Source: Gammaproteobacteria bacterium
GTDB lineage: Bacteria > Pseudomonadota > Gammaproteobacteria > Pseudomonadales > Azotimanducaceae
NCBI GenBank assembly: GCA_026707945.1
Contig: JAPOVV010000041.1
Span: 62,001 to 126,000, forward strand
Direction of reading: 5' to 3'
Length of the DNA stretch: 64,000 bases
Part shown: piece by piece, positions 1-64,000 of the stretch
Numbering within the stretch: the stretch's first letter is position 1
Layout of the letters: each line of letters opens with the position of its first letter
Notes under the pieces: model-generated
Database searches by the model: none
What the model was told of the DNA's origin: nothing
Seen by the model: the letters and a program-made list of their open reading frames with translations, nothing else
Program-made: the position numbers and the translations under genes

Positions 1-1
1 C

Positions 2-592
2 AACGCGGAAAGGTATCCGATGTTTACGACGCCAGAACCAAGTTACCATGGCGTCGTGTACACGGAAGCCCTCGGACCAGCCGCTTATATTGGGCGAGCG
101 AGGACTGTGCCTTTGCGAAATACCGGGTCGGCCATCTCGCCTTTCAATGCATTTCTACTAATGCAAGGGATCGAAACACTCACATTGCGGATGGAAAAGC
201 ACTGTGACAATGCGATTGCAGTTGCAAAGCACTTACAGGATCATCCGAAAGTCGAATGGGTGAGTTATGCAGGTTTGGAAGGGGACCGATACTACGATCT
301 CGCGCAGCGCTATATGAACGGACGGGCATCCGGCATCCTCACCTTCGGCGTGCATGGCGGCTTTGACGCAGGCGTGAGGTTTTACGATGCCTTGAAGATG
401 TTCAAGCGCTTGGTAAATATCGGGGATGCAAAGTCGTTGGCTTGTCACCCAGCGTCAACTACTCATCGGCAGCTCACAGAAGACGAGCAGCGCAGTGTTG
501 GGGTATTACCAGAAATGATCCGACTTTCGATTGGAATCGAACACGCGGAAGACATATTGGAAGATATCGACCAAGCACTCGCAGCCGTCTAG
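2..592 (+). CDS. metY: O-acetylhomoserine sulfhydrylase-type PLP enzyme, C-terminal half (5' end outside window)
   Basis: The reading frame is open to the left edge, so this is the C-terminal ~196 residues of a longer protein. It would join O-acetylhomoserine to sulfide to give homocysteine in the cytoplasm, as a PLP enzyme of the Cys/Met metabolism family. Family hallmarks visible are PSYHG near the start, the SPFNAFLLMQGIETL segment, NIGDAKSL with CHPASTTH (substrate carboxylate region), and the closing RLSIGIEH followed by a DIxxDI helix. These match the MetY subgroup better than MetB or MetC. The PLP lysine lies upstream of the window. The ATG at 20 is internal, because family-like sequence (NAERYP) continues to its left. 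A GC-rich hairpin follows the stop. Confidence 0.9.
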   Translation, partial: NAERYPMFTTPEPSYHGVVYTEALGPAAYIGRARTVPLRNTGSAISPFNAFLLMQGIETLTLRMEKHCDNAIAVAKHLQDHPKVEWVSYAGLEGDRYYDLAQRYMNGRASGILTFGVHGGFDAGVRFYDALKMFKRLVNIGDAKSLACHPASTTHRQLTEDEQRSVGVLPEMIRLSIGIEHAEDILEDIDQALAAV

Positions 593-603
593 ACAGGACT
601 TTA

Positions 604-627
604 CCGCCGAGGTTTTCGCCTCGGCGG
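604..627. terminator. Bidirectional terminator-like hairpin
   Basis: Arms CCGCCGAGG (604-612) and CCTCGGCGG (619-627) pair perfectly over 9 bp around the loop TTTTCG. It lies between two convergent genes, the metY-like gene on + and the CurA-like gene on -. No clear U-tract follows on either strand, so it is a transcript-end hairpin rather than a textbook intrinsic terminator. Confidence 0.6.
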
Positions 628-651
628 AATCGCCTCGCGCTTGCGCGTGTG

Positions 652-1644
652 CTAGGCGAGTTTCACCAACATCTTGCCTGTGTTCTGGCCAGTAAACAAC
701 CCGATCAAAGCGTCGGGTGCGGCTTCAATACCGTCGAAGACCGTTTCCTCATAGCGCATCTTGCCGCTGCTTAACCAACCACGCATGTCGTCAAGAAATT
801 CCGCTTTGCGATCATTGAAGTCCCAAACAACAAACCCTTGCATGGTGATGCGCTGGTACACCATGTTCGAGAGGGTGGTCACTCCAGCAGAAATCGCGCC
901 GAAGTTGTTGTAGGCGGAGATCATCCCGCATATCGGTATCCGACCGAACACGTTCATACGAGGTAGCGCTGCGTCGAGATGTTCGCCCCCAACATTGTCG
1001 AAATAGACGTCTAGACCGTTTGGTGCGGCTGCTTTCAGGTTTTTTCGCAAGACACCTTCGCGATAGTTGATTGCGACATCAAGACCAAGTTTGTCGCGTA
1101 GCCAATCGCACTTCGATTCTGATCCCGCTGAACCGACGGTATAGCATCCCTTTAGCTTCGCGATCTGTGCCGCGACAGATCCGACCGCCCCTGCGGCTGC
1201 TGACACGAAGACGTTTTCGCCATCTTGAAGCTTACCCGTGATGAGCATGCCTCCCCAAGCTGTAAATCCAGTCGTACCGAGCACATGCATATACAGCGTT
1301 TCGGGAAATCCAGCTGCGTCTAAGTGCTCGAGATCTGTTCCGTCAGAAAGGTGATATTCACGCCAGCCCGATCCATGTTGAACGACATCACCTTCCTTGA
1401 ATCGATTATTGCGAGAAGCAACGACGGTGCCTAACGCACCGCCGGATATGACTTGCTTAATCGGTTGTTGCCCGTTTGATAAACGAGGCCGCATGGCGGG
1501 ATCGACGGACATCCAGCGATTTCGAACGAGGACTTCATCAGACGCAGCGTCTGAAACTTCGGATTCGACTAACTGAAATTGATCCGTAGTCGGTAGACCT
1601 TCAGGTCGGGAGACGAGATGAATTTCTCGCGATAGGGTTGGCAT
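652..1644 (-). CDS. NADP-dependent medium-chain oxidoreductase, CurA/leukotriene-B4-dehydrogenase type
   Basis: 330 residues, the usual length of the zinc-free MDR subfamily that reduces activated C=C bonds (curcumin reductase CurA, prostaglandin/LTB4 reductases) with NADPH. The N-terminal part has SVDPAMRPRL, typical of the group. The Rossmann motif SAAAGAVGSVAAQIAKLKG begins near residue 150, and DVYFDNVGGEHLD and GRIPICGMIS follow. The C-terminus NTGKMLVKLA is also typical. No catalytic-zinc cysteine or histidine set is seen. The substrate cannot be told from sequence. Its ATG lies just 5 bases after an inverted repeat in its own leader. Confidence 0.88.
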   Translation of the reverse strand: MPTLSREIHLVSRPEGLPTTDQFQLVESEVSDAASDEVLVRNRWMSVDPAMRPRLSNGQQPIKQVISGGALGTVVASRNNRFKEGDVVQHGSGWREYHLSDGTDLEHLDAAGFPETLYMHVLGTTGFTAWGGMLITGKLQDGENVFVSAAAGAVGSVAAQIAKLKGCYTVGSAGSESKCDWLRDKLGLDVAINYREGVLRKNLKAAAPNGLDVYFDNVGGEHLDAALPRMNVFGRIPICGMISAYNNFGAISAGVTTLSNMVYQRITMQGFVVWDFNDRKAEFLDDMRGWLSSGKMRYEETVFDGIEAAPDALIGLFTGQNTGKMLVKLA

Positions 1645-1649
1645 GAGAC

Positions 1650-1678
1650 AAGCTACTGATGGGGTGGCGCAGTAGCTT
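1650..1678 (-). promoter_or_regulatory. Inverted repeat in the leader of the CurA-like gene
   Basis: AAGCTACTG (1650-1658) and CAGTAGCTT (1670-1678) form a perfect 9-bp stem with an 11-base loop, ending 5 bases before the start codon at 1644. No Shine-Dalgarno sequence is obvious. A second, weaker stem (CAGCTT 1696-1701 / AAGCTG 1709-1714) sits directly after the stop of the upstream receptor gene. These may be end-of-transcript hairpins for the receptor or a translational control element. Confidence 0.4.
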
Positions 1679-1715
1679 ACTCATGCTGATTGTGCCAGCT
1701 TTTGAGCGAAGCTGA

Positions 1716-3917
1716 CTACATGCTCATCCTAAATCCAACTTCTAGCATGCGACCCGGTAGTGGCACGCGATCTTTAATCACAGAAAGATGATTCCGTTGT
1801 TCTTCATCTGTAAGGTTTTTGCCCTTTAGATAGACGGTCACATCCGCAGCGTCTGCGAGTCCCTCGAACGTGTATTCAACACGCGTCGAAAGGTCGAACC
1901 AGGAATCCGTGGGATGTTCAAACATCGCTGTGTTAGTTACGGCGGCGTTGTGCGTCAACCGAAGATTCGCAAAGAGTGCATTTCGATAGAGCTCGAAGCC
2001 GACAACCATTCGCTCTGGCGGGCTTTGAGGGAGACGAGTCTCTGAACTCCGATCTACAGTAACGGCTACAGCGTCATACTGAAAGCGTATATCGAGTTCA
2101 GTCGATTCGTCAATAGCAAAATGGTAGAGAGCAGTCCCGTCGAACCCCGTAAAGGTGGCGTCTTGATGGAGATATGTGAAGACTGGCGCGCCGTGATCAA
2201 ACTCTCCTGAATTCGTGATGTAAATAAAGTCTGAAAAGCGACGGTGATAGGCTGTAAGATCGAGTTCGAGGTTGCCTGTTTGCTTCGCTGCGCCTACTGT
2301 AAATCCAGTCTGTGATTCGTTTCCAAGGTCTGGATTACCTACTTCTACGGCGCTAGTCGCGAGGTGGAATCCTCGGCTTGCTAACTCTTCGATGGCGGGT
2401 GCACGGCTTGATTGGCTCATTTCGATCTTGAATGCCCAATCTCGTGTTTGGTCGGACAACAATCCAAGTGAAAGTGCATAGTCAGAGAAGTTTCTCCCTC
2501 CGAAGTCATCGGAATCCACCTTTTTCGCTTCAATTCGTGTGCCAAGTTCTAGGATCGATGTGCCTAGTGGACGCTCATGCAACCACGATACACCAAGTCG
2601 CGCCTCAGTCACAGGTAGAACTGGGTCTTCCGAAGTGAGGACTTCATAGTCTCTGCCGGAAAGGTGTGCTCCTACTACGGATGTGTTTTCACGATCAAGT
2701 GTCGCGTCTACTCTGAATTCGTAGGCATCGTTTATGAATGTTGCGCCAACTGGTCCGCCGGGCTCTTCGATTTCATCGTGTTCGTACTCACTAATCGCAA
2801 AGCGCACGTGTAATTGTTCGATTGAGTCATTAAATTCCTGGCGACGAAAATCAAAGTCGACACGTTGTTGCTCAAAATCGATTAAGGATTGTGGCGTTTC
2901 GTCCTCGTCGTGGTGCTCATCATCCTCATCGTGATCTGCCTCTTCGTCGTGATCGCCTTCGTGTTCGTCGTGCTCATCTTCGTGGTGATGTTCTTCCGCA
3001 TCATGCGCATGAGGAACAGGTACGCCATACTCCCCAGTGTTTGACGAATACGAAACGCCTAGATATCCGGCGTCACTCACGTAGCTGCCACCGAATGAAC
3101 CGGAGAAAGTCTCGAAATAGCTATTTAGTAACGTACCGCAAATTTCCTCGTGCTCCTCCTCGTCGTGGTGCTCCTCCTCGTCGTGGTGTTCCTCTTCTTC
3201 TTCTTCGTGGTGGTGTTCCTCCTCCTCTTCTTCGTGAAGATACAACGACTCCGCGCATCCCGGGAAGTCATAGTCATCACCTTGGCGCATATCGAAATCC
3301 CCATGGAGAACGATGTTGTCGACACCAATGTCAATACGTCCTGCGAGTGATTGACGTGATGAGTTATCAGACATGTTCGCGTCTAAGCGACCCTCCCAAG
3401 CACCATCGGGTAGAGTCTTTGGTACGCGACCGGAATCTACGTTTACGATCCCGCCAATCGTCTCGCTACCGTAGACCATCGCACTGGGACCTTTAATGAC
3501 TTCAACTAAGTTTGCCATGTGCGGATTAACAGCAACAGGATGATCTGGAAGCAGTATGCTCAGGTCCATCGTGCTAGTACGATCTAGCATGGTCTTAACT
3601 CGAACACCGCTTAAACCGTGGATTACCGGTCTTCCCACAGCCGGTCCGAATGAAGCATTGCGTACTCCTGACATTGACTCGATCGTTTCGCCGAGTGTCG
3701 TTTCAAGCGCTCGCGCGAGTTCATCGCCGGCCAAGACGCTGTAACTTTGGGCTACGCCGTCATTCGAGAGCGGATGCGCTCGTACGACGAGTTCTTCTAG
3801 CTCGTCCGACTCACCAGTGCTGTGAACGTCTTCTCCGTCGTTCGCAACTATTGAGGAAGCAACTAGCAGACTTGCTACCGTACAGTAGCTGAGAAGACCC
3901 CGACCATCTGACCGCAT
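1716..3917 (-). CDS. TonB-dependent outer-membrane receptor with His/Glu-rich loops, ZnuD-like (probable zinc importer)
   Basis: 733 residues: signal peptide (1-25), TonB-box-like ELVVRAHPLS (42-51), plug domain with RPVIHGLSGVRV and VEVIKGPSAMVYGSETIGG, then a barrel ending in an aromatic-poor but typical RMLEVGFRMSM. Two acidic His-rich insertions lie at about residues 228-258 and 303-339. Cys221 and Cys260 bracket the first and could close it with a disulfide. ZnuD-type receptors bind zinc with such loops. The gene sits directly under a palindrome matching a Zur box, supporting zinc-repressed expression. The upstream thioesterase gene is on the same strand. The protein is a clear paralogue of the receptor at 5496-7670. 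Metal identity is inferred. Confidence 0.88.
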   Translation of the reverse strand: MRSDGRGLLSYCTVASLLVASSIVANDGEDVHSTGESDELEELVVRAHPLSNDGVAQSYSVLAGDELARALETTLGETIESMSGVRNASFGPAVGRPVIHGLSGVRVKTMLDRTSTMDLSILLPDHPVAVNPHMANLVEVIKGPSAMVYGSETIGGIVNVDSGRVPKTLPDGAWEGRLDANMSDNSSRQSLAGRIDIGVDNIVLHGDFDMRQGDDYDFPGCAESLYLHEEEEEEHHHEEEEEEHHDEEEHHDEEEHEEICGTLLNSYFETFSGSFGGSYVSDAGYLGVSYSSNTGEYGVPVPHAHDAEEHHHEDEHDEHEGDHDEEADHDEDDEHHDEDETPQSLIDFEQQRVDFDFRRQEFNDSIEQLHVRFAISEYEHDEIEEPGGPVGATFINDAYEFRVDATLDRENTSVVGAHLSGRDYEVLTSEDPVLPVTEARLGVSWLHERPLGTSILELGTRIEAKKVDSDDFGGRNFSDYALSLGLLSDQTRDWAFKIEMSQSSRAPAIEELASRGFHLATSAVEVGNPDLGNESQTGFTVGAAKQTGNLELDLTAYHRRFSDFIYITNSGEFDHGAPVFTYLHQDATFTGFDGTALYHFAIDESTELDIRFQYDAVAVTVDRSSETRLPQSPPERMVVGFELYRNALFANLRLTHNAAVTNTAMFEHPTDSWFDLSTRVEYTFEGLADAADVTVYLKGKNLTDEEQRNHLSVIKDRVPLPGRMLEVGFRMSM
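3144..3236 (-). repeat. Low-complexity GAR/CAC codon tract encoding His/Glu loop 1
   Basis: The segment is almost wholly GAA/GAG, GAC and CAC codons, with near-tandem units encoding HHDEEE twice and longer Glu runs. A second, less regular tract at 2901-3011 encodes loop 2. Such tracts are prone to slippage, so the number of His/Glu residues may vary between strains. Read on the + strand it gives a misleading Val/Leu/Phe-rich open frame. Confidence 0.7.
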
Positions 3918-3929
3918 GTTGGAAAACCA

Positions 3930-3970
3930 AAATCCTATGTAATGTTATATTATAACATTACATAGGATTT
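3930..3970. promoter_or_regulatory. Perfect 41-bp palindrome with a Zur-box core
   Basis: Arms at 3930-3949 and 3951-3970 pair without mismatch over 20 bp around a single central base. The core TGTTATATTATAACA (3943-3957) agrees with the established gammaproteobacterial Zur pattern GTTATA-N-TATAAC. It starts 12 bases upstream of the receptor start codon (3917), and the minus strand reads TATAAT at its centre, so bound repressor would cover a possible -10 element. The AT-rich arms and lack of a U-tract argue against a terminator for the thioesterase gene upstream. Confidence 0.8.
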
Positions 3971-3993
3971 AAGTCACCAACGATCTCGTCTTT

Positions 3994-4401
3994 TTATTCG
4001 TGCGTTAGCTTATAGGTTACGACGGCTATGGCAATTTCGTGTTGTTGCTCGTCTGTAACCGTTACATTCGCGGTACAGAGTGTCCTACCTCGACGCCTCA
4101 CCGTCGCTTCAGCCCATAAATCTGCCTGTACAGCAATCTTTAAGAAATTCACCGTTAAGCCAACGGTAGCGCCCATAGATTTTGGGTTCACCAAAGGCGT
4201 GGCCCAGAAAGCAGCCGTTGCGGCGACATCGATCAGTGCACTGATCGCGCCTCCGTGTATCCTTCCGACTCCGAGCTTAGCGTCGTATGGCAGCTTTACT
4301 TTTACATAATCGTGTCGAGATTCGACGAGCTCGATGCCGAGTTCAGTCGCAAAATTCTCCGCCGTAATTCGCTCCGTGTTTGCAAGCGACATATCGGTCA
4401 T
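3994..4401 (-). CDS. PaaI/YdiI-like hotdog-fold acyl-CoA thioesterase
   Basis: About 136 residues from the ATG at 4401. An upstream ATG at 4524 is possible, but it would add 41 residues unlike the family and overlap the divergent gene at 4507. The hotdog signature is GRIHGGAISALIDVAATAAFW, here quoted only through its key residues: the HGG turn followed by the catalytic-region Asp of ALID. A second conserved strand is VGLTVNFLK, then RRRGRTLCTANVTVTD. Proteins of this family hydrolyse aromatic or medium-chain acyl-CoA thioesters in the cytoplasm. The natural acyl group is unknown. The next gene downstream on this strand is the Zur-box receptor. Confidence 0.82.
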   Translation of the reverse strand: MTDMSLANTERITAENFATELGIELVESRHDYVKVKLPYDAKLGVGRIHGGAISALIDVAATAAFWATPLVNPKSMGATVGLTVNFLKIAVQADLWAEATVRRRGRTLCTANVTVTDEQQHEIAIAVVTYKLTHE

Positions 4402-4506
4402 CAAGAGCTGGGGTGAAAACTTCGATTCTACGGAGTACTCCCATAACGTTCGTTGGAAGAGCAGCTTGTTAAATATCCGTTGGTTAAGTTTGAGATCGTA
4501 GAACGA

Positions 4507-4938
4507 ATGTCGATCTGTCCACAAAGACGGTCTGAATCGATTAGGCTATTTCTCATTGCTGTTGTACTCATATTAAGTGGATTGTCGACATCCGAAGAGG
4601 AGAGTTCGGCGACCCAACCGATACGTGTAGATGCGATGTTCAACTTGATGTCAAACCAAATTGTCGACGTGGTTTGTGACGCGCCAGAGTTCAGAGCGTG
4701 TTTCGACGTGCCCCACGCTGAATGTTCCCGAGAACTTCGAAAAATGCTGGCGGACTGTCGCTCACGGATGGCTAGCGATCTACCAGATTTGATTCGATCA
4801 GACGAAGCGGATCCAATCATCGAAAAAGTCTATGGGTGCGTCATTCCCAAGTGGGATTCGCTCATCAAGAACCGACGGACTGACACTGAAGAGTGCCGTC
4901 GCTTGGAGCGGCGGGCGAAAGAAGGAGAGGAATCGTGA
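4507..4938 (+). CDS. Small secreted cysteine-containing protein of unknown function
   Basis: 143 residues from the ATG at 4507, chosen because it puts a signal peptide at the N-terminus (RRSESIRLFLIAVVLILSG, hydrophobic core about residues 12-25). An earlier ATG at 4453 would bury that signal. The mature part is acidic and helical-looking, with cysteines in VVCDAPEFRACFDVPHAEC, ADCRSR, GCVIP and EECRR, suggesting disulfides in the periplasm. I do not recognise a family. Its stop overlaps the GTG of the next gene (GTGA), so the two are probably co-translated. Confidence 0.6.
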   Translation: MSICPQRRSESIRLFLIAVVLILSGLSTSEEESSATQPIRVDAMFNLMSNQIVDVVCDAPEFRACFDVPHAECSRELRKMLADCRSRMASDLPDLIRSDEADPIIEKVYGCVIPKWDSLIKNRRTDTEECRRLERRAKEGEES

Positions 4939-5339
4939 ACGATGACATTCCGAGCATCATGAATCATGTCTCGATAGGTACTAACCGATTTGATGAGGCG
5001 GTTCACTTCTACGATGCTGTGCTGGCGACTATTGGTGCTTCGCGTCAACATGAGATACCGAACGTCGCAGTGGCATACGGTAAGTTGTTTCCCGAATTTT
5101 GGGTCCAACGCCCTCTAAATGGCGAGTCAGCTACTACAGCCAATGGCACCCATTTCGCGTTTCTAGCGCCTAGTCGCGATGCGGTGGACGCGTTCTATCA
5201 AGTTGCTATTGAGGCGGGTGGCACGTCGGACGGAGAACCTGGATTGCGCCCGGAATATGGACCTGGGTACTATGGTGCGTTCGTATTTGATCTCGACGGA
5301 CACAAGATCGAGGCAAACGTCATTCCTGGTGCGGAGTAG
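4935..5339 (+). CDS. VOC-superfamily (glyoxalase/bleomycin-resistance-like) protein
   Basis: 134 residues from the GTG at 4935. This start has a strong AAGGAGAGG ribosome site 4 bases upstream and overlaps the previous stop as GTGA. The protein shows the vicinal-oxygen-chelate pattern: MNHVSIGTNRFDEAVHFYDAVL at the N-terminus (His as first metal ligand), THFAFLAPSRDAVDAFYQVAIEAGG in the middle, and GYYGAFVFDLDGHKIEANV at the end (Glu as last ligand). It is a single-domain, metal-binding enzyme of unknown substrate. The downstream hairpin at 5440-5469 separates it from the convergent receptor. Confidence 0.85.
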   Translation: MNDDIPSIMNHVSIGTNRFDEAVHFYDAVLATIGASRQHEIPNVAVAYGKLFPEFWVQRPLNGESATTANGTHFAFLAPSRDAVDAFYQVAIEAGGTSDGEPGLRPEYGPGYYGAFVFDLDGHKIEANVIPGAE

Positions 5340-5439
5340 AAACAGACGTAGGAAAGCTGGTCAAACTGGATTCGAGGACGATCTTGAAGTGATCTAGCTA
5401 TTCGAATTTACCGATAGTTTGAATCGGAGCGATCAGCTC

Positions 5440-5469
5440 GATAGGAGTCTCGCGAGTGAGACTCCTATC
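5440..5469. terminator. Terminator-like hairpin between convergent genes
   Basis: GATAGGAGTCTC (5440-5451) and GAGACTCCTATC (5458-5469) form a perfect 12-bp stem with loop GCGAGT. It lies between the VOC gene (+) and the second His-rich receptor (-). There is no U-tract on either side. Confidence 0.65.
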
Positions 5470-5495
5470 AATGCTTGAGATGAGGTTATGCGATG

Positions 5496-7670
5496 TTAGA
5501 AGCGTACGCGCATCCCCGCTTCAATCGTCCGTCCGGGTTGAGGTGCCAAATCCTTAACGACAGAAGTGTGCAAGCGCTGCTCGTCGTCTGTGAGATTGCG
5601 ACCCGCGACGAAAACGTCTACCGTTCGGTTCGCTGGTCGGAAACGCCAGGCGATGCGTGCACGCAAGTCGGCGTAGGAATCTGAAGGTAACTCAAAGTCC
5701 GCAACGTCGTACTGATCGGAAGCTCGCACATAGTCAACGTTAGCCCGTAGGCGGTCGCTTATAAACTCCACGGTCAAGCCAATCCGGTCTGGTGGAATGA
5801 GTGGTAGATTGTCATTGCCAGAGACATCCAGTTTCGGCGACACGGTGTCGAAGAATGCTCCTAGTTCGAGACGTCGGGAACCCCACTCAGCAACGGTTGC
5901 TCGACCTTCCATCTCGAACCCGGGAAACGTCGCATCTGCTTGGGAGTAGCGGTGCACGGCAAAGCCATCTATCTCTTCGCCCGTCGCTGCTTGGTAGATG
6001 AAATCAGCGAAGAGTGTGTAGTAGAAGGTGCCTCGTAGCGACCAATCTTCGGTGCCACCAGACAGGGTTGCTGCCAAATTTCGTGCCTTTTCGTGGCCGA
6101 GCTCCGGGTCTCCAATTTCAAAGACACCAGTACCAGGATGTGGACTGTCCGAGAAAAGTTCCTCACCGACCGGAGCACGCGACGAGAAGTCGGCGATTAT
6201 TGTGCCCGACCAACCTTCGGCAAACGGTGCGATCAAACCAAGGGATGCGCTGACACCATTGAATCCGCGGCTTTGACCTGCCGCAGGATTATGTTTGACA
6301 CGGTCGTAACGAAAACCAGCCTCGAGTCCAATTTCACCAATAGGTCGTTCACCCGCCCAGAAAAAGCCGATGGACGATGTGTCAACCGGAGGTGTGAAGG
6401 CTTCCTCACCAGCGACGGAGAATTCCCGGTCGCCGAACTGTAGACCGAATGTGCCGCGCCAACTGCCAACCAAACCATGCGCCAGCTCTGCGCGCGCTTC
6501 CCAGGCGTCGTTCGTAAAGATCGTTCCCACTTCACCGGCTTCGTTCTCTGCGTGTTCGTAGTCGTTGACGCCGAGGCGGAGGGTTAGGTTTTCAAACGTG
6601 CCGAATGGGTCAACCAAACCGGCCTCCAGATCTACGCGTGTCTGACTTAGGTCGACGACAGGTGGGCTTTCCATTTTATCGTCGTGGTGTTCTTCGTCAC
6701 CGTGGTCGTCCTCGTAGTGTTCTTCTTCATCGTGATCGTGCTCGTCTTCATGGTCGTGATGACCGTGAGCATGGCTATGTCCGGGGATGCCGTACTCGGA
6801 ACCTAGGTTGCTAACTGAGAGACCCACAAATCCTCGGTCGCCAACGACGGAGAAACCGACGGAACCGCCCCGAACTTCAAGACCACTTCCGGGTAGGTGA
6901 CCGTAGGCTTCCTCCTCGTGTTCTTCCTCATCTTCATGGTGATCAGCTCCTTCGTCCTCATGTTCGTGCTCATCGTGGTCGTCATGGTGCGCTTCTTCTT
7001 CCTCCAATGCACGCTGCTGCGCAGATTCGGCAAATCCTGGGATGTCGTAATCATCTGCTTCGCGGGAAAACGCGTCGACGTGCCACGCAACGTTGTCCTT
7101 GCCACCGTTAAGTCGAAATGAGCCATTCACACCATTCCCGTTGTCGGAACCGCGCAGATCAAATGAGCCTTCCATACGTTGCGGGACTTCAGTTGGTATG
7201 CGTCCAGTGTGGACGTCGACAACGCCACCGATTGCACCAGAGCCATATAGGAGAGTGGACGACCCCTTGAGGATTTCAACACGTTCAATGACGATGGGGT
7301 CCACTGTGACTGCGTGGTCTTCGCTACTCACAGAGACGTCTAAGGTGTCGATCTGGTCGGCCATCACGCGCACACGGGCGCGGCTGAGTCCATGGATGAC
7401 TGGCCGGCCCGCGCCTACGCCATAGGAACTGTTGTGGATGCCTGGCTCATTACCTACCAGAGCACCGACGTTGTCCATTGTTTCGATTTCGAGCTCGTTG
7501 GCGTCTAGTACGTCACTCGACTGCGCGAGGCCGTCTTGCGAGAGCGGATGTGCCTTGACGATAACTTCCTCGATGATATCCGAGTTTTCCTCTATAGGTG
7601 TTTCCTCGGCGAGGGTAGCGATTGCCAACCACGACGCCGCTGCCCAAATGACTGGTTGTATAAGTTTCAT
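5496..7670 (-). CDS. TonB-dependent receptor with His-rich loops, ZnuD-like, second paralogue
   Basis: 724 residues: signal peptide (1-21), TonB-box-like EEVIVKAHPLS (34-44), plug with RPVIHGLSRARVRV and VEILKGSSTLLYGSGAIGG, and a barrel ending TIEAGMRVRF. His/Glu-rich insertions occur at about 223-254 and 298-331, at the same two places as in the receptor at 1716-3917. Here no cysteines flank them. Both paralogues share HPLSxDGxAQS, DDYDxPGxAES before loop 1, and NLTDDEQRxHxSVxKD near the end. A GGAG ribosome site lies about 8 bases before the ATG. It follows a small His/Cys secreted protein gene by about 70 bp, probably as one operon. Zinc transport is inferred. Confidence 0.88.
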   Translation of the reverse strand: MKLIQPVIWAAASWLAIATLAEETPIEENSDIIEEVIVKAHPLSQDGLAQSSDVLDANELEIETMDNVGALVGNEPGIHNSSYGVGAGRPVIHGLSRARVRVMADQIDTLDVSVSSEDHAVTVDPIVIERVEILKGSSTLLYGSGAIGGVVDVHTGRIPTEVPQRMEGSFDLRGSDNGNGVNGSFRLNGGKDNVAWHVDAFSREADDYDIPGFAESAQQRALEEEEAHHDDHDEHEHEDEGADHHEDEEEHEEEAYGHLPGSGLEVRGGSVGFSVVGDRGFVGLSVSNLGSEYGIPGHSHAHGHHDHEDEHDHDEEEHYEDDHGDEEHHDDKMESPPVVDLSQTRVDLEAGLVDPFGTFENLTLRLGVNDYEHAENEAGEVGTIFTNDAWEARAELAHGLVGSWRGTFGLQFGDREFSVAGEEAFTPPVDTSSIGFFWAGERPIGEIGLEAGFRYDRVKHNPAAGQSRGFNGVSASLGLIAPFAEGWSGTIIADFSSRAPVGEELFSDSPHPGTGVFEIGDPELGHEKARNLAATLSGGTEDWSLRGTFYYTLFADFIYQAATGEEIDGFAVHRYSQADATFPGFEMEGRATVAEWGSRRLELGAFFDTVSPKLDVSGNDNLPLIPPDRIGLTVEFISDRLRANVDYVRASDQYDVADFELPSDSYADLRARIAWRFRPANRTVDVFVAGRNLTDDEQRLHTSVVKDLAPQPGRTIEAGMRVRF
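6678..7004 (-). repeat. Two His/Asp/Glu codon tracts in the second receptor
   Basis: 6909-7004 and 6678-6779 are built largely from GAN and CAN codons and encode the two acidic His-rich loops. They are less regular than the tract at 3144-3236, with fewer exact tandem units. Confidence 0.55.
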
Positions 7671-7694
7671 TGATCATCTCCAATAAACGAACAG

Positions 7695-7721
7695 GCGCAC
7701 GACACCGAGAACGGTGTGCGC
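7695..7721 (-). promoter_or_regulatory. Intercistronic hairpin
   Basis: GCGCA (7695-7699) plus CACC (7703-7706) pair with GGTG plus TGCGC (7713-7721), a 9-bp stem with a 3-base bulge and 6-base loop. It lies between the small His/Cys protein gene and the receptor gene on the same transcript. It could protect an mRNA end or tune expression of the two cistrons. Confidence 0.35.
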
Positions 7722-7739
7722 TATTACGTGTGTTTTTTC

Positions 7740-8015
7740 TCAGGAGATGGGAGGGGCGCGGGACCAGTGAAGCGCATAAGGCCGCTCTGAAAAGGTGACC
7801 GAATATGTCGACGCGTTATTGACCGAACGCCATCGCGATGACGGGTTATTCGGTCTTACGATCTCTAATACGAATCCAGTTTCTACGATCGCACAGACCG
7901 TACATTCGCCTTCTTCATGCTCATCCACGTGCAAATGAGAGTCGGCGAACGTCTGACCGACGCACAATATCAGCGCGACGAAGAAAGTCAATCGACGCAT
8001 GCTTAGCGTGTTCAT
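7740..8015 (-). CDS. Small secreted His/Cys protein, putative periplasmic metal-binding partner of the receptor
   Basis: 91 residues from the ATG at 8015. The ATG at 8000 (MRRLTFF) is equally possible, and one at 8108 would precede the signal peptide with 31 unlikely residues. The signal peptide (RRLTFFVALILCVGQTFA) is followed by SHLHVDEHEEGECTVC, a dense set of three His and two Cys suited to zinc or copper. The C-terminal part is unremarkable. It resembles, in size and motif only, DUF2946/CopL-type small metal proteins found next to metal receptors. The gene is immediately upstream of the His-rich receptor and likely co-transcribed. Function is inferred from motif and position. Confidence 0.6.
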   Translation of the reverse strand: MNTLSMRRLTFFVALILCVGQTFADSHLHVDEHEEGECTVCAIVETGFVLEIVRPNNPSSRWRSVNNASTYSVTFSERPYALHWSRAPPIS

Positions 8016-8429
8016 CCGTGACGGGAGTCGCTCGTATCGACTTGCCGGACGTATAGTGAGCGTCTTGACTTTAAAAAAGTTGCCGCACGTAGCGACTGGA
8101 CTGCGCATGGGTGATGGTCATAGATTGAATCAAGCACACGACGTTGATGTGCATGAAGGATGGTATGTTATAACATATCAATATCTGATTAGATTACCAA
8201 TTTCTACGTCGCAATCTTCACCTCAGCCTGCTCCGCTATCGCACCTAGGGTCGGCAGAGGATTGGACGCATGGTCCCGCACGTGTGCTTGATGCAAGTCG
8301 TAGGTCATCAGCACGCGCGATTTGCCGATAAAGTGCTTTACGTTTTGGCCGTAGCGCAAATCGATCTATAGCGCCTGTTCGGTCCTTGTTGTCGAAAATT
8401 GGTAACGTTGCGACTTTTGAAACGACCAA
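8016..8429. other. Divergent intergenic region, about 414 bp
   Basis: No gene is supported here. It must hold promoters for the zinc-type operon (-) and the FAD-oxidase gene (+). The only notable element I see is the palindrome at 8161-8180. Short open frames crossing it lack ribosome sites and family features. Confidence 0.5.
8161..8180. promoter_or_regulatory. Short palindrome TATGTTATAACATA, possible metalloregulator site
   Basis: The perfect 14-bp core is 8164-8177, with imperfect flanks to 8161 and 8180. Its ATGTTAT half-site equals that of the Zur-type palindrome at 3930-3970, but the two halves abut, so the centres are 5 bp closer. It lies about 145 bp upstream of the His/Cys protein start. 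A TTGGTA / TATGTT pair 17 bases apart can be read on the minus strand across it. It may be a Zur variant or a site for another repressor. Confidence 0.45.
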
Positions 8430-10034
8430 ATGAAAAACGATGAACGACGAAGTTTCTGGACGTGGGGTCATGTTTCAGATGAACCATCGGAAGAAGTACG
8501 CCTAGCCGCTGCACAAGCCGCATCAAAGCGCACCGGCATTGAGGTGTTGCCACCACCTATCCCAAGTATTGAGAGTATTTCTTTACGCGCGCCAAGATTG
8601 GAAGTTCCAACATCGTTATCCGATTTTGTTAGCGTCGCAACGATTGATCGAATTACCCACACCTACGGCGGACATTCTCTGGAGCTACTGAAAGCTATTC
8701 GAGGACAGTTTGACGAACCGCCAGATGCCGTGGCTTATCCGGAATCGGAGGAGCAGCTGGAGCAAGTACTCGAATGGTGTATTGCAAACAAAACAACTGT
8801 TATCCCCTACGGTGGTGGTACCAGTGTCGTGTGGGGTCTGAATGTTCCAAAAGAGTCTGAACGCGCGGTGTCCGTGGACCTTGAGCGAATGAACCGGATA
8901 TTGGAAATCGACGAGGTATCGCGCGCCGCGCACTTTCAAGCCGGTATTTATGGCCCTGATCTAGAAGCCCAACTGAAGTCTATAGGACTAACGTTGCGAC
9001 ACTACCCACAGTCATTTCCTTGGTCAACGGTTGGCGGCTGGGTCGCGACTCGCTCAGGCGGGCACTACGCTACGAATCACACTCACATCGACGATTTTGT
9101 CGAATCGATAAAAATGTTGTCGCCAGCGGGATGGTACGAAAGTAGACGATTGCCGGGGAGCGGCGCGGGACCGAGTCCGGATCGCATGGTCATTGGTTCG
9201 GAAGGAACGCTCGGGATCATTTCTTCATGCTGGTTACGGTTGCAAAAGAGACCGAAGTATCGGGCATCGGCGGGTGTGTTATTCGCAGACTGGTACCAGG
9301 GAACGGAAGCGGTAAGAGCGATTGTTCAATCGAAGTTGTACCCTGCAAACCTACGGATTCTTGATCCAGTTGAAGCTCAATTGGCAGCAGGCGTTGCGGG
9401 ATCGCACGCTTTGCTGATTATCGGATTTGAATCTGCGGACATTCCGCAACGACTCTCGATCGAACATGCTGTTGCAATGGCGCGCGACCATGGCGGAGTG
9501 ATCGATGACCAAGCCGTCATTGTGGATGACGGTACTGGGAGTGCGACAGGTCGGGAAGGTTCGGTAGGTGCATGGCGGAACGCGTTCATAGGTGTGAACG
9601 CGGGTGCTCAGCTCGGTCTTGGGTTGCTTTCCGACACGTTTGAGACGGCTATTACATGGGATCGTTGGCCAAGTTTCGATGAGACGATACGTGCGAGCGT
9701 AGGTGCAGTGTTACACGAAACGATCGGTAAAGGCGCGACTCTGAGTTGTCGCTTCACCCATGTATATCCAGATGGTCCGGCGCCGTACTACTCATTCTCA
9801 GGTCCAGTACCCATTGGTGGAGAACAAGAGATCTGGCACTTGATCAAAACCGCCGCAAACGATGCGGTAGTCGGTGCGGGAGGCACGGTGACCCACCACC
9901 ATGCGGTTGGTCGTATGCACAAAGAAGCTTGGGAGCGACAGCGCCCAGAGTTACATGGAGATATGTTGCGTGCGCTCAAGTCAACGCTTGATCCTTCGAG
10001 CAACCTAAATCCGGGCGTGCTGATCAATTCCTAG
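8430..10034 (+). CDS. FAD-linked oxidase, alkyldihydroxyacetonephosphate synthase (AGPS)-like
   Basis: 534 residues. The PP-loop FAD-binding domain starts near residue 95 (DAVAYPESEEQLEQVLEWC) with PYGGGTSVVWG, STVGGWVATRSGGHYATNH and GSEGTLGIIS. The C-terminal cap has the AGPS-type HHHAVGRMH near residue 490 and ends SSNLNPGVLI. In eukaryotes AGPS exchanges the acyl group of acyl-DHAP for a fatty alcohol to make ether lipids. Bacterial relatives are commonly annotated only as FAD-binding oxidases, so the reaction here is open. Lactate- or glycolate-type oxidases are the alternative, but the HHH motif favours AGPS. The last 11 bp overlap the convergent hydrolase gene. Confidence 0.82.
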   Translation: MKNDERRSFWTWGHVSDEPSEEVRLAAAQAASKRTGIEVLPPPIPSIESISLRAPRLEVPTSLSDFVSVATIDRITHTYGGHSLELLKAIRGQFDEPPDAVAYPESEEQLEQVLEWCIANKTTVIPYGGGTSVVWGLNVPKESERAVSVDLERMNRILEIDEVSRAAHFQAGIYGPDLEAQLKSIGLTLRHYPQSFPWSTVGGWVATRSGGHYATNHTHIDDFVESIKMLSPAGWYESRRLPGSGAGPSPDRMVIGSEGTLGIISSCWLRLQKRPKYRASAGVLFADWYQGTEAVRAIVQSKLYPANLRILDPVEAQLAAGVAGSHALLIIGFESADIPQRLSIEHAVAMARDHGGVIDDQAVIVDDGTGSATGREGSVGAWRNAFIGVNAGAQLGLGLLSDTFETAITWDRWPSFDETIRASVGAVLHETIGKGATLSCRFTHVYPDGPAPYYSFSGPVPIGGEQEIWHLIKTAANDAVVGAGGTVTHHHAVGRMHKEAWERQRPELHGDMLRALKSTLDPSSNLNPGVLINS

Positions 10035-10935
10035 GGTAGCGGCGTTTTAACCAATCAAGCATCACCTGATTGACCTCCTCCGCTGCGTCGTTTTGTACCC
10101 AGTGACTTGCATGTGGGATTGTGACTAATGTAAGCGAATTGCTTATCCATTGCCACGTATCGTTTAGAGCGCCGGGTAACAGCGCGCCATCCTGAAGTCC
10201 GTGAAACATCAGAACCGGAACCTCGACAGTCGGATACTCTGGCATGAACTCTTCGCCAGGTTTCGGGTAGTTGGCCTTGTAGTAGTTGAGCATTGCTTCC
10301 ATGTTTGAACGCTGAAACGCTTCAAGGTAGCGCCCCTTAACTTTGTCTTTTGAAAGTCGTTGACTGACACCGACTAAAACTTCTGGCGTAAGCATCTTGT
10401 GAGCGTCGGGTTTTTGAAAGTCGAACGCGTATTGACTCGCTTTTTGTTGCGCTTCTGAATTGGCGAGTTCTCGCGCCAGTCCGCGGGGATGTGGCAAATT
10501 CAAGATGATCAGGTTTTCGACGATTTCGGGTACATTCATTGCGATTGACCATGCAACTGCTCCGCCCCAGTCATGTCCAACAACGGTGGCCGATGGTTGT
10601 TCTTGTGCTGCTATAACCGCTGCGATGTCACTACCGACCTTGTCCAGTGTGTAGTTTTCTACACCTTGTGGCTTAGCCGATCGGTTGTAGCCTCGGAGAT
10701 CAACCGCGAGCACACGATAGTCGGAACGGAGTACGTCCATCTGTTCACGCCACGTGTACCAGTAGTCGGGGAACCCGTGGATCATCACAACAAGAGGGGC
10801 GTCGCTTGGACCAACGGTGACATAATGAATCGCAACGCCTTCGTTGTCTACCATGTGATGTTCAACGAGATCAAATAAATCTGCCATGACATTTACCGCC
10901 AGCGAGCAAGCTATTAAGACAAAGAGTTTGCGCAA
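10024..10935 (-). CDS. Exported alpha/beta hydrolase, epoxide-hydrolase-like
   Basis: 303 residues with an N-terminal signal peptide (1-18). The fold motifs are in order: oxyanion-hole HGFPDYWYTW (53-62), nucleophile elbow GHDWGG with Asp122, and acid/base His in HASHW near residue 285. The Asp nucleophile and the HGFPxxW motif are those of epoxide hydrolases and haloalkane dehalogenases. A periplasmic detoxification or ring-opening role is possible. The 3' end overlaps the convergent FAD-oxidase gene by 11 bp. It is divergent from alr. Confidence 0.83.
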   Translation of the reverse strand: MRKLFVLIACSLAVNVMADLFDLVEHHMVDNEGVAIHYVTVGPSDAPLVVMIHGFPDYWYTWREQMDVLRSDYRVLAVDLRGYNRSAKPQGVENYTLDKVGSDIAAVIAAQEQPSATVVGHDWGGAVAWSIAMNVPEIVENLIILNLPHPRGLARELANSEAQQKASQYAFDFQKPDAHKMLTPEVLVGVSQRLSKDKVKGRYLEAFQRSNMEAMLNYYKANYPKPGEEFMPEYPTVEVPVLMFHGLQDGALLPGALNDTWQWISNSLTLVTIPHASHWVQNDAAEEVNQVMLDWLKRRYPRN

Positions 10936-11003
10936 GATGATTGCCTAGTTTTCACGCAGTCACGATTATCGCAAGTGGGCAAAAGTAATTAGGGAAATAG
11001 GCG

Positions 11004-12044
11004 ATGAGTTTCGCGCGTGTACAAGTTGATCTGAGTGCACTTGTCACTAACTATCGACTCTTCAAATCGTGCGTCGAAGGCGAAGTAGGCGCTGTAGTAA
11101 AGGCTAATGGCTATGGACTAGGTGCTGACGAAGTTGTTAAGCGACTTTTTGAAGCGGGATGCAGATCGTTTTTTGTAGCGACACTCGACGAAGCGCTAGC
11201 GATAACTATGCCGGATAGCTCGGACATCTATGTTTTCGAACCTCCCTTGGATCAGGAGGGTATCAATGCGACCGTAGATGCGGGATGTATTCCTGTTGCC
11301 AATGACGCGGTTCAATTGGAATTTGCTCAAAAGGAAGTGCAAAAGAAGATTGCGGTCCATATTGACACAGGCATGGAACGTTTAGGTATTTCGTACCGCT
11401 CGGTGAACATGGAGCAACTAAAGTCAGCGAACGTGCATCTATTGATGACACACCTCGCATGTGCGGATGATCCAGACAATCCGTTCAATGTGGAACAGGT
11501 CGAGCGATTTCAACGGATAGCATGTCAATTCTCTGGGGTCCGCACTAGCATCGGCAATTCTGCGGCAACTCTAATGGGCGAACGATTTCAAGGTGACCTT
11601 GCGCGACCGGGTATTGGTTTGTATGGAGCAAATCCATTCTCGAAACGCGAAAACCCCACTTCAATAGTCGCGACCTGCGAAGCACAGGTTCTTTCAATTC
11701 GAGATGTCGAATCCGGCACTAGTGTTGGATATGGCAGAACTTATACGAGCGAAAAACCTACACGCATCGCGGTGGTCGGTATTGGGTACGCAGACGGTGT
11801 ACCACGAGTGCTGTCGAACCGAGGGAACTTTGCTTTTGGTGACAAACTTCTGCCGATTCGAGGTCACATATCTATGGACGTGACACAGATCGACGTTACG
11901 TCGTGCCCTGATTTAAAGATAGGTGATTGGGTTGAGTTCTTCGGCAAGAATATTGATTGCGATGACGTAGCGAAATCGGCGAATTCGCTCGGCTATGAGT
12001 TTTTAACGGGACTCGGTAAACGAGTAGAACGGCTGTATATATAA
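11004..12044 (+). CDS. alr: Alanine racemase
   Basis: 346 residues, matching the family. It interconverts L- and D-alanine for peptidoglycan using PLP. The PLP lysine is Lys33 in AVVKANGYG. Other hallmarks are HIDTGMERLG, THLACAD, SIGNSAAT, RPGIGLYG, and the second-domain VGYGRTY with GIGYADGVPR carrying the catalytic Tyr region, then HISMDVTQID. The gene begins an apparent + strand run with the SDR (34-bp gap) and the aminotransferase (60-bp gap). The catabolic dadX role with dadA is not supported by neighbours. Confidence 0.95.
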   Translation: MSFARVQVDLSALVTNYRLFKSCVEGEVGAVVKANGYGLGADEVVKRLFEAGCRSFFVATLDEALAITMPDSSDIYVFEPPLDQEGINATVDAGCIPVANDAVQLEFAQKEVQKKIAVHIDTGMERLGISYRSVNMEQLKSANVHLLMTHLACADDPDNPFNVEQVERFQRIACQFSGVRTSIGNSAATLMGERFQGDLARPGIGLYGANPFSKRENPTSIVATCEAQVLSIRDVESGTSVGYGRTYTSEKPTRIAVVGIGYADGVPRVLSNRGNFAFGDKLLPIRGHISMDVTQIDVTSCPDLKIGDWVEFFGKNIDCDDVAKSANSLGYEFLTGLGKRVERLYI

Positions 12045-12078
12045 ATGCACATCTTTTTAAACCCATTGCGAGACCCCT

Positions 12079-12891
12079 ATGGCTGAAGTGAATCAAAATG
12101 GCGTATTGGCTGGGCAAATAGCCGTCGTTACGGGCGCAAGTCGAGGCATCGGCGAAGCGATTGCGCGAAGATTCGCGATGGAAGGCGCGAAAGTCGTTGT
12201 ATCTGCTCGAACCGTAGAGGAATCAGATCACTTCCTTGAAGGAACGATCAAGCAGACTGTCAAAACGATTACCGACGCGGGTGGCGAAGCTGTTGCCATT
12301 AAGTCGAATTTAGCTGATGAAGCGGATCGTCGAGGCTTGATTGAGCAATCGATTGAGCACTACGGTCAAGTTGACATCTTAGTGAACAATGCGGCGGTGA
12401 CGTGGTTCATCCCTGTTGTCGATTTCGCGGAGAAACGATTTCGTACGATGATGGACGTGCAAGTCTGGGCTCCTTTTGAACTCGCACAAATGTGTTTACC
12501 GGGCATGGTCGAGCGAGGCCGAGGCTGGATCTTGAACATTTCCTCGCATGCCGCTATTCATCCTAACGCTAAGGCGCCCGGTGGGCACGGCGGTACGGTG
12601 TATGGCATGTGCAAAGCCGCGCTCGAACGATTTACCACTGGTCTTGCACAAGAAACATTTGGGAGAGGTGTTGGTGTCAACGTCATCTCGCCGGGTTTGG
12701 TCGCGACCCCTGGGGTCGTTCACCACAATCTTATTAACGAAGCGAATAAGGATCGGGTGACGCCAGTAGAGCACATGGCAGAAGCTTGTCTTCGTCTGTG
12801 CAATGGGGACCCGAACGAGATAACTGGTCGAATTGACTACGCCGATGAAGTAATCGCCGAATTCGAGCTAGAACCGGCAGCTCTCATTTAA
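12079..12891 (+). CDS. Short-chain dehydrogenase/reductase
   Basis: 270 residues, classical SDR. The NAD(P) site TGASRGIGEAIAR begins near residue 18, NNAAV stabilises the central sheet, and the catalytic Ser is in NISSHAA with Tyr and Lys in YGMCKAALE. The C-terminal SPGLVATPGVV is the usual substrate-loop region. The long insertion after the second strand (ESDHFLEGTIKQTVKTI) resembles SDRs annotated as acting on bulky or CoA-linked hydroxy substrates. Substrate not determinable. Probably co-transcribed with alr and the aminotransferase. Confidence 0.88.
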   Translation: MAEVNQNGVLAGQIAVVTGASRGIGEAIARRFAMEGAKVVVSARTVEESDHFLEGTIKQTVKTITDAGGEAVAIKSNLADEADRRGLIEQSIEHYGQVDILVNNAAVTWFIPVVDFAEKRFRTMMDVQVWAPFELAQMCLPGMVERGRGWILNISSHAAIHPNAKAPGGHGGTVYGMCKAALERFTTGLAQETFGRGVGVNVISPGLVATPGVVHHNLINEANKDRVTPVEHMAEACLRLCNGDPNEITGRIDYADEVIAEFELEPAALI

Positions 12892-12951
12892 CGAACGTTA
12901 TCTGATTCTTTTGCTCTAACCTTATAGACAGTTGCATACCGGAACTCACGA

Positions 12952-14352
12952 ATGAGTGATCCTTTACATAACGAATTTGCGCCGGACTCCATTGAAGCAA
13001 GATCGCTTCGTTATTTGATCAATCCGAACTCGAACCTTGCTGATGTAAAGAGACGGGGTCCCAATGTACACGTTAGGGCGGAAGGCGTATATCTGTGGGA
13101 CAATCAAGGTAAGCAATACATTGAAGGACTTGCGGGGCTTTGGTGCACGGCGTTGGGTTATGGCGTAAAGGAACTCGGCGAAGTCGCAAAACAGCAGATC
13201 GAGAAACTTGCGTATTCCCAACTCTTCACTGGGATCACAAACGAACCTAGCGTGCAGTTGGCGGAAATGTTGATGAACACGGTCCCAATTGATGCTGGAC
13301 GTGTGTTTTTTGGTCTTTCAGGCTCGGATGCTAACGACACGCAGGTAAAGCTGCAGTGGCATTACTCCAATTTGATCGGGCGACCGGAACGAAAGAAGAT
13401 CATTTCCCGATGGAATGCGTATCACGGCGTTACCGTGGTAAGCGGGAGTTTGACTGGCTTACCCCCATTCCATAAGAACTTCGATTTACCGATTGATCGA
13501 GTTAAGCACACCAATTCACCGTTTTACTATCACGAAGCGAACGAGGGCGAAACGGAAGACGAATTTACGACGCGATTAGCAAACAATCTCGAAGATCTCA
13601 TCGATGAGGAAGGACCTGAAACTGTTGCAGCTTTCATTGCAGAACCCATTCTTGGTGCGGGTGGTGTGATCGTTCCCCCTGATGGCTACTACGAGAAGAT
13701 TCAGCGCGTCTTAACCAAATACCACATTCACTTCATTGCTGATGAAGTAATTAATGGGTTCGGAAGGACTGGCAATCCGTTCGGGTGTCAGACCATGGGT
13801 ATCGATCCGACAACCATCAGCGTCGCTAAAGCACTCTCAAGCGCATACCTCCCGATCAGTGCCGTGATCATTCCCGAATTCATGTACGACGTTTTCGAGA
13901 CCGCAACAGAAGAGTCGAAGATGTTCGGTCATGGATTTACCTATTCAGGGCACCCTGTTTCGGCGGCAGTCGCGGTGCGCAATCTCGAACTCATGGAAGA
14001 GCGTGGTATCTACGACCACGTTCGAAAGATAGCCCCTGTTTTTCAGGAGCGCTTGCGCAGTTTCGAGAACCACCCACTTGTCGGAAATGTTCGCGGGGAA
14101 GGCTTGTTAGGGGCGATCGAGTTGGTCAAGAACAAAGAAACGCGTGAGTCCTTCGATGCTAAACATGCAGTTGGTGTACATTGCATGGATCGGTGTCGTT
14201 CACACGGGCTAATCTCACGTGCAGTTGCGGGTGATTCCTTGGCATTCTGTCCGCCGTTGATCATTACTGTTGATCAGATCGACGAGATGTTTTCGAAGTT
14301 CGAGAAAGCCTTAGAAGACACACTAAAGTACGTAAGCGCGCTAGACGACTAA
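12952..14352 (+). CDS. Class III (omega) aminotransferase
   Basis: 466 residues, PLP fold type I. The N-terminal WDNQGKQYIEGLAGLWC is typical of omega-amino acid:pyruvate and putrescine-type enzymes. Others are FFGLSGSDANDTQVKL, RWNAYHGVTV, AEPILGAGGVIVPP, DEVINGFGRTG (Asp binding the pyridine N) and the PLP lysine in SVAKALSS, with FGHGFTYSGHPVSAAVA at the dimer interface. It moves an amino group from a terminal amine or beta-amino acid to pyruvate or a related acceptor. Together with the SDR it may convert amines to aldehydes or alcohols. Donor unknown. Confidence 0.9.
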   Translation: MSDPLHNEFAPDSIEARSLRYLINPNSNLADVKRRGPNVHVRAEGVYLWDNQGKQYIEGLAGLWCTALGYGVKELGEVAKQQIEKLAYSQLFTGITNEPSVQLAEMLMNTVPIDAGRVFFGLSGSDANDTQVKLQWHYSNLIGRPERKKIISRWNAYHGVTVVSGSLTGLPPFHKNFDLPIDRVKHTNSPFYYHEANEGETEDEFTTRLANNLEDLIDEEGPETVAAFIAEPILGAGGVIVPPDGYYEKIQRVLTKYHIHFIADEVINGFGRTGNPFGCQTMGIDPTTISVAKALSSAYLPISAVIIPEFMYDVFETATEESKMFGHGFTYSGHPVSAAVAVRNLELMEERGIYDHVRKIAPVFQERLRSFENHPLVGNVRGEGLLGAIELVKNKETRESFDAKHAVGVHCMDRCRSHGLISRAVAGDSLAFCPPLIITVDQIDEMFSKFEKALEDTLKYVSALDD

Positions 14353-14558
14353 TACATTTTCCGCGAGAGGCTCAACTTTTCAGATAGTTTGCTTTGCGCC
14401 TTAGTCAACTATCAGGACGAATTTTTCGATCGTGCGATCGTTCCACGAACGCAGAAGTCGGCAAACCGGAGCTCATGGCGTGATTGATGTCCCTACATCG
14501 GGATCGGCGATCGACCTATTGGTGCTTATTACCTCTTGGTGCCGAGCCAAGCAGTCGT

Positions 14559-15689
14559 TTAGACGTCGATGCCAACCTTTGTCTCGGCGATCAGTAAATC
14601 TACGACGTTGCGCAGAGATGCTTGCTCGCTCGCGCCATCCAGTTCAGCTAGTTTCATTGTGTCGAACTGTCTGTCGGCGCTCGTACCACGAGCTAGGATG
14701 GACTCGATCAAAGCGAGTTCTGCTTCGCACTCGCAGATTTGAGCACTTGCCTCAAGCGAACTTAGGAGTTCTTCAGCAATTTCACTGACCAGACGTCGAT
14801 TATTTGTTGTTGGATCGGCGAGAAACGCAAGGATCCCATATCGTTGCGCTTGCCAACGATTCTCCTGGATTAACTGTTGACTCTGTTGCCTTGGTAGAGC
14901 GTCTCGTTCATCGAGGGTCTGTAGATGTTGAATCAGACACACGTACAGCGCAGCAAGGGCGACCGCGTCCTCAACGAGGGGACACGTATCACAGATACGA
15001 AGTTCAATCGTTGGATACTTGGCCGACGGTCGTATATCCCACCAAAGTTCGGTACCGTCATTGATGAAGCCAAAGGATTGCATTTCCTCAATGACCTGTA
15101 CATATTCAGACCAGCTGTTCAAATCGGGAGGAACGCCCGTTCGCGGAATCCCGCTGAAATAATTTAGTCGAAACGATCTAAACCCAGTCTGGCGTCCTTC
15201 GACAATCGGTGACGAAGCACTGAGGACACAAAATAGCGGCATGTAGTTCCTAAGCGTCGACATGACGCGAATACGTTGATCTTCGTCGCCGAAGCTGACA
15301 TGAATGTGCATTCCGGAAACCAACAAACGACGAACTGCATCTTGCATTCGCATTTCGAATTCTTCGTACCGCTGCTTCGGTGTAGCCGATTGCTGTTGCC
15401 ATTTGGCGAACGGGTGCATGGAAGCCGCGATCACTGCCGCGTCATGGTCATGAGCGGCGTTTAACACGATACGACGCGTCTCGTGCAGCGCGTCGCGAAG
15501 CTCACGTATCGATGTACAAACCTTCGTATTGGTTTCGATTTGTGAATTTAAGAATTCATGCACGATCCTGTGTGGTCCGGCATTCCGTTCACACGCCTCG
15601 AAGATTGCTTCAGCCGGTTGCGAGATCAGGTCCCGCGTAGCAGGATCGACCAAGAAAAACTCTTCTTCGACGCCAATCGTGAATTTCAT
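14559..15689 (-). CDS. ybdK: Carboxylate-amine ligase, YbdK / glutamate-cysteine ligase type 2 family
   Basis: 376 residues. The opening GVEEEFFLVDP is the GCS2 family signature, followed by QIETNTKVC, GMHIHVSFGD (metal/ATP-binding His), the SSPIVEGRQTGFRSFR segment, WWDIRPSAKYPTIELRICD, and the closing ENRWQAQRYG. YbdK proteins have weak gamma-glutamyl-cysteine ligase activity, and the true substrate pair is generally unsettled. It lies alone, between the aminotransferase (convergent) and a serine hydrolase on the same strand. The 206-bp gap to the aminotransferase shows nothing clear. Confidence 0.9.
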   Translation of the reverse strand: MKFTIGVEEEFFLVDPATRDLISQPAEAIFEACERNAGPHRIVHEFLNSQIETNTKVCTSIRELRDALHETRRIVLNAAHDHDAAVIAASMHPFAKWQQQSATPKQRYEEFEMRMQDAVRRLLVSGMHIHVSFGDEDQRIRVMSTLRNYMPLFCVLSASSPIVEGRQTGFRSFRLNYFSGIPRTGVPPDLNSWSEYVQVIEEMQSFGFINDGTELWWDIRPSAKYPTIELRICDTCPLVEDAVALAALYVCLIQHLQTLDERDALPRQQSQQLIQENRWQAQRYGILAFLADPTTNNRRLVSEIAEELLSSLEASAQICECEAELALIESILARGTSADRQFDTMKLAELDGASEQASLRNVVDLLIAETKVGIDV

Positions 15690-15770
15690 GTAATAAGTCG
15701 TAAACGCTTAGAGGTCATAGGGTTTTGTGAGACGGTTGAACGCCGCGCGCGAAAGCCAGTCCATTGAAAG

Positions 15771-17009
15771 TCAGTCAACAATTGCCTGCCGTACTGCATT
15801 TTCAAAATCGTACTGTGCGCCGCGATGTGGTTGTTGCAACATCAGAACTCCCGTGAGTTCTTCGACAGGATCGGTCCAGGAACGCGTACCGAATGCTCCA
15901 CCCCAACCAAAAGCGCCTGCGCTGCGACGACTGTTTGCGGCGATCGGATCAAGAACAACCGCAACGGTATAACCAAAGCCCTGCCCCAAAGCGTTCTGCG
16001 TGAAACCCCGATATAGGTCGCCGACGTGGTTGCTTGCGAACATCTCTACTGAACGTGACCCGAGTAGACGGTTGCCGAAAAGCTCGCCGCCATTTGCCAG
16101 CATTTGCTCGAAATGAAGATAGTCTCGCGCGGTGCTTGAAAGTCCAAATGAACCAGAGAAGTAGCTGGTCTCACGATCGAAGCGGGACATGTCACGCCCC
16201 TGTATTGCGACGCGTCGATCCGCTTTCGAAGCGGGCACGTTGTAATGCGTGTCCTTCATATCCAATGGGTCGAATATCCGTGTCTGTACGAATTTGTCGT
16301 AGGGTATGCCTGAAACGATTTCAACGATGCGCGCGACAACGTCTAGTCCAGTCCCGCCACTATAGGTCCAACGCGACCCGGGTTGAAAATCCAGCAGACT
16401 GGTACCGAGCGTAGGAATGTAGCTCGCAAGCGACTCGCGTTCGCTTCGTTGAGATTGCATGGACCCCAAACCGCCACTAGCGAGTCCGGATGTATGAGTC
16501 AACAGGTGCTCGATAGTGATCGGTCTCTCGGCTGAAACCAACCGATGCTCAGGTGGGTTTCGTCGGTCGATAAAGAGTGGGCTTATGTCTTCGTCAGCTG
16601 GATCTTTTAAGACAGCCACCTGCATGTCAGCGAACTCAGGAATGTACTCGGATACGGGGTCGTTCGGCCGTATCAAGCCTTCCTCAATCATCATCATCGC
16701 CGCGACGCCCAAGACAGGTTTCGTCGATGACATCATGATGAAGATCGCGTCCTTCGACATTGGAGTTTCTGCTTCGACGTTCATCATGCCATACGCTTTG
16801 AAATGTACGACCTTACCGCGGCGTGCGACAGCAGTCACGGCGCCTTGGATATTTCCAGCTTCGATATGCCGGTGCATGGCGGCGTCGATCCGAAGCAATC
16901 GATCTGATGACATGCCCACCGACTCGGGTTTGGCGATTGGGATCTCTATGGCGAGAGTTGCAACTGCCGCGAGCGTCGATAGGGCAACGAGCCAAATTCG
17001 AATTTGCAT
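15771..17009 (-). CDS. Exported serine hydrolase of the class C beta-lactamase / EstB family
   Basis: About 412 residues from the ATG at 17009. An AGGAG ribosome site 5-6 bases before that ATG would lie inside the longer form starting at 17024, so the shorter start is preferred. A signal peptide (QIRIWLVALSTLAAVATLA) leads to the catalytic SxxK in MSSTKPVLG, a Tyr motif YSGGTG in place of the usual YxN, HTSGLASGG, and a late GGAFGTRSW. These fit periplasmic esterases or D-aminopeptidase-like enzymes rather than a true beta-lactamase. Substrate unknown. Confidence 0.85.
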   Translation of the reverse strand: MQIRIWLVALSTLAAVATLAIEIPIAKPESVGMSSDRLLRIDAAMHRHIEAGNIQGAVTAVARRGKVVHFKAYGMMNVEAETPMSKDAIFIMMSSTKPVLGVAAMMMIEEGLIRPNDPVSEYIPEFADMQVAVLKDPADEDISPLFIDRRNPPEHRLVSAERPITIEHLLTHTSGLASGGLGSMQSQRSERESLASYIPTLGTSLLDFQPGSRWTYSGGTGLDVVARIVEIVSGIPYDKFVQTRIFDPLDMKDTHYNVPASKADRRVAIQGRDMSRFDRETSYFSGSFGLSSTARDYLHFEQMLANGGELFGNRLLGSRSVEMFASNHVGDLYRGFTQNALGQGFGYTVAVVLDPIAANSRRSAGAFGWGGAFGTRSWTDPVEELTGVLMLQQPHRGAQYDFENAVRQAIVD

Positions 17010-17186
17010 GAAAACTCCTCTCATAACAGCAGAACCACCGTCGGATAGCTGCCGTAATTTCCGCGACGCATAGCGGCTACAGTGACGCTTTGGTTTGTTT
17101 TCGCGACACGAGCAACTCTAAATACACCACGGCTTTTAAATTAGCGCTATTGAAGTTTAGCTGATTGGTTTTTCAGCGGACCATAC

Positions 17187-18665
17187 TCAATTCAGAATGT
17201 TGAGTTCTTTACCGCCTTTAACGTAAACAGACCGACCGCAGAATTCTTCAGTCGTCATTGCTTGAACGAGTTCGAGATCGGTGGTATTGACCCAAGTACG
17301 TTCGTTGCCGGTTGTTCGACACGCCACATGTCCTATCGAGGGTTGGAAGCCATCGTACATCACCGTGTATGACTCGATGTTTGCCGGTCCATCGTAGTTA
17401 CTAAGGCATTTTCGCGAGGGAAGTGCATCAATCTGTGACTGCACATCGTCCGCAGTGAACGGTCGATTTGGGGGTTCTTTTCCGTACGTTCCATGAACGT
17501 GTTTGTAGATGTTTCCTCCGTTCGCCGTAACGAGCGCTTTGCCACCAGGATGATCGCGCAACAGTTCGACGGTTCGCGCGATACTGTGCATGACATAGTT
17601 ATTGAGAGGCCCGCCCCCAAACGTCAACCCGCCCGTAACGGTCAAATCGCGTTCCTCCGATAAACCGTACTCTTTAGCTGCGACCTGTACTGCGGACGGG
17701 AAACAGCTGTATAGGTCGACATAGTCCAAAGTGTCGGCAGTCACATCTGAGTGATCAAGCAGACATGCGGCGACCGCTCGTATTCCTGGAGATGTATCGA
17801 ATTCATCTCGCACGGATGCAGAGAAGTGGTCGTAGCCTTTTACACCCGCAAGTGGGTAAACCCATTTGGACTCTGGAATTCCAAGCTTCCGAGCTTTTCC
17901 AACGGAGGACATGATCAACGCAGCACCCATGTTGACGGACATGTTGGCATTCATAAATTTGGTGTAGGGGAAACTTATCGGACGGTTGCTGTCACTCGGC
18001 GTACGGATCTCCTCAGCTGTCATGTCCGTTTGAACCCACGCGTTGGGGTTTCGCAATCCGACATCGTTAAACCGAGACCACAGTCCAGAGACTCGCTCTA
18101 AGTGCTCACTAATGGATTCGCCTCGCGAAAAACGAATGCGATTGTCGTACATTGGATAGACTTGGATCGCTCGTTGAATGCCCTTCGCGACTTCAAACTC
18201 GTGGTGTTCCGGCTGTTGCTCGGCGCCGATGATTCGATCGTATTTCCCCGGAGCCTCAGTTTGTTCTAGCTGCACGCCTTGCTTACGTGCTTTGGTCGAA
18301 CTATTACCGTTTTCAGCGCCAGTAATCAGCACTAAGTCAAGATCGCCGTCGCGTATCTCACAAGCTGTCACGTTGATTACAGCTTGGTTCTGGTTTCCCC
18401 CGATGAGTGTGCCGACAGTCTCGAAGTTAGTCGCCCCTAATCGCTCGCCGATGAGTTTCGCAGGATTCTCATAGTTCCACATGCCTCGGACTACACGGAC
18501 TGACTGGACCTGACTTAAGAAAGAACCTGCGTCGGCATCCGTCTCCGCAAGCCGAACGGCCTGCAACATCATTTCCAGCGGTTCAAGCGCTTCGCTGAGG
18601 TCGTGGATGCGGTTGAGCACCTGTCCTACGCCGACCAGGATTGGCGTGTTCGCTGAAAAGTTCAC
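17187..18665 (-). CDS. Thiolase-fold protein, acetyl-CoA acetyltransferase/SCP2-thiolase-like
   Basis: 492 residues. The thiolase fold is shown by PILVGVGQV, the N-terminal half ending DLDLVLITGAE, and the C-terminal half with DYVDLYSCFPSAVQVAAKEYGL, GGLTFGGGPLNNYVMHSIA and VTANGG. By counting along the alpha-helix after it, the position of the nucleophilic Cys in active thiolases falls in GGNQNQA, so the Cys seems to be Gly. A C-terminal ~80-residue extension follows residue 400. Such proteins may still bind CoA esters but act differently. The gene is divergent from the MCC-type carboxyltransferase, hinting at acyl-CoA catabolism. Confidence 0.82.
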   Translation of the reverse strand: MNFSANTPILVGVGQVLNRIHDLSEALEPLEMMLQAVRLAETDADAGSFLSQVQSVRVVRGMWNYENPAKLIGERLGATNFETVGTLIGGNQNQAVINVTACEIRDGDLDLVLITGAENGNSSTKARKQGVQLEQTEAPGKYDRIIGAEQQPEHHEFEVAKGIQRAIQVYPMYDNRIRFSRGESISEHLERVSGLWSRFNDVGLRNPNAWVQTDMTAEEIRTPSDSNRPISFPYTKFMNANMSVNMGAALIMSSVGKARKLGIPESKWVYPLAGVKGYDHFSASVRDEFDTSPGIRAVAACLLDHSDVTADTLDYVDLYSCFPSAVQVAAKEYGLSEERDLTVTGGLTFGGGPLNNYVMHSIARTVELLRDHPGGKALVTANGGNIYKHVHGTYGKEPPNRPFTADDVQSQIDALPSRKCLSNYDGPANIESYTVMYDGFQPSIGHVACRTTGNERTWVNTTDLELVQAMTTEEFCGRSVYVKGGKELNILN

Positions 18666-18836
18666 TTAATCAATTGTTTTATGCGACGCATATTTTCAAC
18701 GGCGGTTCCCGTCGAATTAGTTGAATCGCGTATATTCTGCCTCAGTTGAATGGTTCGTCCATGTGTGTTATGGGACATCGTCAAACGAATCAGGAGGCTT
18801 AGGTAGAAAATTGCGGGAACGCCGTGGGTTCTTTCC

Positions 18837-20444
18837 ATGATTCTCAAATCTGCAATAAAAACATCTGATTCAGGATTTCAGTCAAACCGTGACGCGTATC
18901 TTGCCTCGATCGAGGATCTCGACGCACGGCAATCGGAAATCTCTCTCGGGGGCGATGAGCGATCAAGAAACCGGCATGTAAGTCGCGGCAAATTGCTGCC
19001 CCGGGAGCGCGTTAAACGGCTTCTTGATCCTGGGACGCCTTTTTTGGAGTTTTCCGCGTTTGCAGCGTACGGCATGTATGGCGAGAGCGTTCCAGCTGCG
19101 AGTCTGATTACTGGCATTGGTATCGTCGAAGGTAAGGAATGCGTCGTTGTTGCGAACGACGCGACGGTTAAAGGAGGTACCTACTATCCGATCACCGTGA
19201 AGAAGCATCTGCGCGCTCAGGAGATCGCGCTTGAAAATGGTTTACCTTGTGTCTATTTAGTGGATTCCGGCGGAGCCTTTTTACCGCTGCAATCTGACGT
19301 TTTTCCTGACAAACAGCACTTCGGCAGAATCTTCTACAACCAAGCCACGATGTCTTCTAAGGGGATTCCACAAATCGCGGTCGTCATGGGATCATGTACC
19401 GCAGGCGGTGCGTATGTGCCGGCAATGTGTGATCAGGCGATCATCGTCCGCGGCCAGGGAACGATCTTTCTGGGAGGTCCACCGCTGGTAAAAGCGGCAA
19501 CCGGAGAAGAGATTGATGCGGAATCACTCGGTGGCGGTGAGGTACACTCTCGGCATTCAGGTGTTACGGACTATCTGGCTAACGACGACGAACACGCACT
19601 GGCGATCGCTCGAGCAGCCATTGTCGACTCAAACCTGACCTACGAAAGTACGGTTGACTTCGCGACCCCTCAAGATCCGATTTACGATCCGGCCGAAATT
19701 TACGGCATTCTTCCACAGAACAATCGAAGACCGTACGACGTTCACGAGCTCATTGCACGACTAGTAGACGGTTCTGAGTTCAGCTCCTTTAAACCCTTGT
19801 ACGGCGAAACCTTGGTGTGCGGGTTCGCACGAATTCATGGTTTTCCGGTTGCGATCCTGGCGAACAACGGTGTTCTGTTTTCGGAGTCCGCTTTGAAGGC
19901 GGCACATTTCATTCAATTAGCGGATCGCCGGGGAACTCCTCTGTTGTTCCTTCAGAACATCAGTGGTTTCATGGTCGGTCAGAAATATGAGAACGAAGGT
20001 ATCGCCAAGGACGGTGCCAAGATGGTCACGGCGGTCGCATGTGCGAGCGTGCCAAAACTGACCGTAATTGTTGGGGGTTCGTTCGGTGCGGGAAACTACG
20101 CCATGTGTGGAAGGGCATACGGGGCACGCATGCTCTGGACTTGGCCAAACGCACGCGTGTCAGTCATGGGCGGTGAACAAGCCGCACATGTATTGGCAAC
20201 CGTCCGAGAGGACAGCCTTGCAGCGCGCGGTGCGGCATGGGCAGATGACGAGAAGGCTGCCTTTATGAATGAAATTCGCGACCAATACGAAGCTGAGGGA
20301 CACCCTTACTTTGCGAGCGCAAGGCTATGGGACGACGGTATTCTTGATCCTTGTGACACACGCCAGGCACTTTCGATGGCTTTAGCCGTCGTCACAAGGC
20401 GACTGCGCCAGTACAACAACCAATTCGGTATCTTTCGAATGTAG
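18837..20444 (+). CDS. mccB: Acyl-CoA carboxylase carboxyltransferase subunit, methylcrotonyl-CoA carboxylase beta type
   Basis: 535 residues, the usual MCC-beta length. It transfers CO2 from biotin to an acyl-CoA. N-terminal crotonase-like half: [17 protein letters not shown], PYxx-type [44 protein letters not shown] and [17 protein letters not shown]-terminal half: [55 protein letters not shown] and [16 protein letters not shown] and the [10 protein letters not shown] stretch favour MCC over propionyl-CoA carboxylase. The biotin subunit and the other leucine-catabolism genes are not beside it, so it must pair with a partner elsewhere. Confidence 0.9.
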
Positions 20445-20450
20445 CTGAAC

Positions 20451-20921
20451 TCAGAGCGATTGCAACGGCAGCTCCGTCGTGTATTTCACTTGCTGGAGCG
20501 CGATGGTCGAGTTGAGGTTGCCGATCTCTGGTAGGTGGATGAGTGTACGCTTTAGCAACGTGTCGTACGCGCTAACGTCATGGACAATCACTCTCAAAAG
20601 AAAATCTGCTTGTCCCGATACTGAATAACATTCGACGATCTCAGGAATGTCATTGACTGCGTTCTCAAAGCGTGTCAGCGCATTCGATTGATGTCGATTA
20701 AGTGTGACGAACACGAACACGTTGACATTTAATTCAAGTTTTTCAGGATCGAGCAAAGTAACCCGCTTACTAATAAACCCTTTTTCTTCAAGTCGTCGAA
20801 CGCGGCGCCAGCATGGTGTATGCGACAGTCCGACCATGGAGCCAAGCTCCTGCATCGTGATCGTTGCGTTGCGTTGAAGGATCTCAAGTAATCGTTCGTC
20901 AGTCTGGTCTAACTCGCTCAT
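20451..20921 (-). CDS. Lrp/AsnC-family transcriptional regulator
   Basis: 156 residues. The N-terminal winged HTH spans LDQTDERLLEILQRNATITMQELG through SHTPCWRRVRRLEEKGFI (about 3-55). The C-terminal RAM ligand-binding domain includes VECYSVSGQADFLLRVIVHD (about 95-115). Family members sense amino acids and often control the adjacent divergent gene. Here the start faces the 2-oxoacid:ferredoxin-type gene across 135 bp, so it likely regulates that enzyme and itself. It ends 6 bp from the convergent MCC-type gene. Confidence 0.93.
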   Translation of the reverse strand: MSELDQTDERLLEILQRNATITMQELGSMVGLSHTPCWRRVRRLEEKGFISKRVTLLDPEKLELNVNVFVFVTLNRHQSNALTRFENAVNDIPEIVECYSVSGQADFLLRVIVHDVSAYDTLLKRTLIHLPEIGNLNSTIALQQVKYTTELPLQSL

Positions 20922-21056
20922 AAAACACAGTCCTATAATTACGTTGATTAGAGGATAAATATACTACATATACCCTTAATAATCAAAAAATAGTTAAGTT
21001 AGTGTGGTAATAAAACAATATCATTTACTTGATATGCGAATGTTCTATCGAGTGTT
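20922..21056. promoter_or_regulatory. AT-rich divergent promoter region, probable Lrp-type operator
   Basis: This 135-bp gap between the Lrp gene (-) and the large oxidoreductase (+) is far richer in A and T than its surroundings (for example AGGATAAATATACTACATAT and AATCAAAAAATAGTTAAG). Lrp-type proteins bind degenerate AT-rich sites, so this is the likely operator. I cannot assign exact sites. Confidence 0.45.
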
Positions 21057-24000
21057 ATGAGCGACACGATTTCACGACTTGAGCGGATTACGCTGTCGCA
21101 GAAATACGCACTCGACGAGACGGATCTGTGGCTTACGGGTACACAGGCTGTCGTTCGGTTACTACTCGAGCAAAGTGAGCTCGACAGGAATAGAAAACGC
21201 AACACAGCAGGTTACGTTACCGGATATCGCGGCTCCCCTCTCGCGGGATTAGATTTGGAGTTCGCGCGCGCGCAAAGACAGATCCAGTCGGCAAACGTTA
21301 TATGCCATGCCGCCATCAACGAGGACCTTGCAGCAACCGCAGCATGGGGTTCGCAACAGGTCGGATTGTTCCCCGGAAAGCAGTATGACGGCGTCTATAG
21401 TCTGTGGTACGGAAAATCGCCCGGGCTGGATCGGTCGGCGGATGCGATCCGCCACGCGAATATGGCGGGTACGGCGCCACTTGGAGGCGTACTTGCGGTC
21501 GTTGGTGATGATCCCGACTGTAAGTCCTCCACCTTACCAAGTGACAGTGCAGGTTTACTCCGTGATCTACAAATCCCGATCCTGGACCCGACGGATGTTA
21601 GCGAGCTAGTCGAATTCGGTTTGTATGGATGGGCGTTATCGCGATTTAGTGGTTGCTGGGTGGCAATGCTTGCGCAAACGTCGGTGATGGACAGCTCGGC
21701 GACGATCCACTGTCAAGAACGCAGGAAGCCTGTGTTTCCGCGATTGGATTTCGACCCTCATATTCGGCTCATGGATACGCCGCACGATCAAGAACGGCGC
21801 ATGGTACAGAAACTGGGGCTCGCTCATGAATTCATTCGTAGCAATCCGATCAACCATGTGATTGTGAATCCCGCAAGTCCCGCTCTTGCAATCGTGACAA
21901 CAGGAAAGAGCTATACGAATATCCGGCAAGCCTTGCGCCTACTCGGACTGAATTCCAACGATGAGCTTCGCGAAGCGGGAATCCGCTTAATCAAACTGGG
22001 TTTGATCTGGCCGACCGATCGGCAGTGGCTACGTAGTCAGGTCGAAGATGCTCGTGCAGCGCTGGTCGTTGAGTCGAAGAGCGCATTCTTGGAGACGGAA
22101 CTTAAATCAGCGCTCTATGGATATACGCACATCCCGATTCTCGGTAAAGAAGACCTTGAAGGCTCCCCATTACTAACACCTTTCGGTGAGTTACAGGTTG
22201 ATTCGATGATCGATGCGCTTGTCAGAATCGGACCAAAGCTGAGTCTTAATCTACCGCATATTGACGAATACGCACGACGAGACAGTGAGACTGTACATAC
22301 GTTGGCATCTATGAATGCGAAACGTAAGCCGCTGTTTTGTCCAGGGTGCCCTCATAGTGGCTCAACCAAATTACCTGACGGAAGTCGTGCTTTTGCAGGT
22401 ATTGGTTGTCATTACATGGCACAGTGGATGCATCGTGAAACGTATTTGTTTACGCACATGGGCGGCGAAGGTGCGAACTGGATCGGCCAAGCGCCTTTCA
22501 CCGACACAAATCACGTCTTCGTTAATTTGGGTGATGGCACCTATTCCCACTCAGGCTTATTAGCAATTCGAGCATCGGTAGCGGCTAAAGTAAATGTCAC
22601 GTACAAGATCCTCTTCAATGACGCCGTCGCGATGACCGGTGGACAATCCGTCGAGGGCAACCTCTCCGTCGCGGACATTGTCGCTCAGGTGAAAGCTGAA
22701 GGGGTTCGTGATGTGCAGGTCGTTGCGGAAGACGTAAGGGCACATCGAGGCGCCGACTATCCGGTCTCCGCACGAAACCAGCTAAATCTCGTGCAACGTC
22801 GCCTACGTGCGATTGAAGGTTGTACGGTATTGATCGTTGACCATGCTTGCGCGAACGAGAAACGTCGTAAACGGAAGCGTGGACTTGCGCCGCCACCTCA
22901 GCGATACGTGATGATCAATGAAGACGTCTGTGAGGGGTGCGGGGATTGCGTTGCTAAATCCGGGTGTTCGGCGATTAAAACGGTGCAAACAGAATTTGGT
23001 GAAAAGCGACAAATCGAGCAGGCTCATTGCATCCAAGACCTCGCGTGCGTTGAGGGTTATTGCCCCGCATTCGTCGAGATCAAAGGTTCGCCTCGAAATC
23101 GCTTGAAATACGTAAAACCCGACACACGCATTCCAGCGGAAGCTGATACACCTTCTGAGGCGAATATCTTGATTGCGGGCGTTGGTGGAACGGGTGTTAT
23201 CACTTTGAGCCAAGTGATTGCGGTAGCCGCACATCTTGATAACAAACAAGCCAGCACGCTGGACATGACGGGATTAGCTCAGAAAGGCGGTGCAGTCATC
23301 TCGCATATCCGTATCGGCGTTGATCATGTGTGGCGAACCAGACTTGCACAAGAGGAGGCCGACGTTTTAATTGCGGCGGATCCGGTAACGGCAACAAGTC
23401 AGGAGGTTGCGCCGCTTCTATCGCAAGAACGGACTCGAGCTGTCGTTAACGAAGTTCTTTCGCCGTCGCATCTTTCTGTAGTTGACGCCGAGAGGGACCA
23501 CGGTGTAGAAAACGTACTTGATGAGTTGACGCGTTGGGTTCTTGAGACGACGACGATCGATGCTATGGCGGCAGCAGACGAATTCGCTGGTACGGGTACT
23601 GTGGCGAATTCCGTTCTTCTCGGTCTCGCATATCAACGTGGACTCTTACCTCTTAGCTTGGCAAGTCTTCGGCGTGCCATTGAGTTAAACGGCGTTGCGG
23701 TCAACGCGAACCTTGCCGCATTCGATGCGGGTCGACGAAGAGCGGAACAGTCGAAGCGACCCCTCGAAACCGGTCGAATACCGGATCAGAGTTTCGAGAG
23801 CCTCGACGAATTCATCGAAAGGCGCGTGAAGCGGCTAAATATCTATCAGAACTCTGACTATGCTGCAGCGTATCTAAAGTGGGTAAAGCGCGTAAGAATT
23901 GCTGACGTTGGTGTAGCAAACGGTGAGCTTTTGGTGACGCGCATGGTTGCCGACGTACTCTTCCATTACATGGCCATTAAAGATGAATACGAAGTAGCCA

Positions 24001-24449
24001 GACTACTTACCGAAGATGGTTTCAAGCAGCATGTTGCGGAACGATTTGACAATGCAGAAATCAGCTACGCGTTCGCACCGACTTGGTTACGCCAACCATC
24101 CAAGAATAAGCGCCGTATTGGTTCGTGGGTTAGTCCTATTCTGAAGATCATTGCATCTCTTCGCATGTTACGGGGGACGTTTTTAGACCCGTTTCGCTTT
24201 AGCGAGGAACGCAAACTTGATCGATGGTTACTAGAACGATTGACTAGTGATGTTGAGCACGTCTTGGGCAAATTGAACGAGAGGAACTACGAAACGGCAG
24301 TGGAGCTACTCGCGGCGTATCGAAAAGTCAAGGGATTCGGGCACGTTCGTCAAGCGAATTGGCAACGAGTAGAAAGCGACATCGCTTCCTTTCGAAATCA
24401 GCTGATCGAACCTTCGCAACCTAGGCTACTTGCATCCGATCACGCTTGA
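21057..24449 (+). CDS. Fused indolepyruvate/2-oxoacid:ferredoxin oxidoreductase family protein
   Basis: 1130 residues combining the IorA and IorB parts in one chain. N-terminal pyrimidine/CoA-type domains: GYVTGYRGSPLAGLD, AINEDLAATAAWGSQQ, GDDPDCKSSTLPSDS. The TPP domain has FCPGCPHSGST, GEGANWIGQAPF, NLGDGTYSHSG and NDAVAMTGGQSVEG (Mg/TPP motif GDG...ND). A 4Fe-4S region near residue 622 has CEGCGDCVAKSGC, with CIQDLACVEGYCP after it. The gamma-like domain begins at NILIAGVGGTGVI with TLDMTGLAQKGGAVISHIR. It oxidatively decarboxylates aryl- or branched-chain 2-oxoacids to acyl-CoA, reducing ferredoxin, in amino-acid catabolism. The divergent Lrp gene supports that role. Confidence 0.9.
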   Translation: MSDTISRLERITLSQKYALDETDLWLTGTQAVVRLLLEQSELDRNRKRNTAGYVTGYRGSPLAGLDLEFARAQRQIQSANVICHAAINEDLAATAAWGSQQVGLFPGKQYDGVYSLWYGKSPGLDRSADAIRHANMAGTAPLGGVLAVVGDDPDCKSSTLPSDSAGLLRDLQIPILDPTDVSELVEFGLYGWALSRFSGCWVAMLAQTSVMDSSATIHCQERRKPVFPRLDFDPHIRLMDTPHDQERRMVQKLGLAHEFIRSNPINHVIVNPASPALAIVTTGKSYTNIRQALRLLGLNSNDELREAGIRLIKLGLIWPTDRQWLRSQVEDARAALVVESKSAFLETELKSALYGYTHIPILGKEDLEGSPLLTPFGELQVDSMIDALVRIGPKLSLNLPHIDEYARRDSETVHTLASMNAKRKPLFCPGCPHSGSTKLPDGSRAFAGIGCHYMAQWMHRETYLFTHMGGEGANWIGQAPFTDTNHVFVNLGDGTYSHSGLLAIRASVAAKVNVTYKILFNDAVAMTGGQSVEGNLSVADIVAQVKAEGVRDVQVVAEDVRAHRGADYPVSARNQLNLVQRRLRAIEGCTVLIVDHACANEKRRKRKRGLAPPPQRYVMINEDVCEGCGDCVAKSGCSAIKTVQTEFGEKRQIEQAHCIQDLACVEGYCPAFVEIKGSPRNRLKYVKPDTRIPAEADTPSEANILIAGVGGTGVITLSQVIAVAAHLDNKQASTLDMTGLAQKGGAVISHIRIGVDHVWRTRLAQEEADVLIAADPVTATSQEVAPLLSQERTRAVVNEVLSPSHLSVVDAERDHGVENVLDELTRWVLETTTIDAMAAADEFAGTGTVANSVLLGLAYQRGLLPLSLASLRRAIELNGVAVNANLAAFDAGRRRAEQSKRPLETGRIPDQSFESLDEFIERRVKRLNIYQNSDYAAAYLKWVKRVRIADVGVANGELLVTRMVADVLFHYMAIKDEYEVARLLTEDGFKQHVAERFDNAEISYAFAPTWLRQPSKNKRRIGSWVSPILKIIASLRMLRGTFLDPFRFSEERKLDRWLLERLTSDVEHVLGKLNERNYETAVELLAAYRKVKGFGHVRQANWQRVESDIASFRNQLIEPSQPRLLASDHA

Positions 24450-24471
24450 CCCGCTGGCGAGATTCCAGTGC

Positions 24472-25509
24472 TCATGTGCGTTCGATCTCGGCTTCATGAC
24501 TTAGGTACTCGCTGACGGCTTGTGCATCGCCCCTAAATACGACCCGATCAAGCTTTCGATTCAGTTGATATTCATACATCGGGTCGTAGTACCAATTGAA
24601 CAAGCTCGCGATCCAGTTTAAATGTAGCGACTCCGATCCTTGGTTAATCGCCCGTTCTTGCTGACTCTTTACGACTTCGTAGCGCTCTTGACCAAGACGC
24701 TTGCGGATACGTCCTAACGCATTAACCAAATTCGGCGCGTCCGTGCTTCGAACGTAGTACTCGTATGTGAGCTGAACTCGCGCGTCGAACGAGGCTTCCA
24801 ATACAACGATTGGCGAGCATTGCATCGCCTCGTACAACTGGCTTGGAATTGCCAATCGGCCAATCGTGCGACTTTCGTCTTCGACTAGGCAGGTACCTAG
24901 GTGTACGGTTTGGAGCAAACGTTGAGCAAGCGCTAGCTCGAAAGAGATTGGCGTCGGTTGAGGGATATTGAGCTGTCCGAACGCAGATCCACGATGTTGC
25001 GCGATAGCCTCCAGATCGACTGATTCGCGATACGTATTCAGAAATTGAGTCTTTCCAACACCGGTGGATCCTGCGATCACAAGCCACTTTCTTGATTTCA
25101 CTTGCTCAAATACGTCCAAACTGCACTTCCGAATCGCTTTGAAACCTCCGGCGATTCGAGGTACTTCAATACCTACCTCGTTCAACCATTGTTGCGCGAT
25201 TTCGGAGCGTTGACCTCCGCGCCAGCAGGTCAGAAGTGCATTTGGTCTAGCGTTAAGAAAGCGGGACCATAAATTGACACGGTGGTCCTTTTCACGACCA
25301 TTGACGAGAGAAAAGCCAAGGTCGAGCGCCGCTGCGTTTCCCCGTTCTCTATAAGCAATACCTACTCTCGCCCGTTCGTTGTCGTTAAGAATTGGGAGAT
25401 TAGTCGAATTCGGAATGCACCCTCGCTCGAATTCGGTCGGGGCGCGAACGTCAAGAACGGGTAAGTTCTCTCTGAGGATCGTGTCGTAGTCGGAACGTGC
25501 TACAACCAA
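24472..25509 (-). CDS. selU: tRNA 2-selenouridine synthase
   Basis: 345 residues. It replaces the sulfur of 2-thiouridine at the tRNA wobble base by selenium, via a geranylated intermediate. The N-terminal rhodanese domain has VLDVRAPTEFERG and the catalytic Cys95 in LLTCWRGGQRS. The P-loop GSTGVGKT is at 147-154, followed by QHRGSAFGQL and VEDESRTIGRLAIPS, both specific to SelU/MnmH. Its ATG directly abuts the stop of the lipoprotein gene upstream (no gap), so the two are co-transcribed. Its presence implies selenophosphate supply (SelD) elsewhere in the genome. Confidence 0.94.
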   Translation of the reverse strand: MVVARSDYDTILRENLPVLDVRAPTEFERGCIPNSTNLPILNDNERARVGIAYRERGNAAALDLGFSLVNGREKDHRVNLWSRFLNARPNALLTCWRGGQRSEIAQQWLNEVGIEVPRIAGGFKAIRKCSLDVFEQVKSRKWLVIAGSTGVGKTQFLNTYRESVDLEAIAQHRGSAFGQLNIPQPTPISFELALAQRLLQTVHLGTCLVEDESRTIGRLAIPSQLYEAMQCSPIVVLEASFDARVQLTYEYYVRSTDAPNLVNALGRIRKRLGQERYEVVKSQQERAINQGSESLHLNWIASLFNWYYDPMYEYQLNRKLDRVVFRGDAQAVSEYLSHEAEIERT

Positions 25510-27129
25510 TCAAGGTACCTTTTCGGTCAGTGCCTTTTGATCGCGGTAGTTCTGAAGGTGCAACTCAAGCAAGTCCTTATCTTCGCTTTGGGTCTGTTCG
25601 GCAATCGCGACCGCTTCTTCTTGAAGTTCGATGGCACGTCGAAAGTCGCCAGTCGCCGCATATGCGGCCGCCCAGGTGTCGATGAATGCCGCACTTGTGC
25701 GGGCTTGCGCGTTGTTTGACATCAACGTATCCATGTACCTGACCGCAAGAGATGGATTGCGCAAGCGTTTGAGATGTGTGGTCGCGAGTACCCATGCGAC
25801 TTCATTTACGTTTTGACCGTCCGTCGGTTCGATCTCGACGCTGCGTCGGTACCAGCGGCGGGCTTGTCGGATGCTCACTTTCTCATTGAAGAGTCCTTTC
25901 GCATGGATCGTCGCAAGCAGGACCATTGCGTCTTGATTTTTGTCGTGCGCGAGTTGCGCGATCCAATCAAATGCTGTTGAACTTAGCTGCTGCTCGTGAG
26001 GTGGATGGACTACAACACGAACATATGCAAGGCGGTGTCGATGATTGCCAAGCTCTGCAGCCTGCCTGAGGTACTGGATCGCATCGTCTGGTGCCTGACG
26101 CAGCAACAGCGCACCTAGCGTTGATGCTGCGTCGACGTTGTTCTTTTCCGCAGCTAACTCGAGTAGCTCGAGCCCCTCTCGGCGTTCTGGCGCGCCAAAT
26201 ATCCCCTGTAGATAGAGCCTGCCGAGACTAACGTGAGCATCGGTGTAGCCAAGTTGAATTGCGCGTTCGTAGCGCGATTTCACTCGATCCCAGTCAATGC
26301 CTCGTTCCCGTCGTGCGACTTCGTAATTCGCGAGGAAATAAGAAGGGAGAGCGTTCGGCGTGTTGCTTGCATTGCGTAGCCAATTACGCCCCGTCGCGAT
26401 GATTTGGTCTTTTTCTTCAGGGTTGGAATCGGCGTTTTCGAGAAGATAAATGCCGTACGCGACCTGAGCCGAATTGTCTTGTAGTTGCGCTAACTCACGT
26501 ATGACATCGACGGGTTGGGCGTTTCCTGGGTCGGCTGTTAGTTCGCGCCATCGTTCATAGGACCTAATTTCGAAATAGAGCTTCTCGATTTCGCCGGTAG
26601 TCTTTCGCGCCAATACATAAGCAACTAGCGGGTAATCTTCGTTTTCACCGTACATCGACCCGATAACCGCATCCCCACGCTCAAGCACAAACGCATGGGC
26701 ATCCTCGAGTGTCAATGCCCTAAAAGGTCTTGCTAGGGAGCCAGATCGACCATAGGTTGCGTAGTTCTTGATCCGCTCGACCCAGGCCGCGTGCGTCGCG
26801 GCGGCATCTTCGTCTAACGGTTTGTAAAACTTCTGCAGTACGAGATGTCCGATGAGACTTGCATCGTGTTTCCCGATTAGCGCAGAACCCAACGGACCGA
26901 GTCGAAGCGATTCTGTGCTAAAAAGAACCGATACTTCCTCGGAATAGGTTCGCATATCTTTCAGCCTCGAAAGCGCATCCGGTAGAGCAAGAAATTCATC
27001 TTGCCGTTGCTGGACGGTTTCGAAATCTTCGATTTGAGCAGGAAGCTCAAGCTGAGACGGTGAGAGACTTGCGCATCCGTAAATTAACGTAGCCAGTAAA
27101 GGCGCAAGTAGTCGTATTTCTAGGCGCAT
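25510..27129 (-). CDS. Sel1/TPR-repeat lipoprotein
   Basis: 539 residues. The signal ends in a lipobox, LIYGCAS (Cys about residue 19), so it should be anchored to a membrane in the periplasm. The C-terminal two thirds are helical repeats with Sel1-like units: YTDAHVSLGRLYLQGIFGAPERREGLELLELAAEKN, shown here by its GRLYLQGIFG core, then AASTLGALLLRQAP and MVLLATIHAKGLF. TPR-like units end the protein (YAATGDFRRAIELQEEAVAIAEQ). The N-terminal ~190 residues are unrecognised. It probably scaffolds protein contacts. Co-transcription with selU looks positional rather than functional. Confidence 0.75.
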   Translation of the reverse strand: MRLEIRLLAPLLATLIYGCASLSPSQLELPAQIEDFETVQQRQDEFLALPDALSRLKDMRTYSEEVSVLFSTESLRLGPLGSALIGKHDASLIGHLVLQKFYKPLDEDAAATHAAWVERIKNYATYGRSGSLARPFRALTLEDAHAFVLERGDAVIGSMYGENEDYPLVAYVLARKTTGEIEKLYFEIRSYERWRELTADPGNAQPVDVIRELAQLQDNSAQVAYGIYLLENADSNPEEKDQIIATGRNWLRNASNTPNALPSYFLANYEVARRERGIDWDRVKSRYERAIQLGYTDAHVSLGRLYLQGIFGAPERREGLELLELAAEKNNVDAASTLGALLLRQAPDDAIQYLRQAAELGNHRHRLAYVRVVVHPPHEQQLSSTAFDWIAQLAHDKNQDAMVLLATIHAKGLFNEKVSIRQARRWYRRSVEIEPTDGQNVNEVAWVLATTHLKRLRNPSLAVRYMDTLMSNNAQARTSAAFIDTWAAAYAATGDFRRAIELQEEAVAIAEQTQSEDKDLLELHLQNYRDQKALTEKVP

Positions 27130-27192
27130 AGAGGTTCGCGAGGCCGCCTAAAATTATAGAATCAAGACTCAATTGGATGGTAAGGCGGCCCC

Positions 27193-27846
27193 ATGAATTT
27201 ACTGCGCAAACTCTCGCTACCGAGTGCGGAAAACGCATTGCCTGGACGAAGCGAGACGATGCCGGTTCCACCACATCATTTCGTTAACGGTCGGCCACTT
27301 AAAGAGCCTTTTCCGACGGATATGGAGCGTTTAGTCGGTGGATTGGGATGTTTTTGGGGAGCGGAACGTGCGTTCTGGCAACTCGATGGCGTTTATACGA
27401 CCGCTGTCGGGTACGCGGGTGGTCTCACTCCCAATCCGACGTATGAGGAAGTTTGCTCAGGTAGGACGGGCCACACCGAAGTTGTGCTCGTGGTCTTTGA
27501 CCCCCAGCTCATTAGCTATCGTGATTTGTTGCGAACCTTTTGGGAAAGTCATGACCCGACGCAAGGCATGCGTCAAGGGAACGACATCGGCACTCAATAT
27601 CGTTCCGCAATTTACGTATTTGATGAACAGCAACGTCAAGTAGCTGAAGCGTCGAAGGCTAGATACGAGGCGAAACTGAAAGAAGCTGGATACGGTGCGA
27701 TAACGACTGAGGTTTTGGAGGCGGGTCCGTTTTATTACGCAGAACATTACCATCAGCAGTATCTCGCGAAGATACCGAATGGTTACTGCGGTCTTGGCGG
27801 CACAGGTGTGTCTTGCGACATTGACGCCTTGGCAACGGCAGACTGA
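27193..27846 (+). CDS. msrA: Peptide-methionine (S)-S-oxide reductase
   Basis: 217 residues. It reduces methionine-S-sulfoxide in proteins. The catalytic motif GCFWG has Cys53. The other family blocks are [25 protein letters not shown] (core GYAGG and GHTE), [19 protein letters not shown] and EHYHQQYL. Two C-terminal cysteines, Cys199 in GYCG and Cys208, act as resolving residues as in E. coli MsrA. The N-terminal ~40 residues before the core also match the longer proteobacterial form. Its last 64 bp overlap the convergent MFS gene. Confidence 0.95.
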
Positions 27847-29123
27847 GATCGAACTAACGATTCTTCGATCGTAATCTGTCGCAACGTTGCGAACCTTAGA
27901 TTCCGCATGCTTGAGGTTCCTGCGAGAACGATCAATAAGGCTATAAGGTAAATCCCGGAACCGCTTAACACGGCGGTTAAAACGTTAGCGAATTCAGTAA
28001 GACTGCCTAGAAATAAGCCTCCGAGCGGTAGGAGGCTGTAGCACATCGTGTGGATTCCCATGACCCGACCCCGCAGTTGATCGGGCACGCTCAACTGCAT
28101 CGTCGTCATCGATGAGATAAGGAAAACCGATGCAACGAAAGCAGCGGCGAACTGCAATACAAGCGCGACGTAGAACCATGCAAACATCGAAGCGACAGTA
28201 AAACCCACGGTGGTGACTGCGGTTAACACTCCACTTGACAGCATCATGCGAGTGAGATTGTGCTCGTGACGATTGCCGCCGATGACAATCGTGCCAACGA
28301 TCGAGCCTAGTCCCCCTGCCGTCATTAGTAATCCCAAGCCCACCTCGTCGCGTAGATTCAGATCTGAGAACATCGGCATCAGTTGTGCGTGCGAGTTACA
28401 GAAGAACATGCCGATAAACGTAAGGGCTAAGAGATATTTGAAGATGTCGTGACGGAATATGAAGCTGATCCCTTCAATGATCTGTGTGACTGCACCGATC
28501 TCCGAGCTCGCACTCTCCATGGGGCGCATTTGAATTGCATACATGGTGAGACACATCGCAAGATAACCGGCAGTGGCGAAGCCAAAGACGACACTAGAAT
28601 CGGTGTAGTAGAGCAAGAAACCAGCCAGTGCGGGTATTGCCATTCGCATGACTTGCCAGATGAACGAATTGAGGGCGACTGCGCTTAAGTACTGATCTCG
28701 GTCCACGAGCTGCGGAAAGATTGCTACACGTGTCGGCCAATCGAAACCGTTGAGGATCGAGGATAGTGCGGCGATCAGTAGTACGTGCCATACCTCAACA
28801 ACCTGCGCTACAACAAGAATCGTGAGTAGTCCTGTGAGAAGCATGTTGCCGCCGGAAGTGACTATGAGAATCAGTCGCTTGTCATAACGATCGGAAATCA
28901 CACCACCGAATAAGGTAATGGCTAAATTCGGGACTGCAGCCGCTGCACCTAGCCATCCCAACATGATGGGCGACGCGGTGATCTCGTACACCAACCAAAG
29001 TTGACCAAATGTCACGAGTTGAGTTGCACCAACCGCTGCAAGAGACGCCAAGAAATACTTGACGTACTCGCGTTGGCTCAATGCCGGATATCGGTCAACA
29101 ATCTTGCTGGATAGAAGTGCCAT
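27783..29123 (-). CDS. MFS transporter, DHA3/EntS-like
   Basis: 446 residues with about 12 hydrophobic segments. The loop 2-3 motif appears as [13 protein letters not shown] (MFS motif A). The first helix pairs include [31 protein letters not shown], reduced here to its key WLVYEIT, and [11 protein letters not shown] after helix 4, both typical of the EntS/MefA-like group that exports siderophores or drugs. The substrate is unknown. The 3' end overlaps msrA by 64 bp tail to tail. Confidence 0.87.
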
Positions 29124-29253
29124 CTGCGGAAGTTAGAGATTAATCGAGTGGTGTTATTTGTGGCGAGTAGCGAATTGATTCAACCAACGATGGCATCGTG
29201 GTGAAAATGACCTTTTGTAATTTTGTTTGATAGTACGAACAAGGGGATTAAAC

Positions 29254-29709
29254 GTGAGTCACCTGGATCACTTCAGGGATATCGTCGCTAAATTCACGAA
29301 TGCTGTCGAAAGTAACGACGGTAAGGCACTGGCTGCGTTGTTCACGGCAGACGGAGTGTACAGCGATGGGTTCTATGGTGAATTTGTCGGTCAAGACGCG
29401 ATTGCCGCGATGCTACGGGACCACTTCTGGGGTAACGCGGAAGGGTTTCGCTGGGAGATGTCCAATTTACTCAGCGATGGAGAGAACGGATTCGCCACGT
29501 ATCTATTTAGCTACAAATCAACAATGCCGGAGGCGGAGGGGAAGCAAGTGATCTTCGACGGAATAGCACATTTTTCATTTGAGAGCGGACTTATAAAACG
29601 TTACGAAGAGATTTTCAATACAGGAATGGCGCTCGCGCAGCTTGACTTTGATCCGAAACGAATTAAGAAACATTTGCTAAAGAAAGCTGAGCAGTTAGGT
29701 GGCGCGTAG
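29254..29709 (+). CDS. NTF2-like / SnoaL-like small protein
   Basis: 151 residues from the GTG at 29254, which has AAGGGG 7 bases upstream; a TTG at 29227 would lack one. The protein starts VSHLDHFRDIVAKFTNAVESNDGKALAALFTADGVY, the usual cone-fold opening, then GEFVGQDAIAAML and HFSFESGLIKRYEEIFNTG. Such proteins are isomerases, dehydratases, or non-catalytic ligand binders. No catalytic pair can be assigned with confidence. The C-terminal Lys-rich helix (KRIKKHLLKKAEQ) is unusual. It stands alone between the MFS and Nudix genes. Confidence 0.8.
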   Translation: MSHLDHFRDIVAKFTNAVESNDGKALAALFTADGVYSDGFYGEFVGQDAIAAMLRDHFWGNAEGFRWEMSNLLSDGENGFATYLFSYKSTMPEAEGKQVIFDGIAHFSFESGLIKRYEEIFNTGMALAQLDFDPKRIKKHLLKKAEQLGGA

Positions 29710-29725
29710 ATTCAAGGAGAACGCT

Positions 29726-30379
29726 TTAACTCGGCTCGACAGGTTCGCTGTACTCGGGATCTACTGCAGTAAAGAGTGTCTGAAGCGTTCGGTACGTTAA
29801 ACCCCAGACAAAGTGTTGTTGCTCAATTCGATAGCCATTGAAGGGTATTTGAGCATCGGCGACCGCACGGAACTCAACGTCGTGGTTGTGACCCTTAAAC
29901 ATGTCGTTAAACGATCCCCACACAACCTCATCGACTTCGTGGTTTAAAGTAAGACTGGGCATCGACTCAACGACAAAAACGTACGGTGCGACCAACATGT
30001 CGATCGTTCTGCCTCTCGGCGCCGCACGTTGATGAGACAGTGGTCCGATTAAATGCGACTCTCGCAAATCCAACCCGATTTCTTCTTCGGTTTCCCGAAT
30101 TGCCGCATCGATTAGGTCGAGATCACCGTCATCCATGTGACCGCCAGGGAATGCTATATGGCCGGACCACGGATCCCCAGCCACGGTCGCGCGCTTAATA
30201 AATAAGACATTGGTCTGATCACACGCGTGATGCAGTACCACCGCAACAGCTGCTTGTCTAGTTTGACGCGTCGGTGTAAAAAGCTCTGGTTCGTGTTCGC
30301 GTACGCGACGCGAGATCGTCTCGATAGTGTGATCGGACAAGGCGGAGTGCTGATAGCCAGCGAAAGAAGGCGCAATCAT
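29726..30379 (-). CDS. Nudix hydrolase, CoA-pyrophosphatase (NudL)-like
   Basis: About 217 residues from the ATG at 30379. An ATG at 30424 would leave only 17 bp to the divergent gene. Neither start has a good ribosome site. The Nudix box runs from GGHMDDGDLDLIDAAIRE through TEEEIGLD, matching GX5EX7REUXEEXGU except that the first Glu is Asp. Upstream AVAVVLHHACDQTNVLFIKRA and WSGHIAFPGG match the CoA/NUDT7-8 group, which cleaves CoA to phosphopantetheine and 3',5'-ADP. That assignment is by similarity only. Confidence 0.85.
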   Translation of the reverse strand: MIAPSFAGYQHSALSDHTIETISRRVREHEPELFTPTRQTRQAAVAVVLHHACDQTNVLFIKRATVAGDPWSGHIAFPGGHMDDGDLDLIDAAIRETEEEIGLDLRESHLIGPLSHQRAAPRGRTIDMLVAPYVFVVESMPSLTLNHEVDEVVWGSFNDMFKGHNHDVEFRAVADAQIPFNGYRIEQQHFVWGLTYRTLQTLFTAVDPEYSEPVEPS

Positions 30380-30441
30380 AAGTGCGAGAAAGTAGTTACC
30401 ACCATGCACAATTGCGGCGTCCATTAATACTGGTTGCTTGA

Positions 30442-33054
30442 ATGCACCGTTTCCGAGTCCTTCTATTTATTGGTGCATTTTTGTGCAATCCAATCCTCGC
30501 CGAGGACGAACCGGAATGCGCGTCGAGCGTAGCTCGCATCACGAAGAACTACCCGACAGCAAACTTCGACACTTGTGAAGTTCTGGATGAGAACTCCTTC
30601 GTACTTTCGATCGTGCCAGAAGATGAACCGATCAATCCAAGTCCTTGGTATGGATTTGCAGTCGAACGGTTGTCCGATGTTAACTCGAATGTCAAGGTCT
30701 CTCTGCGTTATAGAAACACTACTCATCGATATTCACCGAAGTTCAGTTCTAACAAACGCGATTGGGTTCGCTTAGATCGTCAGCTTGTGGAAAGCGCCGA
30801 TGGATCGAGTGTGGCATTTGAGATTCCGAAGGGGAACCGGCGCGTGTACGTGTCCGCGCAACCGATCATCGATGAAGCGATGTATGAGACTTGGGTCTCA
30901 ACCCTTCTGGATATTTATCCGTTCTTAACGCGAGAAACACTCGGCCACTCAGTAGCGAAGCGTCCGATCGAATCGTTTGCGCTGAATACCGAGGCCTTAC
31001 GGGTCATCGTTCTTCTCGGTCGACAACACCCGCCTGAAGTCTCGGGTTCGATGGCTTTTATGGCATTCGCTGAGAAGTTACTCGAACTCTACGTCGATGC
31101 GCATGAAGATCAAAACGTGCGAGTCGTTGAGTTTTTCCGCCAGCACATGATTGTGTTCGTACCCCTACTCAATCCTGATGGCGTACAAGAGGGATATTGG
31201 CGTCATAACCTGCGAGGTACGGATCTAAACCGCGACTGGTTCGAGCAAGCGCAACCGGAAACACAGTCAGTAATCCGCTATCTGGCGAACTTAAAAAATC
31301 AAGGGAAAGAGGTCGTCCTTCACATTGATTTTCATTCAACTCGACGCGATGTTCTCTATACCCAAATGCCAAACGACAAAACAACACCTGCTAAATTTGC
31401 GTCGGATTGGTTGGCCTTTGTGCAAAACCGTGGTCGCGCACAAATACCAGAACATGCACCTCGACCGTTGACAGATCAAGGCACAGCGAAGGGGTACTTT
31501 TTCAAGACTTACGCCGTCCCCTCAATCACCTATGAAGTTGGAGATGAATCGAAGCCTAATGACGTGAGACTGACCGCGGCTGAATTTGCGCTCGGGATGG
31601 CTTCGATTTATGGCGAATTGGTTTTGGATCCTGCTCAGGTCGACTCAGAAACCTGTGATACGTTGTTTTGCTTGATGGTGAACGCCAATGGCGCATCATT
31701 GCTTGTCCTGGAAGCGCAGGGATTGATCAATTCTGACTTAGCTGCGAAACTAGCGCGTGCGCAGATTGCGTACAAAAGGGCAGCTGAGCAACAAGGTTGG
31801 CCATCTGGACAGAACTACCTGATCTTCGAGGAGGCAATGATCGAGAAGTTGGGTCCGGAAGGCTCCAACGTGCATATCGGCCGATCTCGACAAGATTTAC
31901 ACGGCATTGCACGGCGAATGCTTGTGCGACTTAAGACACTCGAGTACTACGAGTCGCTCCTTGAAGCTCGTACGGCATTACTTGAAGCGGCGTCACGTCA
32001 TAGCGATGTGGTCATTCCTGCTTACACCCATGGCGTGCCGTCCCAGCCAACGACCTATGCTCACTTATTGCTCGCGTTTGATGCTGCGTTTTCTAGAGAT
32101 ATAAAGCGATTGCAGAACGCGATAGAACGGCTAAATTTAAGTCAACTCGGCGTCGCCGCAGGATCTGGTTCTAGTTTCAATCTAGATAGGGAGCGACTCG
32201 GATCGTGGCTTGGCTTCAAAGGTATTGTCGCGAATACATACGATGCAAATTTCTTATCGACGGCTGACTATAAGCTTGAAATCTCAGCGGTGATGTCGCA
32301 AAGCATTGCGACGATCTCGAAATTCCTTGCCAACGTACACGCGCAACAACGCAATCCGCGCCCGTGGATCTATTTGAGCGATGATTTGGTCAGTGGCAGT
32401 AGCATCATGCCGCAGAAGCGTAATCCTCGTGAACTCGATCGTATCCGCACGCTTGTAGCGCAGGTTATCGGCGGAACGAATGCGTTGCAAATGATGAACC
32501 ACAACGTCGACACCGGAATGCACGACTATCGAACGGTTGCCCCGTTAATAGAAACAATGGATCTCGCGGAATCTGTGAATCTGCGCTTCGCGTTGCTGCT
32601 TGACGGCATTCATGTCGATGACGAAGTCGCAATGACTGAGTTATTGGATGGATTTTCGACCTCAACTGAAATCGCGGAGACACTCTATCGAGAAGCACGT
32701 GTTCCATTCCGAACGGCTCACGAGTACGCGAAGAAGGTCGTGGAATATGCTCGTGATACCGAACAGCTTTTGACCAATGTAGCAAGTAACGAGTTAGAGC
32801 GAATTTATCAAGATGTTGTAGGCGAAGATCTACCCGTCCCAGTCGAGGCAATTGAGAACGCAATCGATCCGCGACTTTTCATCGAAATGAGGGATATCAG
32901 TGGCGGTCCATCAGAAAAAGCGATAAGCGCTGCCATCGGTGAACAAAGGCGATCTTTGGCTATAGATGAACAGTGGCTGAGGGTGCGTCGCGCACATCTT
33001 AGATACGTCGAGGATCGGCTAAACTCACAGCTCAGAAACTTGTCTGCCCGATAA
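30442..33054 (+). CDS. Exported fusion of M14 zinc carboxypeptidase and argininosuccinate-lyase-superfamily domain
   Basis: 870 residues in one unbroken frame. Signal peptide 1-20. Residues ~25-140 resemble the beta-rich domain preceding CCP/Nna1-type M14 peptidases. M14 domain ~145-395: zinc ligands His196 and Glu199 (HPPE) and His298 (DFHS), substrate-carboxylate site Asn263-Arg264 (DLNRDW), general base Glu365 (ITYEVGDE). Lyase domain ~405-870 keeps the three superfamily signatures: HIGRSRQD (479-485), AYTHGVPSQP (527-536) with His530, and GSSIMPQKRNP (652-662) with the catalytic-loop Ser653/654. ASL-family lyases split N-C bonds to release fumarate and are normally cytoplasmic. Here the whole chain carries an export signal. 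A canonical argH is present separately at 42431-43834. A TonB receptor follows by 123 bp. Confidence 0.88.
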   Translation: MHRFRVLLFIGAFLCNPILAEDEPECASSVARITKNYPTANFDTCEVLDENSFVLSIVPEDEPINPSPWYGFAVERLSDVNSNVKVSLRYRNTTHRYSPKFSSNKRDWVRLDRQLVESADGSSVAFEIPKGNRRVYVSAQPIIDEAMYETWVSTLLDIYPFLTRETLGHSVAKRPIESFALNTEALRVIVLLGRQHPPEVSGSMAFMAFAEKLLELYVDAHEDQNVRVVEFFRQHMIVFVPLLNPDGVQEGYWRHNLRGTDLNRDWFEQAQPETQSVIRYLANLKNQGKEVVLHIDFHSTRRDVLYTQMPNDKTTPAKFASDWLAFVQNRGRAQIPEHAPRPLTDQGTAKGYFFKTYAVPSITYEVGDESKPNDVRLTAAEFALGMASIYGELVLDPAQVDSETCDTLFCLMVNANGASLLVLEAQGLINSDLAAKLARAQIAYKRAAEQQGWPSGQNYLIFEEAMIEKLGPEGSNVHIGRSRQDLHGIARRMLVRLKTLEYYESLLEARTALLEAASRHSDVVIPAYTHGVPSQPTTYAHLLLAFDAAFSRDIKRLQNAIERLNLSQLGVAAGSGSSFNLDRERLGSWLGFKGIVANTYDANFLSTADYKLEISAVMSQSIATISKFLANVHAQQRNPRPWIYLSDDLVSGSSIMPQKRNPRELDRIRTLVAQVIGGTNALQMMNHNVDTGMHDYRTVAPLIETMDLAESVNLRFALLLDGIHVDDEVAMTELLDGFSTSTEIAETLYREARVPFRTAHEYAKKVVEYARDTEQLLTNVASNELERIYQDVVGEDLPVPVEAIENAIDPRLFIEMRDISGGPSEKAISAAIGEQRRSLAIDEQWLRVRRAHLRYVEDRLNSQLRNLSAR

Positions 33055-33102
33055 GTACTCATCTTTGCGGCATACTTTCTCTTATGCGTTTAATTCCTGT
33101 CA

Positions 33103-33141
33103 GCAAATCTTGAACTTACTCGCGTTCGATCGCAGATTTGC
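33103..33141. promoter_or_regulatory. Inverted repeat upstream of the TonB receptor
   Basis: GCAAATCT (33103-33110) and AGATTTGC (33134-33141) are perfect complements separated by 23 bases. They lie in the 123-bp gap between the M14-lyase gene and the receptor gene, 36 bases before the receptor ATG. It could be an operator or a leader hairpin. The receptor itself has a good AGGGAGAG ribosome site. Confidence 0.4.
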
Positions 33142-33177
33142 ATTCACCTTTGAACACCTATATCAGGGAGAGACCTG

Positions 33178-36168
33178 ATGCGCTACCGGTACATCTCACA
33201 AACGATCGTATCGCTGACATCAATCGCGGTACTACTAGCTCCTAATCTAGCTGCTCAGGAGCAGGAGGACGAGGATGACACTGAAGTCATCGAGGAGGTA
33301 GTCGTCACGGGAACGCAGATTCGTGGCGCCGATGTCTCAGGACTTCTACCTGTTACGGTGATCGATGCATCAGACGTTGATGCAATGGGTGTCAGTTCGG
33401 GAGATGAATTACTAGAGATGCTCCCTGAACAAGGGCAAAACTTCTTCAACGAAGAAGAGAACATCAGCGGCGGTGTGAATTCAGCACGGGGCGACATGGG
33501 TGCGTTCAACTTACGCAATTTAGGCACCGGCAACACTCTGGTTTTACTAAATGGTCGTCGCATGGTCAACGCCGCAGCCTTTCAAACTGAGGCGATCGGA
33601 GGGAGTTTTGTACCGGTTAACACCGTGAACTCAAACACGCTACCTGTATTCGGTATCGAAAGAGTCGAGCTCTTAAAAGACGGCGCATCTGCAATCTATG
33701 GGGCGGATGCTGTTGCTGGCGTGGTTAACACCGTACTGAAGAATGACATCGAAGGATTCCGCATCAAATCGCGTATTGATTCCTATGAAGTTGCCGGACG
33801 TACCTCTTTCGCCGCGAATGTTGAATGGGGTCGATTCTTCAATGATGGCGCGACCAATATCGGCGTCATGCTCGATTTCTTCACGCGAGATCGAGTGCAC
33901 TCCTCGGAAGACGAAAAATGGGCTGATGCGGACTATAGACGACTCGTGCCAGATGATTCACCATGGAGTGGTGATGTTCGCTTTCGAAATACGAGTTTGA
34001 ACGGTCTCTTTGGTCAATTTGATTCGGTAAGTAGTGTTTCAAGACTGGACATTAGAGGTCCCGTTACGGACAGCTCTGGCGAGTTCGAGGTGTTCCCGGC
34101 TGGTCATTCAAAGTGTGCTTATACGCTAAGTGTTCATACGTGTGGGGCGCCGGACGGACAAGGATTAGAGCGGTACAACTTAAACGAATTTCGCGATGTT
34201 TCCTCCGAGCTAATGCGTAACAACGCACTCGTATTTGTGAATCACGATTTTTCAGAGACCACGCAATCCTACACAGAATTGCTGTACTACATGTCCGAAT
34301 CGCATATGAATCGGCATCCGTCGGCGTCGTTCAGCGCCGTAAGGTTGCGTGTGGGCGCTGAAAACTATTACAACCCACTCGGTCCGTGTGGCTCGCCACA
34401 TCGTCTACCCGACGAATTAGTTGGGCAAGATCTACCGTGCAGTGGATTAGAGCTGCAGATCGATAACTATCGATTCGCGGAATTGCCGCGTTCTGTGAGC
34501 AATGACGGTTCTGTCTTCCGTGTAGTACAAGGACTTCGAGGGGTGCGAAACGATTGGGATTGGGACACCGCCGTCGTATGGTCTATCGCAAGAAAATTCG
34601 ATCTTACTGGAAATCGCGTATCGAATCTTCTGATGGTAGAAGCCTTGAACGATCCGACACCCGAAGCTTACAACCCATTCAGCGGTGGCGTCGACAGCAA
34701 CATTGAACGTGCGCTCATTGATGTCTTTCGTGACAACGACGCTGGGTTATTCTTATGGGATCTAAAGTTCTCGAATCCCTCCGTTGCTGAGCTACCTGCG
34801 GGACCGATGGGAGCATTGATCGGGTATGAACACCGCCGCGAGTGGTTTAGAGACGACAGGGACCCCAGGCTTGACGGCACGATTCCATTCACTGACTTTG
34901 ACGATGATACGTTCCCCTTTGTTTCGGATGTAGTTAATAGCAGTCCAACGCCAGACAACAGTGGTTCACGTCGCGTCGACTCCTTGTTCGCCGAACTTGC
35001 CATACCCGTGGCGACGAATATCGAAGCCCAGGCGGCATTGCGATTTGAGAATTTCTCGGACGTGGATAGTGCAGTCGTAGGAAAGTTAGCGGCAGGATGG
35101 CAAATCGCGGACCCGATTTCGCTTCGCGCGTCGTGGTCGGAATCCTTCCGCGTACCGAACCTAGTGACTGTCAACGAAGAAATTGTTGCGCGTCAGAACA
35201 CAAGAACTGACTACACCTGTGTTTATGCGGCCAATCAGGGGGGAGATCCGGACCAGGATATCGTTGACTGCGTAAACTCAGTTCAACGGACGGCACAAGG
35301 CAGCGATGAGCTCGTCGCGGAACGATCTGACAATATTTCGGTTGGACTAGTTTTCGACATATTGGACTCACTGACGATCACAACCGACTACTGGTCGATC
35401 GTTAAGGAAGATACCATCGGTTTATTTGGGGAATCAAACCATACGGTACTTGATCTCGTCTATCGCATTCAACATGGTGGCTCAAACTGTGAGGCATTGG
35501 TCACCAACCCCGCGGTTGTGCGCGACGCGATAACAGCAGCGGACGAAATTGGTGTTTATGAAGCGGCTGGTATTTGCCCCGCCGGACAAGCAATTCGAGT
35601 GGATGACCGCTATGCGAATCTGGATACTCGGACTCTTCAGGGATTTGACCTTGGTATTTACTGGGAAGCTGACACGGATTTCGGTGAATTCAGTGTCCGC
35701 TATCTAGCGTCTTTCTTGGAAAAATTCGATCAGGAAGCTGGCGGCGACGCGGCGACTTTAATTGAAGCGAGAGATTCTGGATTGTTACCGGGCAACATAC
35801 CCGTTGTCGGTTTTGACGATCTGGTACAGCGAGATGGGAATCAGAAATACAAAGGAACACTGCTTGCGAAATGGCGTAAAGATCCGTGGGGAGGTGCTAT
35901 ATCACAGAGGACGATCGGGAAGGTCTACCAGAACTCACTGACGTTAGAAGATGGTACGCGATACTGGCTTGATGCGATGACTACCTGGAATCTTCGCGTC
36001 GATTACCGATTCAAGATCGAAGATACACCGACTCGATTGCGCTTCGGAGTCGTCAACTTGCTTAACGAACGTGCACCATTGGCTGATCGTTATTTCGGTT
36101 ATATGTCTGACGTTCATCGCGACTTCGGTCGCTATTACTACGCAGACGTCATGTTCACACTAGACTAG
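33178..36168 (+). CDS. TonB-dependent outer-membrane receptor
   Basis: 996 residues: signal peptide (1-26), acidic linker, TonB-box region EEVVVTGTQIRG (about 39-50), plug domain with LRNLGTGNTLVLLNGRRMV and VELLKDGASAIYGADAVAGVVN, then a long barrel ending RYYYADVMFTLD with terminal aromatic/hydrophobic residues. This plug style (LGTGNTLVLLNGRR, GASAIYGADAVAGVVN) is the large Oar/CirA-like class common in marine gammaproteobacteria, which imports peptides, glycans or complexed metals. It is placed right after the exported M14-lyase fusion and 6 bp before a ClpP-like peptidase gene, suggesting uptake linked to peptide processing. The substrate is not shown by sequence. Confidence 0.92.
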   Translation: MRYRYISQTIVSLTSIAVLLAPNLAAQEQEDEDDTEVIEEVVVTGTQIRGADVSGLLPVTVIDASDVDAMGVSSGDELLEMLPEQGQNFFNEEENISGGVNSARGDMGAFNLRNLGTGNTLVLLNGRRMVNAAAFQTEAIGGSFVPVNTVNSNTLPVFGIERVELLKDGASAIYGADAVAGVVNTVLKNDIEGFRIKSRIDSYEVAGRTSFAANVEWGRFFNDGATNIGVMLDFFTRDRVHSSEDEKWADADYRRLVPDDSPWSGDVRFRNTSLNGLFGQFDSVSSVSRLDIRGPVTDSSGEFEVFPAGHSKCAYTLSVHTCGAPDGQGLERYNLNEFRDVSSELMRNNALVFVNHDFSETTQSYTELLYYMSESHMNRHPSASFSAVRLRVGAENYYNPLGPCGSPHRLPDELVGQDLPCSGLELQIDNYRFAELPRSVSNDGSVFRVVQGLRGVRNDWDWDTAVVWSIARKFDLTGNRVSNLLMVEALNDPTPEAYNPFSGGVDSNIERALIDVFRDNDAGLFLWDLKFSNPSVAELPAGPMGALIGYEHRREWFRDDRDPRLDGTIPFTDFDDDTFPFVSDVVNSSPTPDNSGSRRVDSLFAELAIPVATNIEAQAALRFENFSDVDSAVVGKLAAGWQIADPISLRASWSESFRVPNLVTVNEEIVARQNTRTDYTCVYAANQGGDPDQDIVDCVNSVQRTAQGSDELVAERSDNISVGLVFDILDSLTITTDYWSIVKEDTIGLFGESNHTVLDLVYRIQHGGSNCEALVTNPAVVRDAITAADEIGVYEAAGICPAGQAIRVDDRYANLDTRTLQGFDLGIYWEADTDFGEFSVRYLASFLEKFDQEAGGDAATLIEARDSGLLPGNIPVVGFDDLVQRDGNQKYKGTLLAKWRKDPWGGAISQRTIGKVYQNSLTLEDGTRYWLDAMTTWNLRVDYRFKIEDTPTRLRFGVVNLLNERAPLADRYFGYMSDVHRDFGRYYYADVMFTLD

Positions 36169-36174
36169 TACAAA

Positions 36175-36807
36175 ATGAAACGAGACAGTAAGGGTTTGCC
36201 CTTGGCACATATGAAGCGATATGGACTAGAAGAGGAAGGCGAAGCAGCAGACGAGCGAAAAACGCCAGGAGTCAATATTCACAAAATCCTCTTCGACCAT
36301 CGTACATTGACACTCTTTGGTGAAATTGACTCAGCCTGTGCACAGGAGACCGCAGAAGATCTGCTTGCACTAGCCTATGAAAATGACGATCCGATCACCA
36401 TGTTTCTTGGATCACCGGGCGGTCACGTTGAGTCGGGAGATACCGTATTTGACGTCATTCAGTTCATCAAACCGCCGGTGCGCATTGTTGGGACTGGATG
36501 GGTAGGTAGCATCGCTACGCATATCTATCTAGCGGCTGAAAGGGAGAATCGGCTTTGTTTACCGAATACCAGGTTCTTGATTCATCAACCCTCCGCGGGA
36601 TTTGGCGGTGACGCAGTCGACATTGAAATCCATGCTCGTGAAATCGTCAAGACGCGTGAACGAATTAACGGCATCATTGCAGATAGAACTGGACAGCCGA
36701 TCGAACGCGTTGAGCAAGACACGGATCGTGATTACTGGATGAGTGCAGAGGAATCACTTGATTACGGTTTAGTTGGCAAGATCATCAACTCTGTCGACGA
36801 TATTTAG
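36175..36807 (+). CDS. ClpP-like serine peptidase
   Basis: 210 residues with the ClpP fold and a complete putative triad: Ser112 in GWVGSIATHIYLAA, His137 in FLIHQPSAG, Asp186 in DTDRDYWMSAEES. LFGEID and FLGSPGGHVESGD are the N-terminal strand and glycine-rich loop. The Ser motif lacks the usual GQAAS form, marking a divergent paralogue. The N-terminal ~35 residues are charged and unlike ClpP, with no signal peptide, so it should act in the cytoplasm. ClpX/A partner use is unknown. It begins 6 bp after the receptor stop, and a hydrolase follows by 9 bp, so the three look like an operon. Confidence 0.87.
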   Translation: MKRDSKGLPLAHMKRYGLEEEGEAADERKTPGVNIHKILFDHRTLTLFGEIDSACAQETAEDLLALAYENDDPITMFLGSPGGHVESGDTVFDVIQFIKPPVRIVGTGWVGSIATHIYLAAERENRLCLPNTRFLIHQPSAGFGGDAVDIEIHAREIVKTRERINGIIADRTGQPIERVEQDTDRDYWMSAEESLDYGLVGKIINSVDDI

Positions 36808-36816
36808 CTTTTTCCT

Positions 36817-37476
36817 ATGGGAGAGCAACGCCTAAAGTTTGACGACTTCGACGTTAGTGCTCGAATCGACAAAGCGGTCGATCCAATCGGTACTTTGGTG
36901 TTTGCCCACGGTGCCGGGGCTTCGATGTACCACGGTACCCTGGAAGAAATCGCACGCAAGTGCAACGAAGCGAGGATTTCCGTGTTGCGATTTAACTTTC
37001 CATACATGGAAGCAGGTAAGAACCGAACTGACTCACAACCTGTCGCGACACTGGCGATCAAGGCTGCACTTGAACTCGCTCAGAAAGAGCTCAGCGGCCC
37101 GTATTTCTTAGGCGGTCATAGCTTCGGCGGCAGAATGGCGTCTCATGCGGTTGTCGATCATGATCTCGATGTTACTGGGCTCGTGTTCTGTTCTTTTCCT
37201 CTGCACACGCCGAAGAAACCCGGTATCGCCCGCGCCGAACATATGGATGCGATTAAGGTTCCGATGCTGTTTCTTTCCGGGACGAGAGATGGTATGGCAG
37301 AGCATGATCTCATGCAAAGCGTCGTGAACCGATTGCATGCGCAACTGCATTGGCTAGATACCGCCGATCACGGCTACAAGGTGTTAAAACGAACGCGGCA
37401 ACGCACGGACGATGTGTTCAGTGAAATGGTTGGCTATATAGCTACTTTCGTAGCACAATCAGACTCCGCAGGTTGA
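36817..37476 (+). CDS. Small alpha/beta hydrolase, KANL3/Tex30-like
   Basis: 219 residues. VFAHGAGASMYHGTLEEIA gives the oxyanion region, FLGGHSFGGRMAS the nucleophile elbow with Ser in GHSFGG, LSGTRDGM the acid, and DTADHGYKV the catalytic His. This layout matches the bacterial relatives of KANL3/Tex30, usually annotated as alpha/beta or dienelactone-type hydrolases of unknown substrate. No signal peptide. Last gene of the receptor/ClpP-like run. Confidence 0.82.
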   Translation: MGEQRLKFDDFDVSARIDKAVDPIGTLVFAHGAGASMYHGTLEEIARKCNEARISVLRFNFPYMEAGKNRTDSQPVATLAIKAALELAQKELSGPYFLGGHSFGGRMASHAVVDHDLDVTGLVFCSFPLHTPKKPGIARAEHMDAIKVPMLFLSGTRDGMAEHDLMQSVVNRLHAQLHWLDTADHGYKVLKRTRQRTDDVFSEMVGYIATFVAQSDSAG

Positions 37477-37484
37477 TTGTTACG

Positions 37485-37535
37485 TTCTGCGAGACCTGGC
37501 AGTAATCAACGTTTGATATACGGCTGGTCGCAGAA
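37485..37535. terminator. Long imperfect hairpin between convergent genes
   Basis: TTCTGC plus GACC (37485-37496, with a 2-base bulge) pairs with GGTCGCAGAA (37526-37535) around a ~29-base loop. It lies between the hydrolase (+) and the monooxygenase (-). Without a U-tract it is only a weak terminator candidate. Confidence 0.3.
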
Positions 37536-37587
37536 ATTTAAGTCAAGCTTAATAGCAGTGGCGGTCTTGTGAGAAAGAGCTAAACCA

Positions 37588-39423
37588 TTAGCTGAGCAAC
37601 ATTCCTTCTAGATCGCCCTTTTCGCGCCATTCTTTAAGTAAATCGTTGAATGCGTTGATACCTGGTGCATAGGGCGTGTTTTGCCGGGTCCCCTGTGAAG
37701 CAGTTCCTTCTCGGTTGTAGTAGCCTGGCGTGCATTCATTCAGAAAATTGAGTGGACCTGTGCCTGCGTGCTTAATGATCTCTTGAACCCATGCTTCCTC
37801 AGCTTCCTCGCTCACCTCGATACTTCGTTTACCTCGTCGTTTCACCTCGTTGATGATGTAACTCACGTGCATGGCTTGGTCATCAAACATAGCGGTCATG
37901 TTTGGGGAGAACGCATTCTGATTGATTCCGATCGTAAACCAATTCGGGAAGCCGTGGCTACTTAAACCGTGCAACGTTCGAAAACCGTCACGCCAATGAT
38001 CGTAAAGGGAGAGTTCATTTCGACCCAATGTGTCGAAATCTACTCTTCGATATGCATCCGTCGTGATCTCGAAACCGGTCGCATAGATTATGCAATCAAC
38101 TTCATATTCGCGACCATTCGCTATTACCGTGGTTTCAGTAATCCTCTCCACACCTTTGGTGTCGGCAACATCGATTAGGTGAACGTTCTTGCGATTGAAC
38201 GTTTCTAAATACTCGTCATTGAAAGTAGGTCTCTTGCAGAATTGACGATACCAAGGCTTGAGCTTTTCTGCCGCGTCAGATTTACGCACGGTTGCGTCCA
38301 CCCGCGTTCGGATCTCGTTCATTTTTTGAAAATCCGCGATTTCTGATCGGAGCTCGATTTCTTCCATGTCGATCTCACCTTCGTCTGGACTCCTAGTCCG
38401 TAGCGACAAGAAAATTCGACGCGCAATATCGGTCCAGCCATCCGCAACCAAGTCTTCACCTAGATTCTGACCAGCCAATGTTGCGGCGAAGTTCTCTCTT
38501 CTATTACGCTGCCAGCCAGGTTCTAAGGAGTCGTACCAGTCAGGGTCTGTAGGTTTGTTGCCGCGTAAATCAACCGACGAAGGCGTGCGCTGAAAGACGT
38601 ACAACTCTTTGGCGTATTCGCCTAGGAAAGGAACGGACTGAATTGCAGTAGCACCTGTGCCTATGACTGCGACCCGCTTATCGGATAGTTTCGTGAGACC
38701 GCCAGTGTGATCCCCACCCGTGTAGCTATAGTCCCACCGAGCCGTGTGAAAGCTCTTACCTCGAAAACTACTGATTCCTGGAATACCGGGAAGTTTGGGG
38801 CGGTTAGCCGGTCCAGTCGCTTGAATAACAAATCGCGAACGGATTTTGTCATTGCGATGAGTGGAGACTTCCCATGTGCTTTCGTCCGCTAGCCACCTGA
38901 CCTGAGTCACGCGCGTTCGGAAGAGCGCTCGATCTTCTAGTTTGAAGTACTTGCCTACGCGTATTACGTGCTCGTAGATTTCCGGAGCATAGGAGTACTT
39001 TTCTTTAGGCATGTAGCCCGTTTCTTCCAAAAGGGGTAAATAGCAGTACGACTCGATGTCGCACTGCGCACCTGGATAACGATTCCAGTACCAAGTACCA
39101 CCAAAGTTGCCTCCTGATTCGATGATGCGAAAGTTGTCAATTCCTCTTTCTTTGAGACGTGCACCGGTCATGAGTCCGCTGAAGCCAGCGCCGATAACGA
39201 CAACGTCTAGCTCAAGGTCCAGCGGATCTCGTACGTATCCAGACTCAACGTACGGATCTTCGTCCGCATAGCGTGCGAATTCGCCTTCAGCTTCGATATA
39301 TTGGGCTTCGCCATCATCCCGAAGACGGCGATCGCGTTCTTGTCGATACCGGTTACGGAGTTGCTCGGGATCGAAGTCCAGGTCCGGGAATAGGTTGTGT
39401 AGTCTCTCCCGTTCGCTCGCCAT
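37588..39423 (-). CDS. Flavin monooxygenase of the Baeyer-Villiger type
   Basis: 611 residues. FAD Rossmann motif GAGFSG (78-83), then GGTWYWNRYPGAQCDIES. The type I BVMO fingerprint FxGxxxHxxxWD is complete at 220-231 (Phe220, Gly222, His226, Trp230, Asp231), and the NADP motif GTGATAIQ follows. ATGFE near residue 430 is the late conserved site. It inserts oxygen next to a ketone using NADPH and O2. The N-terminal ~65 charged residues match the longer cyclohexanone/phenylacetone-like group. Substrate unknown. The 243 bp between this gene and the next start show no recognisable element. Confidence 0.92.
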   Translation of the reverse strand: MASERERLHNLFPDLDFDPEQLRNRYRQERDRRLRDDGEAQYIEAEGEFARYADEDPYVESGYVRDPLDLELDVVVIGAGFSGLMTGARLKERGIDNFRIIESGGNFGGTWYWNRYPGAQCDIESYCYLPLLEETGYMPKEKYSYAPEIYEHVIRVGKYFKLEDRALFRTRVTQVRWLADESTWEVSTHRNDKIRSRFVIQATGPANRPKLPGIPGISSFRGKSFHTARWDYSYTGGDHTGGLTKLSDKRVAVIGTGATAIQSVPFLGEYAKELYVFQRTPSSVDLRGNKPTDPDWYDSLEPGWQRNRRENFAATLAGQNLGEDLVADGWTDIARRIFLSLRTRSPDEGEIDMEEIELRSEIADFQKMNEIRTRVDATVRKSDAAEKLKPWYRQFCKRPTFNDEYLETFNRKNVHLIDVADTKGVERITETTVIANGREYEVDCIIYATGFEITTDAYRRVDFDTLGRNELSLYDHWRDGFRTLHGLSSHGFPNWFTIGINQNAFSPNMTAMFDDQAMHVSYIINEVKRRGKRSIEVSEEAEEAWVQEIIKHAGTGPLNFLNECTPGYYNREGTASQGTRQNTPYAPGINAFNDLLKEWREKGDLEGMLLS

Positions 39424-39666
39424 GTTTTGAACCTCGTCTTTACGATCGTCGCGATGTAAGCGTCGAACTATAGCTAATGGTTGTTAGACGGGTTGTGGGG
39501 AAGCAGCTCGAAATGCACTGCCGAAAATTACGTAATCAAGTCCTTGAGTGTGTAGTGAACAGGATACGTTCCTATCGGGTGTATAGTCACCTGCATGGAG
39601 ATCGAGTGCGCGAATTAATAACAATAACGAGTTCGTCGACGGCGTGCCTTCAATGAGTTGCGATCA

Positions 39667-40788
39667 ATGACTATGAAGCGGGACCGAATCGTCGTGATAG
39701 GCGGAGGAATCGCCGGTATCGCGACAGCAGCTGAACTCGCCGATCACTTTGATGTCACGGTCGTTGAACGGGAGTTTCAACCAGGTTATCACAGTACTGG
39801 GCGTTCTGCTGCTGTCCTTCATCTTGCGTTTGAGAACGATATCGTTCACCGACTCACGCGAATTGCCGAACCTTTTTATCGTGATCCACCGCCAGGTTTC
39901 CTTCAGTTGGCCGAAACGATTGACCATATCGCGTTCGATACTTTGGAAAACCGCAATCTAGTCGAGTCCTTCGTAGAAAACTGGATTGAGCGATGTCCAT
40001 GGCTCACGTTGCTCGACTCGAACGAACTGCATGCTCGCGCCCCCCTGTTAAATAAACGAAATGTCGCTGGTGCTCTAGACCCGAGATCGATGCGACTTCA
40101 TGTCGACGCAATCTTGCAGGGATATCGTCGTCTCTTTGCTGAGAAAGGAGGTACTTTGTTGCCTTCACGTAGAGTCGTCGATATCGATCGACGTGCATCA
40201 AACTGGCGATTAACGATCGATCAGTCTGACCCGATCGAAGCGGAAGTCATCCTGAATGCAGCCGGTGCGTGGGCTGACGAGGTTGCGGCGACGGCGGGTG
40301 TACGACCCATCGGACTGCAACCGAGGCGGCGAACCGGCGTAATCGTTGATCCTCAAATAGACTGCACGAACCACCCAATGTGCTATCGCGCCTCAGGAGG
40401 GATTTACTTCAAACCGGAAGGTCCATTGCTGATGGTCTCCCCGGCTGATGCGACGGATTCGCCGCCTTGCGATGCTCAACCTGAGGAGCTTGACGTCGCG
40501 ATTGTTATCGACACGCTTAATAGATGCACCGAACTCGACGTTGAGCGTCCGGTCAATACGTGGGCAGGTCTCCGTTCATTTGTACCGGATGCACAGCCAG
40601 TCATTGGATTTGATCCAACGGATGATCAGTTCTTCTGGGTGGCTGCACTAGGCGGCTTTGGCATTCAAACAGCGCCTGCATACTCGAAAATTGCCGCGTC
40701 GCTTATCTCGAGTCGACAGGGAACCGGACTCGATCTGGTTAGCGCTCACGAGTTGTCACCTGGTCGTTTCGATTCAAATGCTGGATGA
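39667..40788 (+). CDS. DAO-family FAD-dependent oxidoreductase
   Basis: 373 residues from the ATG at 39667; ATG 39673 and TTG 39658 are alternatives and no start has a clear ribosome site. N-terminal dinucleotide site VIGGGIAGIATAAELA, then YHSTGRSAAVLH, typical of glycine/D-amino-acid oxidase relatives. NAAGAWADEVAATAGV in the middle and a closing GFGIQTAPAYSKIAA with AGLRSFVPDAQPVIGF complete the family pattern. It likely oxidises a secondary or D-amino acid to an imine. Stands alone on + between divergent BVMO and the small secreted protein. Confidence 0.88.
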   Translation: MTMKRDRIVVIGGGIAGIATAAELADHFDVTVVEREFQPGYHSTGRSAAVLHLAFENDIVHRLTRIAEPFYRDPPPGFLQLAETIDHIAFDTLENRNLVESFVENWIERCPWLTLLDSNELHARAPLLNKRNVAGALDPRSMRLHVDAILQGYRRLFAEKGGTLLPSRRVVDIDRRASNWRLTIDQSDPIEAEVILNAAGAWADEVAATAGVRPIGLQPRRRTGVIVDPQIDCTNHPMCYRASGGIYFKPEGPLLMVSPADATDSPPCDAQPEELDVAIVIDTLNRCTELDVERPVNTWAGLRSFVPDAQPVIGFDPTDDQFFWVAALGGFGIQTAPAYSKIAASLISSRQGTGLDLVSAHELSPGRFDSNAG

Positions 40789-40876
40789 GGCGGCACTCGC
40801 TACACTCAATCGACAGATAAATAGCTCGTTCACCTTTTAATTAAGATTGGCGCGGCGAAAATCGCGGTGACGTAGC

Positions 40877-41350
40877 GTGGGGAATCGACTTTCTAGACTC
40901 ATAGGAGTCTTAAGCATCATGGTATCTACCTCGGCAATTGCTCAACAGTCTGTCGCGGATTTGAGTTGGATGACTGGTTCGTGGACTGGAAAGCTCGGGA
41001 CGAGCACCATCGAAGAGATCTGGACCACACCCAGCTCTAATTCCATTCAGGCGTCGGTGAGAATACTGGCCGATGGCGCGGCCATCGTTCACGAGTTCAT
41101 CGTCATAACCCAGAAGGACGACGGTTTGGTTCTGTCGTTACAACAATGGGGTCCTGGTTATGCGCCGCTTGGTCCGGCAGCAACTATGACATTATCAGAA
41201 ATGACGGAGAATTCAGTGACTTTTGACGCGGAGGAAAGCGCCGCAATAAAACGGCTTACGTATCGTCGAACGGACGAACAGACGTTTGAAATTGCAGTAA
41301 CTGCTCAAGACGCGCCTGAATTCGTGATTGTGCTAACTGCGGCTAGTTGA
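40877..41350 (+). CDS. Small secreted protein, DUF6265-like
   Basis: 157 residues from the GTG at 40877, chosen because it gives a complete signal peptide (NRLSRLIGVLSIMVSTSAIAQQ). The mature part opens LSWMTGSWTGK and EEIWTTPSSN, the pattern of the DUF6265 group of periplasmic beta-rich proteins, and includes GDG-free but typical FIVITQKDDGLVLSLQQW. A lipocalin-like barrel is plausible. No function is known. It precedes hemB by 36 bp without clear linkage. Confidence 0.75.
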   Translation: MGNRLSRLIGVLSIMVSTSAIAQQSVADLSWMTGSWTGKLGTSTIEEIWTTPSSNSIQASVRILADGAAIVHEFIVITQKDDGLVLSLQQWGPGYAPLGPAATMTLSEMTENSVTFDAEESAAIKRLTYRRTDEQTFEIAVTAQDAPEFVIVLTAAS

Positions 41351-42385
<1,035 letters not shown>

Positions 42386-42430
42386 CGCTGACGCTGCCTT
42401 CTCGCCGGTATTGCTTGCAGCTCGTAGGAG

Positions 42431-43834
42431 CTAGGCTTCCTCAGAATGAGACTGAGCGACCAGTCGAGCTCGGGCGGCGTTAATCGCTTCGGCAACCACT
42501 TCAGGTGCGGTTCCACCAGGGTGGTTTCTGGCGGCTACTGATCCTTCTAACGTTAGACAGTCAAAGACCGAATCCTCAAATGAATCGCACAGGTCTTTGA
42601 GTTCGGCTAATTCCAGTTCGTGTAGTTCGACATTGCGCTGATTTGCGAGGGATACGGCTTTTCCGCAGATCTCGTGCGCCGAACGAAACGCAATGCCGTG
42701 ACGAACCAGCCAATCGGCCATGTCCGTCGCAGTTGGGTGTCCTTGTGAAGCGAGTTCAAGCATACGGCTCGGATTCGGAGATATGCCTGATACCAAAAGC
42801 GCCATTGCATTGACACACTGAAGTGTTGTGTCCAACGCATCGAACACTGCCTCTTTATCTTCTTGGTTATCGCGGTTGTACGCGAGTGGTTGTCCTTTCA
42901 TGAGCATAAGTAACCCATTAAGGTGACCAATCACGCGACCGCTTTTGCCACGAATAAGCTCCGCTACATCGGGATTCTTCTTTTGTGGCATGATGCTAGA
43001 GCCAGTGCACAGTTCGTCTGGTAGCGAAATGAAGCCGAACGCAGGTGACATCCAAAGAATCACTTCTTCGCAACAACGAGAGAGGTGCATCATGAGCGTG
43101 CTGAGTACAGCGACGAATTCGATTGCGTAATCTCGATCACTTACGGTATCCAGTGAGTTGCGCGTGATGGAATGGAAACCCATGGCGGTCTGGAACACAC
43201 GTCTATCGATAGGATAGCTGGTGCCAGCCAACGCGGCACTACCCATTGGCGAAGAGTTTGTGCGACCATGCCAGTCAGCCAATCTCGCCAAATCGCGGTC
43301 GAACATTTCAAACCATGCCATCAGATGGTGGCCGAACGTAATGGGCTGTGCATTCTGTAGGTGCGTAAATCCAGGCATGATGGTGTGCGTATGGGCGTCC
43401 GCTTTGTCCAACAAACCTTCCTGCAAAGTAAGCAGCGCATCTCGAAGTTCGTCGCCACTTTCTAATAGGAATAGCTTGAAAGCGCTAGATACCTGATCGT
43501 TACGCGAACGAGCCGTGTGTAACTTTTGGCCTGGTTCGCCGATCATTTCGATGAGCCTTGCTTCGATATTCATATGAACGTCTTCAAGTGACTGATCCCA
43601 TAGAAAGTCACCGGATTGAATGTCCTCGATGATCTTGTCTAAACCATCGACAATTTCTTCGTATTCCGTCTGACTCAGAATGTCAGCTGTTAGTAGGGTC
43701 TTAGCATGCGCTTGGGAACAGCGAGCGTCGACCTCGGCCAATCGTGAATCGAAATGAACCGATGCGGTAAAAGATTCGACGAACTCGTTGGTGGTGCCTT
43801 TAAACCTGCCACCCCAGAGTTTCTTTGTCGTCAT
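42431..43834 (-). CDS. argH: Argininosuccinate lyase
   Basis: 467 residues from the ATG at 43834 (MTTKKLWGGRF). A longer form starting at 43906 adds 24 residues not seen in the family. Last step of arginine synthesis: argininosuccinate to arginine and fumarate. All family signatures are present: LWGGRF, HTARSRNDQ, GFTHLQNAQPITFGHH and GSSIMPQKKNPDVAEL. It is divergent from hemC across 122 bp, the same arrangement as in Pseudomonas. It serves as the canonical comparison for the exported lyase domain at 30442-33054. Confidence 0.97.
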   Translation of the reverse strand: MTTKKLWGGRFKGTTNEFVESFTASVHFDSRLAEVDARCSQAHAKTLLTADILSQTEYEEIVDGLDKIIEDIQSGDFLWDQSLEDVHMNIEARLIEMIGEPGQKLHTARSRNDQVSSAFKLFLLESGDELRDALLTLQEGLLDKADAHTHTIMPGFTHLQNAQPITFGHHLMAWFEMFDRDLARLADWHGRTNSSPMGSAALAGTSYPIDRRVFQTAMGFHSITRNSLDTVSDRDYAIEFVAVLSTLMMHLSRCCEEVILWMSPAFGFISLPDELCTGSSIMPQKKNPDVAELIRGKSGRVIGHLNGLLMLMKGQPLAYNRDNQEDKEAVFDALDTTLQCVNAMALLVSGISPNPSRMLELASQGHPTATDMADWLVRHGIAFRSAHEICGKAVSLANQRNVELHELELAELKDLCDSFEDSVFDCLTLEGSVAARNHPGGTAPEVVAEAINAARARLVAQSHSEEA

Positions 43835-43956
43835 TCGTCTATTGGTAGGTAGTCGCGATGAGATTGGGCGGTAAGTGTAGAGAGGTTTTTCGTAGCCGAA
43901 CACCAATAATTTGAAATTACTTCGTTACTCCACATACTAAATATGGTGTCTAGCCA

Positions 43957-44865
43957 GTGACTCGTCGAACGATTCGCATTGCGACGCGACGCAGTCGACT
44001 CGCAATTTGGCAGGCCGAGAACGTGAAGCGTCTGATCGAGAATCACGCGCCTGATGCGGACTGTGAGCTCGTGCCGATGGACACTACGGGTGATCAGACA
44101 CAAGAGCGACCAATACGAAATGTAGGTGGAAAGGGTCTCTTCCTCAAGGAACTCGAGAACGCGCTACTTGACGAACGAGCCGACCTTGCGGTTCACAGTA
44201 TGAAGGACGTCCCCATTCATCTCGAGACTGAATTTAGTGTGCAATCGATTGATAAACGTGGATCGGCACACGATGTCTTGGTTAGCAATTCCGCTATTCA
44301 CCAAATGCCGGCAGATGCGACAATCGGCACCTCGAGCGGCCGGCGTCGAGCATTGCTCGTTCACGTCTACAAGCGCTATAAAACGGTTGAAGTTCGCGGC
44401 AACGTTGAGACACGTCTCAGGAAGTTGGACGAAGGGGAAATGGACGGCTTGGTCCTAGCGGCAGCTGGTCTCGAGCGATTAGGTCTCGAGGAACGCATTT
44501 GTTCCGTGCTGCCAAAGGACGTGTTCGTGCCAGCGGCGGGGCAAGGGGTTCTAGCTGCTGAGTTTCTGAAGGACCGAGCGGAAATATGCGAACTGCTTGA
44601 GGCGCTAAGAGAAGACGATGTGGAGCATGCAGCGCGTGCTGAGCGTTTAGTGGCAGAAATCGTCGACGCTGATTGTGCAGGAGCATTTGGAGCTCATTGC
44701 GAGAAAGTCAAGAACGGATATCGGTTGTCGGCGATCGTGCTCTCGGAATCTGGCGAGCACGCAATCCAAACTGTCATCGAACACGGGGATTCGTTACGCG
44801 CCGCTGAGATCGTCGGTCAACGGCTGTTAAATCAAGGCGCAGCAGATTTGCTATCACCCTTATGA
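43957..44865 (+). CDS. hemC: Hydroxymethylbilane synthase (porphobilinogen deaminase)
   Basis: 302 residues, GTG start. It polymerises four porphobilinogens. Signatures: RIATRRSRLAIWQAE, GGKGLFLKELENALL, DLAVHSMKDVP, GTSSGRRRALL, VRGNVETRLRKLD and PAAGQGVLA. The cofactor cysteine is Cys240 in DADCAGAFGAHC, at the expected position, though the following VPIG stretch of most enzymes is changed. The stop overlaps the hemD start (ATGA), showing coupled translation. First gene of hemCDXY. Confidence 0.97.
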   Translation: MTRRTIRIATRRSRLAIWQAENVKRLIENHAPDADCELVPMDTTGDQTQERPIRNVGGKGLFLKELENALLDERADLAVHSMKDVPIHLETEFSVQSIDKRGSAHDVLVSNSAIHQMPADATIGTSSGRRRALLVHVYKRYKTVEVRGNVETRLRKLDEGEMDGLVLAAAGLERLGLEERICSVLPKDVFVPAAGQGVLAAEFLKDRAEICELLEALREDDVEHAARAERLVAEIVDADCAGAFGAHCEKVKNGYRLSAIVLSESGEHAIQTVIEHGDSLRAAEIVGQRLLNQGAADLLSPL

Positions 44866-45554
44866 CGGCAGTATGGGTTACGCGCACCGAACCTGGTGCA
44901 TCTGCGATGGCGAGATATCTGCGCCGTGCTTGTATTCAATCTAGTGTTGCCCCCCTCGTGCAAATTCAAGGAATCTCAACAGTTCCTCCAAAAGAAACAT
45001 TTGACCTGGCTGTCTATTTATCGCAACATACTGCTCTTTGTATCGCAGTTGGTGACGTAGTCGCTAGACGCCACATGGCGATCGGACCGGCTACTGAACG
45101 AGCGCTCTCATTTACGGGTGTCTCCTGCGAACTACCTGAACGGTTTAGTTCAGCAGGTCTTTTAGACATGGTTTCTGAGACACTGGATCCCGGTTCGTCC
45201 GTACTCATCATATGTGGTGAAGGCGGAATAACGCTATTCCCTGAGCGACTTCGCAACCTAAATTACAGCGTGTCCGTGTGGCGGGTATACCGGCGTGTTC
45301 AAGTATCCAGGAAACCACGTTTGGAACGCGATTGCGGTCTGGTCGAGTTAAGTAGCGTAACGTCGATGCAGGCATATCGGAAGACGGTCCGACGACACGC
45401 ATTGGTAAGCACTGAAGAACCATATCTAGTGGTCCCAAGTCGACGAGTTGGGAAACAGGGGCGATTACTCGGATTCGCACGAGTCCATGTTGCCGCAGAC
45501 GCATCGTCCCGTTCTTTCGCGAGAGTCATCAGACGATTGTTCAATGGTAGCTGA
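44862..45554 (+). CDS. hemD: Uroporphyrinogen-III synthase, divergent
   Basis: 230 residues. It closes hydroxymethylbilane with inversion of ring D. Sequence similarity within this family is low. Support is the VWVTRTEPGASAMARYLRR opening, GPATERAL (the usual GxxTAxAL site), LIICGEGG, and the place between hemC and hemX. The C-terminal half is more basic than usual (KTVRRHALVSTEEPYLVVPSRRVGK in part) and lacks an obvious SP/TS motif apart from LSSVTSMQAY. It overlaps both neighbours. Confidence 0.85.
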   Translation: MTAVWVTRTEPGASAMARYLRRACIQSSVAPLVQIQGISTVPPKETFDLAVYLSQHTALCIAVGDVVARRHMAIGPATERALSFTGVSCELPERFSSAGLLDMVSETLDPGSSVLIICGEGGITLFPERLRNLNYSVSVWRVYRRVQVSRKPRLERDCGLVELSSVTSMQAYRKTVRRHALVSTEEPYLVVPSRRVGKQGRLLGFARVHVAADASSRSFARVIRRLFNGS

Positions 45555-46620
45555 TATCGAAACCGCGCACGAAGACAACGGTCAAGGAACAGGTGCAGTT
45601 GCCCGTTGGATCGTGTCTATCGCGATGCTAATCGCTTTGACAGCGGTCACGGCTACCACGTTGCGTTGGTATCAGCCACTTCGCACGTTATTCGATGACT
45701 ATTTAGGAGTCGAAGTTTCTCGGGACAGAATCGTCGAGCCTGAAGCTGTGTCGCGATCTCAGCAAGAAATACATGTGCCTCCTGAGTTCATAAATACTGA
45801 CGAATCGGACGAACTAAGAGATGACAATCAGGAATATGACGTTACACCGGATCCATTATTAGAAAATGACACCGAAACCCCTACCAGCATTTCGGCCGGG
45901 GATTTGTTTTCCGTGGGCGATCCAATTGAGTCGGCAAGGATCGAATTGCAGTTCGCGCTCGTTTCGATCAAAAGTGATAGTGACTTAGCGCTTGCAATGG
46001 ATGCTCTGCGGCGTGCACAATCGATCGCGTCAACCAATCGCATGAGTCCATCCATCACGCGATTGGTAGATCGGGCTCTAGCGGAAATCGACGAGCTAAG
46101 CAGGCTGAATCTTGAATCCATTCAAGCACGACTTGACGCCTTGAGCAAGGTGGTTGTCTCGATTGGGTCAGTGCTATCAGAGGGTGCATCAGTTAGCGCA
46201 CCCGATACATTGATTAACGTCTCTGAGGAACCTGAGTCGCAGAGTTTTTGGCGCGAATTGAGCGACGGCATCACAAACGTTTACCGCGTACGTCGCATTG
46301 ATGAATCCACTCCAAAAGCTGAGACGTTTCCAGTTGAATCAAGCGCACAAATTAGGTTAATCGTGATATTGGAGCGAGCGAGAAGCGATATTCGCGTGCA
46401 CGACTTCGATTCGTACCGTGCGTCGATCAATGAAGCAATTGCAATCGTAGATTCGCTTAGTGCAGAAAACACTGGAGGATTGAATTCAATCAAAGATGAA
46501 CTCCTTGATTTAGAAAGTCTTGAACTCATAGCGCCTCACATATCGATCCGAACAGCACTCAAAGAACTGATGAACGAAGCGGCGATTCAAACTGTCGACT
46601 CCACCGCGATAGAGCTATGA
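45544..46620 (+). CDS. hemX: HemX-like membrane protein of the heme operon
   Basis: 358 residues from the ATG at 45544, which overlaps the hemD stop by 11 bp. A start at 45448 would run 96 bases further into hemD. One transmembrane helix near the N-terminus (WIVSIAMLIALTAVTATTL) anchors a long periplasmic helical domain with ARIELQFALVSIKSDSDLALAMDALRRAQ-type repeats (key stretch LALAMDALRRAQ) seen in proteobacterial HemX. Despite the old name, it has no methyltransferase domain. Its role may be scaffolding of heme enzymes. It overlaps hemY by 4 bp. Confidence 0.87.
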   Translation: MVADIETAHEDNGQGTGAVARWIVSIAMLIALTAVTATTLRWYQPLRTLFDDYLGVEVSRDRIVEPEAVSRSQQEIHVPPEFINTDESDELRDDNQEYDVTPDPLLENDTETPTSISAGDLFSVGDPIESARIELQFALVSIKSDSDLALAMDALRRAQSIASTNRMSPSITRLVDRALAEIDELSRLNLESIQARLDALSKVVVSIGSVLSEGASVSAPDTLINVSEEPESQSFWRELSDGITNVYRVRRIDESTPKAETFPVESSAQIRLIVILERARSDIRVHDFDSYRASINEAIAIVDSLSAENTGGLNSIKDELLDLESLELIAPHISIRTALKELMNEAAIQTVDSTAIEL

Positions 46621-47795
46621 CTGTATTCAAGGTCTTCTTGGTGTTGGCCATTGCCTTGCTAGCAGCTCTTCTTGGCACATTGATCGCCAGTGACGCTGGA
46701 TACGTTGTAGTAGGGTTTCAGGGTTGGGAGATCGCAACTTCCGTTTGGGCAGCGATAGCAGCACTTTTAGTTCTTGCCGTCTTGGTCTATTCCACAATGA
46801 AGCTCCTCAACCTAATGTGGCTGAGGAACTCAAAGATCGCGGATTGGTTCTCGGCAAAACGTACGCTGAATTCTCAACGTCAAACGCTTCAGGCGATTGA
46901 AGAAGAAACAAACGGAAATACTGTGGAAGCCGTTCGACTATTGGTTGCGGCAGGTCAGCAGAGTCCGAATCCAATCCTGCACTTCCTTCGCGCCAGTGAA
47001 CTTGCGAGTCGTATCGGAGCAAAGGACAAGGCCGAGGAACTTCGTCTAGATGCGACCAAACTTGGTGACAACGAACTTTCTGTATTTAAGCGACTTAATG
47101 ATGCGCTCGAGTTAATGGGTCGTCAAGATAAACGACAGGGCTTGCGAGCGCTTAGAAGGCTTCTAGAGGACCATCCGCGCTGCGCACCGGCTTTGCTTAC
47201 GTTGGTGCGACACTGCCACGATGTGGAGGATTGGGTTGGTGCGCTCGAGTATCTCGATGTGTTGTCGCGACTATCTTTCGTGGCGGACGAGGAAATTTAC
47301 GAACTGCTTGTCACGAGTTGGATTGGTCGGATCCGTCAGGCGGACCCGTTGGCAGTCTCGAATGTCTGGCACGCCGTGCCGCGCAAGATGAAACAGGAAC
47401 CGGGTGTGTTGGTTGTTTATGTCGATGCCCTACGAGAAAAAGGTGATTTGGACAAAGCCATTCATGAACTAGAGCGGTCGATCAATCGTCGTTGGGATCG
47501 TCAGACTGTCCTCGCGTACGGATTGGTTGACGGCAACGCCGAAAAGCAGCTCACAACAGCCGAAGGATGGATGAAAGAGCACGCTGATGATGCAACCCTG
47601 CACCTCACAGTTGGGCGTTTACATCGACGTCTCGGAAAGAATGAGGACGCACGCAGTCACTTCGAAAGAAGCGTGAGTCTAGACGGCGTACTTGATGCAA
47701 AACTGGAACTCGCGGAGCTCCATATTGAGAGTGGTGAAATACAAGAGGCGAACGACGTATTAGCGAGACTCAAACAAGATCTATCGACAAACTAA
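46617..47795 (+). CDS. hemY: HemY-like TPR membrane protein
   Basis: 392 residues. Two N-terminal transmembrane helices (VFLVLAIALLAALLGTLIA and WAAIAALLVLAVLVYSTMK) flank the HemY_N periplasmic loop with DAGYVVVGFQGWEIATS. TPR-like helices follow to the end (LGKNEDARSHFERSVSL). Gammaproteobacterial HemY is not the protoporphyrinogen oxidase of the same name and has an unclear part in late heme synthesis. ATGA overlap with hemX. It ends 6 bp from the convergent rho. Confidence 0.93.
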   Translation: MTVFKVFLVLAIALLAALLGTLIASDAGYVVVGFQGWEIATSVWAAIAALLVLAVLVYSTMKLLNLMWLRNSKIADWFSAKRTLNSQRQTLQAIEEETNGNTVEAVRLLVAAGQQSPNPILHFLRASELASRIGAKDKAEELRLDATKLGDNELSVFKRLNDALELMGRQDKRQGLRALRRLLEDHPRCAPALLTLVRHCHDVEDWVGALEYLDVLSRLSFVADEEIYELLVTSWIGRIRQADPLAVSNVWHAVPRKMKQEPGVLVVYVDALREKGDLDKAIHELERSINRRWDRQTVLAYGLVDGNAEKQLTTAEGWMKEHADDATLHLTVGRLHRRLGKNEDARSHFERSVSLDGVLDAKLELAELHIESGEIQEANDVLARLKQDLSTN

Positions 47796-47801
47796 TGTGT
47801 A

Positions 47802-49076
47802 CTACTGAATCTTCATCGACGCGAAGAATTCATCGTTAGTTCGTGTCTCTTTAAGACGACTGATTACAAATTCGAGCGCTTCGAGGTCGTCCATTTCGTC
47901 AACGAGTTTTCGAAGAATCCAGACACGTTGGCGATCTTCGTCGCTTAACAGCAACTCTTCACGACGAGTTCCAGACCTCCGAATATTGATTGCGGGATAA
48001 ACACGACTTTCCGCCATCCGGCGTTCAAGATGCAATTCTTGGTTGCCAGTTCCCTTGAACTCTTCGTAGATCACCTCGTCCATCCGTGAGCCTGTTTCAA
48101 CAAGTGCCGTTGCGACGATAGTAAGACTGCCGCCTTCTTCGATGTTACGTGCTGCGCCAAAGAATCGTTTCGGGCGTTCGAGCGCATTCGCGTCCACGCC
48201 GCCCGTCAACACACGACCAGTTGTCGGTGTAGCTGTGTTGTAGGCTCTAGCCAGTCGCGTAATCGAATCGAGCAAGATCACGACATCACGTTTCTGCTCG
48301 ACAAGACGTTTCGCCTTCTCAATTACCATCTCGGCGACTTGGATGTGTCGCTTGTGGGACTCGTCAAACGTACTCGCTACGACTTCTGCATTGACGAGAC
48401 TCTTCATCTCGGTGACTTCCTCGGGTCTCTCATCGATCAACAATACGATCAAGGTCACATCGGGGTCGTTCGCAGTGATCGACTGCGCGATGGCCTGGAG
48501 CATGAGTGTCTTACCTGCTTTCGGTGGCGACACGATCAAGCCGCGTTGTCCTTTGCCGATGGGCGCGATGAAGTCGACGATCCGTCCAGAAAGGTCTTCG
48601 GTACTTCCGTTGCCACGCTCTAAAGTGAGACGTTGGGTCGGGAATAGTGGCGTGAGATTTTCAAATAGGATCTGACGGCGGCGTTGCTTGGTATCAACCT
48701 GTTCTTGATTGATGTTGTCAATCCGCATGAGCGCAAAGTAACGCTCACCATTGCCGTTACGAGGTGCCCGAATTTTGCCGGAGATACTGTCGCCCGTGCG
48801 CAGTCCGAGTCGGCGGATTTGGGTGTGAGAAACGTAAATATCGTCAGGACCCGCCTGATAGCTCGTAAAGGGTGAACGAAGGAACCCGTAGCCGTCATCA
48901 TGGATCTCCAGCGTCCCCTCACCACGAACATCCTCGCCTTGTTTCGTAAGTTTTCGAAGAATTCCTAAGATGATTTCTGGTTGTTTAGCGCGGTGAAGGT
49001 GCTCGACGCCATATTCTTCGGCGATAGTGAGTAATTCGTCGATTGGCTTTTGTTTAAGGTCTGATAAATTCACCAT
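47802..49076 (-). CDS. rho: Transcription termination factor Rho
   Basis: 424 residues from the ATG at 49076 ([16 protein letters not shown]); the ATG at 49112 adds 12 residues foreign to the family. N-terminal cold-shock-like RNA-binding domain has [13 protein letters not shown] and [12 protein letters not shown]. Walker A is in [12 protein letters not shown], Walker B region [17 protein letters not shown]-loop [16 protein letters not shown]-loop [18 protein letters not shown], and the closing [13 protein letters not shown]. Essential hexameric helicase. The ~200 bp before the next gene show no recognised leader structure. Confidence 0.98.
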
Positions 49077-49278
49077 GTTAGCTTGATTAATCGAAGGGAA
49101 AACGTTGCACAACGACAGTGCAAATGGAAAAGTTAAAGAGGGTTTGACAACCGTCGGAACAACGGTCGCTCAGGCGTAGTGCCTTTGGTAGGAAAGATTT
49201 TAGCAGCTAAATCGTCGTATGCGTCAAAAGTTTTTACGATGTCGGTGAGTTGCGCATGGACGACACAATAATTTAGGT

Positions 49279-50967
49279 ATGACTCATTCCCGATTTGCAG
49301 AGATGCGAATGGTTCTCGCGCACGGTGTTCTCCTCATCTTGTTAGCGGGTGCGACGTTTCCACTGTGTGTGAAAGGTGAAATTGCTTTTCGCGAGGTCGC
49401 TGCTGACGCAGGGGTCGATTTCGTGCACCAAAGTGGTGCGTTAGGGCAACGATGGACTTTGGAAATCACCGGTGCGGGCGTCGGTTTGCTGGACTACGAC
49501 AACGATGGCAAATTGGACATTTGGGTCGTGCAGGGTGGTCCATTGAAGGATCGAACGGGAGACTTACCAACCGATCGCCTCTACCGCAATGTCTCCAAGG
49601 GTTCGGAACTCGAGTTTCAAGACGTGACAGGCTCTGCTGGTCTCGGTGCAGAGACGTACGGTATGGGTGTTGTCACGGGCGACGTTGACAATGATGGCGA
49701 CATGGATGTCATCACGTTGAATTTCGGCAGGAACCAGCTGTTCCTCAATTGGGGCACGCGTTTTAAAAAACGTGTAGATAAAGCGCTTATGAAACCTTCC
49801 GATTGGTCGATCTCCGGCAGCCTCGCGGACTTGAACGGCGACGGTTGGCTCGACTTGTACGTCGCCAATTACATGGAATTTCCGCCACTCGATAAATACA
49901 GGGTGTGCCGACGCCTTTCCACGCGCAAAGGATATTGTGCGCCGAGTAACTTTGATCCCACGCCAGATCAGCTGCTGTTAAACGAAGGGAATGGAGTATT
50001 TCGGGACGTATCGAAAGATTTCGGAATCGAGGGTGCAGCTGAACGGGGTATGGGAGTCGTAATTGACGACCTCAACGGTGACGGTATGCCTGATATTTAC
50101 GTAGCGAACGATATGGCGATGAATTTCCTGTGGTTGAATAGAGGCGGTAGCCAGTTCGTCGACGATGCCCTGCTTAGTGGTGTCGCGGTAAATGGTCATG
50201 GCATGCGAGAAGCGAGCATGGGAGTTTCTGTGGCGGATTGGGATCGGGATTTCGATCCTGACTTATTTTTGACGCACGACCTGAAGGAGAGTAACACGCT
50301 CTATTCATATGAACACGCAGGTTGGTTTTCGGATCAATCTATTCAGTCGGGATTAGCACCAGCAAGCATGTCAAAAACTGGGTTCGGAACGGTGTTCTTC
50401 GACGTAGAGAACGATGGCGACTTAGACGTGTTTATTGCGAACGGGTCGGTCTCGATGATCGATGCGCAGTTGGCGAAACGACTAGAACCACCTTTACGGC
50501 AAACAAATCAATTGTTCATCAACAACGGCACAGGGAAATTCAAAGAGACAGAAGCGACGACACTGAGTCAATTCGAAGAGGTGAGTCGTGGGGCGGCAAT
50601 GGGTGATCTCGACAACGATGGCGATGTCGATCTGGTCGTCTCGAACAACGATGGTCCCGTGCGGATTCATCAGAATGTCTCGACGAATTCCAATGGGATG
50701 ACGAACCACTGGCTCGGCGTGAGATTGTTGACCTTAGGTCGCGACGCAATTGGCGCCGTTGCGTGGCTCAAAGGTGAATCGAGGGAACGTAAAGTCGTGC
50801 GTACGGACGGGAGCTACGCGTCTGCTCACGATCCTCGATTGATTTTCGGCTTGGGTGATAACGCTGCAACACCGACGTTGCAAGTGAAGTGGCCAGATGG
50901 GGTTATTGAGACGTTTCCAGACTTGGCGGTCAATCGCTACCATGTTTTGACTCAATCGTTGCCGTGA
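49279..50967 (+). CDS. CRTAC1-like FG-GAP/ASPIC-UnbV surface protein, pair A
   Basis: 562 residues with a signal peptide (hydrophobic core VLAHGVLLILLAGATFPLC). FG-GAP/VCBS repeats recur with DYDNDGKLD, DVDNDGDMD, DLNGDGWLD, DVENDGDLD and DLDNDGDVD, calcium-binding loops of an integrin-type beta-propeller. The C-terminal ASPIC/UnbV domain has VVRTDGSYASAHDPRLIFGLG and WPDGVIETF. The family includes vertebrate CRTAC1 and bacterial exported proteins of unsettled role. Its stop overlaps the GTG of a TPR gene (GTGA). Clear paralogues lie at 54791 and 58967. Confidence 0.92.
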   Translation: MTHSRFAEMRMVLAHGVLLILLAGATFPLCVKGEIAFREVAADAGVDFVHQSGALGQRWTLEITGAGVGLLDYDNDGKLDIWVVQGGPLKDRTGDLPTDRLYRNVSKGSELEFQDVTGSAGLGAETYGMGVVTGDVDNDGDMDVITLNFGRNQLFLNWGTRFKKRVDKALMKPSDWSISGSLADLNGDGWLDLYVANYMEFPPLDKYRVCRRLSTRKGYCAPSNFDPTPDQLLLNEGNGVFRDVSKDFGIEGAAERGMGVVIDDLNGDGMPDIYVANDMAMNFLWLNRGGSQFVDDALLSGVAVNGHGMREASMGVSVADWDRDFDPDLFLTHDLKESNTLYSYEHAGWFSDQSIQSGLAPASMSKTGFGTVFFDVENDGDLDVFIANGSVSMIDAQLAKRLEPPLRQTNQLFINNGTGKFKETEATTLSQFEEVSRGAAMGDLDNDGDVDLVVSNNDGPVRIHQNVSTNSNGMTNHWLGVRLLTLGRDAIGAVAWLKGESRERKVVRTDGSYASAHDPRLIFGLGDNAATPTLQVKWPDGVIETFPDLAVNRYHVLTQSLP

Positions 50968-52052
50968 CTTACCGATGCGTGGGCGCGAGGCGCTTTTTCA
51001 CCGCGTTTTTCATTGTGTTAGCGACGACCCAATCCGCGAATGAGATTTTTCTTGAAGGCATAGAAGAACCGCTCGCTACTGTTGCGAGTGCGGCATACGA
51101 AGCGGCACTTAGTAGCGACATCAATTTGAATCCTGAGCTTGTCGCTAACAGATGGGGTGAGTTAGGCATGTTGCTTCAAGCTCATAACTTGCACGAACAG
51201 GCAATCGCAGCGTATTCGAACGCTCTGACGGTAGTTTCGGATCCCCGATGGCTTTATCTTCGAAGTATCGCTTATGGTGAATTAGGTCTCCTGCAAGAAT
51301 CGATCGACGATCTCATATCGGTGACGCGTTCGATGCGCGAGGTTGCGATTATTTGGTATCGATTGGGTCAAGCTTTGTTGAATGCTGGGAGGGTTTCTGA
51401 TGCCAAAGAAGCGCTGACCAACGCGTTGGCTTTAGACAAGGATTTGGCTGCAGCCCACATGTCGCTAGCCGATGCGCAAATACTTGATGCCGATTACGCT
51501 AAAGCCAAGGAGTCGTTACAACAAGCGTACGAACTCCAACCACAAGCCGGTCAGATCGCATACCGGTTGGCTTTGGTCGAACGTGAACTAGGCGACTTGC
51601 GTTCAAGTCAGCTATGGTTGGAAAAGCGAGTTAATCAGTTTGCCCCCGTTGTTGAAGATCCGATGCTGGTCCTGGTAGCGCAATACAGCACGAATCCGAC
51701 GTTTTTCATATCCGCCGCTCGACGGGCGTGGGAACGAGGCGATCGTGAAACAGCGTTGGAAGCGTACCGTCAGGCCATTGCGCTTGAACCGGAAAATGTT
51801 GAGAACTTAATCGGCTACACGCAGTTGCTCATCGCGCTAAATCGTTACGATGAAGCGTCAAAGACACTCGATGCGATTGGCGATATTTCGTCCGATGGAG
51901 GCATGTTCTGGTATCTTCGTGCAGTTACCTATTTAGAGAAGGACTTAGTCCTTGCAGCGCAGGACGCGATAAACAAAGCGCTAGCCATAGATCCCACTCC
52001 GAAAGCATTGGCTCTGGAACGTGAAATTAAAGAATTACGAAAGTACGACTGA
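50964..52052 (+). CDS. Secreted TPR protein, partner of CRTAC1-like protein A
   Basis: 362 residues from the GTG at 50964, overlapping the previous stop by 4 bp. Signal peptide ARRFFTAFFIVLATTQSANE. At least six TPR-like units, such as NRWGELGMLLQAHNLHEQAIAAYSNAL (key LLQAHNLHEQAIAAYSNAL) and WYRLGQALLNAGRVSDAKEAL. A non-TPR insert with DPMLVLVAQ and the next RAWERGDRETALEAYRQA recur in the TPR partners at 56430 and 60661, so these are paralogues. It likely binds its neighbour or a shared ligand in the periplasm. Confidence 0.88.
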   Translation: MTYRCVGARRFFTAFFIVLATTQSANEIFLEGIEEPLATVASAAYEAALSSDINLNPELVANRWGELGMLLQAHNLHEQAIAAYSNALTVVSDPRWLYLRSIAYGELGLLQESIDDLISVTRSMREVAIIWYRLGQALLNAGRVSDAKEALTNALALDKDLAAAHMSLADAQILDADYAKAKESLQQAYELQPQAGQIAYRLALVERELGDLRSSQLWLEKRVNQFAPVVEDPMLVLVAQYSTNPTFFISAARRAWERGDRETALEAYRQAIALEPENVENLIGYTQLLIALNRYDEASKTLDAIGDISSDGGMFWYLRAVTYLEKDLVLAAQDAINKALAIDPTPKALALEREIKELRKYD

Positions 52053-52093
52053 AAAAAGACGAAAATTAAGGCATTAATAGGCGGCAAAGGCGC

Positions 52094-52121
52094 TTGACAA
52101 GTCTGCTTGCGAGCGTATTGC
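52094..52121 (+). promoter_or_regulatory. Candidate sigma-70 promoter
   Basis: TTGACA (52094-52099) and TATTGC (52116-52121) are 16 bases apart in the 169-bp gap before the first Sel1-like gene. The -35 is perfect; the -10 is weak. Confidence 0.35.
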
Positions 52122-52221
52122 GGAAGGAGATCTGGTTAACTACACCTCCTAGCTAGCAGCTGATTGGAAGCAGCTCGACTGTTAGACGATTGGCGTTAAT
52201 CGTGACACCTTAACCTAAAAT

Positions 52222-52959
52222 TTGCGTAGAAGGAAGAAACCAAGCGTACGCCTTTATTGTGCAATTGATGTGATAGAGACCAATCAATTGCGGAGACTTT
52301 CTCCGTTGCTCGTCGTACTAGCACTCTCATCAAACGGAATTGCGACTGCACAGGACGAAGGAATCACCGAAGAGACGATCGCGGCGAGAACCGATCGAGA
52401 GTACCAGATTGAGGAAGAACTGATCGTCCAAGGTACGCCGGATCGGATAAAAAGCCCTAATCAGATACTTCGGGGATACGACGCACGAAACATGGGTGGT
52501 TATTACTACAAGCTGCGCATGTACGAGAAAGCGTATCCCTATCTAGTAGAAGCGGCACAGGAAGGCTTCAAAATGTCGCAGGCTAGGTTAGGCTATATCT
52601 ACCAGAAAGGTCTTGGTGGTGTTGAGCGCGACTGGGTTAAAGCAGTAGGCTGGTTGGGTGTTGCGGCGTCGCCGAGTTCCGATCCTGAAATCATGAACTA
52701 TTGGAAGAACCTGAGGGCGAAGATTCCGGAACAGAACTTGCCGATGATCCAAGACATCATTGAAGAATATGTGTCGAAATATGGCAGCAAAGCGACGGGT
52801 GTCACTTGTGACATTAATCGTGCTGCCGGGACGCATATCGCTCGCATGCGTTGTCTCTACGACGACGAGATCGAGTATCGTGACCCAGCTGATACGTTGG
52901 GTATCCCTCAGGTCGAAATTGACACTAGCGTTGGTGGTGGCGGTTCGGCACCGTTCTAG
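52222..52959 (+). CDS. Secreted Sel1-like protein with TonB-box-like motif, copy 1
   Basis: Up to 245 residues. The frame opens with TTG at 52222; GTG at 52270 would put the signal peptide (LRRLSPLLVVLALSSNGIATAQ) closer to the N-terminus, so the start is uncertain. After the signal comes IEEELIVQG (63-71), resembling the TonB-box region of TonB receptors. Sel1-like repeats: YEKAYPYLVEAAQEGFKMSQARLGYIYQKG (key SQARLGYIYQKGLGG) and AVGWLGVAA. The C-terminal domain has Cys pair VTCDINRAAGTHIARMRC and ends in a Gly-rich tail. First of three tandem paralogues with the genes at 53041 and 53848. Confidence 0.72.
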   Translation: MRRRKKPSVRLYCAIDVIETNQLRRLSPLLVVLALSSNGIATAQDEGITEETIAARTDREYQIEEELIVQGTPDRIKSPNQILRGYDARNMGGYYYKLRMYEKAYPYLVEAAQEGFKMSQARLGYIYQKGLGGVERDWVKAVGWLGVAASPSSDPEIMNYWKNLRAKIPEQNLPMIQDIIEEYVSKYGSKATGVTCDINRAAGTHIARMRCLYDDEIEYRDPADTLGIPQVEIDTSVGGGGSAPF

Positions 52960-53040
52960 TGTTCGTCTGAATTACAACGAGGTATTGCGCACAACTGCGA
53001 AAGGACTCGTTCGAACCAATTCAAATGAGGTAACTCATCA

Positions 53041-53775
53041 ATGATCGAATTGAAACAATCGACAATGCAAGTGATCTTGATCTGCATTGGAGTCGCCTTT
53101 GCACCGATGACTTTAGCAGTTGGTGAAGAAATCGTCGTGATCGGCGAAGCCTCAGAAGGTCCTGGTCCACTCGAAATGGTTGAGATCATGAACGCCCATG
53201 TGACGGCTGGTCAGCTTTACCGTAAGAAAAAATACGCAGAGGCGTTAGAGTATCTGGAAATAGCTGCAAAAGGGGGCATGAAACGTTCTCAAGCGCAGCT
53301 AGGCGCGATTTTGCTCGGAATGACCGGGACGGACGAAGTACCACGGGATACTAAACGTGGCGTTGGTTGGCTTGGGGTTGCCGCATACGGTAGTACGGAA
53401 CCCGCATATCGAAAATCTTATGAGGACGTTTACAACGCGATAACACCTGCACAGCATCCGATGATTGACAAGATAGTGGACGGTTACATCGAGAAATACG
53501 GACCGGAGGCTACCAAAGTATCGTGCGAACAAACACGTCGCGCAGGTACCAGAATGTCGAGGTTAGTCTGCACTTTCGATGACTTGCACAAGTATCGTGA
53601 TCAATTAGATGCAGAAACGTTCGGTGCACTAAGTGCTGACGGACAGATTACCGACTATGCCGAAAACTATCGAAGTGGCGGCTTTGGTGGTACCGGCGGC
53701 GGTGGCGGTGGTGGCATCGGCGGTGGTGGCGGACCAGGCGGCGGTGGTGGCGGCGGCGGACCGCGCGGTTTCTAA
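53041..53775 (+). CDS. Secreted Sel1-like protein with TonB-box-like motif and poly-Gly tail, copy 2
   Basis: 244 residues. Signal peptide (STMQVILICIGVAFAPMTLA), then GEEIVVIGEASEG (28-40), TonB-box-like. Sel1 units: YRKKKYAEALEYLEIAAKGG and SQAQLGAILLG, then GVGWLGVAAYG. The C-terminal pair is VSCEQTRRAGTRMSRLVC. The last ~35 residues are almost all Gly (codons GGT/GGC, 53687-53768), ending PRGF. Such tails are flexible and can mediate surface contacts or spacing. Paralogue of the genes on either side, on the same strand, 81 bp after copy 1. Confidence 0.78.
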   Translation: MIELKQSTMQVILICIGVAFAPMTLAVGEEIVVIGEASEGPGPLEMVEIMNAHVTAGQLYRKKKYAEALEYLEIAAKGGMKRSQAQLGAILLGMTGTDEVPRDTKRGVGWLGVAAYGSTEPAYRKSYEDVYNAITPAQHPMIDKIVDGYIEKYGPEATKVSCEQTRRAGTRMSRLVCTFDDLHKYRDQLDAETFGALSADGQITDYAENYRSGGFGGTGGGGGGGIGGGGGPGGGGGGGGPRGF

Positions 53776-53847
53776 CCAGGACGTACGTCTTCGCTAGGTC
53801 GCTCAATCCGGTGATAAGATTCCGTTATTGGCTGATGGTGTACTGAC

Positions 53848-54603
53848 GTGAGAAGCGCAATCGACAAGCAGCGTACTTACACGAAGCATATTGCAGCGTC
53901 AGCGATCTTGCTCGTCATGTCACTTGCGATCACTGCGGACGAACGCCACACACAGTTCGACACGCCGCACGCAGGTCACACCGACGCGGGGATGGAGCAT
54001 TTGATCGTGACTGGCGAAGCTGAGGACTCGATTGAAACCGAGCGAAGAGCATATCTCGATCATCGTCGCGGCATGTTCTTGTATTCACGTGGTCAATACG
54101 ACGAAGCACTTCCGTATTTGATGTCATCGGCCAAACACGGCTATAAGGATTCGCAAGCACGTTTAGCGCATCTTTACCTACATGGATTAGGAGGCGTTCG
54201 ACGTAGCGATGTGGTCGGCATAGCGTGGATGGGGGTGGCTGCACACGGCGAGACGACGCCAATCATTCAACGTCGCTACGACGAATTGATGGCTGCAGTG
54301 CCACCCCATCACATGGAATCGCTCAAACGAGTTGTTGAGGAATACGTAGAGAAGTACGGCAAATTCGAACAGAATGTCGAGTGTGATGTCGCCAAGCACG
54401 CAAGTACACACATTTCAAAGAATCGATGCTACTTTGAGTACGAGTTCGCAGTACTTTCTGCATTAGAAATTGCGGACATGCAGGAGTACTATCGAGACAT
54501 GATCATTCCTCCGGATCAAAATTCGTCGTTTGCGGGTTTGGATAACTTGACGCGCGTACCGGTACCTGTTGAGCCCCCTGCGCCACCAGCTCCCACCAAC
54601 TGA
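53848..54603 (+). CDS. Secreted Sel1-like protein with TonB-box-like motif, copy 3
   Basis: 251 residues, GTG start. Signal peptide (TKHIAASAILLVMSLAITA), then a His-containing linker HTQFDTPHAGHTDAGMEH and HLIVTGEAED (51-60), where LIVTG equals that of the TonB receptor at 62512. Sel1 units: GMFLYSRGQYDEALPYLMSSAKHG and SQARLAHLYLHGLGG, then GIAWMGVAAHG. The C-terminal Cys pair is VECDVAKHASTHISKNRC. The end is Pro-rich (PVPVEPPAPPAPTN). Paralogue of copies 1 and 2, followed by a terminator at 54637-54702. Confidence 0.76.
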   Translation: MRSAIDKQRTYTKHIAASAILLVMSLAITADERHTQFDTPHAGHTDAGMEHLIVTGEAEDSIETERRAYLDHRRGMFLYSRGQYDEALPYLMSSAKHGYKDSQARLAHLYLHGLGGVRRSDVVGIAWMGVAAHGETTPIIQRRYDELMAAVPPHHMESLKRVVEEYVEKYGKFEQNVECDVAKHASTHISKNRCYFEYEFAVLSALEIADMQEYYRDMIIPPDQNSSFAGLDNLTRVPVPVEPPAPPAPTN

Positions 54604-54636
54604 CGCAGCTTAAAAACACGACGCAACGTCTAACAG

Positions 54637-54702
54637 AAAATCCCGCATTCTGTATCAATGTAGTAGTCCATCTGCATGGACTACGACCCGAGCGGGAGTT
54701 TT
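54637..54702 (+). terminator. Nested-stem terminator after the Sel1-like genes
   Basis: An outer stem AAAATCCCGC (54637-54646) pairs with GCGGGA(G)TTTT (54692-54702), giving a U-tract on the + transcript. Inside it, GTAGTCCAT (54663-54671) and ATGGACTAC (54676-54684) form a perfect 9-bp stem with loop CTGC. It ends the three-gene Sel1-like run. Confidence 0.7.
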
Positions 54703-54790
54703 CTCGTTTCGAATGCCTGCCATTGAAGCGTGTGCAGGAAATGAGGGGGAATAAGGGCTTCAGCGAACGATGTGGAAATTGAAATAGGCA

Positions 54791-56425
54791 TTGAGGATTT
54801 CAACAACTGTCTTCGTTCTGTGGACGATTATCACACTATCAATCGAAAGTGCTAACGCAGAGATTTTTCGCGACGTAACTGACAGTTCAGATTTAGATTT
54901 TGCACACCAAAACGGCGAGCACGGCGTACTCTGGCTAGCTGAAATCCTTGGCTCTGGGGTGGGCGTTCTAGACGTGGATGACGACGGCCTCTTGGACATC
55001 TGGGCAATCCAAGGAGGCCCGCTTCTAAAACGTCAAGGTGCCTTGCCTTCGGATCAAATATTCAAGAACGTAACGAGGGAGGAAGGTCTTCGATTCCGAC
55101 CAATAACAGCTCAGGCGAGTGTTAACGCTACGCGTTACGGGATGGGAATCGCAACAGGCGACGTTGATCGTGATGGCGATGTCGATGTGTTCCTCGCTAA
55201 TTTCGGACAAAACGAACTTTGGATAAATCGCGGGAACGGTTCCTTCGACGAGAGGAGCGTGGCGCACGGTCTCGTGGGTGAAGAGTGGTCTATAACGGGC
55301 TCGTTTGTTGATGTCAATCGTGACGGACTACTTGATCTCTATGTCGTGAACTATGTTGGCTTTACAACGGCTACGCATAAGGAATGCTTAGGTATTTCAC
55401 TTAGACCCGACTATTGCGCCCCTTCGGCATATGCACCAACACCGGATCAGCTCTATTTGAATATTGGCGACGGCATATTTCAGGATGAGTCAAAGAGTTC
55501 GAATATTGATTCGAACGCTGGTGGTGGCTTGGGGGTGATTAGTGCAGATTTTGACGCTGACGGATTGATCGACCTGTATGTAGCGAATGATCCGACTGCG
55601 AACTTTCTTTGGCGAAATCTCGGATTGGGTAGATTCATAGACATTGCTCTGGTCACAGGGTCAGCAGTGAACGGTGACGGCAAATCTGAAGCTAGCATGG
55701 GAATCGATGCACGCGATTTCGATCACGATTGTGACACGGATCTTTTCATGACGAATCTGACGGCGGAGACAAATACGCTTTTTCGAAATTCAGGTAAAGG
55801 TTGGTTTATTGACGCGACGAATCAAGCGAAGCTCGGCGCGTCTAGCTACCCATACACCGGATTTGGCACAGGATGGGTCGACATCGACCTTGACGGGGAT
55901 CTGGACTTGTTCGCCGCAAATGGTGCAGTGTCATTTTTAGCAAATGAAGACCGATCGTCGGAGGAGTTTCCTCTTGGTCAGCGCAATCAGCTTTGGGTGA
56001 ACACCGGTCAAGGACAATTTGTTGAAGTTTTGGACGACGAGATCGTTGTTGCCGAAGAGACAAGCCGTGGTGTTGCGTTCGCGGATCTCGACAACGACGG
56101 TGATCCGGACATACTAGTGGCTAACAATAGCGGACCGTTGCGCGTTTTCGAGAACGTCACGTCGTCAACGAACAACTGGATTGGATTGACGGTCAAAGAT
56201 CAACATTCGTATGCGTATCACGCCAAAATTAACATCGTTGGCGAGTCGTGTGTGAGTCGAGTCGTTCGTACGGATGGAAGTTATGCATCGGCGAATGATC
56301 CTAGAGTTGTCTTTGGATTGGGGAAGACGACTAGCAAACCACGGATCAACATCGCTTGGTCAGATGGCGAAACACAAACATTCGGTCCTTTGGCGATAAA
56401 CCAATATCACGTTCTAGAAAGATGA
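54791..56425 (+). CDS. CRTAC1-like FG-GAP/ASPIC-UnbV surface protein, pair B
   Basis: 544 residues from the TTG at 54791, the only start that keeps the signal peptide (TTVFVLWTIITLSIESANA); a stop lies two codons before it. FG-GAP loops: DVDDDGLLD, DVDRDGDVD, DVNRDGLLD, DFDADGLID, DIDLDGDLD and DLDNDGDPD. The C-terminal ASPIC/UnbV region reads VVRTDGSYASANDPRVVFGLG. Close paralogue of the gene at 49279 over its whole length. A TPR gene follows by 4 bp. Confidence 0.92.
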   Translation: MRISTTVFVLWTIITLSIESANAEIFRDVTDSSDLDFAHQNGEHGVLWLAEILGSGVGVLDVDDDGLLDIWAIQGGPLLKRQGALPSDQIFKNVTREEGLRFRPITAQASVNATRYGMGIATGDVDRDGDVDVFLANFGQNELWINRGNGSFDERSVAHGLVGEEWSITGSFVDVNRDGLLDLYVVNYVGFTTATHKECLGISLRPDYCAPSAYAPTPDQLYLNIGDGIFQDESKSSNIDSNAGGGLGVISADFDADGLIDLYVANDPTANFLWRNLGLGRFIDIALVTGSAVNGDGKSEASMGIDARDFDHDCDTDLFMTNLTAETNTLFRNSGKGWFIDATNQAKLGASSYPYTGFGTGWVDIDLDGDLDLFAANGAVSFLANEDRSSEEFPLGQRNQLWVNTGQGQFVEVLDDEIVVAEETSRGVAFADLDNDGDPDILVANNSGPLRVFENVTSSTNNWIGLTVKDQHSYAYHAKINIVGESCVSRVVRTDGSYASANDPRVVFGLGKTTSKPRINIAWSDGETQTFGPLAINQYHVLER

Positions 56426-56429
56426 AACG

Positions 56430-57980
56430 ATGTCAACGATAAAGAAGAGACAGCTCATCGGCGTCGTGTTTACCACGTTATTAGCGTTGTACGTATGTGC
56501 TAATGATCTTGAGCAAGAACTGCAGTTCTTACCCGCCGAACTTGCAGACGACATACTCCGTATGAAGGCACATTCTGACGCGCAACTTGCAACAGAGTCC
56601 GACCCTAGTGTACGAGCGGAAATACTCGGACAGCTCGCTTTCATATATCACGCGCAACAGATGCTTAATTCGGCAGAGGCAGCCTACGAGGAAGCTCTGG
56701 ATAACGATGAGGTGTATGCGTATCGCTATTTACTTGCAATCATCGTATTGCAACGCGGCGATACCGAAGATGCAGTCGCGCACTTAGATCAAGTTGTGCT
56801 AAGCAATCCAGACTACGTTCCGGCTTGGTATCGTCTCGGCAATCTCAAACTCTTGCAAGGTGATGTATCGGGAGCAGAAACGGCATTCCTTAACGCACAG
56901 AAAATCTATGCCGATTCCGCGGCAATCATGGTAGGCGTTGCAGACGTGGCACTAGCACGTGAAGACTGGGAAAGTGCAATTGAGCAGCTGGAAAAAGCTG
57001 CGGTCTTTGCGCCGAATAACGGACAAATTGCCTACAAACTCGTTACAGCCTATCGGCAACTTGGCAATCAAGATAAAGTAGATCAGTGGATGCCTTTAGC
57101 TAACTCATCAATGCAACCGCCGCCACTGACAGACCCGCTGATGGTAGAGCTTGCAGGATTGAGTCGTAGTGGGAGGTTTTTTAGTCAAGCGGCAGATTGG
57201 GCATTCCAGAGGGGCGATCGGGAAGCTGCTCGCGATGCATTGCTTCAGGCTACTCAGCTCGAACCAGGTAATCTTGAATATGCACTGAAATACGCCGCTT
57301 TTCTAGAGCTCACAGGAGCAATGGATGAGGCGGTCACGGAAATTAAGAGATTCCTCTCAGTTCGTGAAGATGCGGCTAGTGCATGGTTCTTCCTCGCGCG
57401 ATTGTTTCGTGATTCGGAAGATGGAGAGACCTTTCTCCAAGGTCTCGTAGCAGTACAGAAAGCAATAGAACTCGATTCGGAAGAAGACATCTATCGCGCG
57501 TTAGCAGCGGCCATGTCCCTGCAAGCTGCGTTGTACCCACACGCACAAGAGTACTACATGCAACTTGTAGAACGGAATCCATCAAACCCGTACTTCTATT
57601 ACTGGTTCGCGCTATCACGTCTAGCGGAGAGCCAATGCGACGGTCGTGACGCGCTACAGCGCGCAATCTCACTACGTAGGAATTGGGGTGAAGCACACGT
57701 CGCACTTGCACGTGCTGACGCGTTTTGCGGAGATCTTGCCGCGGCCACGCAACGATTGGACGCATTGGCGAAAGCCGCCGCCGACCGCGATATTCAGTCT
57801 GCGCAAGCCTACGTTGCATTATTGAAAGGCGACCTAGAAAACGCGAGGTTGCTGTCGGAACCGTTGTTACCAGATCCTGACGCTCAAATGGTGGTCGACT
57901 CGATTGATGCGAATTCACGACCTGATCGACTATTCGCGGACAACTCGAGCTGGTGGATTCCACCCGAGCTGGTGAATTAG
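56430..57980 (+). CDS. Secreted TPR protein, partner of CRTAC1-like protein B
   Basis: 516 residues. A signal peptide (KKRQLIGVVFTTLLALYVCA) leads to a long TPR array: AAYEEALDNDEVYAYRYLL, VPAWYRLGNLKLLQGDVSGAETAFLNAQ (key YRLGNLKLLQGDVSGAETAF) and EAARDALLQATQLEPGN. The insert DPLMVELAGL with DWAFQRGDREAARDAL matches the TPR partner of pair A. It has about 150 more residues than that one, with Cys in SQCDGRDALQRAI and DAFCGDLAAATQRL that may form a disulfide. Co-transcribed with pair B. Confidence 0.9.
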   Translation: MSTIKKRQLIGVVFTTLLALYVCANDLEQELQFLPAELADDILRMKAHSDAQLATESDPSVRAEILGQLAFIYHAQQMLNSAEAAYEEALDNDEVYAYRYLLAIIVLQRGDTEDAVAHLDQVVLSNPDYVPAWYRLGNLKLLQGDVSGAETAFLNAQKIYADSAAIMVGVADVALAREDWESAIEQLEKAAVFAPNNGQIAYKLVTAYRQLGNQDKVDQWMPLANSSMQPPPLTDPLMVELAGLSRSGRFFSQAADWAFQRGDREAARDALLQATQLEPGNLEYALKYAAFLELTGAMDEAVTEIKRFLSVREDAASAWFFLARLFRDSEDGETFLQGLVAVQKAIELDSEEDIYRALAAAMSLQAALYPHAQEYYMQLVERNPSNPYFYYWFALSRLAESQCDGRDALQRAISLRRNWGEAHVALARADAFCGDLAAATQRLDALAKAAADRDIQSAQAYVALLKGDLENARLLSEPLLPDPDAQMVVDSIDANSRPDRLFADNSSWWIPPELVN

Positions 57981-58130
57981 CTGAGTATTCCTAACGAGAA
58001 CTAAATACTCACGATTCGACGGTATCGCAGACGACTTTACATAGCGTACCGCATTCGGATCTGGAATCGCCAGTTTTAAATCGCTAACGTCTAGGTTAAG
58101 ACTTACAGCGATTCTCACGATTGAAATATT

Positions 58131-58148
58131 TCCGGTAAAATTACCGGA
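58131..58148. promoter_or_regulatory. Palindromic operator of the toxin-antitoxin pair
   Basis: TCCGGTAA (58131-58138) and TTACCGGA (58141-58148) are perfect complements two bases apart, 13 bp upstream of the antitoxin ATG. VapB-type antitoxins usually bind such sites to repress their own operon. AAGGA (58153-58157) is the ribosome site. Confidence 0.65.
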
Positions 58149-58161
58149 CATCAAGGACATC

Positions 58162-58446
58162 ATGACAAAGATCAAACCTTCTCCTGTCACAGAGTGGCGC
58201 AAGCGGCGAAAGCGCGAAGGCTTCGTGCGCGTCGAACTACAGGTAAAGAAAGAAGATGCTTCACTGGTTCGGGATGTTGCCAAGGCGCTGCTTGATCCTG
58301 AGCGCGAATCCAAGACTCGCAGTGTATTGCGTAACGAAATAATGAGTCCACGTGTTGGAGGACTCAAGGCACTGTTGGATTCAGCACCTCTTGAGGGCAT
58401 CGATTTGGAACGTCCACGCGATTTTGGGCGTGATACGAGCTTTTGA
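58162..58446 (+). CDS. Probable antitoxin of a VapBC-type pair
   Basis: 94 residues. The basic N-terminal part VTEWRKRRKREGFVRVELQVKKEDASLVRDVAKALLD could be a ribbon-helix-helix DNA-binding domain (key FVRVELQVKKEDASLVRDVA). The C-terminal half is acidic, LDSAPLEGIDLERPRDFGRD, like toxin-wrapping tails. Its stop overlaps the toxin start (TTGA), and it has a palindrome upstream. I recognise the architecture rather than a named antitoxin family. Confidence 0.72.
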   Translation: MTKIKPSPVTEWRKRRKREGFVRVELQVKKEDASLVRDVAKALLDPERESKTRSVLRNEIMSPRVGGLKALLDSAPLEGIDLERPRDFGRDTSF

Positions 58447-58856
58447 CTTTTTTAATCGACACGAACATCATCTCTGAAGTGCGAAAGCGCGACGGTTGTA
58501 ATTCCGCCGTAGCCGCATGGTGGAATGACGTCGCTGAGAATGATGTGTGGCTTAGTACATTAGTAGTAGGCGAGATAAGAAAAGGTGTGGAATTGGCACG
58601 TCGCAACGATGTCCGGAAAGCCGATTTGCTTGAGCGGTGGCTTGCGGAGGTGATGTCGAGTTTCGGAAATCGAGTTCTCCCCGTCGATGCGGCTGTTGCT
58701 GAGGAATGGGGGAGGATGAACGCGATCCGTCCTCTTTCAGTGGTCGATTCACTTTTGGCAGCAACAGCCAAGGTTTACGATCTGACCTTCGTGACGCGAA
58801 ACTTAAGTGACGTGGCGGGATTAAACGTGGACGTACTAAATCCGTTCGATCCCTAG
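58443..58856 (+). CDS. vapC: PIN-domain RNase toxin, VapC-like
   Basis: 137 residues, TTG start in a 4-bp overlap with the antitoxin. Acidic PIN residues: Asp6 in LIDTNIISE, Glu in VVGEIRKGVELA, Asp in LSVVDSLLAATA, and the late TRNLSDV Asp. FLIDTNIISEVRK is typical VapC. These enzymes cut RNA, often tRNA or rRNA, when freed from antitoxin. The pair sits between two CRTAC1/TPR units in a 1-kb gap, a common place for such mobile modules. Confidence 0.88.
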   Translation: MTFLIDTNIISEVRKRDGCNSAVAAWWNDVAENDVWLSTLVVGEIRKGVELARRNDVRKADLLERWLAEVMSSFGNRVLPVDAAVAEEWGRMNAIRPLSVVDSLLAATAKVYDLTFVTRNLSDVAGLNVDVLNPFDP

Positions 58857-58966
58857 TCACTTCTATTGCCTACTTTCGTAGCGATTTAGGATCGAATACT
58901 GGGATCAGCCTGGCAGCGGCACACGACCCCTGTGTCATTTCGCAGTCATAGTTGGAGCTATTACCT

Positions 58967-60664
58967 TCAGTTTGTTCGGTCTTTCGACTCTCCTTCCCCC
59001 TTGGATAACGTATACACGTTGTTTGTAGCAAACGAACCGAATGATTCCGACTTCCCATCTAGCCAAGTAACCGTTACGTCAGAAAGCTCTTGCGAATTAG
59101 CGGTACCGAAATGAACGTGCGGATCGTGCGCAGATAGATAACTACCGTCCGTCTGTACACGCTGAATAAGAACTTTGTTGTCCAGACGCACGGTGACTCT
59201 AGCGTTATATGCGTCTCGGCCGAACTCATTTAGAACGCGGAACCGTGTGCTCCCGAAATTGTTGGTAGCTCGGCGCAAGTTCATAAGCAACGACGCCTTG
59301 GCGTCCTTATTGACGACTACCAAGTCCTGAGCTCCATCACCATCAAGATCTCCTATCGCCAATCCTCGACTGGTTCGCTCAAGAGGCTCTTGAGTGCCAC
59401 CTTCTGGTAGGACTAACTGGAACTGACCGGAGCATTTGCCTTGATAAAGTGTGTTAGGTTCCTGGAAGAAATCCGGTTTCGCCAAATCCTCTTCATCGTG
59501 ATAGACGCTGCCATTCGCTTGATAGAGGTCATAGCAAGAGTCGTTATCCAAATCCGATGCGATCAGTCCGAATCGAGTGTATCGACGACTGTGAGCTCCG
59601 AGTCTCACGACACCAGTCGCGTCTGTGAAGTACGATCCTTCGTTGCGGAAGAACGAATCTGTTTGCTCCTCAATGTTCACCACCAGGACGTCGAAGTCGG
59701 CGTCCGAGTCGAAGTCAAAAGTTGCGACGCCCATCCCCGCTTTCTCTATTCCATGGTCGTCCATTGCAGATCCCCAATACCAGGCATCGTTCGTAAAGGA
59801 GAAATCTCCATTGTTGAGCCACAACTGATTTACCATCGAGTCATTTGCAACGAATACGTCTATCCAACCATCGTTGTTGATGTCTACGCTAACAACGCCC
59901 AGACCATTACCGAAAGCTGAAGCCAATCCGGCTTTAGTCGAAATGTCGGTGAATGTGCCATCACCGTTATTTCGAAACACGCGATCCATCGCGGCATAGT
60001 TGTGAAGAGGTACGCAGTACGTCTGAATATTTGTTGCATAACAATCTAATGCGGTCGATGGATCCCAATGAAGGTAGTTAGCGACGTAGAGGTCAAGGTC
60101 ACCATCTCGATCATAGTCTGCGAACGATGCGGCGGTTCCCCAACTGTCATCCCCTACGCCGGCGGCCGCTGTAACATCAAAAAATAGACCCGATCCATCA
60201 TTCTGGAGGAGCGCATTCGGACCCACGTTTGTGACATAGATATCAACGTCGCCGTCATTGTCGTAATCCCCTGTCGCGACGCCCATGCCGTATCCAGAAT
60301 TTGCGTGGTCATCCAGTTGCTCAGACTTTCGAAAAGTGCCGCTACCCTCGTTCAGGTAGAGCTCATTGTGTCGAGAGTCAGGATCTATTCGATGTAAGAA
60401 GCCGCTCTGGATAAAGTAAACGTCTAGGTCGCCGTCGTTTTCAACGTCGAGTAACGCTACGCCGCCGCCCGTTATTTCCGGTAGCTCGAATTCGCCCGTT
60501 GCGCCGCTGACGTGAGAAAAGGTCAAACCTCTTCTTTCCGCCTCGTTACTAAACCAAACGTCTGGAGTTATCTTCGGAAGAATTGAATCCTCCGCACAGG
60601 AACCAATGGTCAGTACGACGCATGCCACGCAGAAGTAAAGCGCTCCTTTGTAATGATGCCTCAA
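58967..60664 (-). CDS. CRTAC1-like FG-GAP/ASPIC-UnbV lipoprotein, pair C
   Basis: 565 residues. The signal ends in a lipobox, TIGSCAED, so it should be lipid-anchored, unlike pairs A and B. FG-GAP loops: DVENDGDLD, DYDNDGDVD, DYDRDGDLD, DINNDGWID, DFDSDADFD and DLDGDGAQD. The C-terminal ASPIC/UnbV-like part has RVQTDGSYLSAHDPHVHFGTA. It overlaps the upstream TPR lipoprotein by 4 bp. More diverged from A and B than they are from each other. Confidence 0.9.
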   Translation of the reverse strand: MRHHYKGALYFCVACVVLTIGSCAEDSILPKITPDVWFSNEAERRGLTFSHVSGATGEFELPEITGGGVALLDVENDGDLDVYFIQSGFLHRIDPDSRHNELYLNEGSGTFRKSEQLDDHANSGYGMGVATGDYDNDGDVDIYVTNVGPNALLQNDGSGLFFDVTAAAGVGDDSWGTAASFADYDRDGDLDLYVANYLHWDPSTALDCYATNIQTYCVPLHNYAAMDRVFRNNGDGTFTDISTKAGLASAFGNGLGVVSVDINNDGWIDVFVANDSMVNQLWLNNGDFSFTNDAWYWGSAMDDHGIEKAGMGVATFDFDSDADFDVLVVNIEEQTDSFFRNEGSYFTDATGVVRLGAHSRRYTRFGLIASDLDNDSCYDLYQANGSVYHDEEDLAKPDFFQEPNTLYQGKCSGQFQLVLPEGGTQEPLERTSRGLAIGDLDGDGAQDLVVVNKDAKASLLMNLRRATNNFGSTRFRVLNEFGRDAYNARVTVRLDNKVLIQRVQTDGSYLSAHDPHVHFGTANSQELSDVTVTWLDGKSESFGSFATNNVYTLSKGEGESKDRTN

Positions 60665-62061
60665 TCGACTGAGCCGTCTTTGGGTAATTCGCTTTCGACA
60701 GATGATTGTTGGTTTGATGTCGGCGGTGCGCTTTTAGCGCGCAGACATTCTGAAATGCCCATGCGCGCTTTCTCATGGTTCTTATCGAGCGTTAGTGCCG
60801 TTTCAAAATAACTCAAGGCTCGGTCACACCTTCCTTCAGCGCCGAGAATAACGCCGGCATAGTAGTGAACATTCGGCGCAGTCGAGTCCAAGTTGATTGC
60901 AGTTTCGAAACTTTCAAGCGCGCCTTTAGGATTGCCATTACGTAATCGCACAAATCCGAGTTCTTGATGGGCGATTTGAAGTTTTGGATAGATATCTATG
61001 ACGTGTTCAAGGTGTTCAGCTGCTTTCAGGTTGTTTTCGTGACGCTGATAAATAGAAGCTAACAATAGATGAGATGGATAGTGCACAGGTTCGAGCTCGA
61101 TTGCCTTCAGGAGATGTTCTCTGCCGACATCGAACATTTGGTTTTGAAAGTAGGCGAGTGCGAAGTGGTACTGTACATTGAAATCAGCTCGTTCTTCCGC
61201 ATCAAAGTTATGAAGCGCAGCTAGAGCTTCGTCGACTAAACCACTTCCGAGCATGAGTTCGACATCGTGAATTCTCTTGTTTTTGCCTCTTGCATGGGTA
61301 CGCATTTCGGCTAGTAATGGATCATCGAACCACATCGATTTAGCTTGAGAGGCGAATTGGAGGTACTCGCGTGACTTCGTCTCGTCGCCGATTGCTCGCC
61401 ATGTATCACTGAGTAATCTAAATGCGAACGGATGGTTTGTTTTAGTAACGACTGGCGTTAGCAGATTAAGTGCTTCGGCGTGATTCTCAGTTTTGAGAAG
61501 TGCAAGAGCTATGCCAAGTTCAGCGGCGGGACCTGCACCAAGATCGACCGCTCGTTTAAAAGCTACGCGTGCCGCGCTTGGTTCACCGCTGTCCAACAAC
61601 CAATTTCCAAGCCTAACGTAGACTGCGGGATACGTGCCGTCCGTTTCAATGGCGCGATTCGCGCTCTCGATCGCCCCTGATAGATCGCCATTTTTCTGCT
61701 GGCGCAACGCGAGGAGATACAGCCATTTAAACACCGCCGGATTTCGTTTGGTTGCCACGCGATAAGTCGCCTCGGCAGCAAGGTCAAAGCCATTTGCATC
61801 GTACGCCATCGCCAAGTGGCCGATGTCATCTTCATCTGAACCTTGCGCGGATGCTGCGTTAGCTAGCGCAACTAAATAGTCTCGGAGTCCTTCATCGGAG
61901 ATACGAGAGACGACTGAGGACGGTAACGTGATCTGTGGCGACCCATGGGTGCTCTCTGACTGGCCATCAGGTTGACAAGCGCCAACTAACGTGACGGTCG
62001 CACACATAGCCATGAACCGGACCACAAATGAGGAACGCTGTTGAGGTATCAATGCCTTCAA
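60661..62061 (-). CDS. TPR lipoprotein, partner of CRTAC1-like protein C
   Basis: 466 residues with lipobox TLVGACQPD. TPR units: AATYRVATKRNPAVFKWLYLLALRQQKNGDLSGAIESANRAI (key ALRQQKNGDLSGAIESANRA), VRLGNWLLDSGEPSAARVAF, YYAGVILGAEGRCDRALSYFETAL (in part). The insert DDPLLAEMRTHARG matches the DPLMVELA and DPMLVLVA segments of the other two TPR partners. Here the TPR gene comes first, the reverse of pairs A and B. Confidence 0.9.
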   Translation of the reverse strand: MKALIPQQRSSFVVRFMAMCATVTLVGACQPDGQSESTHGSPQITLPSSVVSRISDEGLRDYLVALANAASAQGSDEDDIGHLAMAYDANGFDLAAEATYRVATKRNPAVFKWLYLLALRQQKNGDLSGAIESANRAIETDGTYPAVYVRLGNWLLDSGEPSAARVAFKRAVDLGAGPAAELGIALALLKTENHAEALNLLTPVVTKTNHPFAFRLLSDTWRAIGDETKSREYLQFASQAKSMWFDDPLLAEMRTHARGKNKRIHDVELMLGSGLVDEALAALHNFDAEERADFNVQYHFALAYFQNQMFDVGREHLLKAIELEPVHYPSHLLLASIYQRHENNLKAAEHLEHVIDIYPKLQIAHQELGFVRLRNGNPKGALESFETAINLDSTAPNVHYYAGVILGAEGRCDRALSYFETALTLDKNHEKARMGISECLRAKSAPPTSNQQSSVESELPKDGSVD

Positions 62062-62511
62062 AGTAAGGCGGGAGCCGCTATTCTGTCACTGGTTTGCGAT
62101 TTTAGAAACCGAAAGCGTTAGAGCGAAAAGCGAGTCGTAGGTTGTCGGGCACGGGGTACATGCGCAGACAGCCATGCCTCGACGAGGTATATAGCTTTGT
62201 TTACTAAACCCTCAGCTAAGACCGTAGGTGAAGCAAATAATGCCTATTAAGTGTCGCGTCTATGTGCAAATCTCCTCATGATGCCAAGCTGTGGTCGTGG
62301 AATACTGCGATTCCAACGCGAGAACAAGGGGGTTCGTGCAAATGAGCGTAACAACAAAAATGAAAAAAAGTGCATTTTTCTCTTGACAAATGACCATGAA
62401 ACATTTAGAAACACCACTGCAAAACTCCGAATCCTTGTGCGAGCTGGGAAGGTCGCATTCATTCGGGGTAGACCTTTATGTAGTTAAAGGTGAAAAAGAG
62501 GGGAGGAACCC
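62062..62511. other. Long intergenic region before the last TonB receptor
   Basis: About 450 bp between divergent genes with no supported coding sequence. It becomes very A/T-rich from about 62340, with runs such as GAAAAAAAGTGCATTTTTC, and holds the receptor promoter. Small open frames on both strands here lack ribosome sites and family features. Confidence 0.5.
62383..62411 (+). promoter_or_regulatory. Sigma-70 promoter candidate for the last TonB receptor
   Basis: TTGACA (62383-62388) and TAGAAA (62406-62411) are exactly 17 bases apart. The A/T-rich stretch directly upstream could be an UP-element. The receptor ATG is about 100 bp downstream, with AGGGGAGGA as its ribosome site. Confidence 0.5.
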
Positions 62512-64000
62512 ATGCAGAATCACTTCAACAAGTGGGTGTCGCTTGTCGCTGTTGCGGGCCTTATCTGGTCGGCTGGTGCCTTTGGGCAGCAAGCCGACGA
62601 AGCAGATGAGGAAGAAGAAGAGGAAGCGGAGGAAGTAGAAGAACTGATCGTGACGGGGTCATTTATCCGTCGCGATAACTTCGACTTGCCGTCGCCGATG
62701 CACGTAACAGACGAGCTCGATATTGAGCTTGCAGGCACACCCGATATGGGAGACATCATCTTCGACCAAACGTTCCAATTTGGCGTCAACGCCAATGCGG
62801 CTCCGTTTGAAGGTGACGCTGCCGATGACCAACAGTGGAACCAAGGCTCAGAGGTCTGGGCCAACATCCGCGGGTTGGGCGCACGCGCCACAATGACCAT
62901 GATGGACTCTCATCGACTACCCGCGGATACGAATACGTGGGGACGTCGAACTGGCGTTGACGTAACCAATACCTATCCGCAAATTGCGGTCGGGCGCGTT
63001 GAGACGATTCTCGACGGTGCGTCCGCCCTCTATGGTGCGGAAGCGGTTGCTGGCGTTATCAACATCATCCCGAACAAGAACTTTGAAGGTCTTCGGGTCA
63101 ACTACAACAACCAAATGGCTTTGCGCGGAGGTGCGCCGAACCAAGGGTTGTCGATGATTGCCGGTGCCCAAGGTGAGCGTACAAAAGCTGTCTTCTCGTT
63201 GGAATTGCGAGATATCAGCCAGATGGCGCATACGGAACGTCCAGAGTACATCGTTGGATTGCGGAATCCGTGGAATCTACAGATTGCGCCTGGTTGGTCA
63301 GACTCAGGTGGTCGTAGCAACCCGGGTGATTGGCGCATACCGCAACGAAACTCAACGGGTGAAATTAGCTATGGGCCGTTACCCGAGGACGTACTTCACA
63401 ACGCAGGTAATAGACTTGCAGATTCGCTTGGGACCGTTCCCGAAAACTGGCGTCAACTTGGTTCAGGTGAATGGTCGAACTATTACCCAGATCCTGGCTG
63501 CGCTTATGGCTTTGGTGCTGGATACGATGACAATGGGACCGTTGATGAACGTGTCGTACGACTCAGTACCGACGATCAAGCCATTGATTCAAGAACTGGT
63601 GAACCGGCAGATGTGAGACCTTGGCAGTGGGTTAAGAACGACTACGATAAGCGTGGTAGTTTCTTAAACGGTATCTTGACGCCATGGGGCGGTGGAGGTA
63701 ACTGTCGAAACATCATCGCCGACATGCAAGACATGCAGGCCGAGTCCGATCAATACAAAGGATATGCGTTCTTTGAGCATGAATTCAATGACTACGTGAG
63801 CATCCACGGTGAGATCGGCTTAACTGTATTGGATTACTACACTCGAGACGTGACTGGTGGACTGGACGAAACGCCTTCAGGTATGTGGTTTGGTAAGCGC
63901 GTACCGATCGCGATCGGTTCCAATCCTGGAAACCCGTTCCGGGCAATCGCTCAAAACTCTTGGTACGATCCAGCAACTGGTGCGACGTTTGGGAGTGGCT
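62512..64000 (+). CDS. TonB-dependent outer-membrane receptor, N-terminal 496 residues (3' end outside window)
   Basis: The frame is open to the right edge. Signal peptide 1-25, acidic linker of Glu/Asp (29-44), TonB-box region LIVTGSFIRR (45-54), then a plug with ANIRGLGARATMTMMDSHRLP and ETILDGASALYGAEAVAGVINIIP, marking the large Oar/CirA-like class. The barrel begins near residue 200. AGGGGAGGA lies 5-6 bases before the ATG. It is the fourth TonB receptor here and may take up the ligand handled by the neighbouring CRTAC1/TPR/Sel1 proteins, an inference from position only. Confidence 0.92.
   Translation, partial: MQNHFNKWVSLVAVAGLIWSAGAFGQQADEADEEEEEEAEEVEELIVTGSFIRRDNFDLPSPMHVTDELDIELAGTPDMGDIIFDQTFQFGVNANAAPFEGDAADDQQWNQGSEVWANIRGLGARATMTMMDSHRLPADTNTWGRRTGVDVTNTYPQIAVGRVETILDGASALYGAEAVAGVINIIPNKNFEGLRVNYNNQMALRGGAPNQGLSMIAGAQGERTKAVFSLELRDISQMAHTERPEYIVGLRNPWNLQIAPGWSDSGGRSNPGDWRIPQRNSTGEISYGPLPEDVLHNAGNRLADSLGTVPENWRQLGSGEWSNYYPDPGCAYGFGAGYDDNGTVDERVVRLSTDDQAIDSRTGEPADVRPWQWVKNDYDKRGSFLNGILTPWGGGGNCRNIIADMQDMQAESDQYKGYAFFEHEFNDYVSIHGEIGLTVLDYYTRDVTGGLDETPSGMWFGKRVPIAIGSNPGNPFRAIAQNSWYDPATGATFGSG

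Follow-up and report, generated by a model that had tools for sequence, protein, structure and literature searches.

Why should a bacterium join a carboxypeptidase and a lyase of the argininosuccinate lyase superfamily in a single protein, and on what substrate would such a protein act? We analyzed a stretch of 64,000 nucleotides from a gammaproteobacterial contig (hereafter, the window) in which one frame, an 870-amino-acid open reading frame with an ATG start (positions 30442-33054, + strand), holds both enzyme domains. Pfam profiles match Peptidase_M14 at residues 149-306 (61 bits versus a cut-off of 21.6), Lyase_1 at residues 472-677 (117.2 bits versus 27), and ASL_C2 at residues 738-796 (40.3 bits versus 27.3); an AstE_AspA_cat match (residues 234-369, 32.7 bits versus 25) overlaps the M14 match. 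The N-terminus, MHRFRVLLFIGAFLCNPILA followed by Glu, reads by eye as a Sec signal peptide (residues 1-20, positions 30442-30501, + strand), and hydrophobic signal-like N-termini recur in 13 of the 14 fusions; for the remaining one (L071), eight residues were seen. The preliminary description of this DNA had placed a signal peptide, an M14 domain, and a lyase domain in one frame, and the reading frame and Pfam domains agree with it, the signal being judged by eye.

An assembly join, which that description had itself marked for checking, is ruled out: related genomes, among them two single-contig ones (G723 and G687), carry one continuous gene, and the fusion is free of internal stops in all 18 genomes of the genus, at 37-75% identity, and in 20 of the 206 genomes of the family. 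In the genus set, one copy (G1150) is truncated at the edge of its contig and begins at query residue 85. Both halves are under purifying selection: two of the eight pairs compared are saturated, and the remaining six give dN/dS of 0.056-0.112 for the M14 half and 0.047-0.115 for the lyase half. In three of these six, dS is 1.7-2.5, and the three low-dS pairs are formed by the same three sequences. Mobile spread was considered and rejected within viral contigs, where five stretches matched the search pattern and none was confirmed as a relative of the full protein, and within plasmid records, where none of the 279 matching ones covers 80% of it.

The M14 unit consists of an N-terminal beta domain (residues 26-140, positions 30517-30861, + strand) and a catalytic domain (residues 145-390, positions 30874-31611, + strand), the arrangement of the bacterial CCP-like (M14D) enzymes. 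The M14-family profile aligns with four of these (3l2n, 4a37, 4b6z, and 3k2k) over both domains, and the structure model predicts beta strands in residues 26-140 and matches the M14 part to 3l2n. The zinc ligands His196, Glu199, and His298 and the catalytic base Glu365, whose positions in the preliminary description we confirm, are invariant in 53 of 53 M14 rows (counted after removal of two duplicate loci), as are Arg254, Asn263, Arg264, and Lys350; the HxxE-plus-His zinc site, catalytic Glu, and substrate-binding Asn-Arg of the family are all present in the sequence. Lys350 sits 15 residues ahead of Glu365, as position 255 does relative to the catalytic Glu in carboxypeptidase A. According to PMC9925722, a basic residue at position 255 predicts acidic C-termini as substrate, and by this analogy Lys350 hints at acidic C-termini as the M14 substrate, by a rule borrowed from the CPA/B/O branch, since the CCP-like structures have Cys (3l2n, 4a37) or Ser (4b6z, 3k2k) where the fusion family has its invariant Lys. 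Unlike the CCP-like enzymes, the fusion also has an N-terminus that looks export-type by eye, which would argue against a cytosolic location, and it lies in a locus with a TonB-dependent receptor.

The lyase domain (residues 408-870, positions 31663-33051, + strand) is recognized from Pfam, PDB matches, a 21-row alignment, and a structure match to EDDS lyase. It has the catalytic Ser loop and all three signature regions of the superfamily: HIGRSRQD (residues 478-485), PAYTHG...QP (from residue 526), and GSSIMPQKRNP (residues 652-662). The three signatures had been recognized before, GSSIMPQKRNP included; the detail that changes is the first, which is SRQD in all 14 fusions and SRND in argininosuccinate lyase and EDDS lyase. 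Argininosuccinate lyase itself (ArgH; TIGR00838, PDB 1tj7) has the superfamily signatures and the ASL_C2 domain in common with the fusion, which differs in its separate branch, its export-type N-terminus, its fused state, its Gln for the signature Asn, and a score below the family cut-off.

In the tree, in which EXP_L058 and EXP_L158 form long branches, the lyase half falls into a clade of 28 of the 43 rows (support 100/99) with the motif RS[R/S]QD in place of RSRND. All 14 stand-alone members of this clade have N-termini that resemble signal peptides by eye (for L016 and L017, the annotated starts lie downstream of the signal-like stretch), versus none of the 14 other lyases viewed. To our knowledge, the superfamily is known as a set of cytoplasmic enzymes, and a clade with seemingly export-type N-termini is newly recognized here; the earlier statement that these lyases act in the cytoplasm appears too narrow. 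One protein named ARGH by its source (L049) groups with second-tier lyases, away from argH.

The model matches best, among known structures, the EDDS lyase from Chelativorans sp. BNC1 (6rx8, E 5.5e-20; also PDB 6g3d), which has the same fold and catalytic Ser loop. The lyase active-site loops have pLDDT < 50 in our one-chain model. By analogy, fumarate chemistry is expected in the fusion. EDDS lyase itself is a cytoplasmic, stand-alone protein, whereas the fusion also has an M14 domain. Pairwise PDB alignment, with the residue list taken from PMC12363623, shows that R112 and N288 are the only two of six substrate-side positions kept, the others being changed (N113 to Gln484, Q159 to His530, D290 to Arg663, and Y320 to Met693). 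The same paper places Asp290 4-6 Å from the substrate (PMC12363623); Arg663 replaces it in 15 of 15 fusion-type rows. As four of the six positions differ, EDDS is an unlikely substrate, and the proposal that the fusion works "as EDDS lyase does" holds for the fold and the structural match and fails at the substrate side.

A TonB-dependent receptor gene (positions 33178-36168, + strand; Pfam Plug and beta-barrel) lies 123 bp downstream of the fusion. (Open reading frames came from a script, with overlapping frames chosen by conservation and starts set at the first possible codon, so gene overlaps are uncertain.) All 14 fusion loci examined have the receptor next to the fusion, downstream on the same strand in 13, and the same receptor family adjoins a stand-alone M14 gene in 13 of 16 loci; this pairing of an M14 gene, fused or not, with one receptor family is new here. 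In Alteromonas sediminis U0105 (L079), a stand-alone M14 gene shares its locus with both the receptor and a DASS symporter. Two pairs of locus labels denote single contigs (L073 and L074; L012 and L085), and around the M14 matches in G739 and G767 the surroundings were viewed to 1.5 kb. The receptor of L076, 63% identical to that of the window, adjoins RND-type genes instead.

Around the best 80 named loci of the receptor family, which include SAR86, Woeseiaceae, Alteromonas and its relatives and, at a receptor identity of only 32-39%, sphingomonads and Caulobacter, we compared genes of at least 150 amino acids within 3 genes of the receptor (429 genes) with those further away (522). DctA-type symporters (26 near versus 0 far), DASS symporters (22 versus 0), gamma-glutamyltransferase (GGT) genes (25 versus 0), and M14 genes (24 versus 2) concentrate near the receptor; DctD (10 versus 5), Amidohydro_3 (9 versus 2), and membrane dipeptidase (0 versus 6) are less clear. 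These counts are not independent, because the families were picked for their recurrence in these loci and many loci are closely related. They were taken from the 80 named loci and explicit lists since the 56-locus M14 cluster contains duplicates and a lyase-only gene (L058). In 15 of the 80 loci, six of them on short contigs of 2-4 genes, no such enzyme or symporter lies within 3 genes. In none of the 14 fusion loci do members of the DctA, DASS, or GGT clusters appear among the five or so genes viewed to either side of the receptor; the dicarboxylate link of the fusion comes solely via the receptor family. The genome of the window itself has two SDF symporters and one DASS symporter.

We propose, at about even confidence, that the protein is an exported (periplasmic) bifunctional scavenging enzyme whose M14 domain removes an acidic residue from a conjugate brought in from outside, and whose lyase domain releases fumarate. 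This reading builds on the open frame, the intact active-site residues, purifying selection, the export-type lyase clade, and the constant receptor. The receptor would carry an acidic conjugate through the outer membrane, the M14 domain would cut off a C-terminal Glu or Asp, and beta-elimination in the lyase domain would then break an N-(1,2-dicarboxyethyl) or S-(1,2-dicarboxyethyl) bond, yielding fumarate and an amine or thiol; DctA- or DASS-type symporters could take in the fumarate and the freed acidic residue. Export, the order of the steps, the chemical type of the substrate, and the import of products are the parts that we infer. That two catalytic functions reside on an exported protein, as suggested before, fits the residues, the signal-like N-termini, the selection on both halves, and the genus-wide presence. 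The further claim of two coupled steps on one substrate gains indirect support only, because stand-alone M14 genes and the stand-alone exported-type lyase of G660, a member of the same clade, occupy similar loci, with LysR, D-amino-acid dehydrogenase, and the same TonB-dependent receptor in common.

A broader version, which we advance tentatively and think somewhat likelier to fail than to hold, is that a periplasmic branch of the superfamily degrades an undescribed class of acidic peptides from the environment that bear an N- or S-(1,2-dicarboxyethyl) group, and that it is here fused with an acidic-specific carboxypeptidase, with its own receptor, for two-step fumarate scavenging. If so, the bacteria would scavenge fumarate from a compound that has not been described as a nutrient before. 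An export-type lyase clade with one M14-fused, receptor-tied branch would mean that bacteria encounter extracellular succino-conjugates frequently enough for a dedicated enzyme to be kept, and fumarate release would be a direct handle for finding the compound. The fusion locus also offers a functional hint for its receptor family, for which we came across no assignment.

The strongest competitor to coupled scavenging, unlikely in our judgment yet to be taken seriously, is that both domains are active and exported but have separate substrates, the fusion merely co-expressing and co-localizing two scavenging enzymes of the receptor locus. Each half does occur alone: M14 in many loci, and the lyase in G660, which has no M14 match at 1e-40. 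Moreover, two unfused M14 genes of g412 (G704 and G789) nest inside the fused clade of the M14 tree, with no lyase beside them and no remnant in 1.6 kb downstream; the fused label therefore changes twice on the tree, which we read as a lyase apparently lost in these two genomes. Against separate substrates stands the retention of the fusion throughout the genus, at 37-75% identity, which suggests a benefit of coupling and does not thereby prove a shared substrate.

Improbable, too, is a succinated thiol peptide as substrate, such as S-(1,2-dicarboxyethyl)glutathione or S-(2-succino)cysteine peptides, which GGT and the carboxypeptidase would trim before the lyase frees fumarate. GGT recurs near the receptor family and follows the receptor in G660, but Lys350 hints that the residue cut off is acidic rather than glycine, and among the 60 most recurrent neighbor clusters, assigned mostly by eye, no sulfur-metabolism gene was recognized. 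There is enzymatic precedent in S-(2-succino) lyase (2SL), by description likewise a lyase class I enzyme, which frees fumarate from a metabolite that has been scavenged or damaged: PMC9706529, whose text does not contain the words "signal peptide," describes it as acting on S-succino compounds, with N-acetyl-2-succinocysteine as substrate, and reports activity on small thiols but none on glutathione.

A lyase domain serving as a dead scaffold or oligomerization domain on the M14 enzyme is less probable still. Crystallin-like recruitment of the lyase fold is a known precedent, two g412 genomes have apparently lost the lyase, and six of the 14 fusions carry Thr in place of the second Ser in the SS loop. 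Yet the Ser, Lys, and Asn of the catalytic loop (here Ser653, Lys659, and Asn661) and the YTHG-motif Thr (Thr529, next to His530) are kept in all 14 fusions, the Ser653 column is Ser in 21 of 21 alignment rows, and the lyase half has just as low a dN/dS as the M14 half. The other named positions of the domain are Ser482-Arg483-Gln484, Arg663, and Met693. By the kept residues and the dN/dS values, a decaying or decorative lyase is disfavored.

That the fusion is a cytoplasmic, diverged argininosuccinate lyase is scarcely credible: it does match the NCBIfam profile TIGR00838, but at 224 bits, under the cut-off of 279.5, its lyase half is set apart from argH in the tree, it has the SRQD signature, the fusions have signal-peptide-like N-termini, and the second match in the genome, outside the system at positions 42431-43906 (- strand), is an ordinary argH at 588.3 bits, so the fusion does not serve as the enzyme of the arginine pathway and an ArgH paralogue is rejected.

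Among the open-license papers listed for the fusion, an exported lyase, or the locus, none seemed to describe any of them, which does not prove absence. No neighbor is common to different genera of the stand-alone exported-type lyases among ten plasmid regions (one without annotation) and four further genomes, in which a simple caller of reading frames leaves neighbors doubtful in GC-rich stretches. The gene beside the L175 lyase resembles, by eye, what we take to be a homospermidine synthase. Two of the Paracoccus regions (L015 and L171) have in common a branched-chain-type ABC transporter, an amidase, and, at a greater distance, a dicarboxylate symporter.

A single open reading frame (30442-33054, + strand) encodes an 870-residue protein that joins an M14 carboxypeptidase half to an argininosuccinate-lyase-superfamily half, with Peptidase_M14, Lyase_1 and ASL_C2 all above their curated Pfam cut-offs and an overlapping AstE_AspA_cat match that is weaker. 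Its N-terminus reads as a putative Sec signal peptide, and the catalytic residues named in the preliminary description sit at the positions assigned to them there. That description had also raised an assembly join of two separate genes, and the relatives speak against it: the fusion has no internal stops in 18/18 genomes of the genus (the copy in G1150 is cut at a contig end). Family-wide, it occurs in 20 of 206 genomes, 18 from the window's genus and two from another (G723 and G687, each a single contig). The fusion is real and conserved, with identity inside the genus falling as low as 37%. An order-level sample (293 genomes, 1e-60) gave seven matches, four from the window's genus (its own genome included), all fused, and three from other families, limited to the M14 half; a class-level sample (369 genomes, 1e-48) gave, besides the window's own, five matches, all M14-only. 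Among named assemblies, the fusion is found in two metagenome bins of Gammaproteobacteria, COS3_bin_7 (L074, a contig also present in genome G791) and SB0677_bin_6 (L075).

For six of eight pairs, dN/dS ranged over 0.056-0.112 (M14 half) and 0.047-0.115 (lyase half). The other two pairs were saturated; of the six, three have dS of 1.7-2.5, and the three low-dS pairs come from the same three sequences. For the fusion genes of loci L070 and L072, dS is lower over the M14 half (0.23) than over the lyase half (0.58), and the pairs L070/L071 and L071/L072 show the opposite order, which hints at recombination within the gene among these three.

The M14 family profile aligns to bacterial CCP-like structures across both domains. 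The catalytic residues are invariant (53/53 rows), as is Lys350 (53/53), which lies 15 residues ahead of the catalytic Glu and is, by numbering, the equivalent of carboxypeptidase A position 255. In the CPA/B/O branch, a basic residue at position 255 predicts cleavage of acidic C-termini, according to PMC9925722. The same specificity may hold for the fusion; this is inferred, since the four CCP-like structures carry Cys (3l2n, 4a37) or Ser (4b6z, 3k2k) at the Lys350 position.

PDB sequence matches of the lyase half are argininosuccinate lyases and EDDS lyase, and NCBIfam argH scores it under the family cut-off. A structure search with an AlphaFold model of the fusion (mean pLDDT 81.2, pTM 0.79) returned EDDS lyase as top match, the other half leading to CCP-like 3l2n. 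Apart from the fusion, the lyase half finds an ordinary argH (42431-43906) as the second match in the genome, flanked, as judged by eye, by hemB and hemC. In a tree of 43 lyase rows, the 14 fusions form one group (support 92/87) and, together with 14 stand-alone lyases, a clade (100/99) outside which argH and the RSRND lyases fall. A signal-peptide-like N-terminus was seen by eye in 14/14 stand-alone clade members versus 0/14 printed rows of other lyases, judged on position, charge and A-x-A-like ends, with hydropathy values overlapping between the groups and with L016 and L017 annotated to start downstream of the stretch. Plasmids or megaplasmids of Paracoccus, Agrobacterium, Caballeronia, Cupriavidus, Pseudoroseomonas and a Comamonadaceae bacterium supplied stand-alone members of the tree, as did genome G660 and further genomes; 14 of 72,556 plasmid records match one of these lyases at 1e-60, and in a phylum sample of 398 genomes four besides the window's own score at least 508 bits. 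The tree, the N-termini and this spread together indicate that superfamily lyases with apparent export-type N-termini are present in several lineages, the fusion being one branch. Locus L175 (9145-12293) holds an export-type lyase with RSRQD, between the fusion and plasmid types, directly preceded by a homospermidine-synthase-like gene, with an ornithine-decarboxylase-like gene further upstream (by eye).

Ser653, which we take from numbering to be the catalytic Ser, is Ser in 21/21 aligned rows, followed by Ser in eight fusions and by Thr in six. The EDDS lyase residues placed within 4-6 A of the substrate in PMC12363623 (R112, N113, Q159, N288, D290, Y320) correspond in the PDB-match alignment to Arg483, Gln484, His530, Asn661, Arg663 and Met693. 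The Arg663 column is Arg in 15/15 fusion-type rows (L058 and the 14 fusions); the five aligned plasmid lyases have Gly there and argH has Asp. Because the positive Arg663 stands where EDDS lyase has Asp, the alignment suggests that the leaving-group side of the substrate may carry an acidic partner. In the lyase superfamily, three chains of a tetramer contribute to each active site, so the fusion would form a lyase core bearing four M14 domains. Low-confidence loops in the one-chain model (481-484, 567-580, 595-607, 689-693) would fit such multi-chain sites and prove nothing.

A TonB-dependent receptor gene (33178-36168, +) follows the fusion gene in the same orientation, after 123 bp. The receptor adjoins the fusion in 14/14 loci examined, 13 times downstream on the same strand and once divergently (L056); by longest-ORF starts, four pairs overlap and the other gaps are 33-632 bp. 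In 13/16 loci with a stand-alone M14 gene from a protein search, a receptor of the same family lies within 2.4 kb; none was found within that distance in L053, L059 and L060 (an 11 kb contig). From a scan of named assemblies with the receptor alignment, the best 80 of 558 loci were taken. Counts within three genes of the receptor versus further off (429 near and 522 far genes) were DctA-type symporter 26/0, DASS 22/0, GGT 25/0, M20 10/0, Amidohydro_3 9/2 and DadA 6/1 (names checked on one representative each), M14 24/2, and LysR 13/0, DctB 14/0, DctD 10/5 and membrane dipeptidase 0/6 (names assigned by eye); they are a description and not a significance test, because the families were picked for recurring in these loci and many loci are related. 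Within three genes, a DctA or DASS symporter occurs in 47 of these best 80, at least one counted enzyme in 49, both in 31 and neither in 15, six of the latter on 2-4-gene contigs. M14 and GGT occur together within three genes in none of the 80, and in three other loci (L014, L054, L061). In genome G660, a stand-alone lyase of this clade occupies M14's usual place in a locus of lyase, D-amino-acid dehydrogenase, LysR, receptor and two GGT-type frames. None of the counted transporters (DctA, DASS type) lies near the fusion in the fusion loci examined; the window's genome has two SDF symporters and one DASS symporter elsewhere.

The analysis shows the architecture, its conservation, the retained active sites and the link to the receptor; we infer export, step order, substrate class and product uptake, most likely as follows: the receptor would carry the substrate into the periplasm, the M14 domain would trim a terminal acidic residue, the lyase domain would release fumarate by beta-elimination, and dicarboxylate symporters would take up the resulting small acids. 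The interest of the fusion is that this chemistry is directly testable. The family of each half is already known; what is new, to our knowledge, is the joining of M14 to a lyase, the export-type N-terminus across the lyase clade and the locus with the receptor, and no paper listed by searches of an open-licence library for these features appeared to describe them.

Several further features were also recorded. A ClpP-type protease gene (36175-36807, +; Pfam CLP_protease) directly follows the receptor, as do genes of its cluster (c45) in L009, L010 and L067. In L076 (9719-17105), a receptor 63% identical to the window's adjoins RND-type efflux genes (by eye) in place of M14 or symporters. In L014 (13783-15891), a CapA-like protein (by eye) follows M14, a LysA-like decarboxylase and GGT. 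The sole NCBIfam match of the CapA-like protein, at 61.5 of 700 bits far under the cut-off, is to the MslH model for a lasso-peptide Trp epimerase. At 49279-62061 in the window, three proteins (49279, 54791, 58967) have confirmed FG-GAP and UnbV_ASPIC domains (Pfam), each adjoining a TPR-like protein (by eye); three small similar proteins lie between (52222, 53041, 53848), and a Pfam scan of one of them gave no match at 1e-6. Two further TonB-dependent receptors (1716-3917 and 5496-7670, both on the - strand; Pfam Plug and barrel confirmed) contain long His/Glu/Asp-rich stretches, suggesting uptake of metal, possibly of the zinc type.
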